A DNA stretch of 64,000 nucleotides from Macrosoma leucophasiata (lineage: Eukaryota > Arthropoda > Insecta > Lepidoptera > Hedylidae), in assembly GCA_036365455.1 (NCBI GenBank), contig JAWQUS010000004.1, positions 1,433,501 to 1,497,500 of the forward strand. The letters are read 5' to 3'. Of this stretch, positions 1 to 64,000 are shown one piece after another (the first letter of the stretch is position 1; every line of letters starts with the position of its first letter). Below the pieces are notes generated by a model that made no database searches, had not been told where the DNA came from, and was given only the letters and a program-made list of their open reading frames with translations. Position numbers and translations under genes: made by a program.

Positions 1-89
1 TAATACCTGTATTCCTACTTGAAAAAAGTTAGAAGATGTGTTTTTTTAATCAAATTTTGTTCTTTTTTTCGCTTTTAATTTGTTTTATT

Positions 90-665
90 ATGTAACTCGT
101 CAGCACGGGGTCCAATTTGAACCCCGGACCTTTGTCAGGCTTGCGCGGGGACATGGGGGGTCCAACACGTAGAGGCCCTTTCGAGAATTTTGATCTACTT
201 TGTAATGGGTTATATTCGGCGGGACCTCTCTCTGGCTGCATCAATAGTTAATACAGACACAGCCAGACCCCGCAGAATATAATGGGGCTATTGTAATGAA
301 AATGACTTGCCAAACTTTGGGCTATGTGGGTGAACTGGGGGGACTAGATGGCTGGGCCTATGGAGTGAGATCCGGCACCTGCCTATATTCAACATCTCAC
401 ATTATCGAATCCTACTTTAGGCAGGTGGTGACTCGCCTCTCCTTGGTGGGCCCCCCAAACAGCCAACCCGATGGTCGACGGGGGGCAACACTGTTGAGAG
501 AGGCTGGGGGTGTCGAGAGGTGTGGCCCCGGTTTCACCATCACGGGCGAGTAATCTCGAGCTCGGAGCGGGCTTCCCCGCTATTATGCCTTTAGACACTT
601 CCACCCCCGAGTGTATGGCTCTTGCAGAAATTTAGACAACAGCCTATTATCTAAATTTCTGCAAA
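90..665. other. GC-rich unrecognised block, probably TE remnant
   Basis: This block is much richer in G and C than the flanking sequence. It has short open frames on both strands but none with a recognisable domain, and no splice-linked continuation of unc79. It ends in an inverted repeat around 622-664, where GCAGAAATTTAGA returns as its reverse complement. The abrupt composition change and the adjoining SINE suggest the 5' part of a retroelement, but that is inference. Confidence 0.3.
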
Positions 666-702
666 TGCTTATGTAATATTGTTATTGTTAAGACTCTCAG
701 TT

Positions 703-1015
703 AACTGCCTCAGTAGCGTAGTGGTAGCAGGCCACTACTATTACGCTGGAGGTCCTGGGTTCGATTCCCGGGTCGGGGGATATTAGAGATAACGGTCTAA
801 AATCCTTTATCTCTGCTTCTATTGGGATTTTTCCATTTTCTGGAAGTTTCCCAGTACCCCGGAGTTTGGTAATGTGCCCGGAGATGGCAACAGGTTCGCC
901 ACCTGTTACATGGGCCAAAACGTAACCGGCGAGTCGTGGGTGTTTGCATGTATGATTAAATGCATGCATTTACCTCTGCCTACCCCTTCGGGGATTACAG
1001 GCGTGAAGTTACGTT
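703..1015 (+). mobile_element. tRNA-headed SINE, family S2
   Basis: The left end is tRNA-like: an A-box-like stretch (AGCGTAGTGGTAGCAG) and a B box (GGGTTCGATTCCCGGG) about 35 bases apart. The body contains 'gtaccccggagtttggtaat' and ends near a 'taccccttcggggattacag' hairpin. A 5'-truncated relative lies at 40405-40615 and a diverged one at 42130-42300, so this is a dispersed family and not a single-copy gene. Confidence 0.7.
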
Positions 1016-1200
1016 GTTAAGACTCTTATTTATCTTTAACGTTGCTGAAGTATGTATAGTCGTGTCTTATTATTATTTTACTTTGCAAACAAAAGGGCCC
1101 TAACGGAAGACCAGCGCCGGTCGATTTTTCTTTTCGACCAGCACAATGCTGAGTTAGGACCAGTTTGTAGCAATGCACAACTATGGATTATATTGATGTT

Positions 1201-1545
1201 GTTTTATATTATTTCGCATTAACACATGCTTGTGAAATATATTTTATTTTTAAAGAAAAATGGAAAGAAAAATTTGACTTCAGGCGAGACTCGAACTCGC
1301 GACCTACTGGGAATCTAGTCCAGCCGCGCTTATATCGGTTGCCTAACTAGCATAGTTGGTAATAGATGGCGCTGCTGCTACCATAAAGCAATGCAATAGA
1401 TGTGAAGGAAAGATTTGACAAATCGGGCAGGGCTTCAGTAGCTCAATTGGAAGAGCGACTGGACTAGATTCCCAGTAGGTCGCGAGTTCGAGTCTCGCCT
1501 GAAGTCAAAATTTTATTTCCATATTTCTTTAAAAATAAAATATAA
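1201..1545. mobile_element. palindromic tRNA-like element, copy 1
   Basis: A tRNA-like sequence faces inward from each end: a minus-strand 3' half at 1275-1330 and a complete plus-strand copy at 1432-1507. The plus copy has a 7-bp acceptor pairing (CTTCAG with CTGAAG), a D arm with GCTC/GAGC, a T arm GCGAG-TTCGAGT-CTCGC and an enlarged anticodon loop. Both are flanked by the same AT-rich sequence (aaagaaaaatggaaag and its complement). Other copies are at 14048, 14725, 44738 and 55498. Confidence 0.75.
1432..1507 (+). ncRNA. tRNA-like module (pseudo-tRNA)
   Basis: A cloverleaf can be drawn, but the anticodon loop is about nine bases (ACTAGATTC) and not seven, and the module sits inside a dispersed element. 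It is read as tRNA-derived transposon sequence and not as a functional tRNA gene. Confidence 0.5.
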
Positions 1546-1559
1546 AGATGTTACATTTT

Positions 1560-2760
1560 AAATTTATACCTAAGATAATGTGCAACATTGTTACAAATAA
1601 ACGTTTTTTTATTTTATTTTTATTAATTATTAAATAAGCCGAAATTTCCTTCCTACGGTCGATATGCAATATATCTAGGTGCGTACAGTACGTATCTAAC
1701 CAATAACACCGTGATTCGGTATCAAAGCGTATAATTGGTCGGATAAGCGGCCAAATTTGACATCGATATTTTGTAGAATTTATGTAGACAGAGACAAGAG
1801 ACAGAAAGTCTATCGAATCACCAAACAAGGCGAAACAGATATAAATCGATTGAAAGAACTGTACTCACTACAGAAAGTAATCTATACATCCATACTATAC
1901 TTTCTATTTCACCCTGTACATCAATTTCGAACAACAGAAGCAACAATAAATTTTTGAAACATTAAACAGTTACTAGATCTACTTTTCATAAAAATAGTTT
2001 GATAATTTGTTATTTTAGAGCGCTTTTGAAGCTGTGCTTCTTTTTGTTTTTTAACCTAATTTAAAAAGGACGAGGTTCTTCATTTGATTGGTATATTTTT
2101 ATGTCTTTAATTTTAATTAGGTCAGTTTAATTCTCATTGTTAGGTATGTTGGGTAGTTAAAATTATCATAAAATTCACTAAGTACCTATAAACGGTCTTT
2201 AACAACTGATTAGTTATGAGGTGAAAGTGTGGTTTAGTTAATCATACAAAAAGAAATATTGCATTGAATGAGTTTTGAATAGCAAAATCGCAGAAAGATT
2301 TACTCAGACAGCGAGTTAGTTGAATATAAGGTGACAATTTGTCCCAGAAAAGACAATAGTTTAAAAAATGCAAATGCCATACTTTATACATACAAATAGC
2401 CATACTATAAGATAAATTTTCACATAGATTAAGCATGACATTTATAATACAAAATAAATGAAATAGTTAAATGGACTAATGTTTTATTGTCGCGAGGTGA
2501 ATCGTAAATTGCAAAATACTAATTTGACTAACCAATCAACAAACATCGTTTATAATTGAAATGACCCCACACTTTAAGCTTATGGCGAATGAGATTTTAA
2601 TATTTCTTTTAAGATTTACGTTAAACTACTGAAACAATATTTCTCATGGTTAACTTCTATTTTTTTTTTAGTTTAAAAAAAAAAAAAATAACAATAGCAA
2701 AACGATTGGTATCCGATTAGGAGCCAAATGATCAGGACAAACATACATTTCAGCTTCAAA
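1560..2760. other. unc79 intron, nothing recognised
   Basis: AT-rich DNA downstream of the last unc79 exon in the window. No further exon continuing phase 0 from position 2816 with matching splice sites was found. The open frames are short and show no domain. A 12-base A run lies at about 2677-2690. Confidence 0.4.
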
Positions 2761-2815
2761 GCGCTCTAAGTCCCGGCACCACGGTATGTGGGGTAGCGGT
2801 ACGCGGCATACATAC

Positions 2816-2974
2816 ATGCGGCATGTGCACCAGCACGCCGCCCACCGAGCTCTTGTCGGGCAGCGAGTGGGCGATGGACATGAGGCCGTCGACGGACGCG
2901 GCCGGGGTGCCCGACTTGCTGCGCTCGTCCTCCGACTGGTTCTTCTTCGACTCCGACCACGCTTCCTCGGCCGT
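2816..2974 (-). CDS. unc79: unc79 exon 20 (last in window)
   Basis: This exon covers residues about 815-867, phase 0 in and out. It is preceded by AAATTACAG and followed by GTATGT; a second GT four bases on is possible. The translation starts [20 protein letters not shown] and ends near VLVHMPH. It is acidic and serine-rich, so probably an unstructured linker. Third codon positions are strongly GC. Confidence 0.82.
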
Positions 2975-5900
2975 CTGTAATTTGATGAGCCGGTCAGTTG
3001 GTTAGTCCGCCGGCCAGCTGCCGGCACAGTGTGTAGGGGGGTGGGGGAGGGGGGGTGTACCTGTGGGCGGGCGGCGGGCAGCAGGGCGCGCACGAGGCGC
3101 ACGGCCAGCTGCCGGCACAGTGTGTAGGGGGGTGGGGAGAGGGGGTGTACCTGTGGGCGGGCGGCGGGCAGCAGGGCGCGCACGAGGCGCACGGCCAGCT
3201 GCCGGCACAGTGTGTAGGGGGGTGGGGGAGAGGGGGTGTACCTGTGGGCGGGCGGCGGGCAGCAGGGCGCGCACGAGTCGCACGGCCAGCTGCCGGCACA
3301 ATGTGGGGGAGGGGGGGTGTACCTGTGGGCGGGCGGCGGGCAGCAGGGCGCGCACGAGTCGCACGGCCAGCTGCCGGCACAATGTGGGGGAGGGGGGGTG
3401 TACCTGTTCAGCAGGCCGCGCACGAGACGCACGGCCAGCTGCCGGCACAATGTGGGGGAGGGGGGGTGTACCTGTGGGCGGGCGGCGGGCAGCAGGGCGC
3501 GCACGAGACGCACGGCCAGCTGCCGGCACAATGTGGGGGAGGGGGGGTGTACCTGTTCAGCAGGCCGCGCACGAGACGCACGGCCAGCTGCCGGCACAAT
3601 GTGGGGGAGGGGGGGTGTACCTGTGGGCGGGCGGCGGGCAGCAGGGCGCGCACGAGACGCACGGCCAGCTGCCGGCACAATGTGGGGGAGGGGGGGTGTA
3701 CCTGTTCAGCAGGCCGCGCACGAGACGCACGGCCAGCTGCCGGCACAATGTGGGGGAGGGGGGGTGTACCTGTGGGCGGGCGGCGGGCAGCAGGGCGCGC
3801 ACGAGACGCACGGCCAGCTGCCGGCACAATGTGGGGGAGGGGGGGTGTACCTGTGGGCGGGCGGCGGGCAGCAGGGCGCGCACGAGACGCACGGCCAGCT
3901 GCCGGCACAATGTGGGGGAGGGGGGGTGTACCTGTTCAGCAGGCCGCGCACGAGACGCACGGCCAGCTGCCGGCACAATGTGGGGGAGGGGGGGTGTACC
4001 TGTGGGCGGGCGGCGGGCAGCAGGGCGCGCACGAGACGCACGGCCAGCTGCCGGCACAATGTGGGGGAGGGGGGGTGTACCTGTTCAGCAGGCCGCGCAC
4101 GAGACGCACGGCCAGCTGCCGGCACAATGTGGGGGAGGGGGGGTGTACCTGTGGGCGGGCGGCGGGCAGCAGGGCGCGCACGAGACGCACGGCCAGTTGA
4201 TGGCAGAGCGCGGCCGCCTCACAGTAGGCACACGACCCGCCTGCCGCGCCAGACACGCAATCCGCTAGAAATCAAGGTCAAAATAAAAATACAAAAGCGT
4301 GTCTGCATTTCACACGTGGAAGAAGTGAAACTTTTAAAAATTTAATAAAAGACACCGCATGACACGTTTTCCATCATTTTTTCTTAAGTTAAATCTTATG
4401 AATGAAACAGACTAGTAAGTCTGTCTCTTTTTACTGTCGCGTTTTCGTTTCATCGGCTTCCAAAACACAACGATGCTAAATAAGTGTTCACTTCAAAAAG
4501 CGATATTATTTTATTTCATCACAACGGAACCGACCAAGGGAGCCCTATATCTTTACTGGGTGTAGGCGGTGTAAGGGGTGTAGGCGGTGTAGGCGGTGCA
4601 CGCGGCAATTTCAATTTCAATGTATTTTTGCTTGTTGCATGGTACATTTTATGGTCTTAAAATTAAATTTTATGAGCTAAATAAATGTAACACCCCCGTA
4701 GGGCATCGCAAAAAAATAAAACAGCATTTAATATATGTACCTACTTACCAGCTTCGTAGGCTCGATGTGCAATATTTCTTGATGAGTGTGTAGAGGTAGG
4801 TAGGTGTTATAAGCAGTTACCGTGGTGCGGCGTGTTGGCCTGGTTGGACTTGAGCATGAGGCGCAGCAGCTTGGTGGCCTCGCTGCTGACGTTGGCCAGG
4901 TGCACGCGGTGCTGCTGCAGCTCCAGCTGGACACAGACACACAACGACCAGTATAATTATCACAGACCTAGTAGGTTAGCATCCCACTGCTGAATCATTT
5001 CGCTCATCTACGAGTAGATACGCTGCAAACCTACATTTTACGCATATTTAAAATCTAGAGAATATATATCCACTAGGTTGCCTATCAAAATTTGGCCGCA
5101 AGTAAATATAATATAAAGATAATATAATTTGCTCGCTGATAAAGATAATATAATTTAATTAAAAATAATTAAATTATATTATCTTTATCAGCCAGCAACT
5201 CTTATTTGTGACCGATTTAATTTGGCTTTCGTGTATCATAATAATATGAAAAAAAAATAGCTTTAATGTATAATATAAAAATAAGTCGGGTTTTCCTTCC
5301 TGACGCTATAACTCCAGAACGCTCCAACCGATTTCGACGGTTCAGGATTATAAAACGACATCCACGCGGGCGTAGCCGCGGGCAACAGCTAGTTTGATAT
5401 ACAAAAAATACATGTACGCTAAGGACATAAAAATTATCGGAGCGGAACGAAAATACATAGGGACGCCCAAGTGCGCTATAGATTTTTTAAATTATATGAC
5501 TTAAATACTCGTATAAATTTAAATCGAGTAAATGTGAAGTTTTAGTTAGCTTAGTTATTGAAATTGGTAAAAAGGTTAAAATCATCACAAGTAATGATAA
5601 AAGTGACATTTATTTTTTCGCGTATTGTATCTCACTAGCAATAAATTTCTTGAGACATTTTTAAAATAATTTCAGTTGTTTTCTAGTTTATCCATTACAA
5701 ATAAGGCTGACCTGTTTGAGCAGTATGTCGAGCATGAGTATACAGCAGGTGAGGTTCTGCGGCTTCATTTGATCGCCTTTTTCTTTGTCCTTCTCCACGC
5801 TTGGCGGCCCGTTCGAATCCGTCTCCTTGCCTTTACCACTCTCTAGAATAAATACAACAATTACGGACAGCAAAACTTTCTAACTTGCTCATAGGAGTTG

Positions 5901-8900
5901 TATTCCCTTTAAGAGCATCATGGTACACAAAACTTATGTTGTGAATCATTTAAGCCCTTGTCAAACACAACTGCTAACCGAACCGAACCTGAACTAGGGC
6001 CAGCGAACCGAACTCGTGGCGAAAGCGAATCGTAGCGGAAGGAACTTCACTCTTGTGTTTTGGTCAAAAATTGACCAAAATGGTCGACAAACGTCACATT
6101 GCTAAGGTGTGAAAGAAATAACGCTCTACAAACCCAATATCACATAATATCAAGCAGGCTCCCTCTATTGACTCATTTAAAATTCAAGAAAAAAAATATT
6201 TTTTGTCAATCTTCAACTTAATGCTTCCCCTGTACCTATTGTGAGTGTTCATGTTTGTGTGTCATTGTTATCATCATTATGGTCGTCTTTGGTTTTGTTT
6301 ATGTGTATAATTTATACCTTCATTCTTCTTTACTATGTATTCTTTTCTTCTTCCTTTTAGTTTCTTGTACACCCTACTGTTTGATTATTTATAATTATTT
6401 CTCTTGTATTCATTGGTGGTTGCCTGGAAGAGACTGTTCTCTTAGCGATAAGGCCGCCAATTGTACATTTTTTTTGTTGTTATTTTGTGTTTATAAAACC
6501 GTATCTTTGTAATGATGTACAATAAAGAATATTGTTGTTGTTATCAGTCGAAGTCTTCTTACTAGGGTCGACGTGCAATATTATTTGTTGGATACAGTGT
6601 ACGTTCAATCTGGTGTTAATCGCTGTCGTGGTACATTATAATGAATATAAAACATATTTTTGAATATCACCTTGTGGCGGCTTGCATATCTTTTCCGGGA
6701 AGTTGACGACGCAGTGGCTGAACACCTCGAACAACTGCGAAAGCGGTATCTTCACCTCCAGTAGAGATATGGTCTGAAATGTTGCATTAATAGTATTGGT
6801 GACCTACTAAACTTCGACACAAATTGATTTGATACATTAAATTATTATTGACAAATTTATAATTATCAGTCGAAAGATGTCCACAGCTGGACCAGAATTC
6901 CCATAAGGAGGATATACTATGTCATATGCCATGCTGCAGTAGGAAGGGGGCGAATCACCTGGAACTAGTGCAGCACGGGCGCGCGGCGTGGGGTCGGCTG
7001 CAGTAGGCGGAGAGGGGGGCTACAGAAGGGGGAGAGGGGGGATGGGGGGGATAGAAGGGGGAAGGAGAAGGTCACCTAGAAACAGTGCAGCATGGCCGCG
7101 GCGGCGGGGGGGGATTGGGACTGTAGTAGGCAGGGGGGGAGCTACAGAAAGAGGAAGCAGTAGGTCACCTGGAACCAGTGCAGGACGGCAGCGGCAGTGG
7201 GGGGCGGGTTGGGGCTGCAGTAGGCAGGGGGGGTCTACAGAAGGGGAGACGAGCAGGTCACCTGGAACCAGTGCAGCACGGTCGCGTCGGCGAGGAGGGT
7301 TGGGGCTGCAGTAGGCGGGGAGCGAGCCACAGAAGGGGGGAGTAGCAGGTCACCTGGAACTAGTGCAGCACGGGCGCGTCGGCTAGAGGGGTTGGGTCTG
7401 CAGTAGGCATGGGGGGAGCTACAGAAATGGGGGAGGAGCAGGTCAGCTGAAACCAGTGCAGCACGTCGCGTCGGCGGGGGGGGTTAGGTCTGCAGTAGGC
7501 GGGGGGGAGCTACAGAAGGGGGGAGGAGCAGGTCACCTGGAACCAGTGCAGCACGGGCGCGTCGGCGGGGGGGGTGGGGTGTGCTGTAGGCGGGGGGAGC
7601 TACAGAAGGGGGGAGGAGCAGGTCACCTGGAACCAGAGCAGCACGGGCGCGTCGGCGGGAGGGGTTGGGTCTGCAGTAGGCGGGGGGGAGCTACAGAAGG
7701 GGGGAGGAGCAGGTCACCTGGAACCAGTGCAGCACGGGCGCGGCGGCGGCGGCGGTGGGGTGGTCGCCAACACGTTGGGCGGCAAAGCGGTACAGTTGGC
7801 GCTCGTCCACGCCCACCATGCTACCGTCCGGCTCCAGGATCTTGCCCACCGCCACCTTCAGCTCGCACAGCTCCTGCACACAGAGAGACATATTTCATCG
7901 ACAATAAAATGTCGAGTATCGTTTGTAACCCGCTGTATCATCATCACTTCCGCCGAAAGACTTTCACTGCTGGACAAAGGATTTCCCAAAGATGCACCCT
8001 GATAGTGTTGTGCATAATTGAACAATTGAATTGACTGACAAGCGTGGCAATTTTGGCATATGCTCCCATATGCTAAAATTGCCACGCTTGTCAGCCAGAA
8101 TGGCGATAGCAGTGACGGTAATTTTATCGCGAGATGCCGCTGCCCAACCTGTATTTTGCATTCACTACCGCCTTATTGGAAAAAATTAAACTCCCATTGT
8201 TCGGTTGACTGACTGCACTTGTCGAATAATATCTTACACTAATGGGCGGTGGGACCATCACGTCGCCAAACTATTGATACATTATACCAGATAAATTGTG
8301 TCTAATTCAAATTAAGTATAATACCTTCTCTGGAACATCGGTGCAAATAGCTTCCATCCACGCCGGCATGATGTAATCCCAGATAGACTGCGTGATAATT
8401 CCATATGGAATCAGGCAGTATAAACTGAAAAACAAATAAACATGTAAGTTAGTCCATAATATCACACACAACTTAAAACTCAGGAAAACGTTAACTTAAG
8501 CCCGTGTCAAATAGACAGCGAACCGAAAGCGTACAGAAGCGTTTATAGTTTGTTATGGTATCGTTATAATCTAGTCAGATAAAAAATCTAAAGCGAACCG
8601 AATGCGTGCCGATACCGAGGCGAATGAAAGCATGCGCACCAAAACAAATGTAACCTTGTAATTAGTATTACAGAGACAATTTAATGCCAAGCGTGACCCC
8701 GTACCAGCTAAATGGGTGTATTGGATGGTGTAAAAAAACCACGGAAGCAATCTTAACAAGTTTACGTGTAATACTCGACCAGCTAAAAATATATGGTGGA
8801 CGTACCGGTCAAGGCCTTCCTTGAGGTGCGTGGCCTCGGAGGCCAGGTTGTCCCAGTGTCCGGCGTAGCGCGTGTGGAGTGTGGGGGCCTACGTACCGGT

Positions 8901-11900
8901 CGAGGCTCTCCTTGAGGTGCGTGGCCTCGGAGGGCAGGTTGTCCCAGTGTCCGGCGTGGCGCGTGTGGAGTGTGGGGGCCTACGTACCGGTCGAGGCCCT
9001 CCTTGAGGTGCGTGGCCTCGGAGGCCAGGTTGTCCCAGTGTCCGGCGAGGCGCGTGTGGAGTGTGGAGGCCTACGTACCGGTCGAGGCCCTCCTTGAGGT
9101 GCGTGGCCTCGGAGGCCAGGTTGTCCCAGTGTCCGGCGAGGCGCGTGTGGAGTGTGGAGGCCTACGTACCGGTCGAGGCCCTCCTTGAGGTGCGTGGCCT
9201 CGGAGGCCAGGTTGTCCCAGTGTCCAGCGTGGCGCGTGTGGAGTGTGGGGGCCTACGTACCGGTCGAGGCCCTCCTTGAGGTGCGTGGCCTCGGAGGCCA
9301 GGTTGTCCCAGTGTCCGGCGTGGCGCGTGTCGAGTGTGGGGGGCCTACGTACCGGTCGAGGCCCTCCTTGAAGTGTGTGGCCTCGGAGGCCAGGTTGTCC
9401 CAGTGTCCGGCGTGGCGCGTGTGGAGTGTGGGGGCCTACGTACCGGTCGAGGCCCTCCTTGAGGTGCGTGGCCTCGGAGGCCAGGTTGTCCCAGTGCCCG
9501 GCGTGGCGCGTGTGGTGCGGCGGGTGTGGCAAAAGGCACGAGACGAGCACACGACGCCGAGTTTCGGCTATCTTCCGGACCCAGCCGCAAACGTGTTCTA
9601 ACTTCAGTTTTTCCACCATGTTCGCCGTTTCTCCTGAAAATATTACTTCATCGATCTACTCGTATATGTATTGGTTGGGGAAAAAGTTTCTTCGCATTTT
9701 TTAAGATAATTCAAAACATTTTTTAATATAGTTTATTTAAATGTAACTTGTATGTACCATTTTGTTCGATAACCTTTTTGCTATAAAAATTTTGGGACTT
9801 CTCATCAAACTACCGCGACAAGTGTATTTGGCAGTCCTCTCGTGATGTTAACCTAACATTGCATAAAGAATTCTGAAGAGACCGAAACAGGTGGAAATCT
9901 GAAGGTGCAAGGTCAGGACTATACGGCGGATGCATTAACACCTCCCAGACAAACTCTCTTCATTTTTGCTGAGTGGCTATAGATGTGTGAGGTCTAGCGT
10001 TATCATGATGAAACACCACACCCTTTCTGTTGATCAATTCCGGCCGCTTTCTCTCAACTTCTTGCTTTAATCTCATCAGTTGTTCGCAGTAGAGTTCAGA
10101 ATCGATAGTCCTGCCTGGTGGTAATAGCTCATAATGAATAATGCCCTTCCAATCCCACCACACACACAACATCACCTTATTGCGAGTTAACCCGGTTTTC
10201 GCCACAGTCTATGAAGCCTGACCGGCTTTTGACCACGACCTTTTTCGCACGTTCTTGTCGTACGTGATCCACTTTTAATCACCAGTTATCAGCTTCTTCA
10301 AAAATTATTCGGTTTCATTACGTCGTAATAAAGAATCACAAATGAGTACACGGTTCATTAGGTTTCTTTCAGTGAGCTCGTGAGGTACCCAAATATCGAG
10401 CTTTTTTTTGTACCCAGCTTTTTTCAAATGCCCCAAAACTGTTTTGTGATAAATTCTCAGTTCTTCAGCTACGTCGTAATTACTGATATGTCGATCATGC
10501 TCCACTTTTTCAAAAATGGCATCCATTTTATCCGTAATAGGGCGACCAGAGCGAGGTGCATCTTTGACATCAAAATTTCCGGATTGAAAACGCTTAAACC
10601 AAATTTGTGCTACTCTCACAGACACTGCACTAGGTCCATAAACATCGCAAATTTTTTTCGCGGCTTGCGTTGCATTTTTACCTTTTTTGTAGTAAAATTT
10701 TAAAATGTATCGAATTTCTTCATTAGATTCGCTCATCTTGACAGTACGAAAAACAAATGAAAATCACACATTTGCCTAGTTTGAATTTGGAATTATGTTC
10801 TTTAAAATTTTAACTTTCAATGATACCAAAACCAGCCAGATACAAATACTACCAAAGAGCCAAAGAGATTTTATTACAAGTTCATACATACTATAATGCG
10901 AAAAGACTTTTTCCCCAACCTATTATGATATATATTATAAAACAACAATTTATCCCCCGATACGTCAGTCTGTCTGTCTATCTGTTAGCTATAAACTCAA
11001 CGACTACTTCAAGGATTTTCATGCGTTTTTCACCACCAGATAGAGTGATTCATACGGAAGGTTTGTGTGTAAATTGATTAGGATATTTAATTAGCCGGTA
11101 TTACCTGGTTAGTCCAGCGGTGTGAGATGACCGTTTGATTCGATGGGTAGCGGGTTCGATCCCCGCACCGGGTCAAATATTTGTATGGTCTACAGATATT
11201 TGTTTCGAGTCTGGATGTTTGTGTATGTGTTGTATATATAGATATACAACGGCACCCACGACACAGGTTTATACTTTCTGTGTGGCTGTGAGTGTAAACG
11301 TATTTTTTTTATCAACTTAATATTTCCCACACATACAATAATAACTATAAATACACATACATTCTTCATTTTTTTTTATGTAACTGAAGTGGCAAACAAG
11401 CGTGCAGTTCACGTTGATGTTAAGTGATAACTGCAGCCTATAAACACCCACACAAAGACCAAGGTCAAAATGCAGATGCGTTAACACTCCTGAGGCCTAA
11501 GATGTTATGCCTCTGTGCCGAAAATTACAGGGCCGTACATTACCACCTGACCGAAACACGATAGTGCTGAACACTACCATTTAGCGGCAAGTATATTAGG
11601 TAATGCGGTGGTGCCTACGCCCGCGAGCTCCGTAACTGGAGCTCTACCACCAGTAAAATATTCATATTGACGAATTATCTTTAAAAAAAAAACTAGTCAA
11701 GAACATAATAACATATTATTTTTAAAAGACCTAAAAAATAAGGAATTCTATGTTCTACTGCATTTATGTTCACCGTGGGCTGATTTGATTTATAGTCTTA
11801 CGCCGTTTGAAAGGGTAAGCCTTCCAAGTTGGCCCCATTTCCCATGATAACACCATAAGATCCCTTGGTTGCCATTGGAAAATCGAAGAAAATCTTTAAA

Positions 11901-14900
11901 AAAAACGGTGGCTCGGACCGTAGATCTACAGTAGGCAAAATTGGTGTCCCGACTTCTAAATATTCCATAACTTTAACTTTAACTTTTTTTGGTATTAATT
12001 TCGTTTTCTGTTATATTTCACTTCTTAGAAATAGAATTATCTAGTTGTTGAAGTTGGTATTTTTTAAGGTTTTTTATATTGTGCTTTTATATGTGATCGT
12101 GTGTGCGTGTATTTACGTATGTCCCACTAACCGGTGTAAGCGTAGGAGGTGACATGGAACCAGTGGAAGAGCACGGAAAGCAGGCGACCGAGTACTTCAT
12201 CCGGTGTATCAGGATTGGGAGTGCATAGACCCACCATCAGCCATACGCCGTATCTGCCGAAAAGGCATGTGTTAACAGGGGCCTTATTCTCGTAAAAGCC
12301 TTGTATTTGAATCAAAAAGTCATATTAGGTAAATAAGTCACATACCTGCCAAGCAACTGTCGATCTTCGACAGATATGGGGTCCGGTTGGTTGACGCATA
12401 GGGGCGGCTTCAGTTGTTCTGTGCTGTCTGGGTCTTCTATATTCAGGGGTTTGGCTTCCTTGAGCAGACTGTTCGAGTAAAATAGACGATATAATGGGTA
12501 TTCATATTTTAATAACAATAATAATGTTCTCCAGACCGAATTTCGGTCACGGCGGCCAATCTCAACGGAGACTGACCAGTACATAAAAAAAAATTTTTTT
12601 TTTTTTACTTTCTTACGTCATTGTGTCCAGAATCATGAGTAGGTACTATTACCAGCTTTTTTTCAAAAGAATTCCCTAGATACCTTGTATATTTATCTCC
12701 CTCTATTCTTGACACCATCACCGAAGCAGAGAATAACCGCAGGTTACCTGATGATGGCCTCCACCAGGTTGGTCTGCATGTCCCCGTCCATGTGCCAGGC
12801 GGGCGGCAGGCGCGTGTGCCCCACGGGGGGCAGTTACCTGATGATGGCCTCCACCAGGTTGGTCTGCATGTCCCCGTCCATGTGCCAGGCGGGCGGCAGG
12901 CGCGTGTGCCCCACGGGGGGCAGTTACCTGATGATGGCCTCCACCAGGTTGGTCTGCATGTCCCCGTCCATGTGCCAGGCGGGCGGCAGGCGCGTGTGCC
13001 CCACGTGGGGCAGTTACCTGATGATGGCCTCCACCAGGTTGGTCTGCATGTCCCCGTCCATGTGCCAGGCGGGCGGCAGGCGCGTGTGCCCCACGGGGGG
13101 CAGTTACCTGATGATGGCCTCCACCAGGTTGGTCTGCATGTCCCCGTCCATGTGCCAGGCGGGCGGCAGGCGCGTGTGCCCCACGGGGGGCAGTTACCTG
13201 ATGATGGCCTCCACCAGGTTGGTCTGCATGTCCCCGTCCATGTGCCAGGCGGGCGGCAGGCGCGTGTGCCCCACGGGGGGCAGTTACCTGATGATGGCCT
13301 CCACCAGGTTGGTCTGCATGTCCCCGTCCATGTGCCAGGCGGGCGGCAGGCGCGTGTGCCCCACGGGGGGCAGTTACCTGATGATGGCCTCCACCAGGTT
13401 GGTCTGCATGTCCCCGTCCATGTGCCAGGCGGGCGGCAGGCGCGTGTGCCCCACGTGGGGCAGTTACCTGATGATGGCCTCCACCAGGTTGGTCTGCATG
13501 TCCCCGTCCATGTGCCAGGCGGGCGGCAGGCGCGTGTGCCCCACGGGGGGCAGTTACCTGATGATGGCCTCCACCAGGTTGGTCTGCATGTCCCCGTCCA
13601 TGTGCCAGGCGGGCGGCAGGCGCGTGTGCACCACGTGGTCTCCGCCCCGCCGGCTGTTGTGGCGGTTGCCGTGGCACTGCTGGCAGTATCTGCACGAACC
13701 ATGCCGACATCTCACTCAACATTTCATGTTTATACAGAAAAATCCATAATTCAAACCAATCGCCTAGAATATTTTATCTATATTATAAAAATAAGTCGGA
13801 TTATCCGTCCTGACGCTATAACTTCAGAACGCATGAACCGATTTCCACGGTTTTGCAAAGAAAATTCAAAAATAATATTTATAAAACGACATCCACGCGG
13901 GCGAAGCCGCGGGCAACAGCTAGTGCTAAATAAATACGCTTACACTCAGCCCACACTAGGTATGAACCTGTGACGTGGGTACCGTTGCAAATAAATAATT
14001 GAATTGTGATACACTAACACCCAGACCCGAAACAAATATTACAAATTGTTTTATATTATTTCGCATTAACACATGCTTGTGAAATATATTTTATTTTAAA
14101 GAAAAATGGAAAGAAAAATTTGACTTTCTTTAAAATAAAATATATTTCACAAGCATGTGTTAATGCGAAATAATATAAAACAATTATTAAGGGTAAAAGC
14201 GACTTCTTTACGATATTCAACAAACTGCAAAATCTATTATATCGGTTGCCTAACTAGCATATTTGGTAATAGATGGCGCTGCTGCTACCATAAAGCAATG
14301 CAATAGATGTGAAGGAAAGATTTGACAAATCGGGCAGGACTTCAGTAGCTCAATTGGAAGAGCGGCTGGACTAGATTCCCAGTAGGCCGCGAGTTCGAGT
14401 CTCGCCTGAAGTCAAATTTTTCTTTCCATTTTTCTTTAAAATAAAATAAATATTACAAATATTGGTGCCGGTAATAAATAAAACTAAAATAAGTAAAAAA
14501 GATACCTGATGGGATGATTTCCATTGTAGCTCGCACACTCGTTGGAGAAGCAAATAGAGTACGCTGATTTATCGTTCGATCGACAGTTCTGAAACAACAT
14601 AACAATATAACTTTTAAAACACTCACGTTTAACACTCATTTTACTAATTTTACGATTTTATGAGTCTGTCCACGACCACGGCCCGGTTCGTAAATTAGTA
14701 AAATGAACATAATAATAATAATTGTTTTTATATTATTTCGCATTAACACATGCTTGTGAAATATATTTTATTTTAAAGAAAAATGGAAAGAAAAATTTTG
14801 TGTTCAGGCGAGACTCGAACTCGCGGCCTACTGGGAATCTAGTCCAGCCGCTCTTCCAATTGAGCTACTGAAGTCCTGCCCGATTTGTCAAATCTTTCCT

Positions 14901-17900
14901 TCACATTTTATTGCCTTGCTTTATGGTAGCAGTAGCGCCATCTATTGCCAACCATGCTAGTTAGGCAACCGATATAATAGACTTTTCAGTTTATTGAATA
15001 TCGTAAAGAAGTCGCTTTTACCCTTAATAATTGTTTTTATATTATTTCGCAGTAACACATGCTTGTGAAATATATTTTATTTTAAAGAAAAATGGAAAGA
15101 AAAATTTGACTTCAACCTGCAGATTTCAGGTTGCCTAACTAGCATGGTTGGCAATAGATGGCGCTACTGCTACCATAAAGCAAGGCAATAAAATGTGAAG
15201 GAAAGATTTGACAAATCGGGCAGGACTTCAGTAGCTCAATTGGAAGAGCGGCTGGACTAGATTCCCAGTAGGCCGCGAGTTCGAGTCTCGCCTGAAGTCA
15301 AATTTGTCTTTCCATTTTTCTTTAAAATAAAATATAATAATAATATTTTGAATTTCATCCACTGTGAATTTCCTATGAAGTATTTATTAGATATATATAG
15401 TATATATAGTATATATAGTATTTATTTAGAAATTTATCGGAAACTTGGAGACTCTTAAACTGTTTGAGCCAGGTTACTTACAAATGATTGGTGACCCATT
15501 ATTAATTCGCGAGATTTCCAAAAAATTTACGCGGTACAAATCATAATCACGAACTCAGTATTGACTAGTCATCGACCAAATATAATTGTTGGTAAAAGGG
15601 ATGTTGACTAATTTATTTTTATTGATTTCCTAAAGAGCATTGGATAAATAAATACTATTTGTCTTAGAAACATATAGTCAATAAGTGATATAGTTGTTAA
15701 AACAGCACATTATGACGTCACCGATGAATTGAATGGTGAAATCAAGAAAATTAAATGTTAGAAGCGCATTTTTATAAGCATTTACATCTTTTGACTGTCC
15801 AAGGTCCAGACAAAGGAGATGTTGCAAAAATGTATGGACCTCCGGCCATGTATTGTACACAATATCATTAACAGGCAAAATCAATATAAAAACGTTTTTT
15901 ACTGCATATATTCACTTATTAAGCTTTGTTTGCAGTTACAAAACATTATTTGCAGTTAGAATTGCAACTCAAAACCAACATGGCGAAAATGGCGGGCGAT
16001 GTCATTTTGACAAATTCCACTAATAATCATATTGAAAATGATAAAATCGTTTGAATTAAATGTGGTTGTAACTCTAAAATATATTCTTGAATAAATGAAT
16101 TGTATTTTTTTCGGATACTTCTTTAATTTACCCATTTTTTGAGGTAGTGTACGAACCAGAGCCGAGCTCGCAACATGTCCTTTCTGAATCTCAACATGAT
16201 AATGTTACAACTTACAGGCAGTATTTTATGACCACAACAGTATCTTTATATCTTTCTAATACCAGTACTTACCTTATTTTCGCACACCATCGATACTTGC
16301 TGTTGAGGATGTAGGATATCAAAGAATCTCTGGTTCGGGTGTTCCCTGTCAACAATGAAATTGAATTGTGTGAAGAATTTTACAAAGTCAAACTTAATAC
16401 TCGTGTCGGGAGTGAACGCTTTTCTTCGTAGGGAAGTCCTGTGAATTTCTAGCAAAAATTATGTTTTGGGGAAATTCGTAGAATCATTCATCTATACTAA
16501 TATTATAAAGCTGAAGAGTTTGTTTGTTTGCTTGAACGCGCTTATCTCAGGAACTACTAATCCGATTTGATAAATTCTTTCCGTGTTAGATAGCCCATTT
16601 ATCGAGGAAGGCTATATATATACACACACACACACACGCACACGCTTAGATGAGTAGGAGGGTAGGTAACATTAAAACCGCGCGAAGCCGGGGCATGCCG
16701 CTAGTAATTTGCAATTAGTTGAAAATTATCGTCAAATCGACGTCAATTATTCGTACTTTCGATTTGAAGTAGTAAAGAGTAGGATCAGATCAGTGGTCGC
16801 GACCAGCAGGACGGCGCGGACATATTATTATCGGGAAACTGCGGGTCAATGAACGTTGGCGCACTCGATTCATAGGAAAAGCCGCGCGGCAGTACACAGC
16901 GGGGCACAGGGGAACAGGGGGGTAGTACACAGCGGGGCACAGAGGAACAGAGGGGCAGTGGGACAGTGTGGTAAATAGGCACAGGGGGACAGGAGGGCAC
17001 ACACCGATGTATCTCGTTGGCGCATTCGATGCAGAGGTAGAGCGGCGGGGGCGTTTCGGGGACAGCGAGGTAGGGGCAGGAGGGCAGGGGGGCACACACC
17101 GGTGAATCTCGTTGGCGCACTCGATGCAGAGGTAGAGCGGCGGGGGCAGTGGGGCAGGGGGGCAGGGGGGCACACACCGGTGTATCTCGTTGGCGCACTC
17201 AATGCAGAGGTAGAGCGGCGGGGGCGGTCCGGGGGCAGCAGGGCAGGGGCAGGGGGCAGGGGGGCACACACCGGTGTATCTCGTTGGCGCACTCAATGCA
17301 GAGGTAGAGCGGCGGGGGCGGTCCGGGGGCAGCAGGGCAGGGGCAGGGGGCAGGGGGGCACACACCGGTGTATTTCGTTGGCGCACTCGATGCAGAGGTA
17401 GAGCGGCGGGGGCGTGTCGGAGGCGAAGGTGACGCTGATACAGTGGTCGTAGCACACCTTCGCGGCCTCCGCGCTGCCCGCGTTCGGGCACATGTCGCGC
17501 TGGCACAGGAACGGCACTTGCTCGTCTGCAAACACATAATATAAAAGCAATGTTATTTGCACACTCCACAACACCATTAACATTAAAATCAAAATCATTA
17601 AAATCTCTAACGCAAAACACCGTTTTGGGCATCTATGGGGAAGGGTTTCGCCCAGCAGTGGACGTCTTTAGTTATGTCGGTAACCTTGGTTCTAATGCGG
17701 TAGTGTTTGGAAAGTTTGAAATAAATACTTTATGAATAAGCTAACAATTCTCTCCTCAGTAACTACTGGTTCAGATTGATTTTTTTTTTATTTTTATGCA
17801 AGTCGTATATAAGGCAGACTTGATGCCACTAGACATTCTTTTGCAGTCAATTTTTATATTGGAGAGCTAATTTATGTAGAAAGGCTATATGACACCGCTA

Positions 17901-20900
17901 CGACCAACAGGATCGAAATAATCAATTAAGAATGTTGATAAAACAGGAAAAAACGTGAACACAGCTAGTTAGATGAACCAGTATACTCACTAGCAAACTT
18001 GCAGAGCAGCCCCTTCCGGTCAAACAGGGTGGCGTCGAACGGGGGCCAGTAGTAGAACAGCAGCTTGGCAGCAGACAGCCTCGCCCCGGCCGTGCCGTAA
18101 GCAATCACGCACAATACGTCTCGCACCACCCATTGCTTCATCGCCATCACGCACTCCACTAGCTGGCAATGGTGCGCTAACACACAAAGAAAACCAAATT
18201 CCTAATGCGGTAGACATGCCTCTTTTGAAACGAAGTTTCATATCGCGCGGTACGCTGGCTAAGGGGGCTAGGCGAGCGTCACGAACGATATGGGGTTCTT
18301 CAAAACAGGCGTCAAAAGAGTCCTTCAGGTCTGGCAGCGTGTTGGCAACTCCACTGATGTTGCAAATGTACATATGCGACGGTAACCACTTTTCATCAGG
18401 TGGCCCGTCTGCTTGTCTGTCAATCCTTTGACATAAAAAAATTAGTGCGTAGCACTCGGAGAGGGCTCCCCCCTCTCCGAGCGCTACGCACTTATTTTTT
18501 TACCGAGAATAGGATTCGACTTATTCGTTCTCTCTCTCGACAGTGATAAGCCACGCGACGCGCGCGTCTGCTGTGTATACGTTTCCATTGCTTTGTCGTG
18601 TTCGTGTGTATGTAGTTTTAGTTATTTTTAATATTAAAAAAATAAAAAATGTATTGTGAAAGTGATTCATTACAAGTTGAAGAGGAACTTCGTTCCAATC
18701 GGGTCATCATATCAGCCATAAGACGTCCACTGCTGAACATAGGCCTCCCCCAAGGACCTCCATGCCGACCGATCGGAAGCGACGTGCATCCAGCGGGTAC
18801 CTGCAGCCTTGATCAGGTCGTCGGTCCATCTTGCAGGTGGACGTCCTACGCTGCGTTTGCCGATACGTGGTCTCCACTCGAGAACCTTTCTGCCCCAGCG
18901 GCTATCGGTTCTCCGAGCTATGTGCCCTGCCCACTGCCACTTCAGCTTGGAAATCTGCTTGGCTATGTCAGCGACTTTCGTTCGCCTACGGATCTCCTCA
19001 TTTCTGATTCGATCCAGTAGGGAAACGCCGAGCATAGCCCTTTCCATTGACCGCTGAGTGACTTGGAGCTTTCGTACGAGACCCATAGTGAGAGACCACG
19101 CCAATCGGGTGTCCCACATGTGACACCTCAGACAGTTTTTTTATGGAACGTAGGTGACAAACAGGCATGCAGCTCATGTGGATGTTAAGTGATGATTGCA
19201 GCCTAGGCCTATAGACATCTACACAAAAATCAGTATTGCAAATGGAGGTGCGTTGTTATCCCTGAGAACTAAGTTGATGTGTCTCTGTGTTATTATGGGG
19301 AACACTATAGTGCTGAACACTACCCTTTGGCGGCAGATAGATTAAGCAATGCGGTGGTAGCTACACCCTCGAGCTCCTACACTGAAACTCTACCACCAGT
19401 AGTCTTCTATATTAATCACTCTCATCATATACGCACGCAGATTCTGAAGACTTTTGCCCGCTCCTTCAGAAAGTACTCGACCTATTTGGTCAAGATTCGG
19501 TCAGTTTTTATAAACTATTCAGATCTAGAATGAAGGTAAAATTCCACATTTGGTCGTTTTTCTTCCCTACAACTTAGCTGAATTTCGAAGGAATAAGGGA
19601 GGAGGTAGTACTTATATACATAACAGTATTTAAATAGGTCAAATCATCTATTATACATTACCCAAGGCGAAATAAGAAACCTGCAAAAAAGCATGACTGT
19701 AAATGAACAAGGAAAATCAAAACTATGAAAATGACATACCAAACTATGTGCTGTGATTTAACTCTCTCACGGACCTCAAACACAGACTTCTCACAGAAGT
19801 GTGAGAAGAAAATTAAATCAATCTATACAAGGTTGTACGATTTATTTTTCGCAATAACACATGCGATTGAACTTTAGAAATTAAAGAAAAAACGGAAATA
19901 AAAAATTGACTTCGGGCAGGAATCGAACCTGCGACCTCAGGATAACCAGTCCAGCCGCTTCACCACTAAGCTACTAGACTGGTTATCCTGAGGTCGGAGG
20001 TTCGATTCCTGCCGAAGTAAAATTTATCTTTCCGTTTTTTCTTTAATTTCTAAACTATGAACAAGGTAGTTTCATACTCGTATGTAAAATTAAAAACGAC
20101 GCAAACTTACCTGGATTATTAGAATGCTGGAACACCATCATTATGATTGCTCCGACAGACTGCGAAGCTTGACTTTCTTCTTCCATGCCAGAGTATTTGC
20201 GTGCTGCAATAAAAAAAAACAACATTATAGATAAGGGAGCGTACAAGTATTAACTATGGGGTCTCGTAAAACGTTACGATGCGTTACATTTAAGTCGGCG
20301 AGTAACCTAAATGTGACTACTAGCGCCATCTAGTTTGTCGGAGACGTAACTTAATTATGACTAGGGTAGATTGTTTAATAGAGAATACTAGGTGGCGCCA
20401 CGGGCGGCTTAGGTACTTGGATTTGTTACCTTAGAGGGGATAGTTATTTATAAAGGCTGGCAAATAGTACATGACACAGACGGTCAGTCACGGTCACACA
20501 GTTGAATCGAATTATTGTAAGCCAGTTATGCTGCCAGTTAGAACAGTGAACGTCAGTGATATTAAAATGATATAAAGCGGGTAGTCCTGAACTTGTGATA
20601 GTAGTAGTATTGTATCCTGATAAATATAGTTTCCCGGTCCGAAGGGTTTCTTGCCCGTTCTTCCCTGCCGGAAGTAATCGAATGGGCAGATCTTTGGCAA
20701 TATACGACTTCTCTTCTCTCAATCTTCTGCCAACCTGAGCCTTATTTCATCATCCGCTCGAGTACCCACCTACAGATGCCCACAGACACGAGTAACATGT
20801 CGGTTTAAGGAAAGACACGCCCACAACGCTACCTACATATCCGAACTGGAGAAGGCCCTCCTGTATGTATATACATATATTTTTTTAAAGCGTTGGATGA

Positions 20901-23900
20901 AAATGATTTATCAAGAGGAGTTTTTTACAATATTGAAGGGTGAAATATTATTAAAATCGCCGAACGTAGACGACTCTTGATGTCTCTTCGAAATAATCGT
21001 CTAAAAATAGTTAAGAATTATATATCAAGAGAATGTTCCATGTGTTTCAGTAAAAATATACTCACTGATGGTAAAAGGCAGTATATAATAACAGAGCAGA
21101 TGCAGTATGTCCTGATGCAGCGTGGCAGGGAACACCGCCACGCAGTAAGCCACCAGATACGGTAGGTTGTCGATCATGTCGTACTCCAGGAATGGCAGCA
21201 AGCAGCCCAGGCACTGCAGCACTGCTTGCCCGAACGCTGCAATTGTCAGGTGTTTTAGAAATACAGCCCTACAACACCACACCCCGGACCCTCTGCTAAA
21301 ATTTCATACAAACGCTTATTCTGGTTATATTTCCGTACACAGACATCAATCAGTACACGCGTACACAGAAATGTAGCACGCAGGATTATGACCCTGTATC
21401 GTCACAATTTTAAGTATGTATGTATGTATCTTCACGCCAGGTCCTTAACGGGGTAAGCAGAGAGTTTTGAGCGCCAGATATCCCGGTCCTGACAAACCTC
21501 TCGTGCCTCGTCTACCTTCATCATTCTCTTCATACGTGCACGCAGATTCCTAAGACTTTTGACCCCACCATCAGACAGAACTCGACCTATTTGGTAGGTC
21601 AGTATTGGTCTTCCTGGGCCTCTGCAACTATTCACATTCCACAATATTAAGTGTTACATAAATATCCGGCCGCCGCAAATCTTATTGCTACACACTCGCA
21701 CCTCAACCCGCCTAAATTAACCGCTACGGTGTTACTCTGTTAATTCTATGGTGATCACCATCATGGACTTCTCATTTCCATCCTCCACTATCTGAACACG
21801 CAAGAACCTTCAACATTGGCAATTACGCGTGAACCGCTAAAACCTAAAACAATCTTGACATAAGTCGTCGCACTGGCTACGTGACCAAATTAACTAAAAA
21901 TAGACCGCTCGCTCGCCCGCTCGCAACCTCACTGTTGATGTTTGTTCAACTGCCTCACGAGAGGGGGTGATGGGTGAGGCGGGGAAATCGGGCGGGACGT
22001 CGAAGTGTCCATTCTATAGGTAGTATTATTAGATAATATTATATTGTGACGACCCGGTTAGTCCAGCGGTGCGAAACCACCGTTTGATTCGAAGGGTCGC
22101 GGGTTCGATCCCCGCACCGAAACAAATATTTGTATGGCCTACAGATATTTGTTTCGGGTCTGGGTGTTTGTCTATGTGTTGTATGTGTACAACGGCATCC
22201 ATGACACAGGTTTATACCTACTGTGGGGCCGTGAGTGTAAGCGTATTTTATTTATTATTTATATTCTGTATATATGTATTATATTATACTCTGACCATAC
22301 CATGTATCCCATACTGGAGATGCGGTGCTGAGTCTACCAGTTGTGATATGGCGTTGAAGAGCCCCTTGTAGTCCAGGTTGGGGTACAGAGCCATCCTGTC
22401 GGCGTCATCGTCCGCGTCGCGGATCATCTCCAGCGGCGATCTGTGCACATCCTTCAGTACACCTGTAAACATAATTCCAACGGCCTTACTGATATACAAC
22501 GTGTAACAGGTGTAGTATGCTTAGGGTGTGCATACTGTTCGTACAAACTGAGGACAACTTATTTCTTAAATAAATTAAATACAGAAACATGTAATTTCAC
22601 TTCATGTATATTATGATTATAACCCGATTTTCTAATCGGGGTGTAAGAGAGTGTGCATTATTCCCGTTACATCTTGAAATATCCGTGTGACACAAAATAG
22701 CTATGTCCACACAGTGCCCTTCTCTGTTCATCAAGGACATGCATCACAGTGAAGTTAACGGCGAACGTGAGGCATGCCCTAGATCAGAGGTTCCCAAACT
22801 ATTTTTTCTTGTAGACCCCTTTCAATTTCTTCCTGGTTTCCGTGGACCCCCTTCCTCCTTCCTTGCTACATTTATATCACATTCCCATATTTCCACATTT
22901 CATTCACGCCTTTCTACGTAGACCCCCATCGAGTCTCCCATGGACCACTTTGGGAATCACTGGTATGATGTAAGTAAATTGTTACTATCGGTGTATGTGT
23001 TGAGATCCATTATCGTGGATCCCCATTTTCATTTCATGGACCCCCAAATTTTTTTTCGCTGACGCCGACCCCTTTCAGTTTGTCATTGCCCAGGGGTCGA
23101 TATAGACTACTTTGGGAATCACTGGCCTAGATGCATGCGCTGAAAGTTGAGATTGTAGCGCCCGCTGTAATACCCATCTTTTTGCAGATTACTCATCTTT
23201 TCGCCACGGATGGATTTCTGTGACACTAGGAACAGAAATAGGCAACTTAAGTGACGCAAAAGCGTGCGTAAAGTGCGGGTTTTAGGTCACACTGTCTTAT
23301 AAAGCTCTAAGCGTATGTTGCACCAAGATTCAAGATTAAAGTTAAAGTAGGTAATTGTAACAAATATCGTGGTGCAATCCAGACTTAGTGTTGACTTTTT
23401 TTTTAAATATCAGCAAAATTGAAAATGTCCGATCGAAAGGATTTGATATAAGCATAGGTCGAAATGAAATTAGGCTCTTTAAAGAACGTATATGGACAGA
23501 GCCGGGCTCTGTAGTAATATAAATGATGCATAGCACTTGGCGTTGGGACGTGAGAACGCTGACGCCCCATCGCCCACTAGCGGAAGAATTATTTTCTACT
23601 GGAAGAAAATCTGCCGCTGGTGCAGTCAGTCAACCGAACAATGCTGGTCAAACCATTCCAGGGGGCATAAGTGAAATAAAGCAAAATGGGTAGCAGCGTC
23701 CTGCGATAACACTACCACCACCAGCGCCATTCCGCATGCGAAGCGTGGCGATTATGACATATCTCCCTTTTGGGGAGGCTTTGTTCTAGCAGTGGATATA
23801 TTTCGGCTATGATGATATGCTATGATACTTACTAAGCAAGGTCTGTGAGAAATATTTGACTGTATTGGCGATGTCTGTGCCGGACGGTAGCGGCTGAATG

Positions 23901-26900
23901 TTGTGCATCAGCCGCAGTTGGCAGTCGTACAGGCTTCGGATCTTCGCAGTGACTGTAATTATTCACAACTGGCAACTTCTTAACTTCATTTAAAAATGCA
24001 TGTTAATATTAGTTAGAAAAATGTAAGAAGGCAAACACAAAATTTCGTTTCAGTAGCTTTTTCTGTTTTTTAGGCGAAGTAAGCACACAAGGACTTTTCA
24101 GGCAGGGCATCTCAGCTATTTGCTGCAGCAGGCACTGTAACTCTGATAGTGCACGCTTGTTTGCCACTTTTGACTACCCGGTTAGTCCAGCGGTGCGAAA
24201 CCACCGTTTGATTCGAAGGGTCGCGGGTTCGATCCCCGCACCGGAACAAATATTTGTATGGCCTACAGAAATTTGTTTCGGGTCTGGGTGTTTGTGTATG
24301 TGTTGTATGTGTACAACGGCACCCACGACACAGGTTTATACCTACTGTGGGGCTGTGAGTGTAAGCGTATTTTATTTTATTTTATTTATTTATTACTTCC
24401 ATTACATAAAAAATATCAATAACTATTCTACATACTATATGTATGTAGAATAGTTATCGATTTTTTTTCGAAGTTTGAATACTTTACAAAGGAGACGGGT
24501 AATTTTGGGCCTGCAAAATCGTTACTAGTTAATCCATTACACAGTACATTTGATAGTTAACAATTAGCAATCTAACCCAACTTTTAATTGATCATTATAA
24601 ATCAATTACTGGAAATTCAAAAAAATCCCGCATCTCAAAATATTTATTTTATAGCCATTTGAAAATGACATAATTTGTACAGTGTATACACTTGAGCCCA
24701 GGAATGTATGGAACAGAATCATACTCCTTTACTTTTAATTTTAACTACTATTGAAAACGTGCCACACATGCAACTGATCAACATGCAGTGTAAAAGGTGC
24801 TTAAGTTATAAGCAAAACTCCGCCTGAGCCTAGTAACGATAGGTACATTGTCGATTATTAATACGAGTCATCTAATCTGGTAGTAGAGCTCCAGTGACGG
24901 AGCTCGCGGGCGTAGGCACCACCGCATTACCTAATATACTTGCCGCTAAATGGTAGTGTTCAGCACTATCATGTTCCGGTCAGGTGGTAATGTACGGCTC
25001 TGTAATTTCCGACACAGGGGCATAATACCTTAGGCCTCAGGAGTGGTAACGCATCTGCATTTTGACCTTGGTCTTGGTGTAGGTGTCTATAGGCTGCAGT
25101 CACCACTTAACATCGATGTGAGCTGTATGCTTGTTTGCCACTTCCATTACATAAAAAAAACTGATCAACATGCTGTGTAAAAGGCGCTTAAGCAATAAGC
25201 AAAACTCCGCCTGACCCCAGTAACGCTAGGTACATTGTCGATTATTAATATGAGTCATCTAATCGAATATAATAATATGATCCTAGGAAAGAATATGGTC
25301 TTGGCTTCAATATCAACTGCAGTGTCATTACACAATGTTAACTTCATAATTTCGTAGAGCTTCCAGTGGCGGAGCTCGATGGCGCAGGGACCACCGCATT
25401 ACCTAATCTACTTGCCGCTAAATGGTAGTGTTCAGCGCTATCGTGTTACGGTCAGTTGACCCTCTGATTTCTAGGACAGATGTATAACCAGTTGACTATA
25501 TGACATAAAAGTAACAACGGGTTGCACTCTCTGTGTACGGGCAGTGGTGAAAACTTGAATATGCACTACGTTAAGTGCATTTTGACCACCACCACCACCA
25601 CAGCTGACAGCTGTAATTGGGTCTCCAAAAAGTAAGCGGACGCTTTTCTGGTCACGTGTCCGTCTTACGCATTTTCGATCAGGGTCACGTGTCCTGACGC
25701 GAGTTGATCGGAGAGGACAATTTGATCTTTAAGGACAAATCTGTAAACCATATGTTTCATGCATCATAATATTGCATCTTTTTTTTGCATATTTATATAA
25801 AAATTAACAAAATTTTGGAAACTTATATATAAACTTAAAATAAAACTGTAGAAGTATGAATTCTGTACATTAAAAATATTTTTTAAAAATACCAGGGGAT
25901 GTTACTATATCGATACCGAACACAAATATGTGATTAGAAAATTTTGTCTGTCTGTCTGTTTGTTCAAGCATCACACTAAATCTACCGGTCCGATTACGAT
26001 GAAACTTGATATAATTATACTTTAACCTTTGGCACACAACACTGGGTACTTTTTTCTGCAGTTTCACTAATATATTGTGGTAAGTTTTACTAAGCATTTA
26101 GTGTTTGTTTCGTATCAATCGGTTCAGAAATAAAAAAGTTAGGACAATTCAAAGAATCATATCGAATATTTTTAACTATTCTGTATCTATCTTCTATCTT
26201 TTAATAATAATAATAATAAATACTTTTTATTGCACACCAAAAGTACATGTATACAAAAAAAAACACTTAAGAAATATGTGGTACCAAAGGGCAGCCGTAT
26301 CGCTAAAAGAGCGATTTCTTCCAGGCTTTTTAGGGGGTTTCTTACCTAAAAGGTAAAAACGGACCCTACGGTTTACTAATTCTCCGCTGTCTGTCTGTGT
26401 CTGTCACCAGGCTGTATCTTTCTAAAAGTTCTTTCAGTTTTAGATAGACCATTTATCGAGGAAGGCTTTAGGCTACATAACATAACTTTAAGATTAATAG
26501 GAGAAGGTAGGTAACATTGCAACCGCGCGAAGCCGGGGCGGGCCGCTAGTAGTTAATATAATAGGTTGGGGAAAAAGTCTTTTCGCATTATAGTATGTAT
26601 GAACTTGTAATAAAATCTCTTTGGCTATAGTATTTGTATCTGGCTGGTTTTGGTATCATTGAAAGTTAAAATTTTAAAGAACATAATTCCAAATTCAAAT
26701 TAGGCAAATGTGTGATTTTCATTTGTTTTTCGTAATGTCAAGATGAGTGAATCTAATGAAGAAATTCGATACATTTTAAAATTTTACTACAAAAAAGATA
26801 AAAATGCAACGCAAGCAGCGAAAAAAATTTACGATGTTTATGGACCTAGTGCAGTGTCTGTGAGAGTAGCACAAATTTGGTTTAAAATTTTGATGTCAAA

Positions 26901-29900
26901 GATGCACCTCGCTCTGGTCGCCCTATTACGGATAAAATGGATGCCATTTTTGAAAAAGTGGAGCAAGAACGACATATCAGTAGTTACGACGTAGCTGAAG
27001 AACTAAGAATTGATCACAAAACAGTTTTGGCGCATTTGAAAAAAGCTGGGTACAAAAAAAAGCTCGATATTTGGGTACCGCACGAGCTCACTGAAAGAAA
27101 CCTAATGAACCGTGTACTCATTTTTGATTCTTTATTACGACGTAATGAAACCGAATCATTTTTGAAGAATCAATCAATCAATCAATCAATTTATTAATTG
27201 CCAACATGTACATATACATTACATTAAAGGTCTTATACATATAACACTTACATCAGTAGTTAAGTAGGTACATTCTATGGGGCATCGCAATATGGAGTAC
27301 AGAGTGATTTGTCTTGCAGTCATATTAATTTATCAAATAGGTACATAATATTGTCATTTGTAGGTATTTAACACATTCTTGATTAATGGCATAATATGTC
27401 ACAGCGTTAGATAGTGAAAATTTTTAAATAATTACCTACATTTAAAATGTCAAATAAAAATGTCAATAATTTAAGAATGTTAAGATTACAATAATAAGTC
27501 AATTTGATAAAATAAATGTCAATATAAAATTAAAAAAAATAAAATCCATTTCACTGTTTATCGCGTAAGAATTCATCGACTGTATAATAGCATTTCAATA
27601 TTAAATAGGACTCAAGTTTCTTAAGGAATTGCTTGTCATTAGTTACAGTTTTCAAATTATTTAGAATATTATTATATAATTTTACAGCTTTATAATGTGG
27701 TCCCTTTCTGTATATATCCATATCTCCTATAGGTAGTTCTAATAGATTTTGACGTCTTGGATTTTTACAGTATGTAAATAATACATTTAAATTTCGCCTT
27801 ACGAAATACACTGCTTCCAAAATAAAAATTGATGGGAATGTCAAAATACTCTCTTTCACGAAATGCGGTTTGCAGCTATCTCTAGGCTTAATACTAAAAA
27901 GAATACGTAAACACTTTTTCTGTAGAATAAATACATTATGCGCTTCTGCGCTATCCCCCCACAATAAAACACCATAACGCAACCACGCGTAGGCATACGC
28001 ATAGTATGCAGCTAGTGATGCTTCACGGTGCGTATTTGTTTTGAGAATAGCCAGGGCATACGTGAACTGAGAGAGTTTAGCTTTCACGACTTGGATATGA
28101 CTTTCCCAAGTGAGGTGGGTATCAACCGTGATCCCTAACAGGTTATATTCGTTAACTTCTTCAATATTTAATTTATTCGAAATTTGTGATAAGTCCAGCT
28201 TATTTTTTTGACGAGGTCGGAATTGCATAATTTTGGTCTTTTTAAAGTTAACTTCCAGGTTATGTTTAGATAACCAGTTTTGTACCTTCGTAAAACTCTG
28301 TGTGATATTAATTATGTTTTCATTGTTATCAGTCTTACACTTAAATAATATTGATATGTCATCCGCAAATAATATACATGGATGGTCTAGGACGTCTGGT
28401 AATTCGTTAATGTATATCAGGAAGAGGACACAGCCGGCTACGGTTCCTTGAGGAATAGACCAGTTCGTGTATTTTATTTCAGATTTCGCAATTTGTACTT
28501 CACACGTTTCATTGTTATAGGATTCTATTTCGACGTATTGTGATCTATTGTTTAAGTAGGATTTAAACCACCCGTGCGCTTTCCCTCGAATCCCTATGTT
28601 ATATAATTTTGATAGCAGTATACTATGTGAAACTTTGTCATATGCTTTCGTCATGTCAAGTAAAATACTAACCGCGTAATGCTTGTCTTGAATGTATGTA
28701 AGTCCTTCTTGGATGTATTTTATAACCGCATAAAGAAGCTGATAACTGGTGATGAAAAGTGGATCACGTACGAAAAAGGTCGTGGTCAAAAGCCGGTCAG
28801 GCTTCACAGACTGTGGCGAAACTCGGGTTAACTCGCAATAAGGTGATGTTGTGTGTGTGGTGGATCGATTCTGAACTCTACTGCGTACAACTGATGAGAT
28901 TAAAGCAAGAAGTTGAGAGAAAGCGGCCGGAATTGATCAACAGAAGGGATGTGGTGTTTCATCATGATAACGCTAGACCTCACACATCTATAGCCACTCA
29001 GCAAAAATTAAGAGAGTTTGGCTGGGAGGTGTTAATGCATCCGCCGTATAGTCCTGACCTTGCACCTTCAGATTTCCACCTGTTTCGGTCTCTACAGAAT
29101 TCTTTATGCAATGTTAGGTTAACATCACGAGAGGACTGCCAAATCCACTTGTCGCGGTATTTTGATGAGAAGTCCCAAAATTTTTATAGCAATGGGATCA
29201 TGTCCCTACCTACAAGATGGCAAAAGGTTATCGAACAAAATGGTACATACATACTTTAGTTAAATTTAAATAAACTATATTAAAAAATGTTTTGAATTAT
29301 CTTAAAAAATGCGAAGAAACTTTTTCCCCAACCGAATATAATATATATATATATATGTAAGCTAGTGTATGTAATAATAGCTCAGGCAATGAATCTGTGA
29401 ATACATATTCTCATGCATTAATGAAAGTTAAAAAATAAGCTAGTTATATACATAAGGCCATTGTCATTTCCTATATGCTAGCATATACTTGACTTAAAAA
29501 TACTTATTACTAAATGGTATTTCCAAATAAGGTAAAAAATATCTATACAATCTAAATATCATTGATTCAACGTTTTAGAACAAAAATAAGAATCCTACAT
29601 ACTTTAGCTTGAAATCTCATTCAGGCACTTACATTGTTCAGGTAGATACATGGAAATAACTTCTCATACAATACGAGTATTTATAATGAGACGAGAAAAG
29701 AGCAATGCTTTAAAAATAATTTACAAAAGGCAAGTACCTATCTCTTACTCTGTCTTGTTCCTTTCATTTGCACTGTAATTAAATAAACTTGAAACCTAAT
29801 TTAATCATTAAATGTTTGGTTCTTAAATCTCCCAGGGCACCAGAAAAATATGACAATTGATTTCTTATTGTACTTGGACCCAATCGGGGCCATTGCGGCT

Positions 29901-32900
29901 TCAAGCATAAATTATAACCCTAAGGACTCCTATTAGTTCAGAAAACCAACAGTTGGCCCTGAGAGCTTTATAAAAGTATCAATTGAGGCCAAGAAGCCAC
30001 AAACATATTTTTTACATTAGAGGACAAAGGGAAATTCAAGTTTCCCTTGTTCTACAATATTGAACTTTACTTTGACAAGATCAAGTAGCTTTTATATAAA
30101 TTGATTAATAAAATAATGTAAATCAATATTGAAAAAGACAATACATTTTACTTTTTTATTGAGAAATATTCTCCAAGTACCTACATTTTTGTGATTAAAT
30201 AGAGTCTAAAGGAAGCATAAAACCCTGAAAGAAAGGTGAGCCACAGAACAAGTTAACAATGTAGAGTTGCAGTAAATAGGTAGGTATAAAAGAGAAAATC
30301 ACACGGTCATTATGCAGCTCAGTAATATTGAAAATAAAAATAAACTTGTTACATTTAAATCAGAGCAGCGTGGTAGAGAAAACTCCAGGCCTCCTCTCAA
30401 AAAGAGGAGGGACTCGTGCCCAGCAGTGAGACGTATAAAGGGTTGCCTTTATTATTATTTAAATTGATATATCTGTGGCTCGGGAACCATTATACTCATT
30501 GAAATAAAACTATTTTTACGGATTTATCTCGCGTATAGCAAACTAAAATGATTTTTAAAATCAACCCGACGTTTCGGTCGCTTTTCAGCTTCCGTGGTCC
30601 CGGGCAGACTGAGGTGACATTTGTCTGACAGAAGTTTGAAAAAAATATATGTAGCTACCTCCATCGATTTCGTAAACGCCTTGCGTAGCGTTCAGGATTA
30701 ACACAATAATTACTTATGGTATCTTGAGGTCTTGCAGACTGCTGCGGCTGGGATTTAATCTTGCTAAGTATGGGATCCCATGATGTTGATAATCGCCATC
30801 CATCTTCTCTATTGAAATTTGGGTGTTTTTTAATTTCAATAGCCTCGCGTACCATTCGTGGAATGGGTTTGTGTTCTCTAGCAAGTATTTTAATTTTACC
30901 AAACCGGATGTAATGGTTCGGCTTATCCGCTATGTGTTCACAGACTGCAGACCTCCCTGTTCTTCGGTTTTTGACATCAGCAATGTGCTCTTTAACGCGG
31001 GTGGATACAGCTCTCTTCGTTTGACCAATATATGAGAGTCCACAATCTAATTTATAAATGCCAGAATTTTGTAATGGAATATTACTTTTAATGGGTCTTA
31101 AATACTGATGAATCTTTTTATATGGTTTGAAAACTGTTTTAATGGAATTCTTTTTTAAAATGTTGCTGATTTTATCTGTGACACCCTTAACGTAAGGTAG
31201 TATAGCTGGTTGTCGTTCTACTGTAGGTGGTTTCACGCGGCCTCTGTGACGGACGGGTGGTACATGGAGCTTGTTGTTATGAAGCACCTGGCGTAGGTGC
31301 TTCAGCTCCCCCTGAAGATGGTCGTCACAGATGCCTCGTGCTCTCTGAAATAGAGATGAGCCAACGGCAGATAAATGTGCCGGGTGATGGTGTGATTCAC
31401 CATTAAGGTACCTATCAGTATGGGTAGACTTCCTAAACACAGTGTGACTGAGTGTGTTATTGGTGTTTCTAATTAATAAAGTATCTAAGAAGGCGTTATG
31501 GTTGTAGTGCTCAGGGCTCTCTCCTCAATGTCCTCCATGAATATATCGGCGACTATGGGAGAAACTGGGGAGCCCATGGCAACTCCATCTATTTGTAGGT
31601 TTCATTCCCGATACGTCGGGTTGATTTTAAAAATCATTTTAGTTTACTATAAACGAGATAAATCCGTAAAAATAGTTTTATTTCAATGAGTGTAGCTCGC
31701 GAAAACCTAAGAACAAACCATTATACTGTTTACTGGAAATTTTGTTTCAAGAGTTAATCCAAATTAAACACTTCTTACCTTCAATACCCCTATTGTTTTA
31801 AAAACGTTATTTATAATTGTAATCCGTAGTACTTCAGAAGCTCAGTTGGGTGAGCGGCTGGGCAAAAGATCCCAGTTGTCTCTATGGTTTTAAGTCCTGC
31901 CTAGAGTCAATTTTTCTTTCCATTTTCCTTTAAAAATTCTTAATAATGTAAAGTAAAAAGATAAATAATTATAACTACAACTTTTAGGGAACAGATCTCA
32001 AGTATTTCTATGTAGGTACATAGCAGTCTAATTTAGTAAACTATTTAGGTTGTCAGTCAAGAAACAACTTCGGTTTTATATCCAAACAACAAATTATTAT
32101 CATCTAAGATAACTATGTAAATACTTAATTTTACACAAAATTATTATACTGCTATAAAATCTTTACTTTCATCCTGATATCTTTAAACTAATAAGTAGTG
32201 CAAACTCTATGTCTGGTAACTTCTATTGCATTAAAAAGGGTTTAAAATTCAATAATTTGATACCACTCTACTATACCCTTATGTGAATTGTACGGGCTTA
32301 ATTGCAGAGTTAAAATTTAAAAAATATTTGTTATAACATAGTAACAAGTGAAACAACAAACTACTAACCCTAAACACAAACTATGTGACATCAAACAACA
32401 GTAACAACAACAGAGCCACACAACAACCGTTGTGAATGTTTGCATACCAATACCAAACACCGAGGGAAACACACGGAGATGCGTGACACTACTCAGGGAA
32501 AGAAACACCATGACGTACACCTATGTTATAGAGGTGCCATTGAGATTTCATTTAATAAATGTCTAATTTAAATAAATGAAGCTAAAAATATAACTTTTTT
32601 TTTAACTAAGTAGTACAAACTAATATATATAAATATATACCAAAAATACATGTTAATTTATTGCTTTACATATTGACCTTACATTAATTTCTTCAAAATC
32701 AAAATGAAAAGACAATAGAACTTTTTTATTAATTAATTATTGTTAATACAAAATAATAAAAAGATCAAAAATAAAAAAATACTAATTTGTATAAAATTGA
32801 AAAGTTAATAAGAGAATAAGAAGATATAGTACTCTTAGAGGATCTACATCTAGGTAGTTATTTGACTAATAGATCCCAAATGGCAACTCCACACAGAAAA

Positions 32901-33444
32901 GGACAAAGACACCTAAGGTCAGGGTGTGAAGCAATCGTGCCGGGGTGTCAGCCAATCTGTGCACGCTCTCACGAGCTCACCTTTCTGATTCAGTGGCTCC
33001 ATAAGAAGCTGCATGTTATCACACGGCGCAGACTGCATAAGGTTGCACACAAAAAGCTTTCTACGTAACCCTCTTCGCTACCTCTGAAAAAAAAATGCGT
33101 TAATCATGCAAGCACCGGCTTTGAGCTCATATTTAGTCAATTTGAACTTTCTTTTATTTGACTATTTGTGTAACTGTACTATGACACAAGGCATTGTAAG
33201 GTTAATCTGTAAGAATCTTTAAATATAAAATATTTATTATCTTCGGTTCAATTGCTAAAATATGTACTTTTTCGAAGGCACTTTCAAAATTAAAATAACT
33301 CTGAATATATTACGTAAAGCAGTGTATACAAACACGTTATAGCTACGTACACAAGTTTAGTAGTTCAAATTAACTAGATACGAGTGAAATTAATGCTAAA
33401 GCGTAGATATGATAATGCTTACAGGCCGCCGCTCTGGTACCCAT
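2816..33444 (-). CDS. unc79: UNC79, NALCN channel complex subunit; N-terminal part, 20 exons
   Basis: UNC79 is a very large helical-repeat protein that, together with UNC80, stabilises and localises the sodium-leak channel NALCN (Narrow abdomen in flies) in the neuronal plasma membrane. The gene was assembled from 20 minus-strand exons. All introns are GT-AG, all phases match and the total is 2601 bases, or 867 codons, with no stop. Recognisable stretches are the start [27 protein letters not shown] (about residues 29-47), [16 protein letters not shown] near 300, a cysteine/histidine-rich segment ([10 protein letters not shown], about 389-398), [20 protein letters not shown] near 470 and [13 protein letters not shown] near 580. 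The start was chosen because the 22-base first exon has a good context (AAACATGG) and splices in phase to exon 2; an in-frame ATG 11 codons upstream (33477) is possible. Family members exceed 2,500 residues, so about two thirds lie left of the window. Intron 1 is about 9.5 kb. Five exons are followed by tandem copies of their own 3' ends. Confidence 0.92.
3008..4148 (-). repeat. exon-19-end tandem array: 15 copies with 5' splice site
   Basis: Two unit types alternate: a long one of 81 bp ending ...CCGCCCACAG|GTACAC and a short one of 68 bp ending ...CTGAACAG|GTACAC (minus strand), making a 149-bp higher-order repeat. Ten long and five short copies of the exon-intron junction can be counted, including the one that closes exon 19 at 4149. 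The three units farthest left carry GTGTAGGGG spacers and 'aggcgcacgg'; the next two carry 'agtcgcacgg'; those nearest the exon match it ('agacgcacgg'). The array is therefore most diverged away from the exon. Confidence 0.95.
4149..4264 (-). CDS. unc79: unc79 exon 19
   Basis: Residues about 776-814. The acceptor is TTGATTTCTAG and the donor CAG|GTACAC. The translation includes [20 protein letters not shown], with a Cys-x2-Cys pair. The exon is entered in phase 1 and left in phase 0, matching both neighbours. Its last 15 or so codons are the parent of the adjoining array. If a downstream donor copy were used, the frame would stay open for long stretches, so alternative ends are possible. Confidence 0.88.
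4556..4606 (+). repeat. short GTGTAGGCG tandem repeat
   Basis: Four or five imperfect copies of a 9-12 base motif (gtgtaggcg) lie in the intron between exons 18 and 19. It is GC-rich like the larger arrays but contains no exon sequence. Confidence 0.7.
4821..4926 (-). CDS. unc79: unc79 exon 18
   Basis: Residues about 741-775. It is preceded by GTGTCCAG and followed by GTAACT, entering in phase 0 and leaving in phase 1. The translation starts [20 protein letters not shown] and is helical. It joins exon 17 to give [13 protein letters not shown], as expected for a conserved helix in this family. Confidence 0.9.
5105..5205. repeat. long AT-rich hairpin
   Basis: GATAAAGATAATATAATTTA at about 5138 is followed by its complement (TAAATTATATTATCTTTATC) with a spacer of about 15 bases, giving a stem of about 28 bp. 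Ends such as TTGCTCGCTG/CAGCCAGCAA extend the symmetry imperfectly. It is probably a small fold-back MITE in intron 17. Confidence 0.65.
5268..5393 (+). mobile_element. small Helitron-type element
   Basis: The body 'ctataactccagaacgc' and the end 'gccgcgggcaacagctag' followed by T match the copy at 13777-13923. GC-rich pairing (cgcgggcg/ccgcgg) lies just inside the CTAG end, as in Helitron 3' termini. The 5' end is less clear here. Confidence 0.6.
5712..5842 (-). CDS. unc79: unc79 exon 17
   Basis: Residues about 697-740. The acceptor is TTATTCTAG and the donor CAG|GTCAGC. The first half is a charged linker ([20 protein letters not shown]); the second is hydrophobic ([15 protein letters not shown]) and runs into exon 18. 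It is entered in phase 1 and left in phase 0. Confidence 0.9.
5960..6160. repeat. diverged dispersed repeat fragment
   Basis: Contains repeated 'gaaccgaac' motifs and 'aaaatggtcgacaaacgtca'. Related sequence occurs at 8495-8620 (gcccgtgtcaaa...gcgaaccgaa) and at 60500 (aaaatggtcgacaaatgtca). The element type is not recognised. Confidence 0.4.
6248..6536 (+). mobile_element. LINE 3' end (CR1/Jockey-like), fragment
   Basis: A 3'-UTR-like sequence with 'cctggaagagactgttctct', 'agcgataaggccgccaattg' and a terminal 'gtacaataaagaatattg' running into a GTT repeat. This is the usual tail of a common lepidopteran non-LTR family. No coding sequence of the element remains. Confidence 0.65.
6671..6773 (-). 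CDS. unc79: unc79 exon 16
   Basis: Residues about 663-696. The acceptor is ATTTCAG and the donor CAAG|GTGATA. The translation [20 protein letters not shown] joins exon 15 (...LHWFQ). The exon is AT/GC-neutral and has no array, unlike its upstream neighbour. Confidence 0.92.
6945..7717 (-). repeat. exon-15-end tandem array: nine donor copies
   Basis: Units of about 90 bp each contain the codons for VLHWFQ followed by GTGACC (plus strand: ggtcacctggaaccagtgca). Junction copies lie near 6951, 7070, 7164, 7256, 7347, 7440, 7530, 7620 and 7711; the last is the functional exon end. The copy at 7440 reads 'ggtcagctgaaa' and has lost its GT. The left copies are shortened or mutated (cacctagaaacag), while the three nearest the exon are nearly identical. 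Between junctions is G-rich spacer with 'ctgcagtagg'. Confidence 0.93.
7718..7873 (-). CDS. unc79: unc79 exon 15
   Basis: Residues about 611-662, phase 0 at both ends. It follows TGTGTGCAG and is closed by CAG|GTGACC. The translation starts [20 protein letters not shown] and contains a run of alanines (HPTAAAAAP, about residues 651-655) encoded by a GCC/GCG repeat, which adds to the local GC excess. Reading past the donor meets a stop after about eight codons, so the proximal donor must be used. Confidence 0.9.
8036..8099. repeat. perfect hairpin of about 29 bp stem
   Basis: CTGACAAGCGTGGCAATTTT is followed by its exact complement (AAAATTGCCACGCTTGTCAG), with short loops around 'ggcatatgctcccatatgct'. 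It sits in the intron between exons 14 and 15. Probably a fold-back MITE; no RNA gene is claimed. Confidence 0.75.
8325..8424 (-). CDS. unc79: unc79 exon 14
   Basis: Residues about 577-610. The acceptor is GTTTTTCAG and the donor GAAG|GTATTA; it is entered in phase 2 and left in phase 0. The translation [20 protein letters not shown] is one of the best conserved UNC79 stretches and was a main reason for the assignment. Confidence 0.95.
8803..9443 (-). repeat. exon-13-end tandem array: eight 91-bp units with donor
   Basis: Units begin at the junction CGACCG|GTACGT (minus strand), with 'taccggtc' on the plus strand at 8803, 8894, 8985, 9076, 9167, 9258, 9350 and 9441. The period is 91 bp, with one 92. 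Each unit carries the exon codons for [18 protein letters not shown]. The leftmost copies differ most (taccggtcaaggcc; gaggctctcc; gagggcagg). The 91-bp period shifts frame each time yet stays open for about 180 codons. Confidence 0.95.
9444..9633 (-). CDS. unc79: unc79 exon 13
   Basis: Residues about 514-576. The acceptor is AATATTTTCAG, phase 1; the donor is CGACCG|GTACGT, phase 2. The translation starts [20 protein letters not shown] and ends in GLDR, completed by the first base of exon 14. The 5' half is ordinary in composition; the 3' half is very GC-rich and is the parent of the adjoining array. Confidence 0.92.
9673..10920 (-). mobile_element. mariner 1 (cecropia-type), inactive
   Basis: Terminal inverted repeats GGTTGGGGAAAAAGTTTCTT and, at the other end, the complement of GGTTGGGGAAAAAGTCTTTT, lie next to TA. 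The element is about 1.25 kb, the normal full length, inserted in the unc79 intron between exons 12 and 13. The copies at 26564 and 46774 are in the opposite orientation. Confidence 0.92.
9757..10736 (-). pseudogene. mariner transposase, broken
   Basis: The start [19 protein letters not shown] and helix-turn-helix region ([20 protein letters not shown]) are open to 10305. The frame is then interrupted by stops and resumes at 10205-9960 with ITYDK nearby, [20 protein letters not shown] and the catalytic [11 protein letters not shown] further stop precedes the last catalytic motif ([13 protein letters not shown]). All three acidic positions of the D,D34D triad can still be located, but at least two stops separate them. 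Confidence 0.88.
11100..11330 (+). mobile_element. tRNA-headed SINE, family S1, copy 1
   Basis: The tRNA-like head has 'ggttagtccagcggtgtgag' and the B box GGGTTCGATCCCCGCACC. The body includes 'acaaatatttg'-like sequence, 'caacggcacccacgacacag' and a terminal T-rich tail after 'gtgagtgtaaacgtat'. Better preserved copies are at 22047 and 24172. Confidence 0.8.
11368..11656 (-). mobile_element. 285-bp dispersed repeat (R285), copy 1
   Basis: Runs from a T-rich end and 'aagtggcaaacaagcgtgca' to 'gagctctaccaccagtaaaa'. It is one of about a dozen copies in the window. Because the A-run lies at one defined end (minus sense), a retroposon is likely, but no tRNA head or coding sequence is visible. 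Confidence 0.75.
12132..12253 (-). CDS. unc79: unc79 exon 12
   Basis: Residues about 473-513. The acceptor TTTTCGGCAG is phase 2 and the donor ACACCG|GTTAGT phase 1. The translation [20 protein letters not shown] continues LLGR from exon 11, a highly conserved UNC79 segment. The intron to exon 11 is only 92 bp. Confidence 0.95.
12346..12468 (-). CDS. unc79: unc79 exon 11
   Basis: Residues about 432-472. The acceptor is TTTTACTCGAACAG and the donor GGCAG|GTATGT, phase 2 both ways. The translation begins [19 protein letters not shown] and completes the serine started in exon 10 (VEAIIS-LLKEA). Confidence 0.92.
12741..13557 (-). repeat. exon-10-end tandem array: ten near-identical 90-bp units
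   Basis: Junction copies (minus strand ATCATCAG|GTAACTG; plus 'cagttacctgatgatggc') lie at exact 90-base steps from 12831 to 13551, with a variant (aggttacctg) at 12741. Almost the only difference between units is 'ccacgggggg' versus 'ccacgtgggg' at 13011 and 13461. The coding frame meets TAA immediately after each junction, so only the first donor, at 13558, gives a functional product. The unit includes the codons for [19 protein letters not shown]. Confidence 0.96.
13558..13689 (-). CDS. unc79: unc79 exon 10
   Basis: Residues about 388-431. The acceptor is TGGTTCGTGCAG and the donor ATCAG|GTAACT, phase 2 both ways. It starts [20 protein letters not shown], with CxxC and nearby histidines continuing the cysteine-rich region of exon 9, so metal binding is plausible. 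Its last 75 or so bases seed the adjoining array. Confidence 0.93.
13777..13923 (+). mobile_element. small Helitron, complete
   Basis: The 147-bp element begins TCTATATTATAAAAATAAGT after an A and ends GGGCAACAGCTAG before a T, the expected A/T insertion of Helitrons with TC and CTRR ends. A GC-rich palindrome (cgcgggcgaagccgcg) precedes the 3' end. It has no coding capacity. Confidence 0.82.
14044..14450. mobile_element. palindromic tRNA-like element, copy 2
   Basis: The AT-rich end module (ttttatattatttcgcatta) is duplicated in inverted orientation at 14048-14183, then followed by unique body and a complete plus-strand tRNA-like module at 14339-14414. Here the acceptor stem ACTTCAG/CTGAAGT pairs perfectly. 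The right-hand AT module follows. Confidence 0.75.
14506..14588 (-). CDS. unc79: unc79 exon 9
   Basis: Residues about 361-387. The acceptor is ATGTTGTTTCAG and the donor ATCAG|GTATCT; phase 0 in, phase 2 out. The translation [20 protein letters not shown] contains three cysteines that, with those in exon 10, form the conserved Cys-rich segment of UNC79. Confidence 0.94.
14724..15345. mobile_element. palindromic tRNA-like element, copies 3 and 4
   Basis: A minus-strand tRNA-like module at 14802-14875 and a plus-strand one at 15225-15300 flank an internal copy of the AT-rich end module at 15028. Most of the block is an imperfect inverted repeat: the body 'ggcaatagatggcgctactg' occurs in both directions. 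It looks like two elements fused, or one element inserted into another of the same family. Confidence 0.75.
15385..15425 (+). repeat. AGTATATAT microsatellite
   Basis: Three or four copies of a 10-base unit (agtatatata) in the intron between exons 8 and 9. Confidence 0.85.
15812..16183. mobile_element. MITE with AAAGGAGATGTTGC ends, copy 1
   Basis: The 372-bp element starts AAAGGAGATGTTGCA and ends in the near complement (TCGCAACATGTCCTTT). A second copy in opposite orientation is at 45594-46069; the two share 'gtttgcagttacaaaacatt' and 'ccaacatggcgaa'. No coding sequence is present. Confidence 0.85.
16273..16438 (-). CDS. unc79: unc79 exon 8
   Basis: Residues about 305-360. The acceptor TTTCTAGAAATTCACAG was chosen over an earlier TAG because only it restores the reading phase from exon 7 ([14 protein letters not shown]). 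The donor is AATAAG|GTAAGT. The translation includes [20 protein letters not shown]. Confidence 0.93.
16491..16704 (+). mobile_element. small Helitron (Lep1-like), complete
   Basis: It begins TCTATACTAATATTATAAAG after A and ends GCATGCCGCTAG before T. A GC-rich hairpin (ccgcgcgaagccgggg) precedes the end. It contains an AC microsatellite at about 16621-16643. The same 3' end is present at 26549. Confidence 0.85.
16855..17365 (-). repeat. exon-7-end tandem array: five donor copies plus relic
   Basis: Units of 75-98 bp carry the codons for [16 protein letters not shown] followed by CG|GTGTGTGCC. Junctions lie near 16998, 17095, 17172, 17271 and 17366 (the exon itself). A mutated partial copy without the junction remains at 16861. 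Spacers are C-rich on the transcribed sense and vary in length. The leftmost complete copy has 'caccgatgta' and 'gcgcattcga' changes that the inner ones lack. Confidence 0.93.
17366..17525 (-). CDS. unc79: unc79 exon 7
   Basis: Residues about 252-304. The acceptor is TGTGTTTGCAG and the donor CACCG|GTGTGT; phase 1 in, phase 2 out. The translation starts [20 protein letters not shown] and ends [12 protein letters not shown]. Four or more cysteines suggest the start of the cysteine-rich region. Confidence 0.94.
17991..18176 (-). CDS. unc79: unc79 exon 6
   Basis: Residues about 190-251. The acceptor is TTTGTGTGTTAG and the donor TTTGCTA|GTGAGT, phase 1 both ways. The translation contains [31 protein letters not shown] and [13 protein letters not shown], all characteristic of the UNC79 N-terminal helical region. 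Confidence 0.95.
18434..18502. repeat. hairpin of about 28 bp stem
   Basis: AAGTGCGTAGCACTCGGAGA-type sequence is followed after 'gggctccccc' by its complement (TCTCCGAGCGCTACGCACTT), with A and T runs closing the ends. It lies in the intron between exons 5 and 6. Confidence 0.7.
18702..19122 (-). mobile_element. RTE-type LINE, 3' coding end, copy 1
   Basis: The minus-strand frame 19119-18712 ends in a stop and encodes the C-terminus found in RTE-like retrotransposons ([49 protein letters not shown]). It is 5'-truncated. Downstream of the stop is ATATGATGAC, the start of the usual GAT-rich tail. Related copies are at 43985, 57127 and 59600. Confidence 0.88.
19135..19403 (-). mobile_element. 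R285 repeat, copy 2
   Basis: Moderately diverged copy directly downstream of the RTE fragment's upstream end. It has 'caaacaggcatgcagctcat' and 'actctaccaccagtag'. Central bases are altered relative to the copies at 43563 and 62733. Confidence 0.7.
19860..20052. mobile_element. tRNA-like inverted element, second type
   Basis: 'gacttcgggcaggaatcgaa' at 19909 and its complement near 20018 form a 40-bp inverted repeat. Together with a 27-base centre (ccagccgcttcaccactaag...) they make one minus-strand tRNA-like sequence plus a second copy of its 3' half facing it. The AT-rich arms (ttaaagaaaaaacggaaata) mirror those of the first tRNA-like family, but the tRNA portion is different. Confidence 0.7.
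20111..20203 (-). CDS. unc79: unc79 exon 5
   Basis: Residues about 159-189. The acceptor is TTTTTATTGCAG and the donor AATCCAG|GTAAGT, phase 1 both ways. The translation [20 protein letters not shown] is followed by [10 protein letters not shown]. Confidence 0.94.
21066..21236 (-). CDS. unc79: unc79 exon 4
   Basis: Residues about 102-158. The acceptor is GACAATTGCAG and the donor CCATCA|GTGAGT. The translation [20 protein letters not shown] then [20 protein letters not shown] is strongly helical and conserved in the family. Confidence 0.95.
21420..21655 (-). mobile_element. LINE C-terminal fragment (unclassified), copy 1
   Basis: A minus-strand frame encodes [20 protein letters not shown] and ends [12 protein letters not shown], typical of a non-LTR element's last codons. 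Related fragments are at 60784-60990, 36227-36290 (only 'cttcgcgccaagtcccttac' onward) and 19430-19505. Confidence 0.65.
21900..22045. mobile_element. short dispersed repeat, fragment
   Basis: 'ggggaaatcgggcgggacgt' followed by 'cgaagtgtccattctata' recurs as the reverse complement at 45300-45345. The element type is unknown. It abuts the next SINE. Confidence 0.45.
22047..22262 (+). mobile_element. tRNA-headed SINE, family S1, copy 2
   Basis: The head 'ccggttagtccagcggtgcg' and B box GGGTTCGATCCCCGCACC are followed by an internal inverted repeat (caaatatttg) and 'tttatacctactgtggggcc'. It ends in a TTTA-rich tail. Nearly the same length as the copy at 24172. Confidence 0.85.
22301..22462 (-). 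CDS. unc79: unc79 exon 3
   Basis: Residues about 48-101. The acceptor is TTATGTTTACAG. Of two nearby GT sites, the donor CATG|GTATGG is the one that keeps phase 1 into exon 4. The translation is [20 protein letters not shown] followed by [20 protein letters not shown]. Confidence 0.93.
22500..22690. mobile_element. MITE-like repeat shared with 55160-55310
   Basis: 'gggtgtgcatactgttcgta' and 'caaactgaggacaactta' here are the complement of sequence at 55230-55300, and 'gtgtgcattattcccgttac' matches 55185. Two copies in opposite orientation imply a mobile element. Termini were not resolved. Confidence 0.5.
22785..23124. mobile_element. hAT-type MITE with target duplication
   Basis: Ends are CAGAGGTTCCCAAACT and the complement of CAGTGATTCCCAAAG. 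The flanks 'ccctagat' (22777-22784) and 'gcctagat' (23125-23132) match at seven of eight bases, the duplication length of hAT elements. A second internal end (tttgggaatcactgg at 22951) suggests one copy inserted into another or an internal duplication. Confidence 0.82.
23833..23952 (-). CDS. unc79: unc79 exon 2
   Basis: Residues about 8-47. The acceptor is GAATAATTACAG and the donor TTGCTTA|GTAAGT, phase 1 both ways. The translation [20 protein letters not shown] then [20 protein letters not shown] is the most conserved N-terminal stretch of UNC79 from worms to vertebrates. Confidence 0.96.
24172..24400 (+). mobile_element. tRNA-headed SINE, family S1, copy 3
   Basis: Same head as the copy at 22047 (ggttagtccagcggtgcgaa) and the same B box. 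The tail after 'gtgagtgtaagcgtatttta' runs into TTTAT repeats. It lies in unc79 intron 1. Confidence 0.85.
24880..25160 (+). mobile_element. R285 repeat, copy 3
   Basis: Complete: begins 'tggtagtagagctccagtga' and ends 'gcttgtttgccacttccatt' followed by ACATAAAAAAAA. The flanks 'aactccgcctgagcctagta' and 'aactccgcctgaccccagta' occur about 350 bases apart, so the surrounding DNA is itself duplicated. Confidence 0.8.
25357..25460 (+). mobile_element. R285 repeat, fragment
   Basis: Only the first 100 bases of the unit (agagcttccagtggcggagc to 'tatcgtgttacggtcagttg'). It belongs to the second half of the local duplication noted at 24880. Confidence 0.65.
26390..26549 (+). mobile_element. Helitron 3' part (Lep1-like)
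   Basis: Shares 'gatagaccatttatcgagga' and the end 'gaagccggggcgggccgctag' with the element at 16491. The 5' part is replaced by other repeat sequence with 'ctgtctgtctgtgtctgtca'. It lies immediately upstream of mariner 2. Confidence 0.7.
27170..28732 (-). mobile_element. 5'-truncated non-LTR retrotransposon nested in mariner 2
   Basis: The insertion is bounded by a 5-bp target duplication, AAGAA (27165-27169 and 28733-28737), and its minus-sense 3' end is a (TTGA)n repeat. The 3' UTR is about 380 bp. 5' truncation plus target duplication shows target-primed reverse transcription after the mariner had already inserted. Confidence 0.9.
27551..28732 (-). pseudogene. reverse transcriptase C-terminal two thirds (LINE)
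   Basis: An uninterrupted frame of about 393 codons begins inside the RT domain. Visible are [12 protein letters not shown] (the motif-A aspartates), [20 protein letters not shown], the catalytic FADD in [12 protein letters not shown], and [16 protein letters not shown] of the thumb. The fingers, any endonuclease and the start are missing by truncation. The lack of stops suggests a young insertion. Clade is probably CR1/Jockey-like. Confidence 0.85.
29340..30360. other. unc79 intron 1, nothing recognised
   Basis: AT-rich DNA starting with a TA microsatellite (29339-29356). No repeat end, domain or splice-compatible exon was found. Confidence 0.4.
30363..30462 (+). mobile_element. 95-bp dispersed repeat tail (L95), copy 1
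   Basis: 'gagcagcgtggtagagaaaa' through 'gactcgtgcccagcagtgag' to 'acgtataaagggttgccttt', ending in ATT repeats. Related copies are at 54170 and 63223. It looks like the 3' tail of a LINE. Confidence 0.6.
30480..31712 (-). mobile_element. Penelope-like element, 5'-truncated
   Basis: The coding fragment is flanked by about 110-bp inverted repeats: 'aaaactatttttacggattt' near 30505 returns as its complement near 31660, and 'gattttaaaaatcattttag' likewise. Inverted flanking copies of this kind are typical of Penelope elements. It lies in unc79 intron 1. Confidence 0.85.
30655..31611 (-). pseudogene. Penelope RT end and GIY-YIG endonuclease
   Basis: The minus-strand sequence from 31611 gives the last RT motif ([20 protein letters not shown]), then a frameshift near 31520. 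The second frame (31440-30655) carries a GIY-YIG-type nuclease: [20 protein letters not shown], then [11 protein letters not shown] and a conserved downstream H...N segment. Most of the RT is missing. The GIY-YIG core is intact by eye but cannot be expressed with a working RT. Confidence 0.87.
31833..31950 (+). mobile_element. diverged tRNA-like element fragment
   Basis: 'tacttcagaagctcagttgg' resembles the tRNA-like module of the palindromic family, and 'gagtcaatttttctttccat' its AT-rich arm. The middle has diverged. Confidence 0.55.
31960..33400. other. unc79 intron 1, nothing recognised
   Basis: Very AT-rich. Short open frames show no domain and no conserved splice pattern. No promoter is claimed here. 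Confidence 0.35.
33423..33444 (-). CDS. unc79: unc79 exon 1 coding part (start codon)
   Basis: Only 22 coding bases: MGTRAAA plus one base, then the donor CCT|GTAAGC. It joins exon 2 to read MGTRAAAF-TAKIR, aligning with the known N-terminus of UNC79 proteins (short basic start, then F-x-x-K-I-R). The start context is AAACATGG. An in-frame ATG at 33477 would add 11 residues (MQGSFKIQLIN). Confidence 0.85.
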
Positions 33445-33850
33445 GTTTATCAGCTGTATCTTAAAGCTGCCCTGCATTGGAATGGTCAACACTCGCGTTT
33501 GGCGACGAGAACGCGCAATCAATAACCCCGATACAGGTAGTTTTGGTTTAGGGTGAAAGAGATGAGACCTAAATCTAGATCTGCTTTTCTCTTCGGACTA
33601 TCGATCGCATCTCGTTTGTCAATTTCGTTCCTTGGCGCGCGCAAATTAAATCTCGATTTCACAACAACACCAACAGCCAAGCCAACCGCTGCGCTGCGAG
33701 CCAAATGTCATTTGCAATTTGCAATTTGATTGACACTAATTGACAGTGACATATCTTGAATGTCAATGTCAAGTAATACTTCCGGTTATGCGTTCCATTT
33801 TCGCGTTGAAAATAGAAACTTATGACACGTTCACAGTTCGTGTGTAAGCT
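33445..33850 (-). promoter_or_regulatory. presumed unc79 5' UTR and promoter region
   Basis: The DNA upstream of the start codon is less AT-rich than intron 1 and has no transposon. No TATA box or initiator could be assigned with confidence. Assignment rests on position only. Confidence 0.35.
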
Positions 33851-34973
33851 TCATTTCAGCTCAAAGGCTGTCGTGGCTGATAATGTTCATGGGTTACGTA
33901 TTGTAAAAGCTATTTTGCCAGTATATACCTATATCGCCAATTACTGATGGTAGAATTTCCAGGACAGGATTCCAGAGAGTGACCATCATATTATTCTGAT
34001 GGAAGCGCTTATGGGCCCCGTATTTTCTGGCACAGAACAAATGGCTCAAACGTTAGAATTATCAGCGTATCTTTGTAAAAAAAAATGTGTGCGCACATGT
34101 TTTAAATTATTTTTTAGCATTATTATATTGTGGGACGCGTCCGATTTCTTTAACAAAAACGGTGATATTTCGGTAATATAGATACGATATTGAAAAATTA
34201 AACATATAAATCTTCCTCAGAAAACCCTTTTTCCAACAATTCAAACAGGAACAAAATCCGTTCGAATTTTTTTGAGATTAGCGCATACATGCAGATAGAG
34301 AAAATAGGGGGACTTTACTTTATAATATTAGTAATAGATATCGTATATTTGTTCGTATATTTATATAACTTAGTATAATATGTTTATTAACAAAAAAACG
34401 ACTAAGAAGACTATTAAAACATATTTAAAAATTAGACATTCATCTGAAGCTAAATTGCTTGCAAATAATATTAGGCAATAATAAATATATACGATAAAAA
34501 TAATAACGACATAATTATAATAATATCATTCTTTTGTTTTAGGTAATGGAAATCAGATATAGCTAGTAAATAAATCAGAGCCTCAATTTAGATAAAAAAT
34601 ATCTGTTTATGTTTTTTACCATCCTTTCCATCCTTTATGTATATTTAGGTAAGTAGATATAATCAGCAACTAATAATTATTCATCTTTAAGTACAGGCTT
34701 AACTACATAGATGTTTTGTGCAGATAAATTATTCAAGAAAGTTTTTTATTTCGTGACGTGTGTCGTTAAATGTATTTATATATTCACTATAAACATAATA
34801 ACTAACATTAAATTCGATCCTCATTTGAAGCGATCGTATGTGTCTTTAATGTTTAGCATTGAAACTAGAGGTCATACAATACATATGTTCTGAGGGAAAG
34901 TTTACATAGAAAAATAAGTTCTGTGAGAGATTGCTACCTGTAATATTACATAATTAATATTCTCTGCTCTGTA

Positions 34974-36169
34974 GGGGAGACCTAGGATAGTTGTGACAAT
35001 TTTTACTTTAATGGCCATATCTAGCTCAAGAAACATTTTACAGTTATGATTTTAATTAATGTAGCACCATTCCTTCTCGTTGCAAAATAATCAACAAAAT
35101 TTATTGAAGTATCATAGTTTCTGAGAAAATCAACAAAAACGAAGACAACTCCCTCTGTCACAACTCTCCTATCACCGAGGTAAGTTGTGACAGGGACCGA
35201 GATAAGTTGTGACAGCTTTTTATTTAGACTGTTTGGTTACATAAAAGGACTATTATAGATAAAACAAATAAAAAAAACAATTTCATTTGCAAAAAAGTAC
35301 TGATTATCATCTTTTAGTACATTAAATACCAAAAAAAACATAACACTCGTCACAAGAAATAATACCTTATAAGTATTTAATATATGGCACCATTTTGAGG
35401 TAAATCACATTACTATCCGTCAAAAATCTTCATATCTCATAGACAATAATGGCAAACGTATTGCAACTTGTCTCCAGTAGGTACAATCTACATGGGAACA
35501 GTCTTTGCTTTCTAGGCATTGGACCCACTGCTCATTCGATCTGATGTTTTCAAATAGTCACTTATTATATTACTCTCATAAATGGTATAATCCATTGATG
35601 AAGCCTTGCCTACTGGGTTTGCTTGATAAGCGTGTTTCTTCTAAATATATCTTGACAGAAACATGATGTTAAGATTGTATGAGGACGCGACATCTCTTGG
35701 ACGTTTATCTCGTATCGTTACGTAAACTCTTCAACTTCCATCATCCATTCCTCATCAGTCGTTCTTGTATATTTATTCAGCATTCGGAACCCAAGAACGT
35801 AGCATTTTAGCATGCAAAACATCACATCGCGAAAAATGAAGTCAGATAGGAGAGTTGTGACAGGCTGTCACAACTCGCCTAGATGCTCAAAATGATGACT
35901 TGGTCCAAATAAAAATTCATATTTTCTAGACACGATACAAACACAAAGAAAAAGTTTAGTTTAAAAGAAAAAGTTACTTTTCGCATATTTTTTCACGCAG
36001 ATGTCATAATTTGATAACCGCTTCTCGTATGACGCCAGCGAGTACTAAGTCAAGTAGCGCATCTCTCAAGTCGCAAACTAGCGTTGAAGCCAGCTCGCTA
36101 ACAATTATAGGTAGGGAGAAATCGTCTTTGTCACAACTTACCCTTGTCACAACTCTCCTAGGTCTCCCC
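34974..36169. mobile_element. 1.2-kb TIR element with TA duplication
   Basis: Ends GGGGAGACCTAGGATAGTTG and the complement of GGGGAGACCTAGGAGAGTTG are flanked by TA (34972-34973 and 36170-36171). The motif 'aagttgtgacag' is repeated inside (35181, 35205 and others) and near the right end. No transposase frame is present, so it is non-autonomous; the TA duplication suggests a Tc1/mariner-type source. Confidence 0.85.
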
Positions 36170-36935
36170 TAATGTAACACGGTAGCACCAAACATCACAA
36201 TTTAATGGCAAATAAATTTGTATGTTTATATGTATCTTCGCGCCAAGTCCCTTACGGGGTAGGTACAGGGTGTGGAACGCCAGATTAGTTGATATTGGTG
36301 TTGGTGAATAATTAGGTATATAAAATATTACTTATTTTATTTCATAATTTTAGGTTTGTGTATATTGGTGACGGTTTGACGGTTTACCAAATCTTAAGAT
36401 TTCCATAATGCAATTCCAAATTCGGTGGTTTGGCCACCGAACCCTTAGGGCTGCCGCAACGAGCTTGCCTCGCATCTAAATCTTCAGAATTTTGGATAGG
36501 AGCTTTGATTGTGTTCACTTTACATCCTCTGAGTATCTGACATTCGTAGTAACTTTTTTCCATATTTTTTTAAAGAATCAAATGCATGGCAAGCATCACC
36601 GTCATGTGTCAAGAGCGTGTCAGATATTCTGAGAGGGTGTAAAATGTGCCCAAACAATGCTCCTTTCCAAAATTCAGACGATTCGGAAGATGAGTAAGAT
36701 CGTAGCGAGCTTTTCGATTTTTTAATTGCTATTCTTCGGGCGCGGCCCTATATATAAACTTTGTACCTTACCTTAGATTTAGTGGAGGTAAACAACAGAG
36801 ATCAAGGTTAAATAACAAAAATAGCATCCTGGGCTACTACAATGTATTCGTGACATGAGTACCTTCATCAAGACTTCGCGATAGTTGCATCGTCAATGTG
36901 TGTTAAAAAAAGAAGATACCCTATAACATTAAAAA
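36170..36935. other. intergenic DNA between unc79 and pyx
   Basis: Contains a LINE fragment (36227-36290) and otherwise nothing recognised. A pair of similar AG-rich segments (36470 and 36670) hints at an old inverted element. Confidence 0.35.
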
Positions 36936-36940
36936 ATAAA

Positions 36941-36946
36941 TTTATT
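36941..36946 (-). terminator. pyx poly(A) signal
   Basis: AATAAA on the minus strand about 206 bases after the pyx stop codon. It is the closest canonical signal and is followed by AT-rich sequence. Confidence 0.55.
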
Positions 36947-37151
36947 GCCATATTATCTATATCACAATATCCAGTGTATCTCAAATCTCTCAAATCACAG
37001 TACCAACGTTCACATAACGTCTCTTTCTTACACAAAAAATATCACTAGAGTTTTAAGTTCACAATAGGATTAAAACGAATAAAACAACAATGCTCGCTTA
37101 GTTTGTTGACTTGTACCGTTGGCATTGAAATATAAATGGGCCATTATATCA

Positions 37152-40100
37152 TCAGCGCGTGTCCATCGCACTCGCCAGAGCTTGCTGTATGACAAGCTGT
37201 TGGGCACTTATCAACTTCTTTAGCTCTCTCACCTCCTGCGTCAACTGGCGCACGTTTTCCGAGGTCTCGTCCAGACGCGCCTGTAGACTCCCCAGCCCGG
37301 AAGAATACCCGTATTCCCGGTAACCTGAGTCATTATTGTTCTCGTATTTCTTGAAACATGAATACGCTCCCGTTGTTGAACCATTAGATGATATCGTATG
37401 CCCATACTGTTTCCGCATTTTAGCAATATCGTAAGCAGCCATCATAATATCTCGCGGTAGTCTTTTTTCGCTCGGATTTAAAGGTTTCACGCTTAAAACC
37501 ACTCTGTATGCCTGCGGTGAAACCAAAGCCGAGGAGTGAAGGATTTTCAAAAGGCATTTTGGTAGATATCCATTGAATAAAGCCAGCTCCATATAAGATA
37601 TCAATTTCGTTTGCCTAACAAGCTTGGATAAGCCAGCGGTTTTCCTCAATCCTTGGATGTCATGGACCGCTATACCCACGAGCAAGTTCATAAGAACAAC
37701 GGTCACAAACATGAGGAATAAAACGTACGTTATCTGCGCGGAGAATTCTAGGAGAACGGGCGGGTCGTTTCCGTCTGGTTCGTTCAACAGCAAGTCCAAG
37801 TTCAACTCGCCGATCATCATGGTCAACACGGTTATGAAACCCATAAATGGATTAGCAAAAGATGAAGAATCGGGGAATATTACGCAAAAACTTATAGTGA
37901 ATCCGATGAGTATACAAGAATATGCCATGAGTAGTTTTGCGAATTCCTTCTGCACTTTCTGATACATCGCAACATAAGTCCCGAATACCGGCAACTGACC
38001 TATCATCATCATTAAATTCGTCCAACCAGCCAGCACAGCGAACGCTCCTACGTGATTCTGCCATGTGTACGTTATATTTGTATAGATATATGATATCAAA
38101 AACACGCTCACAATAACAAACCACTCTATTATGTTTTCTGATTGCATCAGGTATTGTTTTACTGTTGAATAACCAGCTATGCCGTATACCTTTCTAAATA
38201 TCTCAAATATTGTAATGCCCGCCAGAACCCACCACTGCATTTCTATTACGAATGGGTTTTTTCTTAACAGATCGCCAAGTATCGACTGTTTCTGACATAA
38301 TTCCTGCTCTTGAATTGTTTCTTCCATATCCTTGCTTCCATTGTAACAATTGTGAGCTAACGCTGTCAAAACGTACAGTGTGAGACATAGGACAAATATA
38401 AAACTCAGAAATAGCCTCGCTACATAATATTTTCGAATCTTTTCCCATTTTATGTACAAAAATGCTGAACATAGTGGATGTAATAGTACCTCTTTTTGTC
38501 CTTCATCAACAAAAGTATTCAAATAGCTTATTTCGCGAGGATAACAATGTTGGAGTATACTACGAAAGTCAAGTTCAAGCTCCACCTCTCGATTGCTAGT
38601 TTGTGAGTGGTGCAAAGTTATAGCGCAATCCAATTTCCGTGTTATCATCGCGAGGGACGCAGGCGTCTTTCTGGCTATCACATTGAGCGCCGAGTTTCCT
38701 TTTTTAGACCGCGTCGTTACGTCAGCACCATGATAGATTAACGTCTCGACACAAGCTGAAAGGCCGTCCAGCGCGGCGAGATGCAGCGGCGTGAACCCGT
38801 ACTCATCTTTCTGATTGACGTTCGCTCCCCAACTTATTAGTGTCTCAATTATGTCGCAAGCCGAGTCCGACTTGCCTATCGCAGCGTGCAGCGGCGTGCG
38901 CATATCGAAGTCCATAGAATTGGGTTCCGCGTTACCTTTCCGTAGCAATGATTCTACACATTCCAAGCTAGCTGACCGCGCCGCTAAATGCAGCGCTGTG
39001 AACCCACGATGATTTTTCAAACTAGCATCAGCACCCTTCGTCAGTAGCAAATCAACACATTCGGCGAATCCCCCGTCGGCCGCTAGATGGAGTGCTGTCG
39101 ATTCTCGATCCCCGACGCGCGTTCTGACGTTCGGATCTGCGCCTGGCGTCTCCAAAAGGATAGCGAGACACTGGATCATACCCAGATCTGCAGCTAGGTG
39201 TATGGCGTTTGTGCCGCCGGGTTCGATCTGGTTCACATCGACACCGTGCGCTATGAACAGCTTGAGACACTCGACGGAGTTAGCTCGGACCGCGCAGTGT
39301 AGCAACCCGCCTTCACAGTTGACGTACTTCACAGCCGCGTGAACGGACGCGCCGCGACCGATTAGCAAATTAGCCACTTGCACTGAATTCCCGAACGCGG
39401 CACAATGGAGCGGCACGAAGCACCGCGGCATGTAATTAGGATCCGCTCCACACGAAAGCAGATAATTTGCGCATTCTGTAGAACCACTGAACGCCGCGGC
39501 ATGCAGCGGAGACAGGCCGAGAGCGTCGAAGTATAGCGGGTCCGCGCCCGCCTCGAGGAGAGCCGGCAGGAGGCTATCGAGTTTGAGGAAAGCCGCCCAA
39601 AATAGACAAACATTTCTTTCTGCCTCCGTCGCAGTAGAGAAGGTGGTGGCGGCGGTCTCGACGGCGATAACTCCGGATTCCAGTTCGTCTAGGAGGCGCA
39701 GCCTCCCGCCGACGGCTCGCATCTGCTCGTGCGCGCTCTGACGCAGAGAGTCGATGCATATGTGCGCAGTTAAGTCCAGCGGGGGTTCCTCGAAGCTGTC
39801 GTACATGTTGGGGGCGCTCTCGGCGGGAGGCGAAGAACCGGCGAGGACATACTCGAGGTGTCCCATGGAGGGGTAGGCCCGTTCGAGGGACTCCTCGTCG
39901 AGAGGGGCGGTGTGGACGCGGGCGGGCGAGGAGAGGACGCGGGCGACTCTCGGTGGGCGCGCCATGTCCCCGGCGGGAGCGGCTTCGGGGCGGACCTGGT
40001 GGGAGCGGCGCGCCCGGAGCCACCGGCGGGGCACGAGGCTGCGCGTGGCGGGCATGCGGACGGTCAACGCGATACTGACGCCGGACTCATTGTCCCTCAA

Positions 40101-40214
40101 TTGCGACGTGGATGAATCGCGCACCTTTGTTATAAAGGCGCATACGCATCGTTTCGCTTTTAACTCCCACCCGTGGCTACGTGGAATCGAAAAATTGTGA
40201 TGTTTTGAAAACAA
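37152..40214 (-). CDS. pyx: Pyrexia-type TRPA channel
   Basis: A single open frame of 1020 codons. Residues about 200-520 form eight or so ankyrin repeats (LSPLHAAAFSGSTECANYLL; GFTALHLAARSASLECVESL; FTPLHLAALDGLSACVETLI). Six membrane segments follow at roughly 600-620, 657-675, 695-712, 722-740, 757-780 and 826-850, with a pore loop near 785-803 ending MMIGELNLD. A heptad-like helix (about 970-1012, LDETSENVRQLTQEVRELKK) closes the protein. This is the TRPA architecture, and the length fits insect Pyrexia (slightly under 1,000 residues), a heat-activated cation channel of sensory neurons; painless or other TRPA paralogues are less likely. The true start is uncertain: M54 (40055) and M84 (39965) are alternatives, and residues 1-53 look like translated 5' leader. 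The frame has no intron, unlike its neighbours. Confidence 0.9.
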   Translation of the reverse strand: MFSKHHNFSIPRSHGWELKAKRCVCAFITKVRDSSTSQLRDNESGVSIALTVRMPATRSLVPRRWLRARRSHQVRPEAAPAGDMARPPRVARVLSSPARVHTAPLDEESLERAYPSMGHLEYVLAGSSPPAESAPNMYDSFEEPPLDLTAHICIDSLRQSAHEQMRAVGGRLRLLDELESGVIAVETAATTFSTATEAERNVCLFWAAFLKLDSLLPALLEAGADPLYFDALGLSPLHAAAFSGSTECANYLLSCGADPNYMPRCFVPLHCAAFGNSVQVANLLIGRGASVHAAVKYVNCEGGLLHCAVRANSVECLKLFIAHGVDVNQIEPGGTNAIHLAADLGMIQCLAILLETPGADPNVRTRVGDRESTALHLAADGGFAECVDLLLTKGADASLKNHRGFTALHLAARSASLECVESLLRKGNAEPNSMDFDMRTPLHAAIGKSDSACDIIETLISWGANVNQKDEYGFTPLHLAALDGLSACVETLIYHGADVTTRSKKGNSALNVIARKTPASLAMITRKLDCAITLHHSQTSNREVELELDFRSILQHCYPREISYLNTFVDEGQKEVLLHPLCSAFLYIKWEKIRKYYVARLFLSFIFVLCLTLYVLTALAHNCYNGSKDMEETIQEQELCQKQSILGDLLRKNPFVIEMQWWVLAGITIFEIFRKVYGIAGYSTVKQYLMQSENIIEWFVIVSVFLISYIYTNITYTWQNHVGAFAVLAGWTNLMMMIGQLPVFGTYVAMYQKVQKEFAKLLMAYSCILIGFTISFCVIFPDSSSFANPFMGFITVLTMMIGELNLDLLLNEPDGNDPPVLLEFSAQITYVLFLMFVTVVLMNLLVGIAVHDIQGLRKTAGLSKLVRQTKLISYMELALFNGYLPKCLLKILHSSALVSPQAYRVVLSVKPLNPSEKRLPRDIMMAAYDIAKMRKQYGHTISSNGSTTGAYSCFKKYENNNDSGYREYGYSSGLGSLQARLDETSENVRQLTQEVRELKKLISAQQLVIQQALASAMDTR

Positions 40215-40404
40215 TTTTTATTTGGAGCTGCTGGCTATAAATGATGTTGTTTTTCATGATTTATTTTGCAGTTTTAGTGTTCATCAATCAAAAGGTTAAA
40301 AAACAAAAAAAATAAAATTAGTTCATAAGTAGGTAAGTATGTAGTACATTACCAAAACTTAATATTATTTAGTTTTTACTTTATATTATTTTTTCCACTA
40401 TTCC

Positions 40405-40615
40405 TATGCTGGGGTTCTATTCCCGGGTCAGGTACTAGAGATAAAGGTCCTAATAGAGATAATTATTTACTTTTCCAGTACCTCGGAGTTTGGTGATATG
40501 CCCGGAGATGTCAACAGGCTCGCTACCTGGTTCATGGGCCAAAACGTATCCGGCGAATCGTGGGTGTTTGCATGTGTCTACTCCTTCGGGGAATACAGGC
40601 GTATACATCAAGTTA
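40405..40615 (+). mobile_element. SINE family S2, truncated copy
   Basis: Begins within the B box (GGGGTTCTATTCCCGGGTCA) and retains the body 'tacctcggagtttggtgata' and 'gggccaaaacgtatccggcg'. It lies just upstream of pyx. Confidence 0.65.
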
Positions 40616-41499
40616 CGTTTTACGAGAAATAGGAAGAAGATAATAATATGGATGATGGCTGAGTACTGGCACAATTATTAATACAAAACATATAAACCAA
40701 AATAGATATATTCCCAGTTGCCCTCGCGACAAATGACATCGGAGGCAAATGTGAAAAAAAAATCCCAGTTGCCGCCGGCGGCGACTGGGAAGTGATTGCT
40801 CCCACTTCCGTTTCGCTGTACATTGCTTTCTCCATCGTACCAGAGAATGAAAGGATGAGGCAACTTCTCGTAAACCTGCCTCTTATCTCTAAAAAAAGAC
40901 AAAGTGCCTTGAAATATTTTTGAATATATCTCTCTCCGATTACACCTGACACATACTGCGACTGACATATTTTTAAATTACTTACTAGGAAGTCCCAACC
41001 CAATTCATGGTCAAATTAAAATATTGCTTACGAAAAAAATATTTTTATTTTATTTATTATTACGGAACAACTGGGCCTTAAGAAATTTACTGTAAACGCC
41101 GATTGCTGGAGTCTGTGCGATTTGGTACATATGACAAATAACTTGTATAACAGTTCTGATGTTATCTTTTACAGTTTTATAGTGAGCTTTCATGATCCAA
41201 TTGACTGAGTGGTTACGCAGATTTTTATGGACAATTGTGGGTTTGATTCCCTAAATCAAAATCTAAAATTAAAAAACAAAGAATCATGGCAAGTTTCATA
41301 CATTGATTTGTACAATAAAAGTTAGAAAAAGGTACAAGGTAAATCTAAGATCCTTTTTGAGTTTGACCGCTATTTTAAGCTGATTGACTGCTCTAGCTTA
41401 AGGATTCTCCTCCACTATCAGTGGGGTCGTGACGACTACTCCCGACGTCATTGCTCTACCAGTAGCTAGATTTTTAATGTATTTGCCACCGGTGGTAAT

Positions 41500-41687
41500 C
41501 TACTGATGACTGCAGCCTATAGACACACTCACGAAGACCAAGGTCAAAATGTGTTATACCTCTGTGCCGGAATTTTTTGTACACGATAGTGCTAAACACT
41601 ACCATTTAGCGACAAGTAGGTATATTAGGTAATGCGATGGTGCCTACGCCCGCGAGCTTCGTCACTGGAGCTCTACCACCAGTAAAA
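41500..41687 (-). mobile_element. R285 repeat, copy 4 (internally deleted)
   Basis: 'atgactgcagcctatagaca' to 'gagctctaccaccagtaaaa', lacking about 80 bases of the centre. Confidence 0.65.
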
Positions 41688-42129
41688 TGAATACGCTGAC
41701 TATGCCCTTACGCTGCGCCATAAAGTTTTCCCACCAGTAATTCTAAAGAAACGTGACTAAAATTTGGCATTCAAAAAACCTAAACAAAATTATAAGGATA
41801 ACAAAATTATACAGCAATTTAGAATCTTTACATGGTTATCAATGGGAAAAATCTCAATTAAAACAAAGCCAAATATCTTTACACTTAACATCAATGCCAG
41901 AAACGGCACATGATTTATTTTGTGACACGTGGTTAGTTTACCAAGTGTAGATAAATATGTTTTTTTGTTTGAAATAAACCGAATAATAAATCTAAGGTTT
42001 TTCCGTTTGCGTGTTTATATTTAATTAACCCGGCGGTCAGTGTCGTGGGTTAGATCAAGAGCGCCCGGCTTAAAATTTAGTGCTAATACCTACGTAGGCA
42101 AGTACTAACCTACTTATTTTGTTGAATAC

Positions 42130-42300
42130 CTAGTCTCGGTGAAGTAGTGGTACAGGGCACAGGCCACTACTGTTGCGCATGGTTTATACTGTTGCTTCCC
42201 GAACTGGAATGTGACCGTTATTGAAATGTGGGTTAAATGGATTCATTTGCGTCTGCCTACCCCTTCGAGATAATAGTCGTGAGGTTATGAAATTATCCTT
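42130..42300 (+). mobile_element. SINE family S2, diverged copy
   Basis: Head 'ggtgaagtagtggtacaggg' and end 'cgtctgcctaccccttcgag'. The B box is no longer recognisable. Confidence 0.5.
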
Positions 42301-42354
42301 GTGGTGTTTTAGGTAGGTATTTACCCGATGTTCTGAAAGTGCAGTCCGTGAGAT

Positions 42355-42925
42355 TTGCACCCCGCAACTAGCCCCTACTGCCGCCAAATCGTAGTTTTCA
42401 GCACTATCGTGTTCCTATTAGGTAGTAATGTACAGCCCTGTTATCAGGGGCGAATTTCCCTATAAGCCGAGTAGGCCCGGGCCTAGGGCCGCATAATTTA
42501 GGGAGCGGCAAAATTTGGTCGTTTTTTTCTAAGTTGTTGCCTACGCGCTTACGTGTAAAATCCCAAAAATGTGTCGATATAGGTAGCATCTCGCGAAAAA
42601 ATTTACATGTACGGCAATTAAGATTATTAGAAGAATTAATTAAATCACTAACTGACTATCGTTTTTTTTTATTTAAATTATTTTTCTATAGTTTATCTAA
42701 TTTTACAGCACAGGGGGGAGGGGGGGGGCGGCATTCTTTCATAGGCCTAGGGCAGCCAACGTATCGAATCCGTCCCTGCCCGTTTTAACTAGTTTAGTTG
42801 TTATGCCTGTGCTGTGTGCACAGGCATAACAACTAAGGTATTGTGTAGATGTCGAATGTCGATAGGCTACAGTATACATTTATCATCCTTGTGAACTTCA
42901 GGCTTGTTTACCACGGTCATTAAAT
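42355..42925 (+). mobile_element. R285 repeat interrupted by a hAT MITE
   Basis: The first part (42355-42443, 'tttcagcactatcgtgttcc') and last part (about 42830-42925, 'taggctacagtatacatt', 'ggcttgtttaccacgg') belong to one copy, separated by the element at 42444-42778. A 21-bp perfect hairpin (ttagttgttatgcctgtg) lies at 42795-42836 in the junction. Confidence 0.6.
42444..42778. mobile_element. hAT-type MITE
   Basis: Begins CAGGGGCGAATTTCCC and ends CGAATCCGTCCCTG, inverted ends of hAT type. 'gggcctagggc' occurs near both ends in inverted orientation. The target duplication is degenerate (ccctgtta and cccgtttt). A run of eleven G/A bases lies at 42711. Confidence 0.68.
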
Positions 42926-43562
42926 AAAAAACCATCGGTCTTCCTCTTTCGACATGAAGTCTTCCCAGTCTTGACATTTCGAATGGGAGTACGTAATCGA
43001 GGAACAAATACAGAAATTAAGGTTTGGATGAATTCGATTAAATATCTAGAAAATTCTAACGAAATGTGATCATCCAAACGTGATAGGAAGCACGGTCCAC
43101 TAGCACCATGATTTGTACAAAAGCACACAATTTCCGTGCTCCATACAAATTGGCCGATCGATTCCGAAGGCTATGGGAACTTTACACAAAGGCCGTGAAT
43201 GATGAATTAGATGTAACTGAAGCGTTCTTTAACCCTATAATAAGTATGAAGTCAAAGAATTCTCTGCTTTTTTATGTCATGAAGTGGCAAACAAGCATAC
43301 AGTTAACATTGATGGTAAGTAATACTGTAGCCTATCAACTTTTATACGAAAAATGAGATTTCAATGTAGACTCGTTGCCACACTTGAGACCTAAGCTGTT
43401 ACGAATTTATGATAGTTATTACGGATCCATACATTACTAAAGTGACCATACGTCCCGTTTTGAACGGTACAGTCCCGTTTTCATGTTGACCGTCCCGGTG
43501 TCCCAGGAAACCTTTTGGGAAGCGGAAATGTCCCGTTATCGGATATCTCAGTTTTTTTTATA

Positions 43563-43850
43563 TTTTTTTTTTATGTTATGGAAGTGGCAAACAAGCATGC
43601 AGTTCACATTGATGTTAAGTGATAACTGCAGCCTATAGACACCCACACAAAGACCAAGGTCAAAATGCAGATGCGTTGCCACTCCTGAGGCCTAAGGTGT
43701 TATGCCACTGTGCCGGAAATTACAGGGCCGTACATTACCACCTGACCGGAACACGATAGTGCTGAACACTACCGTTTAGCGGCAAGTATATTAGGTAATG
43801 CGGTGGTGCCTACGCCCGCGAGCTCCGTCACTGGAGCTCTACCACCACTA
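43563..43850 (-). mobile_element. R285 repeat, best preserved copy
   Basis: Nearly identical to the copies at 11368 and 62733, including 'acaaagaccaaggtcaaaat' and 'gaacacgatagtgctgaaca'. It is the younger of the two copies in this nest. Confidence 0.85.
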
Positions 43851-43984
43851 AAAATGTATACAAAACTAGCGTACCCGACTGTCCGGTGGCAATCGCCGCG
43901 GGGGCAACTGGGAATAATTCGAATGAAGTTGTCCTGTAAACGTCAATCCGAAATTTTATTATTTTTTGAATAAAATACAATAAT

Positions 43985-44276
43985 CTCAAAAGCCGTCACC
44001 AAAGTTACCGACATAGCTCACCGAATGGCGAGACTCAAGTGGCAGTGGGCAGGGCACATAGCTCGAAGAACTGACGGCCACTGGGGCAGAGCAGTTCTTG
44101 AGTGGCGACCACGTACCGGGAAGCGAAGCGTAGGCAGGCCCCCCACAAGATGGACCGACGACCTGGTGATGGTCGCGGGCAATCGCTGGATGAGGGCGGC
44201 CCAGGACCGTTCGTTGTGGCACTCTTTGGGGGAGGCCTTTGTTCAGCAGTGGACGTCTATTGGCTGAAATGATGAA
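43985..44276 (+). mobile_element. RTE-type LINE, 3' end, copy 2
   Basis: Encodes [40 protein letters not shown] and AFVQQWTSIG, stop, then AATGATGAAT. Truncated to the last 90 codons. Confidence 0.85.
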
Positions 44277-44737
44277 TCTCAAAAGCAAACGATAGCGATA
44301 CCTGGCCTGAGATACTTAGAACGGTACTTAAATAAGTACTAAAGCCTCTTCCCCGCTGGTTCCTTGAAGGTTAATTTTGAGAATGTCCCGTTTTCAGTGA
44401 CGATAAAAATGGTCACGTTATACATTACCATTTACCATTCAACCGGAACCCGATTGTGTAGAACACCAGCAGTTAGCGGCAAGTAGTTAAGGTAATACCG
44501 TGATGTCTACACCCGCTAGCTCCGTCACTGGAGATCTAACACCAGGAAAAATGCTTATCCAAGATCAATGAAATATGTTTACCTACTAACTGCCTCAGAT
44601 TACTAATTCGGTCTTGCGTACGGTTCTCAAGTAAACAAGATGCGAGCATACTTTAAATATGTAGTTGAAATGAAACATTTGGCGCCGGTCGTGTTTATTG
44701 TAAAATTATATAAATTTGTAACTTGTCTAAACAAATC

Positions 44738-44820
44738 TTTGTTTTATATTATTTCGCATTAACACATGCTTGTGAAATATATTTATATTAAAGAAAAATG
44801 GAAAGAAAAATTTTAAATCC
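44738..44820 (+). mobile_element. palindromic tRNA-like element, arm only
   Basis: The AT-rich arm (ttttatattatttcgcatta to 'aaagaaaaatggaaagaaaa') without its tRNA-like module. Confidence 0.7.
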
Positions 44821-45063
44821 AATTTTTTCACTTGTAGGTATCTATGGCGTGCAATGGATATTATTAAAGAGACTATATAAGCAATGCCTCATAAAAAAAT
44901 ATATTTTTGTAGTTACGAATTTTAACGATGGGCACGACAGATAAAAGCGACAGTCTCAAGTTAGTTCTTTTTGTTTTATTTCTGGAGTACTTATTGGATT
45001 TTTACGGTGAAGATGTATAACTTCTAAGTGCGTACATAAAGTAGTATAAGTACAGACATTGTT

Positions 45064-45535
45064 TTTTTATGTTATGAGGCAAACAAGCATGCAGTTCTTA
45101 TTGATGTTAAATGATGACTGCAGCCTATAGACACCTATACAAAAACCAGAAGTCAAAAAGCAGATGCGTTCCCACCCCTGAGACCCTAGTTATTATGTCT
45201 CTGTGATAGTCATTACCATCCAAACGGAACACCATAGTGCCGAATACTACCATTAAGCGGTAGATAAATTAGGTAATTCCAGAGAATATGTAATAATACT
45301 ACATATAGAATGGACACTTCGACGTCCCGCCCGATTTCCCCGCATCACCCAATCTCCTCCAATCTTATGGGCGACGGTTAGTATTTTGTACGTGCTACGC
45401 ACACAGGTGCACGTGTAATAGAGACCAAATTAAGCGTTTGAATGGAATTTTGGCGGAGTGTCCGCAGTGTGGTAATGCGGTGGTGTCCACGCCCTCGAGC
45501 TCCTACACTAGAACTCTACCACCAGCTCACTGGAA
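45064..45535 (-). mobile_element. R285 repeat, interrupted copy
   Basis: Parts at 45064-45275 and 45468-45535. The insert between them shares 'gaatggacacttcgacgtcc' with 21990-22020 in opposite orientation. Confidence 0.6.
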
Positions 45536-45593
45536 CTCTGCCGCCAGTTGTAAAAGTTGTTAAATCGAATAATAATTATTATAACAAACCTCA

Positions 45594-46069
45594 AAAGGAG
45601 ATGTTGCGAGGTCGGCTCTGGTTCGTACACGTCCTCAAAAAATGGGTAAATTAAAGAAGAATCCGAAAAAAATATAATTAATTTATTCACGAATATATTT
45701 TAGAGTTACAACCACATTCAATTCAAACGATTTTATCATTTTCAACTATGTTCAACATGGCGGCGATACAGCCGACGCTTGGGATCAATCTATTTCGATA
45801 GTATTTAGAAACTATCACTTTTTTTCTCCAAGTATTATAATCAAAAAACAATTCAAAAAAATGAAAATGTCAAAATGACATTGCCCGCCATATTCGCCAT
45901 GTTGGTTTTGAGTAGCAATTCTAACTGCAAATAATGTTTTGTAACTGCAAACAAAGCTAAATAAGTGAAAATATGCAGTAAGAAACGTTTTTATATTGAT
46001 TATGCCTGTTTAATGATATTGTGTACAATACATGGCCGGAGGTCCATACATTCTTGCAACATCTCCTTT
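45594..46069. mobile_element. MITE with AAAGGAGATGTTGC ends, copy 2
   Basis: The 476-bp copy begins AAAGGAGATGTTGCG and ends with the complement (TTGCAACATCTCCTTT). It is longer than the copy at 15812 because of about 100 extra bases around 45770-45870. Confidence 0.85.
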
Positions 46070-46224
46070 GACCCTATGTTTAAAAATGCACTAATTATCG
46101 TTACACGTTCATGTTTGGGTCACTGATTTGTGTGTTGTGTACCAAATTTCACCTCAATCGGTCCAGTACTACGAGATAATTTACGGTAGGTAACAGACGG
46201 ACAGACAGATAGAGGCAAGAGTCA

Positions 46225-46455
46225 TTTTATAAGATAAGATAAGATAAGATTTTATTTATTTTCTCCACAATGTTTTCTTATGTTAAATACATCATATGAA
46301 ACTTATTTTATTTTTAAAATTATACTGAATTATTTTTTTAAACATTTTTCTCAGGGTATTGTGGAGACAGGAGCGCTCAAACTAGGTAAACCCTGTGCTA
46401 AGAGTCTCCTGGTCTCCGCCTCACGATTTTGTCCACTTAATTACTAGTACAATTT
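46225..46455 (+). mobile_element. LINE 3' tail with AAGAT microsatellite
   Basis: Five copies of 'aagat' at 46231-46251 followed by a T-rich stretch and 'tgtggagacaggagcgctca'. It resembles the reverse complement of a LINE tail; class not determined. Confidence 0.4.
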
Positions 46456-46882
46456 TAGTAATAGCTCATGAGAGCAATAAAGAGAACTAAGTACTATAAG
46501 GGAACGCTTTGCCAGTCCAAAAACAAATTTGCATAGGGGTTCCGTTTGTACCTTTTATGCATATGCATGATAATCTGATAGGAACCCAATCCTATCAGAT
46601 TATCATCAGTTTAGATAACTCGTGTTTAAACACGTGTTCGAGTAAACAGCAATCCGCCCACAAGCCTCCACTCGATACCAAAGGTTAATTCCTGAATATA
46701 TCCTTACACAGAATCATTGTAATTGCAATCATCACAAGTGACCACATCCGCTTGCCTTGTTTTTCACATAATAGGTTGGGGAAAAAGTCTTTTTGCATTA
46801 TAGTATGTATCAACTTGTAATAAAATCTCTTTGGCTGTAGTAATTGTATCTGGCTGGTTTTGGTATCATTGAAAGTTAAAAT

Positions 46883-47618
46883 GACAATGATAGATTGTGA
46901 CCCACCATTTACACGAAATGAAAATAAAAAGAAAAACTATGTTATGAAAATAGAATTCTTAGTTAATAAATCTTTTTTCTGTTGAGGTTAATAATTACGC
47001 AATTACGTTAAAAAAGTCTTGAATATGGTTGTTCCTAATTAGAATCGCAATCAATTGCGTTACTCAAAATAACAATCAAGTACTTTAAAAGGTTCTAACT
47101 CAAGTTTTAATCCCTCAACGTTAGTTTTAATCCAAACATATTATTTTCTACATATACGAAATTAATATAAAATTATTTTTAAATAATTACAAACGCTGTT
47201 TTTACTATTGAAACGTTGACAATGTAGGTATCGGTCAACATTACTACTGTCATAGATTTTCGATCTACCCGAAAAACGATTGTACTTAAATAAAATAGCA
47301 ACAACAAACCTAGGTACTTATATCAAAGAACTGTTCTTTAAATATAAAATACTTCATTTATACTCAACGTAAAGTTTTGCAGAAATCAGAATAATTTTAT
47401 ACTTCCAATCTGTATGGACCATGTCTTTTGCCTTACTGTGTGTACTTTACCAAATGTGTATTACTGTCTTAAGTTTACACACAAACTACAAGTTGAAAAG
47501 TGATTAAATGTGTGTGTAAGTAATCAGTGATTAAATCTCAGCAAAAAGAGGTATTTGCCGTGCTGGTAAATAACTGTTTTCAAGTGGGTCAAAGTTCTAT
47601 ATAATTTCTGGCTTTGTC
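46883..47618. mobile_element. 736-bp TIR insertion inside mariner 3
   Basis: Comparison with mariner 2 places the break precisely: 'gttaaaat' before and 'attttaaag' after, where the intact copy has 'gttaaaattttaaag'. The insert begins GACAATGATAG and ends GGCTTTGTC, short inverted ends, with AT duplicated. No coding sequence was seen. Confidence 0.75.
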
Positions 47619-47682
47619 ATTTTAAAGAACAAATTCAAATTAGGCAAATGTGTGATTTTTATTTGTTTTTCGTACTATCAAG

Positions 47683-48509
47683 ATGAGTGAATCTAATGAA
47701 GATAGTCGATACATTTTAAAATTTTACTACAAAAAAGATAAAAATGCAACGCAAGCCGCGAAAAAACTTTGCGATGTTTATGAACCTAGTGCAGTGTCTG
47801 TGAGAGTAGCACAAATTTGGTTTAAGCGTTTTCAATCCGGAAATTTTGATGTCAAAGATGCCTCGCTCTGGTCGCCCTATTACGGATAAAATGGATGCCA
47901 TTTTTGAAAAAGTGGAGCAAGATCGACATATCAGTAGTTACGACGTAGCTGAAGAACTGAGAATTGATCACAAAACAGTTTTGGCGCATTTGAAAAAAGC
48001 TGGGTACAAAAAAGCTCGATATTTGGGTACCTCACGAGCTCACTGAAAGAAACCTAATGAACCGTGTACTCATTTATGATTCTTTATTACGACGTAATGA
48101 AACCGAATCATTTTTAAAGAAGCTGATAACTGGTGATGAAAAGTGGATCACGTACGACAAGAACGTGCGAAAAAGGTCGTGGTCAAAGGCCGGTCAGGCT
48201 TCACAGACTGTGGCGAAACCCGGGTTAACTCGCAATAAGGTGATGTTGTGTGTGTGGTGGGATTGGAAGGGCATTATTCATTATGAGCTATTACCACCAG
48301 GCAGGACTATCGATTCTGAACTCTACTGCGAACAACTGATGAGATTAAAGCGGTAGTATCAAGCGATGTTGAGAGAAAGCGGCCGGAATTGATCAACAGT
48401 ATTGTCGCGGTATTTTGATGAGAAGTCCCAAAATTTTTATAGCAATGGGATCATGTCCCTACCTACAAGATGGCAAAAGGTTATCGAACAAAATGGTACA
48501 TACATACTT
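47683..48509 (+). pseudogene. mariner transposase, frameshifted
   Basis: Three overlapping frames (47683-47889, 47846-48046, 48057-48356) cover the N-terminal two thirds up to [17 protein letters not shown] deletion then removes the HDNARPHTS and [11 protein letters not shown] motifs, so two catalytic aspartates are absent. Confidence 0.9.
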
Positions 48510-48743
48510 TAGTTAAATTTAAATAAACTGTATTAAAAAATGATTTGAATTATCTTAAAAAATGCGAAGAAACTTTTTCCCCAACCTTATATTTCCATAT
48601 CTCGATTGCAAAATGGCGCATCTTATCCTGATATGGCATCATAACTATGCCTATGCAACCTGCGTAGGCCGGATTAAGACTTGTTGAGAAAAAAAATGAA
48701 ATACTCCTCGTTTAAGTCTAAGGGCGCATTCACAGACCGCACT

Positions 48744-49446
48744 ACGACTTTACTTGCGGCAAAGTATGCCTATGATCCAACAGCTAGTGAACCCTTCAAG
48801 TATCGGAACGCCTGTAAGCCTAGAATTTTTTGTACAGATGAGTCATAATATGCTAAATACGATAACCATCGCCTGGCAAGGATCAGCTCGTCACGTCATC
48901 TGGAATTCTGATGAGAAAAGTTACTTCTATATTTTAGATCTGGCAGCCATAGTTTTGATACCATCATTGATGCGTCTTATTTATATTTGTAGTGGTGTTT
49001 CCATGACAACGGAAGTGTGTTTCCATGACGATGAAATTGTTAGGACGGTTAGGACGAATTCAAATTTTAAATCGAGCATGTAATGTAAATTGTACATTAA
49101 TTAGCCAGCTAATGGTATACGATTGAGTCGCTCATTTGCAATAAACAAATCGTGATTTTCCTTAAATAACACACAAAAATTAAACTCAACATAAACGGTC
49201 GCAATGGAGCCAGATCTAAAATATAGAAGTAACTTTTCTCATTAGAAATCCAGATGACGTGACGGGTTGATCCTTGCCAGGCGATGGTTTTTGTACTTAG
49301 CATGTTTTGATTCATCCCTACAAAAATTTCTAAGCTTACAGGGCCAACGTTACTCGGAGGGTTCAGTAACTCTCCTACTACTAGCACTGCCAATAAAGTA
49401 TAAGTTTTGACAGTTCTTAGCATACTTTTCTGCAACTAAAGTCGTA
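48744..49446. mobile_element. fold-back element with about 210-bp arms
   Basis: 48744-48945 and the complement of 49206-49446 match over most of their length, including 'accatcgcctggcaaggatc' and 'gaaaagttacttctatattt'. The loop is about 250 bp. The arms differ by a short insertion, so the element is not recent. Confidence 0.82.
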
Positions 49447-49582
49447 TTATATTGTGTTACATTATATCTGCGAATCTCGAGCTAATATTGGTTTGCTCAT
49501 CGTATAAATACCTACATAACGGGGGTATTTACCTTATTTTATACTCAAGAAGAGAAAAAGTTATTGTCATTGAAATGTTCTG

Positions 49583-49858
49583 TTGGTGGTAGAGCTCCAG
49601 TGACGGAGCTCGCGGGAGTAGGCACCACAGCATTACTTAATATACTTGCCGCTAAATGGTAGTGTTCAGCACTATCGTGTTCCGGTCAGGTGGTAATGTA
49701 CGGCCTTGTACATAGGCATAACACCTTAGGCCTCAGGAGTGGCAACGCACCTGCATTTAGACCTCTGGTCTTTGTATGGGTGTCTATAGGCTGCAGTCAT
49801 CACTTAACACCAATGTGAACTACATGCTTGTTTGCCAATTTTATCATTAAAAAAATGT
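49583..49858 (+). mobile_element. R285 repeat, copy
   Basis: 'tggtggtagagctccagtga' to 'catgcttgtttgccaatttt', ending near an A-rich tail. Lies about 600 bases left of the presumed end of the LIM gene. Confidence 0.8.
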
Positions 49859-50479
49859 GCGGTCTCTGTCTAGTCACCCACGGGTAGGCAAAAAGAGTGG
49901 AACAAAATCTGTCCTTACAGAAATCCCATTAGTAGGAAAACTATTTATATTTACCTATTTAAAAATGAGCTATACAAGGGTTATTTATTTTTTTTCTCAG
50001 TGTTATCCTGACACTTTTTAATATTAAGAAAATTTGAGATTTTATTGATGACAGCAGGCTGGACAATCAATACATATAAGACAGTAAAAATTGAGTGTCT
50101 GTACATTAAATGTTTTCCAAAAAACTGATAGGAGGCGTCTTAAAGAAGAGTGACAGAAACCAAAAAAGCAATTTTTGGAATTTTTGTCTGTTTGTCTCTC
50201 TGGTACGTTGTAACTTCGAAACTATTCAACGGATTTGAACGCGATTTTCACAGGCGGATTACATTATAATTAGCGTAGTCAATACTTTGTTTCGTCAAAA
50301 TCAGTTATCAGGGAAAAAGAAAGTTATGGTCCATTGAAAATTTACTTCAAGCACTGCATCAAAACTTTAAAACAGAATTGAATGCGGTTTACATAAAGTC
50401 GTGGCACACACGTGGGCACAGATAGTATTCAATAAGTTGAAAAATGAATAAAAACAACCATTAAAATAAATTTGTGATA

Positions 50480-50489
50480 TTTATTTATT
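50480..50489 (-). terminator. candidate poly(A) signal of the LIM gene
   Basis: Two overlapping AATAAA hexamers on the minus strand. The transposon-poor stretch to the right (50490-52250) is consistent with transcribed 3' UTR. If correct, the 3' UTR is about 4 kb. Confidence 0.35.
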
Positions 50490-52250
50490 GATATACAGGC
50501 TGTAGCTTAAATGTAGACAATGTACAGAATCTTCAAATTAACATAATTACAATAACCAAATGTGCAGTTTCATAGACAGTAAGATATACCTTTATAACAC
50601 TATTACTGAAAATTACTCAATACAAATATGATGTTAAAGTGATGTAAAAATACAAAACATAATTAATATTTATATATGTAAACAATACACATTTTTGGGT
50701 TAAATGTATTTTATCTCTTGTTTTTAAACTAAAATACTAACTATTAAAGCTAAATTTAACACACACTACAACATAAATTAAACACTATTTACAAAATTAT
50801 ACAACTCAACCATATATTAAAGTACACTGTCCATTATTTAGATTTTAGATACAAAAAATATATTGTAATCAACATTTTATAATGATAAATCGTGGATGAT
50901 ATCGTAGTATATGATTAACTAGGGACAACACTTTACGGCATGGCACAAAACAAGTGAAGAAGTTGTGAAACGATGTGTTTATGACTTAAATATGATCAAT
51001 ATACGACGAATACTTAAATCTCAAATTAATAATTTGGTCTCAACTGTATAACAACTAAATACCAAGTCTACATAAGAACAAAAGCTCCTTACATGTGGCA
51101 ACACAATACCGTAGTGTGTATTGATAATTTGCAACTACACACACAAGTATAACAATATTGCCAGTTTCTAAACTTTTACCCCAAAATTAAGGAAGTCAGT
51201 GCAATGACCAATTTATTAATTCGAAACTTTAACCATAAACATTGAAAACAAAATCGTAATTTCGAGACGTACATATTTTATTAATCGTAAAAACGCAATC
51301 AAATGTTAGTCTTATAAAACCAGACAGCATTAAAACTACATCAGTACACTAATTTCCATACATCCAATAGAAATATGTAGATCAATTCCAAATTTATATG
51401 AATTTGTGGCAGTTTTTAAATATCATGCAACTATAAATGTGAGCAAAGTAATACATTTTTAATTGCATCATATTTCGAATGCACTATAACTGTATAGTAT
51501 TGCAGCAACTGCAATACAATTATTTCGCATTACCTGTTGCGATCACAGCAAAATATAAAACGTAGTAAATATCCATTACTCGTAATAACCAAATGATAAT
51601 TAATAATCATTATTAAAAACTATATAAAATATAACCTTCAGTCATATTAAGGGGGCTGAATACTATATTTTATACTATCTTGATCGTTGTCTAAATCAAT
51701 CTAGATTTATTACTATAAATTCAATCTGAAATCATTGATCAGATTGGCAACATCTTTGACTGTCACTGATTTCTGCCGCCAGTGACAAGTCGAGAAAGTC
51801 GCCTTTGTTTCGGTTTGATTCAGGAGTTTAGTGGCAAGGTGAGTTGAGACACAAAGCGTGCAATACTGGACTCAGTCTGGCTGAGTCGCATAGACGTTTT
51901 GGTGCGGGCACTGACGAGCGTGACGTCACACTGTGGCCAGTGACGATGGGTATGGGAGAATTTGATCATTTTAAGGCATAATAATAACATGACATGCAAT
52001 ATAAGCAAACCAGGTGATAATGTTTGTAGAATATTCATATTTGTTAAAAATCAACTGTTTATCAGTTTAGTTTTGCTGATAGATACTGATTATAAATGAT
52101 GGTTGTAATTTGATATGTCCTGGTTAGTTAGTAAAAATCAAAAATTAACCTTGTTTAGAATGATTTTCAAATCAGGTTTATAATGATAAATAATAAAGAA
52201 AATTAGTGTTGTAAGGGTATTATTATCGGTGCTCAATGGCATTTTAAAAT
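50490..52250 (-). other. transposon-poor block, possible 3' UTR of the LIM gene
   Basis: AT-rich, no recognisable repeat family, no long frame. In this repeat-dense window such a gap is unusual. The assignment as 3' UTR is inference from position and strand. Confidence 0.35.
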
Positions 52251-52255
52251 TACTA

Positions 52256-52401
52256 ACCCCTTTGTTCATAAACATACATAAGATACGTTTTAGCTATAGA
52301 ATGCTGTCTTTGTCAGTTGCATTGTCAAATGTACAGGATAGAAAAAGACAAAGGAGATATTAGCAACACTATAGCTAAAATACGTTTATGAATACGGGGG
52401 T
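52256..52401. mobile_element. 146-bp MITE
   Basis: Left end CCCCTTTGTTCATAAAC and right end GTTTATGAATACGGGGG are inverted; inside them 'acgttttagctatag' and 'ctatagctaaaatacgt' extend the symmetry. Flanked by TAA/TA-like bases. Confidence 0.75.
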
Positions 52402-52659
52402 AAGTATTTTGCACAATAGCAGAAGTTTTTGTGGATAGCATTTTATGACAAAGAAAGGATATTAATCTCTATTTGGAGATATAGAATGTCAATGTCGGTG
52501 TTGCCAAAGTGCAATAGAACTGTAGTAGGTTCGGTGCGATCACATCTGTTTTATATTGTCGCATATGATCTATCAGCATACATTGTACTTGTTTTCATTA
52601 TCAGTAGAATAACGAATTATAAAGTCTACGTTGAGACAAAGTCATAGAATGAGGCATCT

Positions 52660-54150
52660 ACACGGTAGAGCCCTTGCTGATGGTCCATCAGTAGAGTAAC
52701 AATGACGACAGTGTAATCAACTTATTTGTAAGGCTTGGTATCAGTATCACATAGTGAGATAGCCCCATATCTAGTGACGGATTCTTTTTAAAAGTAGCAG
52801 TAGTGTTAGTGAAAGGTTGCGCTAGCATTAGACAGTCGTTAGCAAGGTATATTTCGTTGCAGTTACGTCAGCAATCACCAAGAAAGAGGAGGGTGTAGTT
52901 GAATAATCAGACAGAGGATTACTTGCGACTGTTATCAGCCGAGACGCAATGACGACAGTTTAGGAGGCGTTGGCTGGTGAAGGATCAGCGTTCATTATCG
53001 ATGGCAAAGTTTTCGCTTGGCAGCGAGGATTTGCTTGAAAACACGTCCGTATCGAATATGGCGAAACGACCAGACAGAATTTTGATGGCAGTCGTCAGTA
53101 TAACAATGATGGCAGTTTAAGCGGCGCTGGCGTCAGATGACGGATTATTAGCGTCCGTTTTGATGGCAAGGTCTTCGCCTGGCCATTGAGGCCATCAAAC
53201 GGCAGTGGCCTTCACCAGGAGGTATACTTGTGGGTCGTCATAATTAGTATCTATGCTTATTGCGATAGGGACGCATTAGTTCTCATACGTCCGAGTTGGG
53301 AAGGAAGGTTTGCAGAATGTTTGTCAAACGGAGTACTAGTGTCTGTTATCGGTAGAGTAGAAGTTTAGGCGGCGTTGGCGTCATGACGGATTACTACTGT
53401 TCATTATTGATGGCAAGGTCTTTGCCTATTAAAGACTATCAGATGGCAGAATACTTGTGTTTCCGTCATCATCAAAGTGACAATGATAGCAGGGCAATCG
53501 ACCATAATCATCATAATCATTTATTCACAAGAACATAGTATTACATGCTTCGGTATTAAATATTTGATTGTATCATATGTTCTGCCGCTTATGGCATGCG
53601 AATTTTCAGTAAATAACATACTCTTACAGCTTGAATTTCATACAAGCCTCGTCGTCACACGGTGGAGTACTTGTAACCATTTGAGTCTGTAGCAAGGTAT
53701 ATGTCTTTTACTTGGTTAGGTCAGCTAGGAAAGGCTGGGATGTACTCTGACGCAGGCAGCATCAGGTTTCATCAGACAGCGGATTATTTATGGCCGTCGT
53801 CGGTGGAGGAGAGTGGCAGTGGAACCGATGTCGTCACATACTTCGGCGGTGATAACGGAGTATGCCTGAGCATCTACGTCCGTCAACCATCCGCGGATTC
53901 TGTGGTAATGACATGTGTCTTTTTCTTGGATAGGTAATGCTCGGATGTACCCCGACGCAGGCGGCGCCAGGTGTTATCAAACGTCGGAGTACTTATGACC
54001 GTCGTCGGTTGAGTAGATTGGTGGCAGTGTAACCGACGTCGTCACATACCTCGGCGGTGGTAAGGGAGTATGCCTGAGCATCTACGTCCGACAACCATCC
54101 GTGAAGTTTGTGGCAAAGTCTTGTATAGGTAACGCTGGGATGTCGCAACC
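52660..54150 (-). repeat. degenerate copies of the LIM-exon end
   Basis: At least six diverged units resemble the last LIM exon (plus strand: tcagacggcggagtacttgt...gtggtggcagtg). Near 53965-54030 the match is strong (tcggagtacttatgaccgtc); at 53780 (cagcggattatttatggccg), 53440, 53325 and 53075 it is weaker; at 52910 only 'tcagacagaggattacttgc' remains. Similarity falls steadily with distance from the exon. Confidence 0.78.
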
Positions 54151-54169
54151 TCCACCAACCCACATTGGA

Positions 54170-54266
54170 GCAGCGCGGTGGAGTAAGCTCCAGACCTCCT
54201 CCCATGAAGGGGAGAGACTCGTGCCCAGTAGTGGGACGTATCGAGGGTTGCCATTCTTATTTTATA
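54170..54266 (+). mobile_element. L95 repeat tail, copy 2
   Basis: 'gagcagcgcggtggagtaag' to 'cgtatcgagggttgccattc'. It interrupts the degenerate LIM-exon array, so it inserted after the array formed. Confidence 0.6.
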
Positions 54267-54274
54267 ACGCTGGG

Positions 54275-54636
54275 ATGTGACGCACGCGCACGTCGGCCGC
54301 CAGGTGGAGCCAGGTGCGTCAGGCGTGTCAGGCGTGTCAGGTGTGTCAGGTGTGTCAGGTGTGTGAGGTGTGTGAGGTGCGTCAGACGGCGGAGTACTTG
54401 TGTCCGTCGTCGGTGGAGTAGCAGTGGTGGCAGTGCAGGCGCCGCTGCCGCACGCGCACGTCGGCCGCCAGGTGGAGCCAGGTGTGTCAGGTGTGTGAGG
54501 TGCGTCAGACGGCGGAGTACTTGTGTCCGTCGTCGGTGGAGTAGCAGTGGTGGCAGTGCAGGCGCCGCTGCCGCACGCGCACGTCGGCCGCCAGGTGGAG
54601 CCAGGTGTGTCAGGTGTGTCAGGTGTGTGAGGTGCG
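54275..54636 (-). repeat. LIM-exon-end tandem array (coding tail, stop and 3' UTR)
   Basis: Units of about 125-135 bp contain the codons for RLHCHHCYSTDDGHKYSAV, the TGA, and a short (caggtgtgt)n stretch. Two complete copies and a partial one lie between 54275 and the true exon end at 54637. The coding part is almost unchanged. The number of caggtgtgt repeats differs between units. Confidence 0.92.
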
Positions 54637-54824
54637 TCAGACGGCGGAGTACTTGTGTCCGTCGTCGGTGGAGTAGCAGTGGTGGCAGTGCAGGCGCCGC
54701 TGCCGCACGCGCACGTCGGCGCCGGCGCGGCCGTCGCCCAAACGCGCGCCGCACACCGCGCACGTGAAGCACCACACGTGGTAGCAGAGCGATAGCGACT
54801 CGATTATCATCGCCGCGCCGCGAC
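54637..54824 (-). CDS. smash: LIM gene, last exon (LIM domain and stop)
   Basis: 62 codons including TGA, entered in phase 1 after ATTCGCAG. It encodes GAAMIIESLSLCYHVWCFTC to GHKYSAV, i.e. six of eight zinc ligands. It is very GC-rich and is the parent of the tandem array that follows the stop. Confidence 0.93.
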
Positions 54825-57800
54825 CTGCGAATAGACATTTTTTAGAAGTAAGGAAGGTGGCAAACGATCGTGCGGCTCGCATTGATGTTGAGTGATGACT
54901 GCAGCTTATAGAAATCTACATAAAAACCAGAGGTCAATATACAGATGCGTCGCTCCCCCTGAGACTTGAGTCGTGTGTGTCATGTCTCCGTGATGGTTAT
55001 TACGGGGCCATACGATTACCATTTAGTTCCGAACACTACCATTAAGTGGCAGATAGATTAGATAATGCGATGGTGCCTACGTCCTTGAGACACGTGGAAC
55101 TCTACCATCAGTAAAATCTTATGGTGTATGTCTTATAAATGGTAAAAGGTTTAGCTTGGTGAGTGAATACTGCAGATATACAACATGTGACGGAAATAAT
55201 GCACACTCTTAAACACCGCGATTAGAAAATTTAATATTTTTTATTTAAGAAACAAGTTGTCCTCAATTTGTACGAACAGTATGCACACCCTATGCATACT
55301 TACCCTACCTACGACCGCACATAAAACACAAACCAACTCACACACGCACACTGTCGCAATGTGATGTAGCGTTAAATGCGTACCCCTATTTAACACTCGC
55401 TAGTAATATGATTCATTTTCACTATTTTATTTCATAAATTATTATTAAAAATAATAAAATGCACAACTCAACCAGTTCTAATAAACTTGTTGAGACTAAT
55501 TGTTTTATATTATTTCGCATTAACACATGCTCGTGAAATATATTTTATTTAAAGAAAAATGTAAAGAAAAATTTGACTTCAGGCGAGACTAGATTCCCAG
55601 TAGGCTCGCGGCCTACTGGGAATCTAGTCCAGCCGCTCTTACAATTGAGCTACTGAAGTTGTTGAGACTAGCTTTTTATTTTAGATAGGTGTTAATCTCA
55701 TTTTCCATTGTATTGACTGTTCACCAAATGGGTGACCATAATTTCCTTAGTTGTAATTAATTTTGGGACACAATATTACCTGTGTATACTATACCTTTAT
55801 ATACTATATTTATTAATATAATTATTAAATCAAATCATTTTCCACTCATAATAACTTAGACCCGTTTTGCACCTACATCGTCGCTCTCTTCATAACCCAA
55901 AGGTTGACTGGGAGATAATGCCTAGTGGCATTAAGTCCGCCTTTATGTACCATCTTCGTGCATAAAAAGTATAAATAAATAAATAAATATATCAAAAATG
56001 CCTAAAATCGATTCGGTTATCGATTCTAAACAAACTAGTTTCGGGTTGTACATTTAAGCCCGTTACGTATATGTATATAGAAAAAAACTATTATATCTTT
56101 CATTACAGCTTAAGCCTTAACTAGAATAGATAGATTAAAAAAATGTCAAAGGATTTACAGACAAGTCGCAGATCACTTTTGGGCTATCCCAAAAGTGGTT
56201 ACAGTCGCTTATGCAATTACTCTGGCTGAAGGACTCTTTTGACGTAAGTTTTTATGTAAAAGAAAAAAAATACCGTTTTTTGTTTTGGTACGGAGCGGAC
56301 CGTCCGGTACGCTCCGAACCAAATCTGATCATGTGTAGAGGAGTCCCGACAGATTTGCCGCTCGCGCGGATTCGGTCCGGCGTACCGAATCCAGACGTGC
56401 GTTACTACTGTTAGTTGCACCGTGTGTAGGTCAGTAAACTCACCAAGTTCCTCCCCGCAATGTGAGCACTTCCGCTTGCCACTGACACTGAGTAATTTCT
56501 CCTCGCGCAGTGCCTCCCGCGCCTCGCGAGCCTCCGGGCGGGCCGCGGGCTCGGGCCGCACGCGACGGTCCAGGTGCTGTTGGCTGGAATGATCGAGGAA
56601 TGTGATGTTAGAGAAATAGAAATAGAAAAAAAAAATATTTCGAATAGATTTTTACAGATACTTTCAAAACGTCAATAAATCATAAACTATCTAGAGCGAA
56701 TAACCATTACATATAGTAAAAGCAAAATCATATATTAATAGTAAATTAAAAATTAGAATTTATACTACTTGGTTAAAAAAAAATGTGATTATTATAATCA
56801 CAAAATTTTTCAATTCCTTCAATTATAATAAATGAAGAAAGAGAAAAACTTATTCGTCAAGATCAATGTTATTCACTTAGCAGAGTTCAAAGTGCAGTCA
56901 CTACTGAGAAGAACTCCGCTACCCAACAAACTCAGTAAGAGCTCTTTTAAATGAGAGCTTAAATCTAGTACAGATAGATTATCGTGAAAAATCAAATAAT
57001 GTGAACGTCCATAGCATAGATGCAAATAAACTGCTATCTACCAAATGTGATGTAGCTCCTGCAAACCAGAATAGACCACAGTTAACAGTTGAAAAAAAAA
57101 AACAAAACCAATACATATCATAAAGAAGAAGAAGACCAATGTGTGTTGCACTATGAGCCTCGTAAGAAAGCTCAAGGTCATGCACAGAGCAATGGAGACA
57201 GCTATGCTAGTTTCCTGCGAGATCGAATCAGAAATGAGAAGATGCGTATGACAACCAAAGTAACCGAATAGCGAAACTCAAGTGGCAGTGGGCAGGGCAC
57301 ATAGCTCGAAGGACCGTCGGCCGTTGGGGCAAAAGAGTTCTGAAATGGCGACTGCGTACTGGAACACGAAGCGTAAGCAAGCAGGCCGACGACCTGGAGA
57401 AGGTCGCGGGCAATCGCTGGATAAGGGCGGCCCAGGACCGTTCGTTGTGGCAATCTTTGGGGCAGACTTATCCAGCAATGGACATCTTTCGGCTGAATGA
57501 TGATGATGACATGTTAAAAAACACTATCATTCGCCGCATCGGCGATGACGGGACCAGCCTGATGAGAAATGTTGTAGCTTCTTTTTATTTTCGTAATATC
57601 TACATTTTATCAATACGCCAAAACAAATTGTTTGATCGTTTCGGGTTTGGGTTTCTAGGTCGTTGTACAAAAGGTAAACCGTTGAGAGCTGAGGTAAAAC
57701 TTGGTGAAGTTCAACGTGTGTGAGTAAAATATCGCTTCTTTACAAGAATAATGTGACATTTCATCCAAATCGTTCCTTATGAAATGCAACATTATTCTTA

Positions 57801-60800
57801 TAAGAATAACGTGACATTTCATCTAAATCGTTCTATATGAAATGTCACATTATTCTTGTAAAGAGGCGTATAATAATATAAATAAGTACCTGGTACTGAG
57901 TGCATGCATATTATGTAAGGGGGTGGTGGGAGCATCGTGATGGTACGAGTGACGTTGCGTCGCCCGCATCTTATTCTTTTGCTCTTCTATCCTGCGATGT
58001 TCTGCCTCCTGCGGAAGAATAATAAGTATAACAGTTCATTAGCTTCATTTTCTGCAAGTTTTAACATTGTAATTGTCGCGTGCATTATAGTGTAAGTCGA
58101 CTTATCAATTACCTATCATCAGATTTATGCCATATATAGGTCGCGCCACGTAAATAGAACGCTGGAAGAAAGTAGAAGGGATGTGTTCGCGCATCGGTAC
58201 ACTCGCACACGAAAGTACTAGCCCTATTGGTTTATTTTTGATCTAGCTTTCGCTTGCGGTTTCGTGTATTGGTAGGCAGATTGAAAACTATATTACATAG
58301 AATAACATAAAATGAAATAAAAACACATGACGCGCAACTTGACCGCCAGCGTTCTTTTTACCTGGCGCGACCTATATTGAGGATAAAATATTAATCACAC
58401 GTTGAAATAACGCTTTATAAATACTGTTAAAACATTCCGTAGTTAAAGGTTGTAATAAATTATCATAATACAAATAACCTTACCCTGTAATTTGTTTTGG
58501 GTTGATTTTCATTTAGATTTAATTGTCCTTTAGTTTTAATAACTAAATGCATTGTTTATATTATCTGTAGTACATCTACCTTGACTAGAAGTTAAAAAAA
58601 TTAGGAACAAACCAATCACCACTGAATTATTTAAATTTCTATTACCTGTATGAGCCAATGTTGGTTATAATTGTAGTTTTGCACCTTCTGTCGCGTCTGC
58701 GTCCGCGGCTGCATCCACTCCGAGTTTGAGATCAACTTAGGCGTCGGCGCAGCGCTCAGTGCCTGAAAGAAATCATGTTATGCATGTTAATAGCAAACCA
58801 AGAAAATATGTACGAAGATCTTTGACCGCATTAGAGCTGATTTTACTGTTCTACCACGACCTAATCTACTTGCCGCTAAATGGTAGTGTTCAGCGCTATC
58901 TTGTTCCAGTGAGGTTGTTATGTACGGCCGTTATTTCCTACCCTTTACTTAGACATGAGTGGCAACGCATCTACATTGAAAACTATGGATATTGTGCAAA
59001 TGTTTATAGGCTACAGTGGTCACATATCATCAATGTGAACTGTATACTACATTATATAAAGAAAATGTAACATAAAATAACTGTGTTCAATCACAATCGA
59101 ATTTTTGTTCACTAGTCTGAATCCACGCAAAATTCGAGTGTTGTAGACCACACGAGTGAAGTGAAACTTTTATAGCTTTATCTTTCTATCTTCACTAACT
59201 TATATCTCCCTCTCAACTTCCGTTCGCCTCGCCCGATCACACTTTTTGTGACCAAAATTACCTGCAACGTATGCCGTGTCATGGGGTGGTACTGGCCGTT
59301 GGTGTTGGGCTTGTGCCGCAGCTGCACGCCGGCTCGCTCCACGTTCGCGTACTCTACCGCCGAAGGCACCCGACTGCTCCTAAAATATTATTACATTGTA
59401 ACTAAGTATTGTTTGAAAGAGACAAAAGAGTATGTATATGTAACAAGCTCATTTACTATGCCGACAAAAAATACAAAACAGGGGCAGTACCACAATATCT
59501 CATAGCAATCTTATTTGAAACGCTTCAAGGAACGTAAAGCCGTCGGCGGTCAGACACAATTGAAAATCAATTGTCACTTAAAAAGTGACAATTGACTAAC
59601 AGAAACGTGGTCGCTCATTATGGGCCTCATAAGAAGGCTCAAGGTCACTCAGAGAGCGATGGAGAGGGCTATGCTCGGAGTTACTCTGCGAGATCGAATC
59701 AGAAATGAGGAGATCCGCATGAGGACCAAAGTAACCGACATAGCCCATCGAATAGCGAAACTCAAGTGGCAGTGGGCAGGGCACATAGCTCGCAGAACTG
59801 ACGGCCGTTGGGGCAGAAGAGTTCTAGAGTGGCGACCGCATACCGGAAGACGAAGCGTAGGCAGGCCCCCCACGAGGTGGACCGACGACCTGATGAAGGT
59901 CGCGGACAATCGTTGGATGAGGGCGGCCCAGGACCGTTCGTTGTGGCATTCTTTGGGGGAGGCCTTTGTCCAGCAGTGGACGTCTTTTGGCTGAAATGAT
60001 GATGATAATGATGATGTCACTTTTTCTCGTAATATTATGCTTTGATGTCCGTCTACGAGTATAATAAGACTGCTATGAGGATGGTGGTATAGCCACTGGA
60101 CATGCGCATGCGCATTTGTTTATTTGTGTAGAAACTTAGAAGTACATTGGCGTCACTGCTTTAGTGACTAATACTAATAATTTTCACAAAAATGCAATGA
60201 ACAACTTTAACCGCCTCAGAAGAGTTGACTTACACGAAAGGAAAAGACTGCGTATTAAATTGCACTTTATTGTGTCATTGTGAGAATTTACATTTATTTA
60301 AACGTCTTAACGGAGGTAATCTTCTGTACAGACAACAATAAATATTACATATCGAGCCTACGAAAGAGACAATCTGCTACTTTCGACATCGTAGAGCGTC
60401 ATCTCTGCTGCCCACTGCCTACGTAACCAACTGATAGTCCGGTATTGGACTTGAAATTAAATTGGACTTGAAATTAGTATTGGATTGAAACTTGATCAAA
60501 ATGGTCGACAAATGTCACATAGGTATCATGCGAAAGAGACAGACAGCTCAACAGACAGATCTCAGTGGGGTAGTTTTACCGTGGGATGCTGCTGACCATC
60601 CCGCATTATTCCATTTACCACCACCCTATACGAATGGTTTGACCTCTATTGTTCGGTCACAGAATAAATGTACCTAAATATGATTCCGAACCAGAGAATC
60701 GAATTTTAGATGTGGTAGGAGCGGTAAAAATGGAAAAGCCTGCTAGCGGCAAATTTGTAAATCCGCTACTGATGAAACTTATATGTATCTTCACGCCAGG

Positions 60801-62086
60801 TCCCTAACGGGGTAGGCAGAGAGTGTAGAGCGCCAGACATCCCGGTTCTGACAAACCTCTCGTGCCTCGTCTACCTTCATCATTCTCTTCATACATGCAC
60901 GCCGATTCCTAATACTTTTGACCCCACCATCAGACAGAACTCGACCTATTTGGTCATGGTAGGTCAGCCTTGGTCTTACTGATGAAACTTCTCACAAATA
61001 AAATTCTTTCCAAACATGTTTTACCTATTTCGATCCAAAACTAAAAGCAATAACAACGAAAAATAAAAGATAAACTGTATCCACTAACCTCATTGTAATT
61101 TCCCTTTCAATTGACTCCCGACTCCGCGGCTTGGGCGGCAGTATAGGCTGCGGCGGCCGCATCACGTTTGGCACCTGTCGCTTCACTTCGGCAATCTTCG
61201 GCACGTCATACAACACTTTCCTACTCTCCTCCACCCCAAAATGACTCTGTATATGCTCCTCCGACACAAACGGCTTCCTCTTCAAGCTCTCATCCACCGG
61301 CCTCTCTTTTAGCACCGGCGGCATACAACTCTCATTCACCAACAGATTCGGCATCGAATGCCTGTAATTGTGATGCCCATTCTTTCTATCTCTTGGCTTT
61401 TCCGGCGTGCTAGCACTCGATATGTCCTGCACCGACTTCTGGATTATTCTATTCTGATCTCTTATCAAGTTCTCCCGTTGTCTTCTCAACTCTTCTTGCT
61501 CTAGCTGCAGCAGTTCTCTTTCGAATCGCAGTACCTCCTATTGATGAGTTGATGTTATTAGTCAGTTGGGTTTATTTGTTAATATTTGAGTGCGTTTGAA
61601 GCTAGCGTGCGTTAGTGAGCTGTGTTCAGTTTTTGGTTTACATCGATTTAATAAAGCTTTGAGACATGCATTATTTATAAATGTTTTAAAGGTTTAGAGA
61701 GATACTTTTCTTGACAGTTAGGCACATTTTTTAATTAATATTATATGTTACGAAACATTTTGTACCAACTCAACAAAAACATCATACAAATTTCGTGGTT
61801 TGATTGGAGCAGAATATACTCAATCGTCCCTGATCAATTATTCAGTTTTGTTCACTACACAGAAATAAAACAAAGTAGAGATGCCTTGAGATACCAATAA
61901 TATCTGTTTATCTTGATTATAAAAAGTTGATAAGGAATTATAGTTGAGTTGGTAACAATTCCATAAAGTTAAAATGCGTATGTAAACCAAAAAATGTTGT
62001 TAATGATTGAATGTGTAAAACTGGTGAGTCACCTTCGTGTGAGCATCGTCAAGTTGCCCGTCAGGCCACCCGGCGTTAGTTCGCGC
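54637..62086 (-). CDS. smash: LMO7/LIMCH1-like LIM protein (Smallish), C-terminal seven exons
   Basis: Proteins of this family link actomyosin to adherens junctions. Drosophila Smallish, the LMO7 homologue, shapes epithelial cortical tension and binds Bazooka. Seven minus-strand exons were joined (62086-62033, 61537-61089, 59379-59262, 58762-58646, 58008-57890, 56583-56444, 54824-54637). All introns are GT-AG, all phases agree and the total is 1185 bases, or 394 residues and a stop. Exon 61537-61089 encodes a charged coiled coil (FERELLQLEQEELRRQREN) and a proline-rich segment (RPPQPILPPKPRSRES). The end is one LIM domain: CSHC, then 19 residues, HVWCFTCAVC, then 21 residues, CHHC, giving all eight zinc ligands, with GRGAAMIIESLSLCYH as in LIMCH1 and LMO7. 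The 5' part, including any calponin-homology domain, lies outside the window. The symbol is by homology. Confidence 0.88.
54851..55118 (-). mobile_element. R285 repeat, copy in LIM-gene intron
   Basis: 'gtggcaaacgatcgtgcggc' to 'aactctaccatcagtaaaat'. Diverged; sits directly upstream of the last exon. Confidence 0.7.
55160..55310. mobile_element. MITE-like repeat shared with 22500-22690
   Basis: 'ggaaataatgcacactctta' and 'tacgaacagtatgcacaccc' are the complement of the copy in unc79 intron 2. Confidence 0.5.
55498..55662. mobile_element. palindromic tRNA-like element, collapsed copy
   Basis: The arm 'ttttatattatttcgcatta' is followed by a tRNA-like 3' part that folds back on itself: 'gactagattcccagtagg' and 'cctactgggaatctagtc' are only about 10 bases apart, and the sequence ends 'gagctactgaagt'. 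This is an inverted partial duplication inside the tRNA module. Confidence 0.72.
55880..55992 (+). mobile_element. LINE 3' tail with AAAT repeat
   Basis: 'ggttgactgggagataatgc', 'cattaagtccgcctttatgt', then (aaat)n. Same kind of tail as at 6248 but a different family. Confidence 0.6.
56444..56583 (-). CDS. smash: LIM gene, second-last exon
   Basis: 46 codons between CATTCCAG and GAACTTG|GTGAGT. It encodes a charged helical linker (RPEAREAREALREEKLL) and the first zinc knuckle half, KRKCSHCGEEL. The upstream two thirds are GC-rich, but no array is present. Confidence 0.92.
57127..57512 (+). mobile_element. RTE-type LINE, 3' end, copy 3 (broken)
   Basis: Resembles the copy at 59600 (ctcaaggtca, gatcgaatcagaaatgagaa), with a stop and several deletions. 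Ends 'cggctgaatgatgatgatga', the characteristic ATG-repeat tail. Confidence 0.82.
57733..57868. repeat. 136-bp fold-back MITE
   Basis: CTTTACAAGAATAATGTGAC at the left and its complement at the right bound an inner pair of the same motif (tgacatttcat/atgaaatg), giving two stacked hairpins. It lies in the intron 22 bases from the exon at 57890. Confidence 0.85.
57890..58008 (-). CDS. smash: LIM gene exon
   Basis: 39 codons and two bases between TTCTTCCGCAG and ACCAG|GTACTT. The translation EAEHRRIEEQKNKMRATQRH is a basic helix followed by a histidine- and proline-containing loop. Confidence 0.9.
58133..58377. mobile_element. 245-bp MITE
   Basis: Ends TATATAGGTCGCGCCACGTA and the near complement (CTGGCGCGACCTATATT), continuing as 'aatagaacgctgg' and 'ccagcgttct'. 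The centre shows 'gcgcatcggtacactcgcac'. No coding sequence. Confidence 0.82.
58646..58762 (-). CDS. smash: LIM gene exon
   Basis: 39 codons, phase 0 at both ends, between TTTCTTTCAG and ATACAG|GTAATA. The translation ALSAAPTPKLISNSEWMQPR is followed by a glutamine- and asparagine-rich stretch ending HWLIQ. Confidence 0.9.
58858..59073 (+). mobile_element. R285 repeat, diverged copy
   Basis: 'acctaatctacttgccgcta' to 'catcaatgtgaactgtat'; 5' end missing. Confidence 0.65.
59262..59379 (-). CDS. smash: LIM gene exon
   Basis: 39 codons plus one base between ATATTTTAG and TTGCAG|GTAATT. The translation SSRVPSAVEYANVERAGVQL then HKPNTNGQYHPMTRHTLQ is of low complexity with no domain. Phase 2 in, phase 0 out. 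Confidence 0.9.
59600..60020 (+). mobile_element. RTE-type LINE, 3' end, copy 4 (best preserved)
   Basis: The frame 59620-59994 encodes MGLIRRLKVTQRAMERAMLG through [20 protein letters not shown] to FVQQWTSFG and stop, then (ATGATG)n. 124 codons without interruption. The 5' end abuts a small palindrome (caattgtcacttaaaaagtg) at 59564. Confidence 0.88.
60784..60990 (-). mobile_element. LINE C-terminal fragment, copy 2
   Basis: 'atcttcacgccaggtcccta' to 'cgacctatttggtcatggta', related to 21420-21655 at high identity in the first 150 bases. Confidence 0.65.
61089..61537 (-). CDS. smash: LIM gene, large exon (coiled coil and proline-rich)
   Basis: 149 codons and two bases between CATCAATAG and ATGAG|GTTAGT. 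It starts EVLRFERELLQLEQEELRRQ, a heptad-patterned helix as in LMO7-family proteins, followed by a polar region and PPQPILPPKPRSRESIE, a candidate SH3-binding segment. The last codons are a basic helix. Confidence 0.9.
62033..62086 (-). CDS. smash: LIM gene, first exon in window
   Basis: A small 18-codon exon (ARTNAGWPDGQLDDAHTK) between AACTTTGCAG and CGAAG|GTGACT, phase 0 both ways. Its size and fit to the next exon make it credible, but on its own it would be weak. Confidence 0.75.
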
Positions 62087-62732
62087 CTGCAAAGTTACAC
62101 CACGCCGACATCTTGTTAAATGTTATTTACACAAAATGGCGGACATCCACAATCTGTATATTTGAATTTTATTCATTCAGATTGACTTGAAACAGTTATG
62201 AATGTTATGAAAATGTTTCGATTAGCACAAAATATATATGAAAATTCAATATTTATTTTAATGCAAACTTCAAAAGGAAAAAATAAATAATAATAATACA
62301 ATATCATGCAGAGTGCATAAAGAATTTACTGAAGGTGGTCTAATGAGTGCAAATAAAAGGCGGAATATACTGTGATATAAATAATATTTATTAAAAGAAA
62401 CAAAAAAGAAATAACATAATAACATAAGGTGCTAACAAAACTACTATTCATTCCTAAAATAAATCATAGCTTTACGTTTTTAACTATTTTTTTATATAAA
62501 TAAAAATAAACTTTTCATAGAAGCATTATTAGAAGCAGTTCAGTGTTAATTATGGCAGCAAGAGTATCATAGTTCGAAACAATCAACCTTTTTATATAAA
62601 ACTGTACCAAAACCATTATCAGTAATATGATCTGTGTATGCATGGAGTCGTGAAAGTAAGTAACTGCGAAACCAGGGGGACAACTGATATTATATATTCT
62701 AATATCCTAATATCTAACTTTACTAACTTTTA

Positions 62733-63012
62733 CTGGTGGTAGAGCTCCAGTGACGGAGCTCGCGGGCCTAGGCACCACCGCATTACCTATAAACTTGCCG
62801 CTAAATGGAAGTGTTAAGCACTATCGTGTTCCGGTCAGGTGGTAATGTACGGCCCTGTAATTTTCGGCACAGAGGCTCAACACCTTAGGCCTCAGGAGTG
62901 GTATCGCATCTGCATTTTGACCTTGGTCTTTGTGTGGGTGTCTTTAGGCTGCAGTCATCACTTAACATGAATGTGAACTGCAAGCTTGTTTACCACTTCC
63001 ATAACATAAAAA
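62733..63012 (+). mobile_element. R285 repeat, complete copy
   Basis: Begins 'actggtggtagagctccagt', ends 'gtttaccacttccataacat' followed by ten A residues. The long A tail favours a retroposon. Confidence 0.82.
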
Positions 63013-63222
63013 AAAAATCTAATATATAAATATTTCATCCTTCCACCAAATCACCGATACTTTATTAGTGAATGTTATGGTAAACACATAAAACTACAAT
63101 AAGTTATTTTAATTTATTAAAACTTACTGTTTCTGAACCTAAGACTGATTTACAAGATTTATTAATTATTGTTAAAGAATTAAAATCATATTATTAATAG
63201 CTGACATATAACCCGCATTGAA

Positions 63223-63325
63223 GTAGCGTGGTGGAGTAAGCTCCAGGCGTCCCCCCCCCAAAAGGGGTGAGACTCGTGCCCAGCAGTGGGACGTATAAAG
63301 GGTTGCCTTTATTATTTTTTATTAT
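63223..63325 (+). mobile_element. L95 repeat tail, copy 3
   Basis: 'gtagcgtggtggagtaagct' to 'acgtataaagggttgccttt', with an eight-C run in the middle. Confidence 0.6.
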
Positions 63326-63501
63326 AACCTTAATTCTTGGCGTTTAGTGTCCCCCTGAATTCGCACTTGACTTAGCGACTACCCGAAACCAATTTAAACC
63401 TATACCCTTTACTAAGCTTATAATCATTATTTGGCTCAACCATATCTCTTGAAACTATATACAGTCACAATAAATGTATACAAAGCATAGCCACATGGCA
63501 G

Positions 63502-63921
63502 TAGGGATGAAATGATACGAGTATTAATAAAAGTACATACTCGATACTTTTCTTCCGATACCAAGTACTTTTAGCATCGATACTTTGAAACGAGGTATCG
63601 AATAAAGGGTCCAAAGTACTCATATGTACAGAGATATGAGTAATTTACCGTGTTTAAAAAATTACATATCTTAAAAATAATATCTTGAACGCTGCTGCTG
63701 GTTTTTTTTTTGCTCGTTCATATAATTTCATCGATACCATTCGATACGAGTAAGTATCGATACTTTTCAAACCGAAACTGAGTAAGTATCGATACTTTTC
63801 AAACCGAAACTGAGTAAGTATCGATACTTTGCAAACCGAAACTGAATAAGTATCGATACTTGACGACCGATACGGTATCGAGTAAAAGTATCGACACCTC
63901 GATGGTATCGTCTCATCCCTA
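63502..63921. mobile_element. hAT-type MITE with perfect 8-bp duplication
   Basis: Begins TAGGGATGAAATGATAC and ends with the near complement GTATCGTCTCATCCCTA. The flanks are an exact 8-bp duplication, CATGGCAG (63494-63501 and 63922-63929). Near the right end are four tandem units of about 32-36 bp with 'gtaagtatcgatac'; 'cgatac' motifs are scattered throughout, as in subterminal transposase-binding repeats. Confidence 0.92.
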
Positions 63922-64000
63922 CATGGCAGTAACAATACCTACATGAATATATTTGCGATAAACATTCGAGGTATTACAATCCCATTAATATCTAAGCTAC

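What the first reader, a model, noticed from the sequence alone, without database searches (positions are those of the whole stretch)
3008..17410. Five tandem arrays in one gene, each built from an exon's 3' end plus its 5' splice site
After unc79 exons 7, 10, 13, 15 and 19 the intron contains 5 to 15 tandem copies of a unit of about 68-98 bp. Every unit starts within the coding exon and ends a few bases to tens of bases into the intron, so each repeats a functional-looking AG|GT junction. The chance that unrelated minisatellites would all straddle a splice donor, in the same gene and orientation, is very low. Either splice-donor DNA or the U1/transcription machinery nucleates duplication, or donor arrays are tolerated or useful. 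I know of no named process that produces this.
Basis: partly seen in the sequence, partly recalled or inferred. Interest (0 to 1): 0.95.

Follow-up and report, generated by a model that had tools for sequence, protein, structure and literature searches.

The report
Minisatellites grown from exon 3' ends
In this moth or butterfly genome many genes carry long stacks of near-identical copies of the last part of an exon plus its splice signal, almost always on the downstream side of the exon, which looks like mutation-prone DNA sieved by the direction in which genes are read.

Summary
In the window, five unc79 (minus strand) exons are followed by tandem copies (6-15 counting the exon) of the exon's 3' end plus the 5' splice donor. 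The rest of unc79 holds ten more such arrays: 15 of 15 sit on donors. Two capped genome-wide lists drawn with GC-rich 7-mers unrelated to the donor gave 31 long-unit arrays: 29 on donors, one over a stop codon of a last exon, one stop-or-donor, none on acceptors, mid-exon or intergenic. A third, complete control list held one long-unit array, and it covers an acceptor. The rule is thus 'downstream edge of a GC-rich exon', mostly but not strictly the donor. Arrays lie near contig ends (18 of 31 within 2 Mb; kinase loci 9 of 60). Pooled, donor bases in copies are no better conserved than exon bases beside them. Best explanation: GC-linked tandem duplication filtered by reading polarity, because the first donor or stop met is the true one. 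Which donor is used was not measured, and a donor-specific mutational mechanism remains possible. One genome, no RNA, no reads.

The parts
4149..4264 (-). unc79 exon whose 3' end seeds array 1
   Evidence: gene model (one open frame), UNC79 match
3008..4196 (-). array 1: 15 copies counting the exon, 81-bp (two of 90-91) and 68-bp variant units, exon 3' end + GTACAC donor
7718..7873 (-). unc79 exon seeding array 2
6940..7761 (-). array 2: 9 copies of about 91 bp, the most diverged array of the window; CAG|GTGACC donor; copies at lower coordinates tend to be more decayed
9444..9633 (-). unc79 exon seeding array 3
8800..9515 (-). array 3: 8 copies of 91 bp, CCG|GTACGT donor
13558..13689 (-). unc79 exon seeding array 4
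12743..13635 (-). array 4: 10 nearly identical copies of 90 bp, CAG|GTAAC donor; use of a distal donor would read an in-frame stop
17366..17525 (-). unc79 exon seeding array 5
16888..17414 (-). array 5: 5 good copies (steps 78-95 bp) plus decayed sequence, CCG|GTGTGT donor
54356..54720 (-). array at the end of a LIM-domain gene's last coding exon; the unit contains the exon end and its TGA stop, no evident donor
   Evidence: LIM Pfam match
53726..54101 (-). older, more diverged repeats downstream of the same LIM exon

Best explanation
These are GC-rich minisatellites born by tandem duplication of GC-rich exon DNA and sieved by the polarity of gene reading. (1, inferred) GC-rich exons, above all towards contig ends, suffer tandem duplications of roughly 75-180 bp. 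(2, pattern shown, cause inferred) Of these, mainly the ones spanning the downstream edge of a coding exon persist: RNA polymerase, spliceosome and ribosome meet the true donor (or the true stop codon) before any copy, so copies fall silently into the intron or 3' UTR. A duplication spanning an acceptor or start puts the copy's signal first and changes the product, and one inside an exon changes the protein. (3, partly shown) A surviving duplication grows by slippage or unequal exchange; copies homogenise, and those far from the exon tend to decay because nothing conserves them. They have no evident function.
For: 15 of 15 unc79 arrays on donors, the one LIM array over a stop. Lists from 7-mers unrelated to the donor: 29 donor, 1 stop, 1 stop-or-donor, 0 acceptor, 0 mid-exon of 31. 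Donor-like pattern 377 matches against 61 for its backwards control; 9 of 9 fetched clusters are donor arrays, 7 with the exon beyond the array in view and 2 (L028, L032) from unit text; in L026 and L028 the pattern had matched the wrong strand by accident. Exon GC: last-60 GC .67-.75 in the 5 window exons with arrays.40-.68 in the 14 without, Mann-Whitney p .0025. In those 14 array-free exons intron GC is no higher after the donor than before the acceptor (my means of the printed values.32 and .36), so composition alone does not make the asymmetry. Contig-end lean 18 of 31 against 9 of 60 kinase loci, p 3.5e-5; in Lepidoptera GC and repeat density are higher and coding density tends to fall towards chromosome ends (PMC11009112, passages). 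With exon-proximal donors the window exons give one open frame aligned to UNC79; of 36 distal donors listed (at most 9 per array) 31 bring an in-frame stop, 4 more shift the frame and 1 does neither. Pooled, donor bases in copies are not more conserved than exon bases. Units are mostly exon. Identity to the exon falls with rank in 9 of the 12 arrays with a defined coefficient and is about zero in 3.
Against: No RNA data: use of the exon-proximal donor is inferred from frame and homology only. Recalled in-vitro splicing work (Reed and Maniatis 1986, not read here) found intron-proximal sites preferred among duplicated sites, which would make donor arrays harmful. One acceptor array with about 18 copies exists, so the filter leaks, and a second candidate could not be read. 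Absence of acceptor arrays could also reflect a mutational bias. In 4 of 40 arrays the measured intron part exceeds half the unit. The rank-decay trend has p<.05 in only 2 arrays. In the most diverged array the donor 9-mer is better kept than the exon part (.056 against .223 mismatch), though the reverse holds in A1372874 (.247 against .096). One distal donor of array 3 (183 bp) adds an in-frame, stop-free insert. All from one genome.
Confidence: 0.62

Rival explanations
1. A mutational mechanism nucleates duplication at exon 3' ends or donors: transcription or splicing machinery (U1 binding, polymerase pausing, R-loops, nucleosome edge) makes this edge break or slip, so the bias is in origin and not in survival.
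For: 29:1 donors to acceptors; unit ends fall close to the donor (median 31 bp into the intron); no compositional asymmetry between the intron sides of array-free exons.
Against: Stop-codon arrays have no evident donor in the unit; arrays depend on exon GC and contig-end position, which a donor mechanism does not predict; linkers are C-rich in some arrays and G-rich in others on the sense strand (my reading), so there is no single R-loop orientation.
Confidence: 0.17
2. Ordinary minisatellites, donor overlap by chance or because GC-rich DNA is exonic.
For: GC-rich, homogenised units leaning to contig ends, as minisatellites are (recalled).
Against: Explains exons but not the one-sidedness: 0 acceptor and 0 mid-exon of 31.
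Confidence: 0.1
3. The arrays are useful: multiple donors recruit U1 to speed or secure splicing or to guard against premature polyadenylation.
For: GT intact in 109 of 116 downstream copies (sum of the per-array counts); in the most diverged array the donor is kept better than the exon part.
Against: Pooled, donor 9-mers in copies mutate as much as neighbouring exon bases (about 4.5 percent each, my means); another array shows the reverse; arrays track exon GC and contig ends; 14 of 19 window donors have none.
Confidence: 0.06
4. Assembly artefact or collapsed/expanded repeats.
For: No reads could be inspected.
Against: Copies carry distinct variants, period variants and decayed distal copies; the same architecture appears in dozens of unrelated genes on many contigs.
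Confidence: 0.03

Closest known systems
Minisatellites / VNTRs
   Same: GC-rich tandem units of tens to about 100 bp, homogenised copies, leaning to chromosome ends (the last recalled for humans).
   Different: Each unit is cut from its own exon's 3' end plus donor or stop; units run to 178 bp; one-sided at exon edges across many genes.
Variable internal tandem repeats at exon-intron boundaries in human segmental duplications (De Grassi and Ciccarelli 2009, PMC2812944; outline and passages read)
   Same: Minisatellite-like repeats at exon-intron boundaries that change intron structure.
   Different: There 27 intron modifications in recently duplicated genes, and no donor/acceptor polarity in the passages read; here unrelated genes and strong polarity.
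Intron gain by tandem duplication of AGGT segments (Rogers 1989, Hellsten 2011, both as cited in PMC4974935; passages read)
   Same: Tandem duplication around an AG|GT leaves the protein unchanged when the duplicate is spliced out; fission yeast cases with several copies of a 24-bp unit are cited there.
   Different: No new intron is needed here: the donor is taken to exist already and copies lengthen its intron. The potato case in that paper duplicates the acceptor side.
Introners / introner-like elements (recalled)
   Same: Repeated sequence carrying splice signals.
   Different: Not a dispersed family: units differ between genes and come from the local exon.

Membership tests
Minisatellite / VNTR | Head-to-tail copies of a unit of roughly 10-100 bp | tested here: met
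   (75-178 bp, so some units exceed the usual range)
Minisatellite / VNTR | GC-rich and leaning to chromosome ends | tested here: met
   GC .62-.75 in the unc79 arrays; 18 of 31 sampled arrays within 2 Mb of a contig end; contigs are taken for chromosomes, not proved
Minisatellite / VNTR | Copy number varies between individuals | not testable with these tools
   one assembly only
Intron gain by tandem duplication | Duplicated segment carries a splice junction such as AG|GT | tested here: met
   for donor arrays (exon ends CG, AC and TG occur besides AG); not in the stop-codon arrays
Intron gain by tandem duplication | A new intron appears inside a former exon | not tested
   unc79 introns were taken as pre-existing; no orthologous gene structures were compared
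Introner-like elements | The same sequence family sits in many introns | tested here: not met
   each array read has a unit from its own exon
Exon-boundary internal tandem repeats (De Grassi type) | Tandem repeat spanning an exon-intron boundary | tested here: met
Exon-boundary internal tandem repeats (De Grassi type) | RNA evidence of changed splicing | not testable with these tools
   no transcripts available

The most novel reading that the evidence does not exclude
Exon 3' edges are themselves duplication hotspots: a transcription- or splicing-coupled process repeatedly duplicates the exon end together with its donor (or stop region), so that introns in this lineage grow by accretion of exon ends. 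The polarity then reflects how the duplications arise and not which ones survive.
Probability: 0.15. Interest if true: 0.9.

Novelty: new variant of a known kind. Interest (0 to 1): 0.72.

Why it matters
If the sampled counts hold for the whole genome, one animal genome carries probably several hundred natural experiments in which a few to about 20 near-identical donors compete downstream of one exon. They would show directly in vivo whether the first donor wins, a standing question about 5' splice-site choice. They also show a simple way for introns to lengthen, and a polarity rule for which duplications a gene can absorb.

Tried and rejected
Acceptor arrays could not be counted with an acceptor-like pattern (TTTNCAG x3, 655 matches against 216 in the control): of the rows with readable text most are a dispersed AT-rich element with a repeat of about 99 bp, and most listed rows carried no text. 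A gene finder for the left part of unc79 (a first version failed on a syntax error) recovered plausible exons but chose wrong donors at some arrays, so it was used only as a guide. Function through conserved donors: looked for, not found in the pooled data. Literature: ten searches were answered, three of them with capped lists (15 of 34, 10 of 692 and 12 of 247). Apart from the two papers compared under Closest known systems I saw no listed title or abstract opening that describes such arrays; this is weak evidence of novelty, as subscription papers are missing. Species: the best named relatives of the pyrexia protein are Danaus 94 percent, Ostrinia 93 and Leguminivora 90; species not identified. 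Rows dropped before counts: C3:9564035 (single AT-rich match), C4:6190424 (40-bp AT-rich unit), the seven other clusters (units of about 8 to 52 bp on C13, C16, C30, C31; not examined for exon edges), two clusters already counted, and kinase matches on contigs of unknown length. L049 and L060 were called donors from unit text only, as were L028 and L032. Of 51 donor arrays seen, measured 40; 7 were dropped by the script because the second copy lay outside the stretch, and 4 (L028, L032, L049, L060) were not given to it. The 7-mer CGTGCTG was chosen after I had seen it in one unc79 array, which reappears in its list.
Full report
Observation. TRF on the window lists five GC-rich long-unit arrays between 3011 and 17414. 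I built the minus-strand gene by hand from acceptor and donor contexts: 19 exons, one open frame, 828 aa as searched, which aligns to a solved UNC79 homolog over query residues 2-648 and 685-778 (E 2.9e-155). Each array lies on the 3' end of one of these exons. Copies and donors were located by sliding the last 45 exon bases plus 6 intron bases downstream: 6 copies at 17366 (the last decayed), 10 at 13558, 8 at 9444, 9 at 7718 and 15 at 4149, counting the exon itself. The finding is confirmed.

The rest of the gene. The window lies at C4:1433501-1497500 of a 616-Mb, 61-contig assembly that can be searched. I fetched 100 kb on each side, joined it with the window and ran TRF. Ten further GC-rich arrays lie where unc79 continues (C4:1371449-1425146). 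The first copies and flanks and the copy measurements show each to be exon 3' end plus GT donor; one (A1374185) has only about two copies. A crude gene finder read open exons resembling UNC79 (my reading) up to several of these arrays. So 15 of 15 unc79 arrays are on donors. The sixth exon-edge array in the window, at 54356-54720, is different: it repeats the end of a LIM-domain exon (Pfam LIM, E 2.8e-08) including its TGA stop, with older repeats at 53726-54101. The other rows are short-unit, AT-rich or about two- to three-copy; I did not examine each for exon edges.

Donor pattern over the genome. AGGTRAG three times at 77-107 bp spacing matches 377 times; the same pattern read backwards, 61 times. 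The listed places, a capped list, fall into 10 clusters on C1, C2, C3 and C5. I fetched 9 (the tenth is a single AT-rich match): all 9 are exon-end plus donor arrays in different genes, 7 with the exon beyond the array in view and 2 (L028, L032) from unit text. In L026 and L028 the pattern had matched the strand opposite to the real donor, yet the array was still a donor array.

Splice-neutral lists. To avoid choosing donors I used GC-rich 7-mers unrelated to the donor. CGTGCTG x3: 340 matches, 16 clusters in the capped list on C1-C7. One is an unc79 array of the window and one is L033. I fetched the other 14 and read them: 16 of 16 donor, L049 from the unit text only. GTCGTGC x3: 131 matches, 18 clusters in the capped list on C1-C21: 2 already counted, 1 short AT-rich unit, 15 new. 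Fetched and read: 13 donor (L060 from unit text only), 1 last exon with a TAG stop (C1:771178; RING finger), 1 that can be read as stop or donor (C21:19978770, ClpX-like by my reading, no Pfam match). The backwards control pattern GARTGGA listed all its 61 matches, in 8 clusters, only one of them with long units, which supplies 16 of the 61. That one, C24:22301163-22302853, lies before a stromalin exon (Pfam SCD, E 3.4e-07) and repeats the acceptor plus the exon's 5' start about 18 times. So acceptor arrays do occur. Totals over the three lists: 29 donor, 2 at or possibly at a stop, 1 acceptor; donor against acceptor 29:1, p 6e-8. None of the 32 was mid-exon or intergenic. The lists favour GC-rich units of 77-107 bp and say nothing about GC-poor arrays.

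Genes. I scanned 18 exon peptides: 13 had a Pfam match at E up to 0.001, 5 had none. Above the curated cut-off: integrin EGF, Sel1, Arf, RING, SIR2, LIM (window gene), stromalin, NF-X1 (from the exon before the array) and P-type ATPase. Below it: LIM (L062), Sec3 C-terminus, MFS and DUF1744. Other names (VPS13, liprin, neurobeachin, TPP2, ClpX) are my reading.

Anatomy. Over 40 donor arrays the unit is 75-178 bp (median 95.5), exon part median 68.5, intron part median 31; 4 of 40 are more than half intron (divergence of the first copy or a variant unit inflates some of these). Units are divisible by 3 in 11 of 40, near chance. The cleanest young case (L045) repeats 94 exon bases with 13 linker bases, 12 of them the start of the intron, and then runs on into the single-copy intron. 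In several arrays (for example at 9444 and 13558) the linker is C- or G-rich and is not the intron sequence that follows the last copy, so the arrays have evolved since birth. In L056 a distal copy keeps exon bases that the inner copies have lost, so inner copies multiply from each other and are not repeatedly copied from the exon. Identity to the exon falls with distance in 9 of 12 arrays with a defined coefficient (-.29 to -.95), is about zero in 3, and has p<.05 in 2.

Substrate. The five window exons with arrays are among the GC-richest at their 3' ends (.67-.75 against .40-.68, p .0025); two exons of .65 and .68 have none. Arrays lie near contig ends: 18 of 31 within 2 Mb, against 9 of 60 kinase loci (p 3.5e-5; kinase matches on the 14 contigs whose length I knew, collapsed at 20 kb). 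In chromosomal lepidopteran genomes GC and repeat density are higher, and coding density tends to be lower, towards chromosome ends (PMC11009112, passages read). That fits GC- and recombination-linked duplication.

Why one-sided. Array-free exons show no GC excess in the intron after the donor over the intron before the acceptor, so substrate alone does not explain the bias. A polarity filter does: on the downstream side the genuine donor or stop is met before its copies; on the upstream side the copy's AG or ATG comes first. The stop-codon arrays are what this filter predicts and what a donor-specific mechanism does not. The protein evidence agrees: exon-proximal donors keep the frame and align with UNC79, and 35 of 36 distal donors listed bring a stop or shift the frame. 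Splicing itself was not observed. The stromalin acceptor array shows that the filter leaks, or that exon definition can also pick the exon-proximal acceptor.

Function. GT is intact in 109 of 116 downstream copies, and pooled the nine donor bases diverge as much as the exon bases before them, about 4.5 percent each. Single arrays disagree: at 7718 the donor is better kept (.056 against .223), in A1372874 worse (.247 against .096). On balance I see recency and not constraint.

Extent. From overlaps between the capped lists I estimate a few hundred arrays of 77-107 bp units: 11 x 9 / 1 shared on C1 to early C5 and 16 x 5 / 2 shared on C1 to early C7, scaled to 616 Mb, give about 700 and 190 (my arithmetic). 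This rests on one and two shared arrays and is only an order of magnitude.

Known work. Human tandem repeats at exon-intron boundaries (PMC2812944) and intron gain by tandem duplication (PMC4974935) are the nearest. In the passages read neither reports a donor-side polarity. I place this as a new variant of exon-boundary minisatellites.

Noticed in passing
C24:22300300-22303700 (L035, L036): Acceptor-side array before a stromalin-like exon, about 18 copies of a unit of 98 bp or a little more; the only acceptor array seen, and a natural test of 3' splice-site choice.
   Followed up: partly
   Followed up: no
C1:11204265-11205470 and many other places: Dispersed AT-rich element with internal tandem repeats of about 99 bp in facing pairs on opposite strands, perhaps a foldback transposon.
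   Followed up: no
L051 (C5:22788300-22789300, minus strand): The exon before the array exon is followed by one decayed copy of its own 3' part: an old two-copy duplication, suggesting that more decayed cases exist.
   Followed up: no
L059 (C9:1498200-1499150): The preceding intron holds another array whose unit carries both an acceptor-like TCTGCAG and a donor-like AAG|GTGGGC; it may repeat a whole small exon.
   Followed up: no
window 37152-40214 (minus): Intronless-looking pyrexia-type TRP channel gene (94 percent to Danaus) upstream of the unc79 exons; TRF lists no long-unit array in it although parts of it are GC-rich.
   Followed up: partly
window 9650-10920, 26570-29330: Two mariner-like elements (my reading); the second is split by a reverse-transcriptase-like ORF at 27551-28936.
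   Followed up: no
window 1209-1510, 14040-14450, 14700-15340, 55480-55660: Repeated tRNA-like short elements in both orientations (SINE-like, my reading), some as inverted pairs.
   Followed up: no
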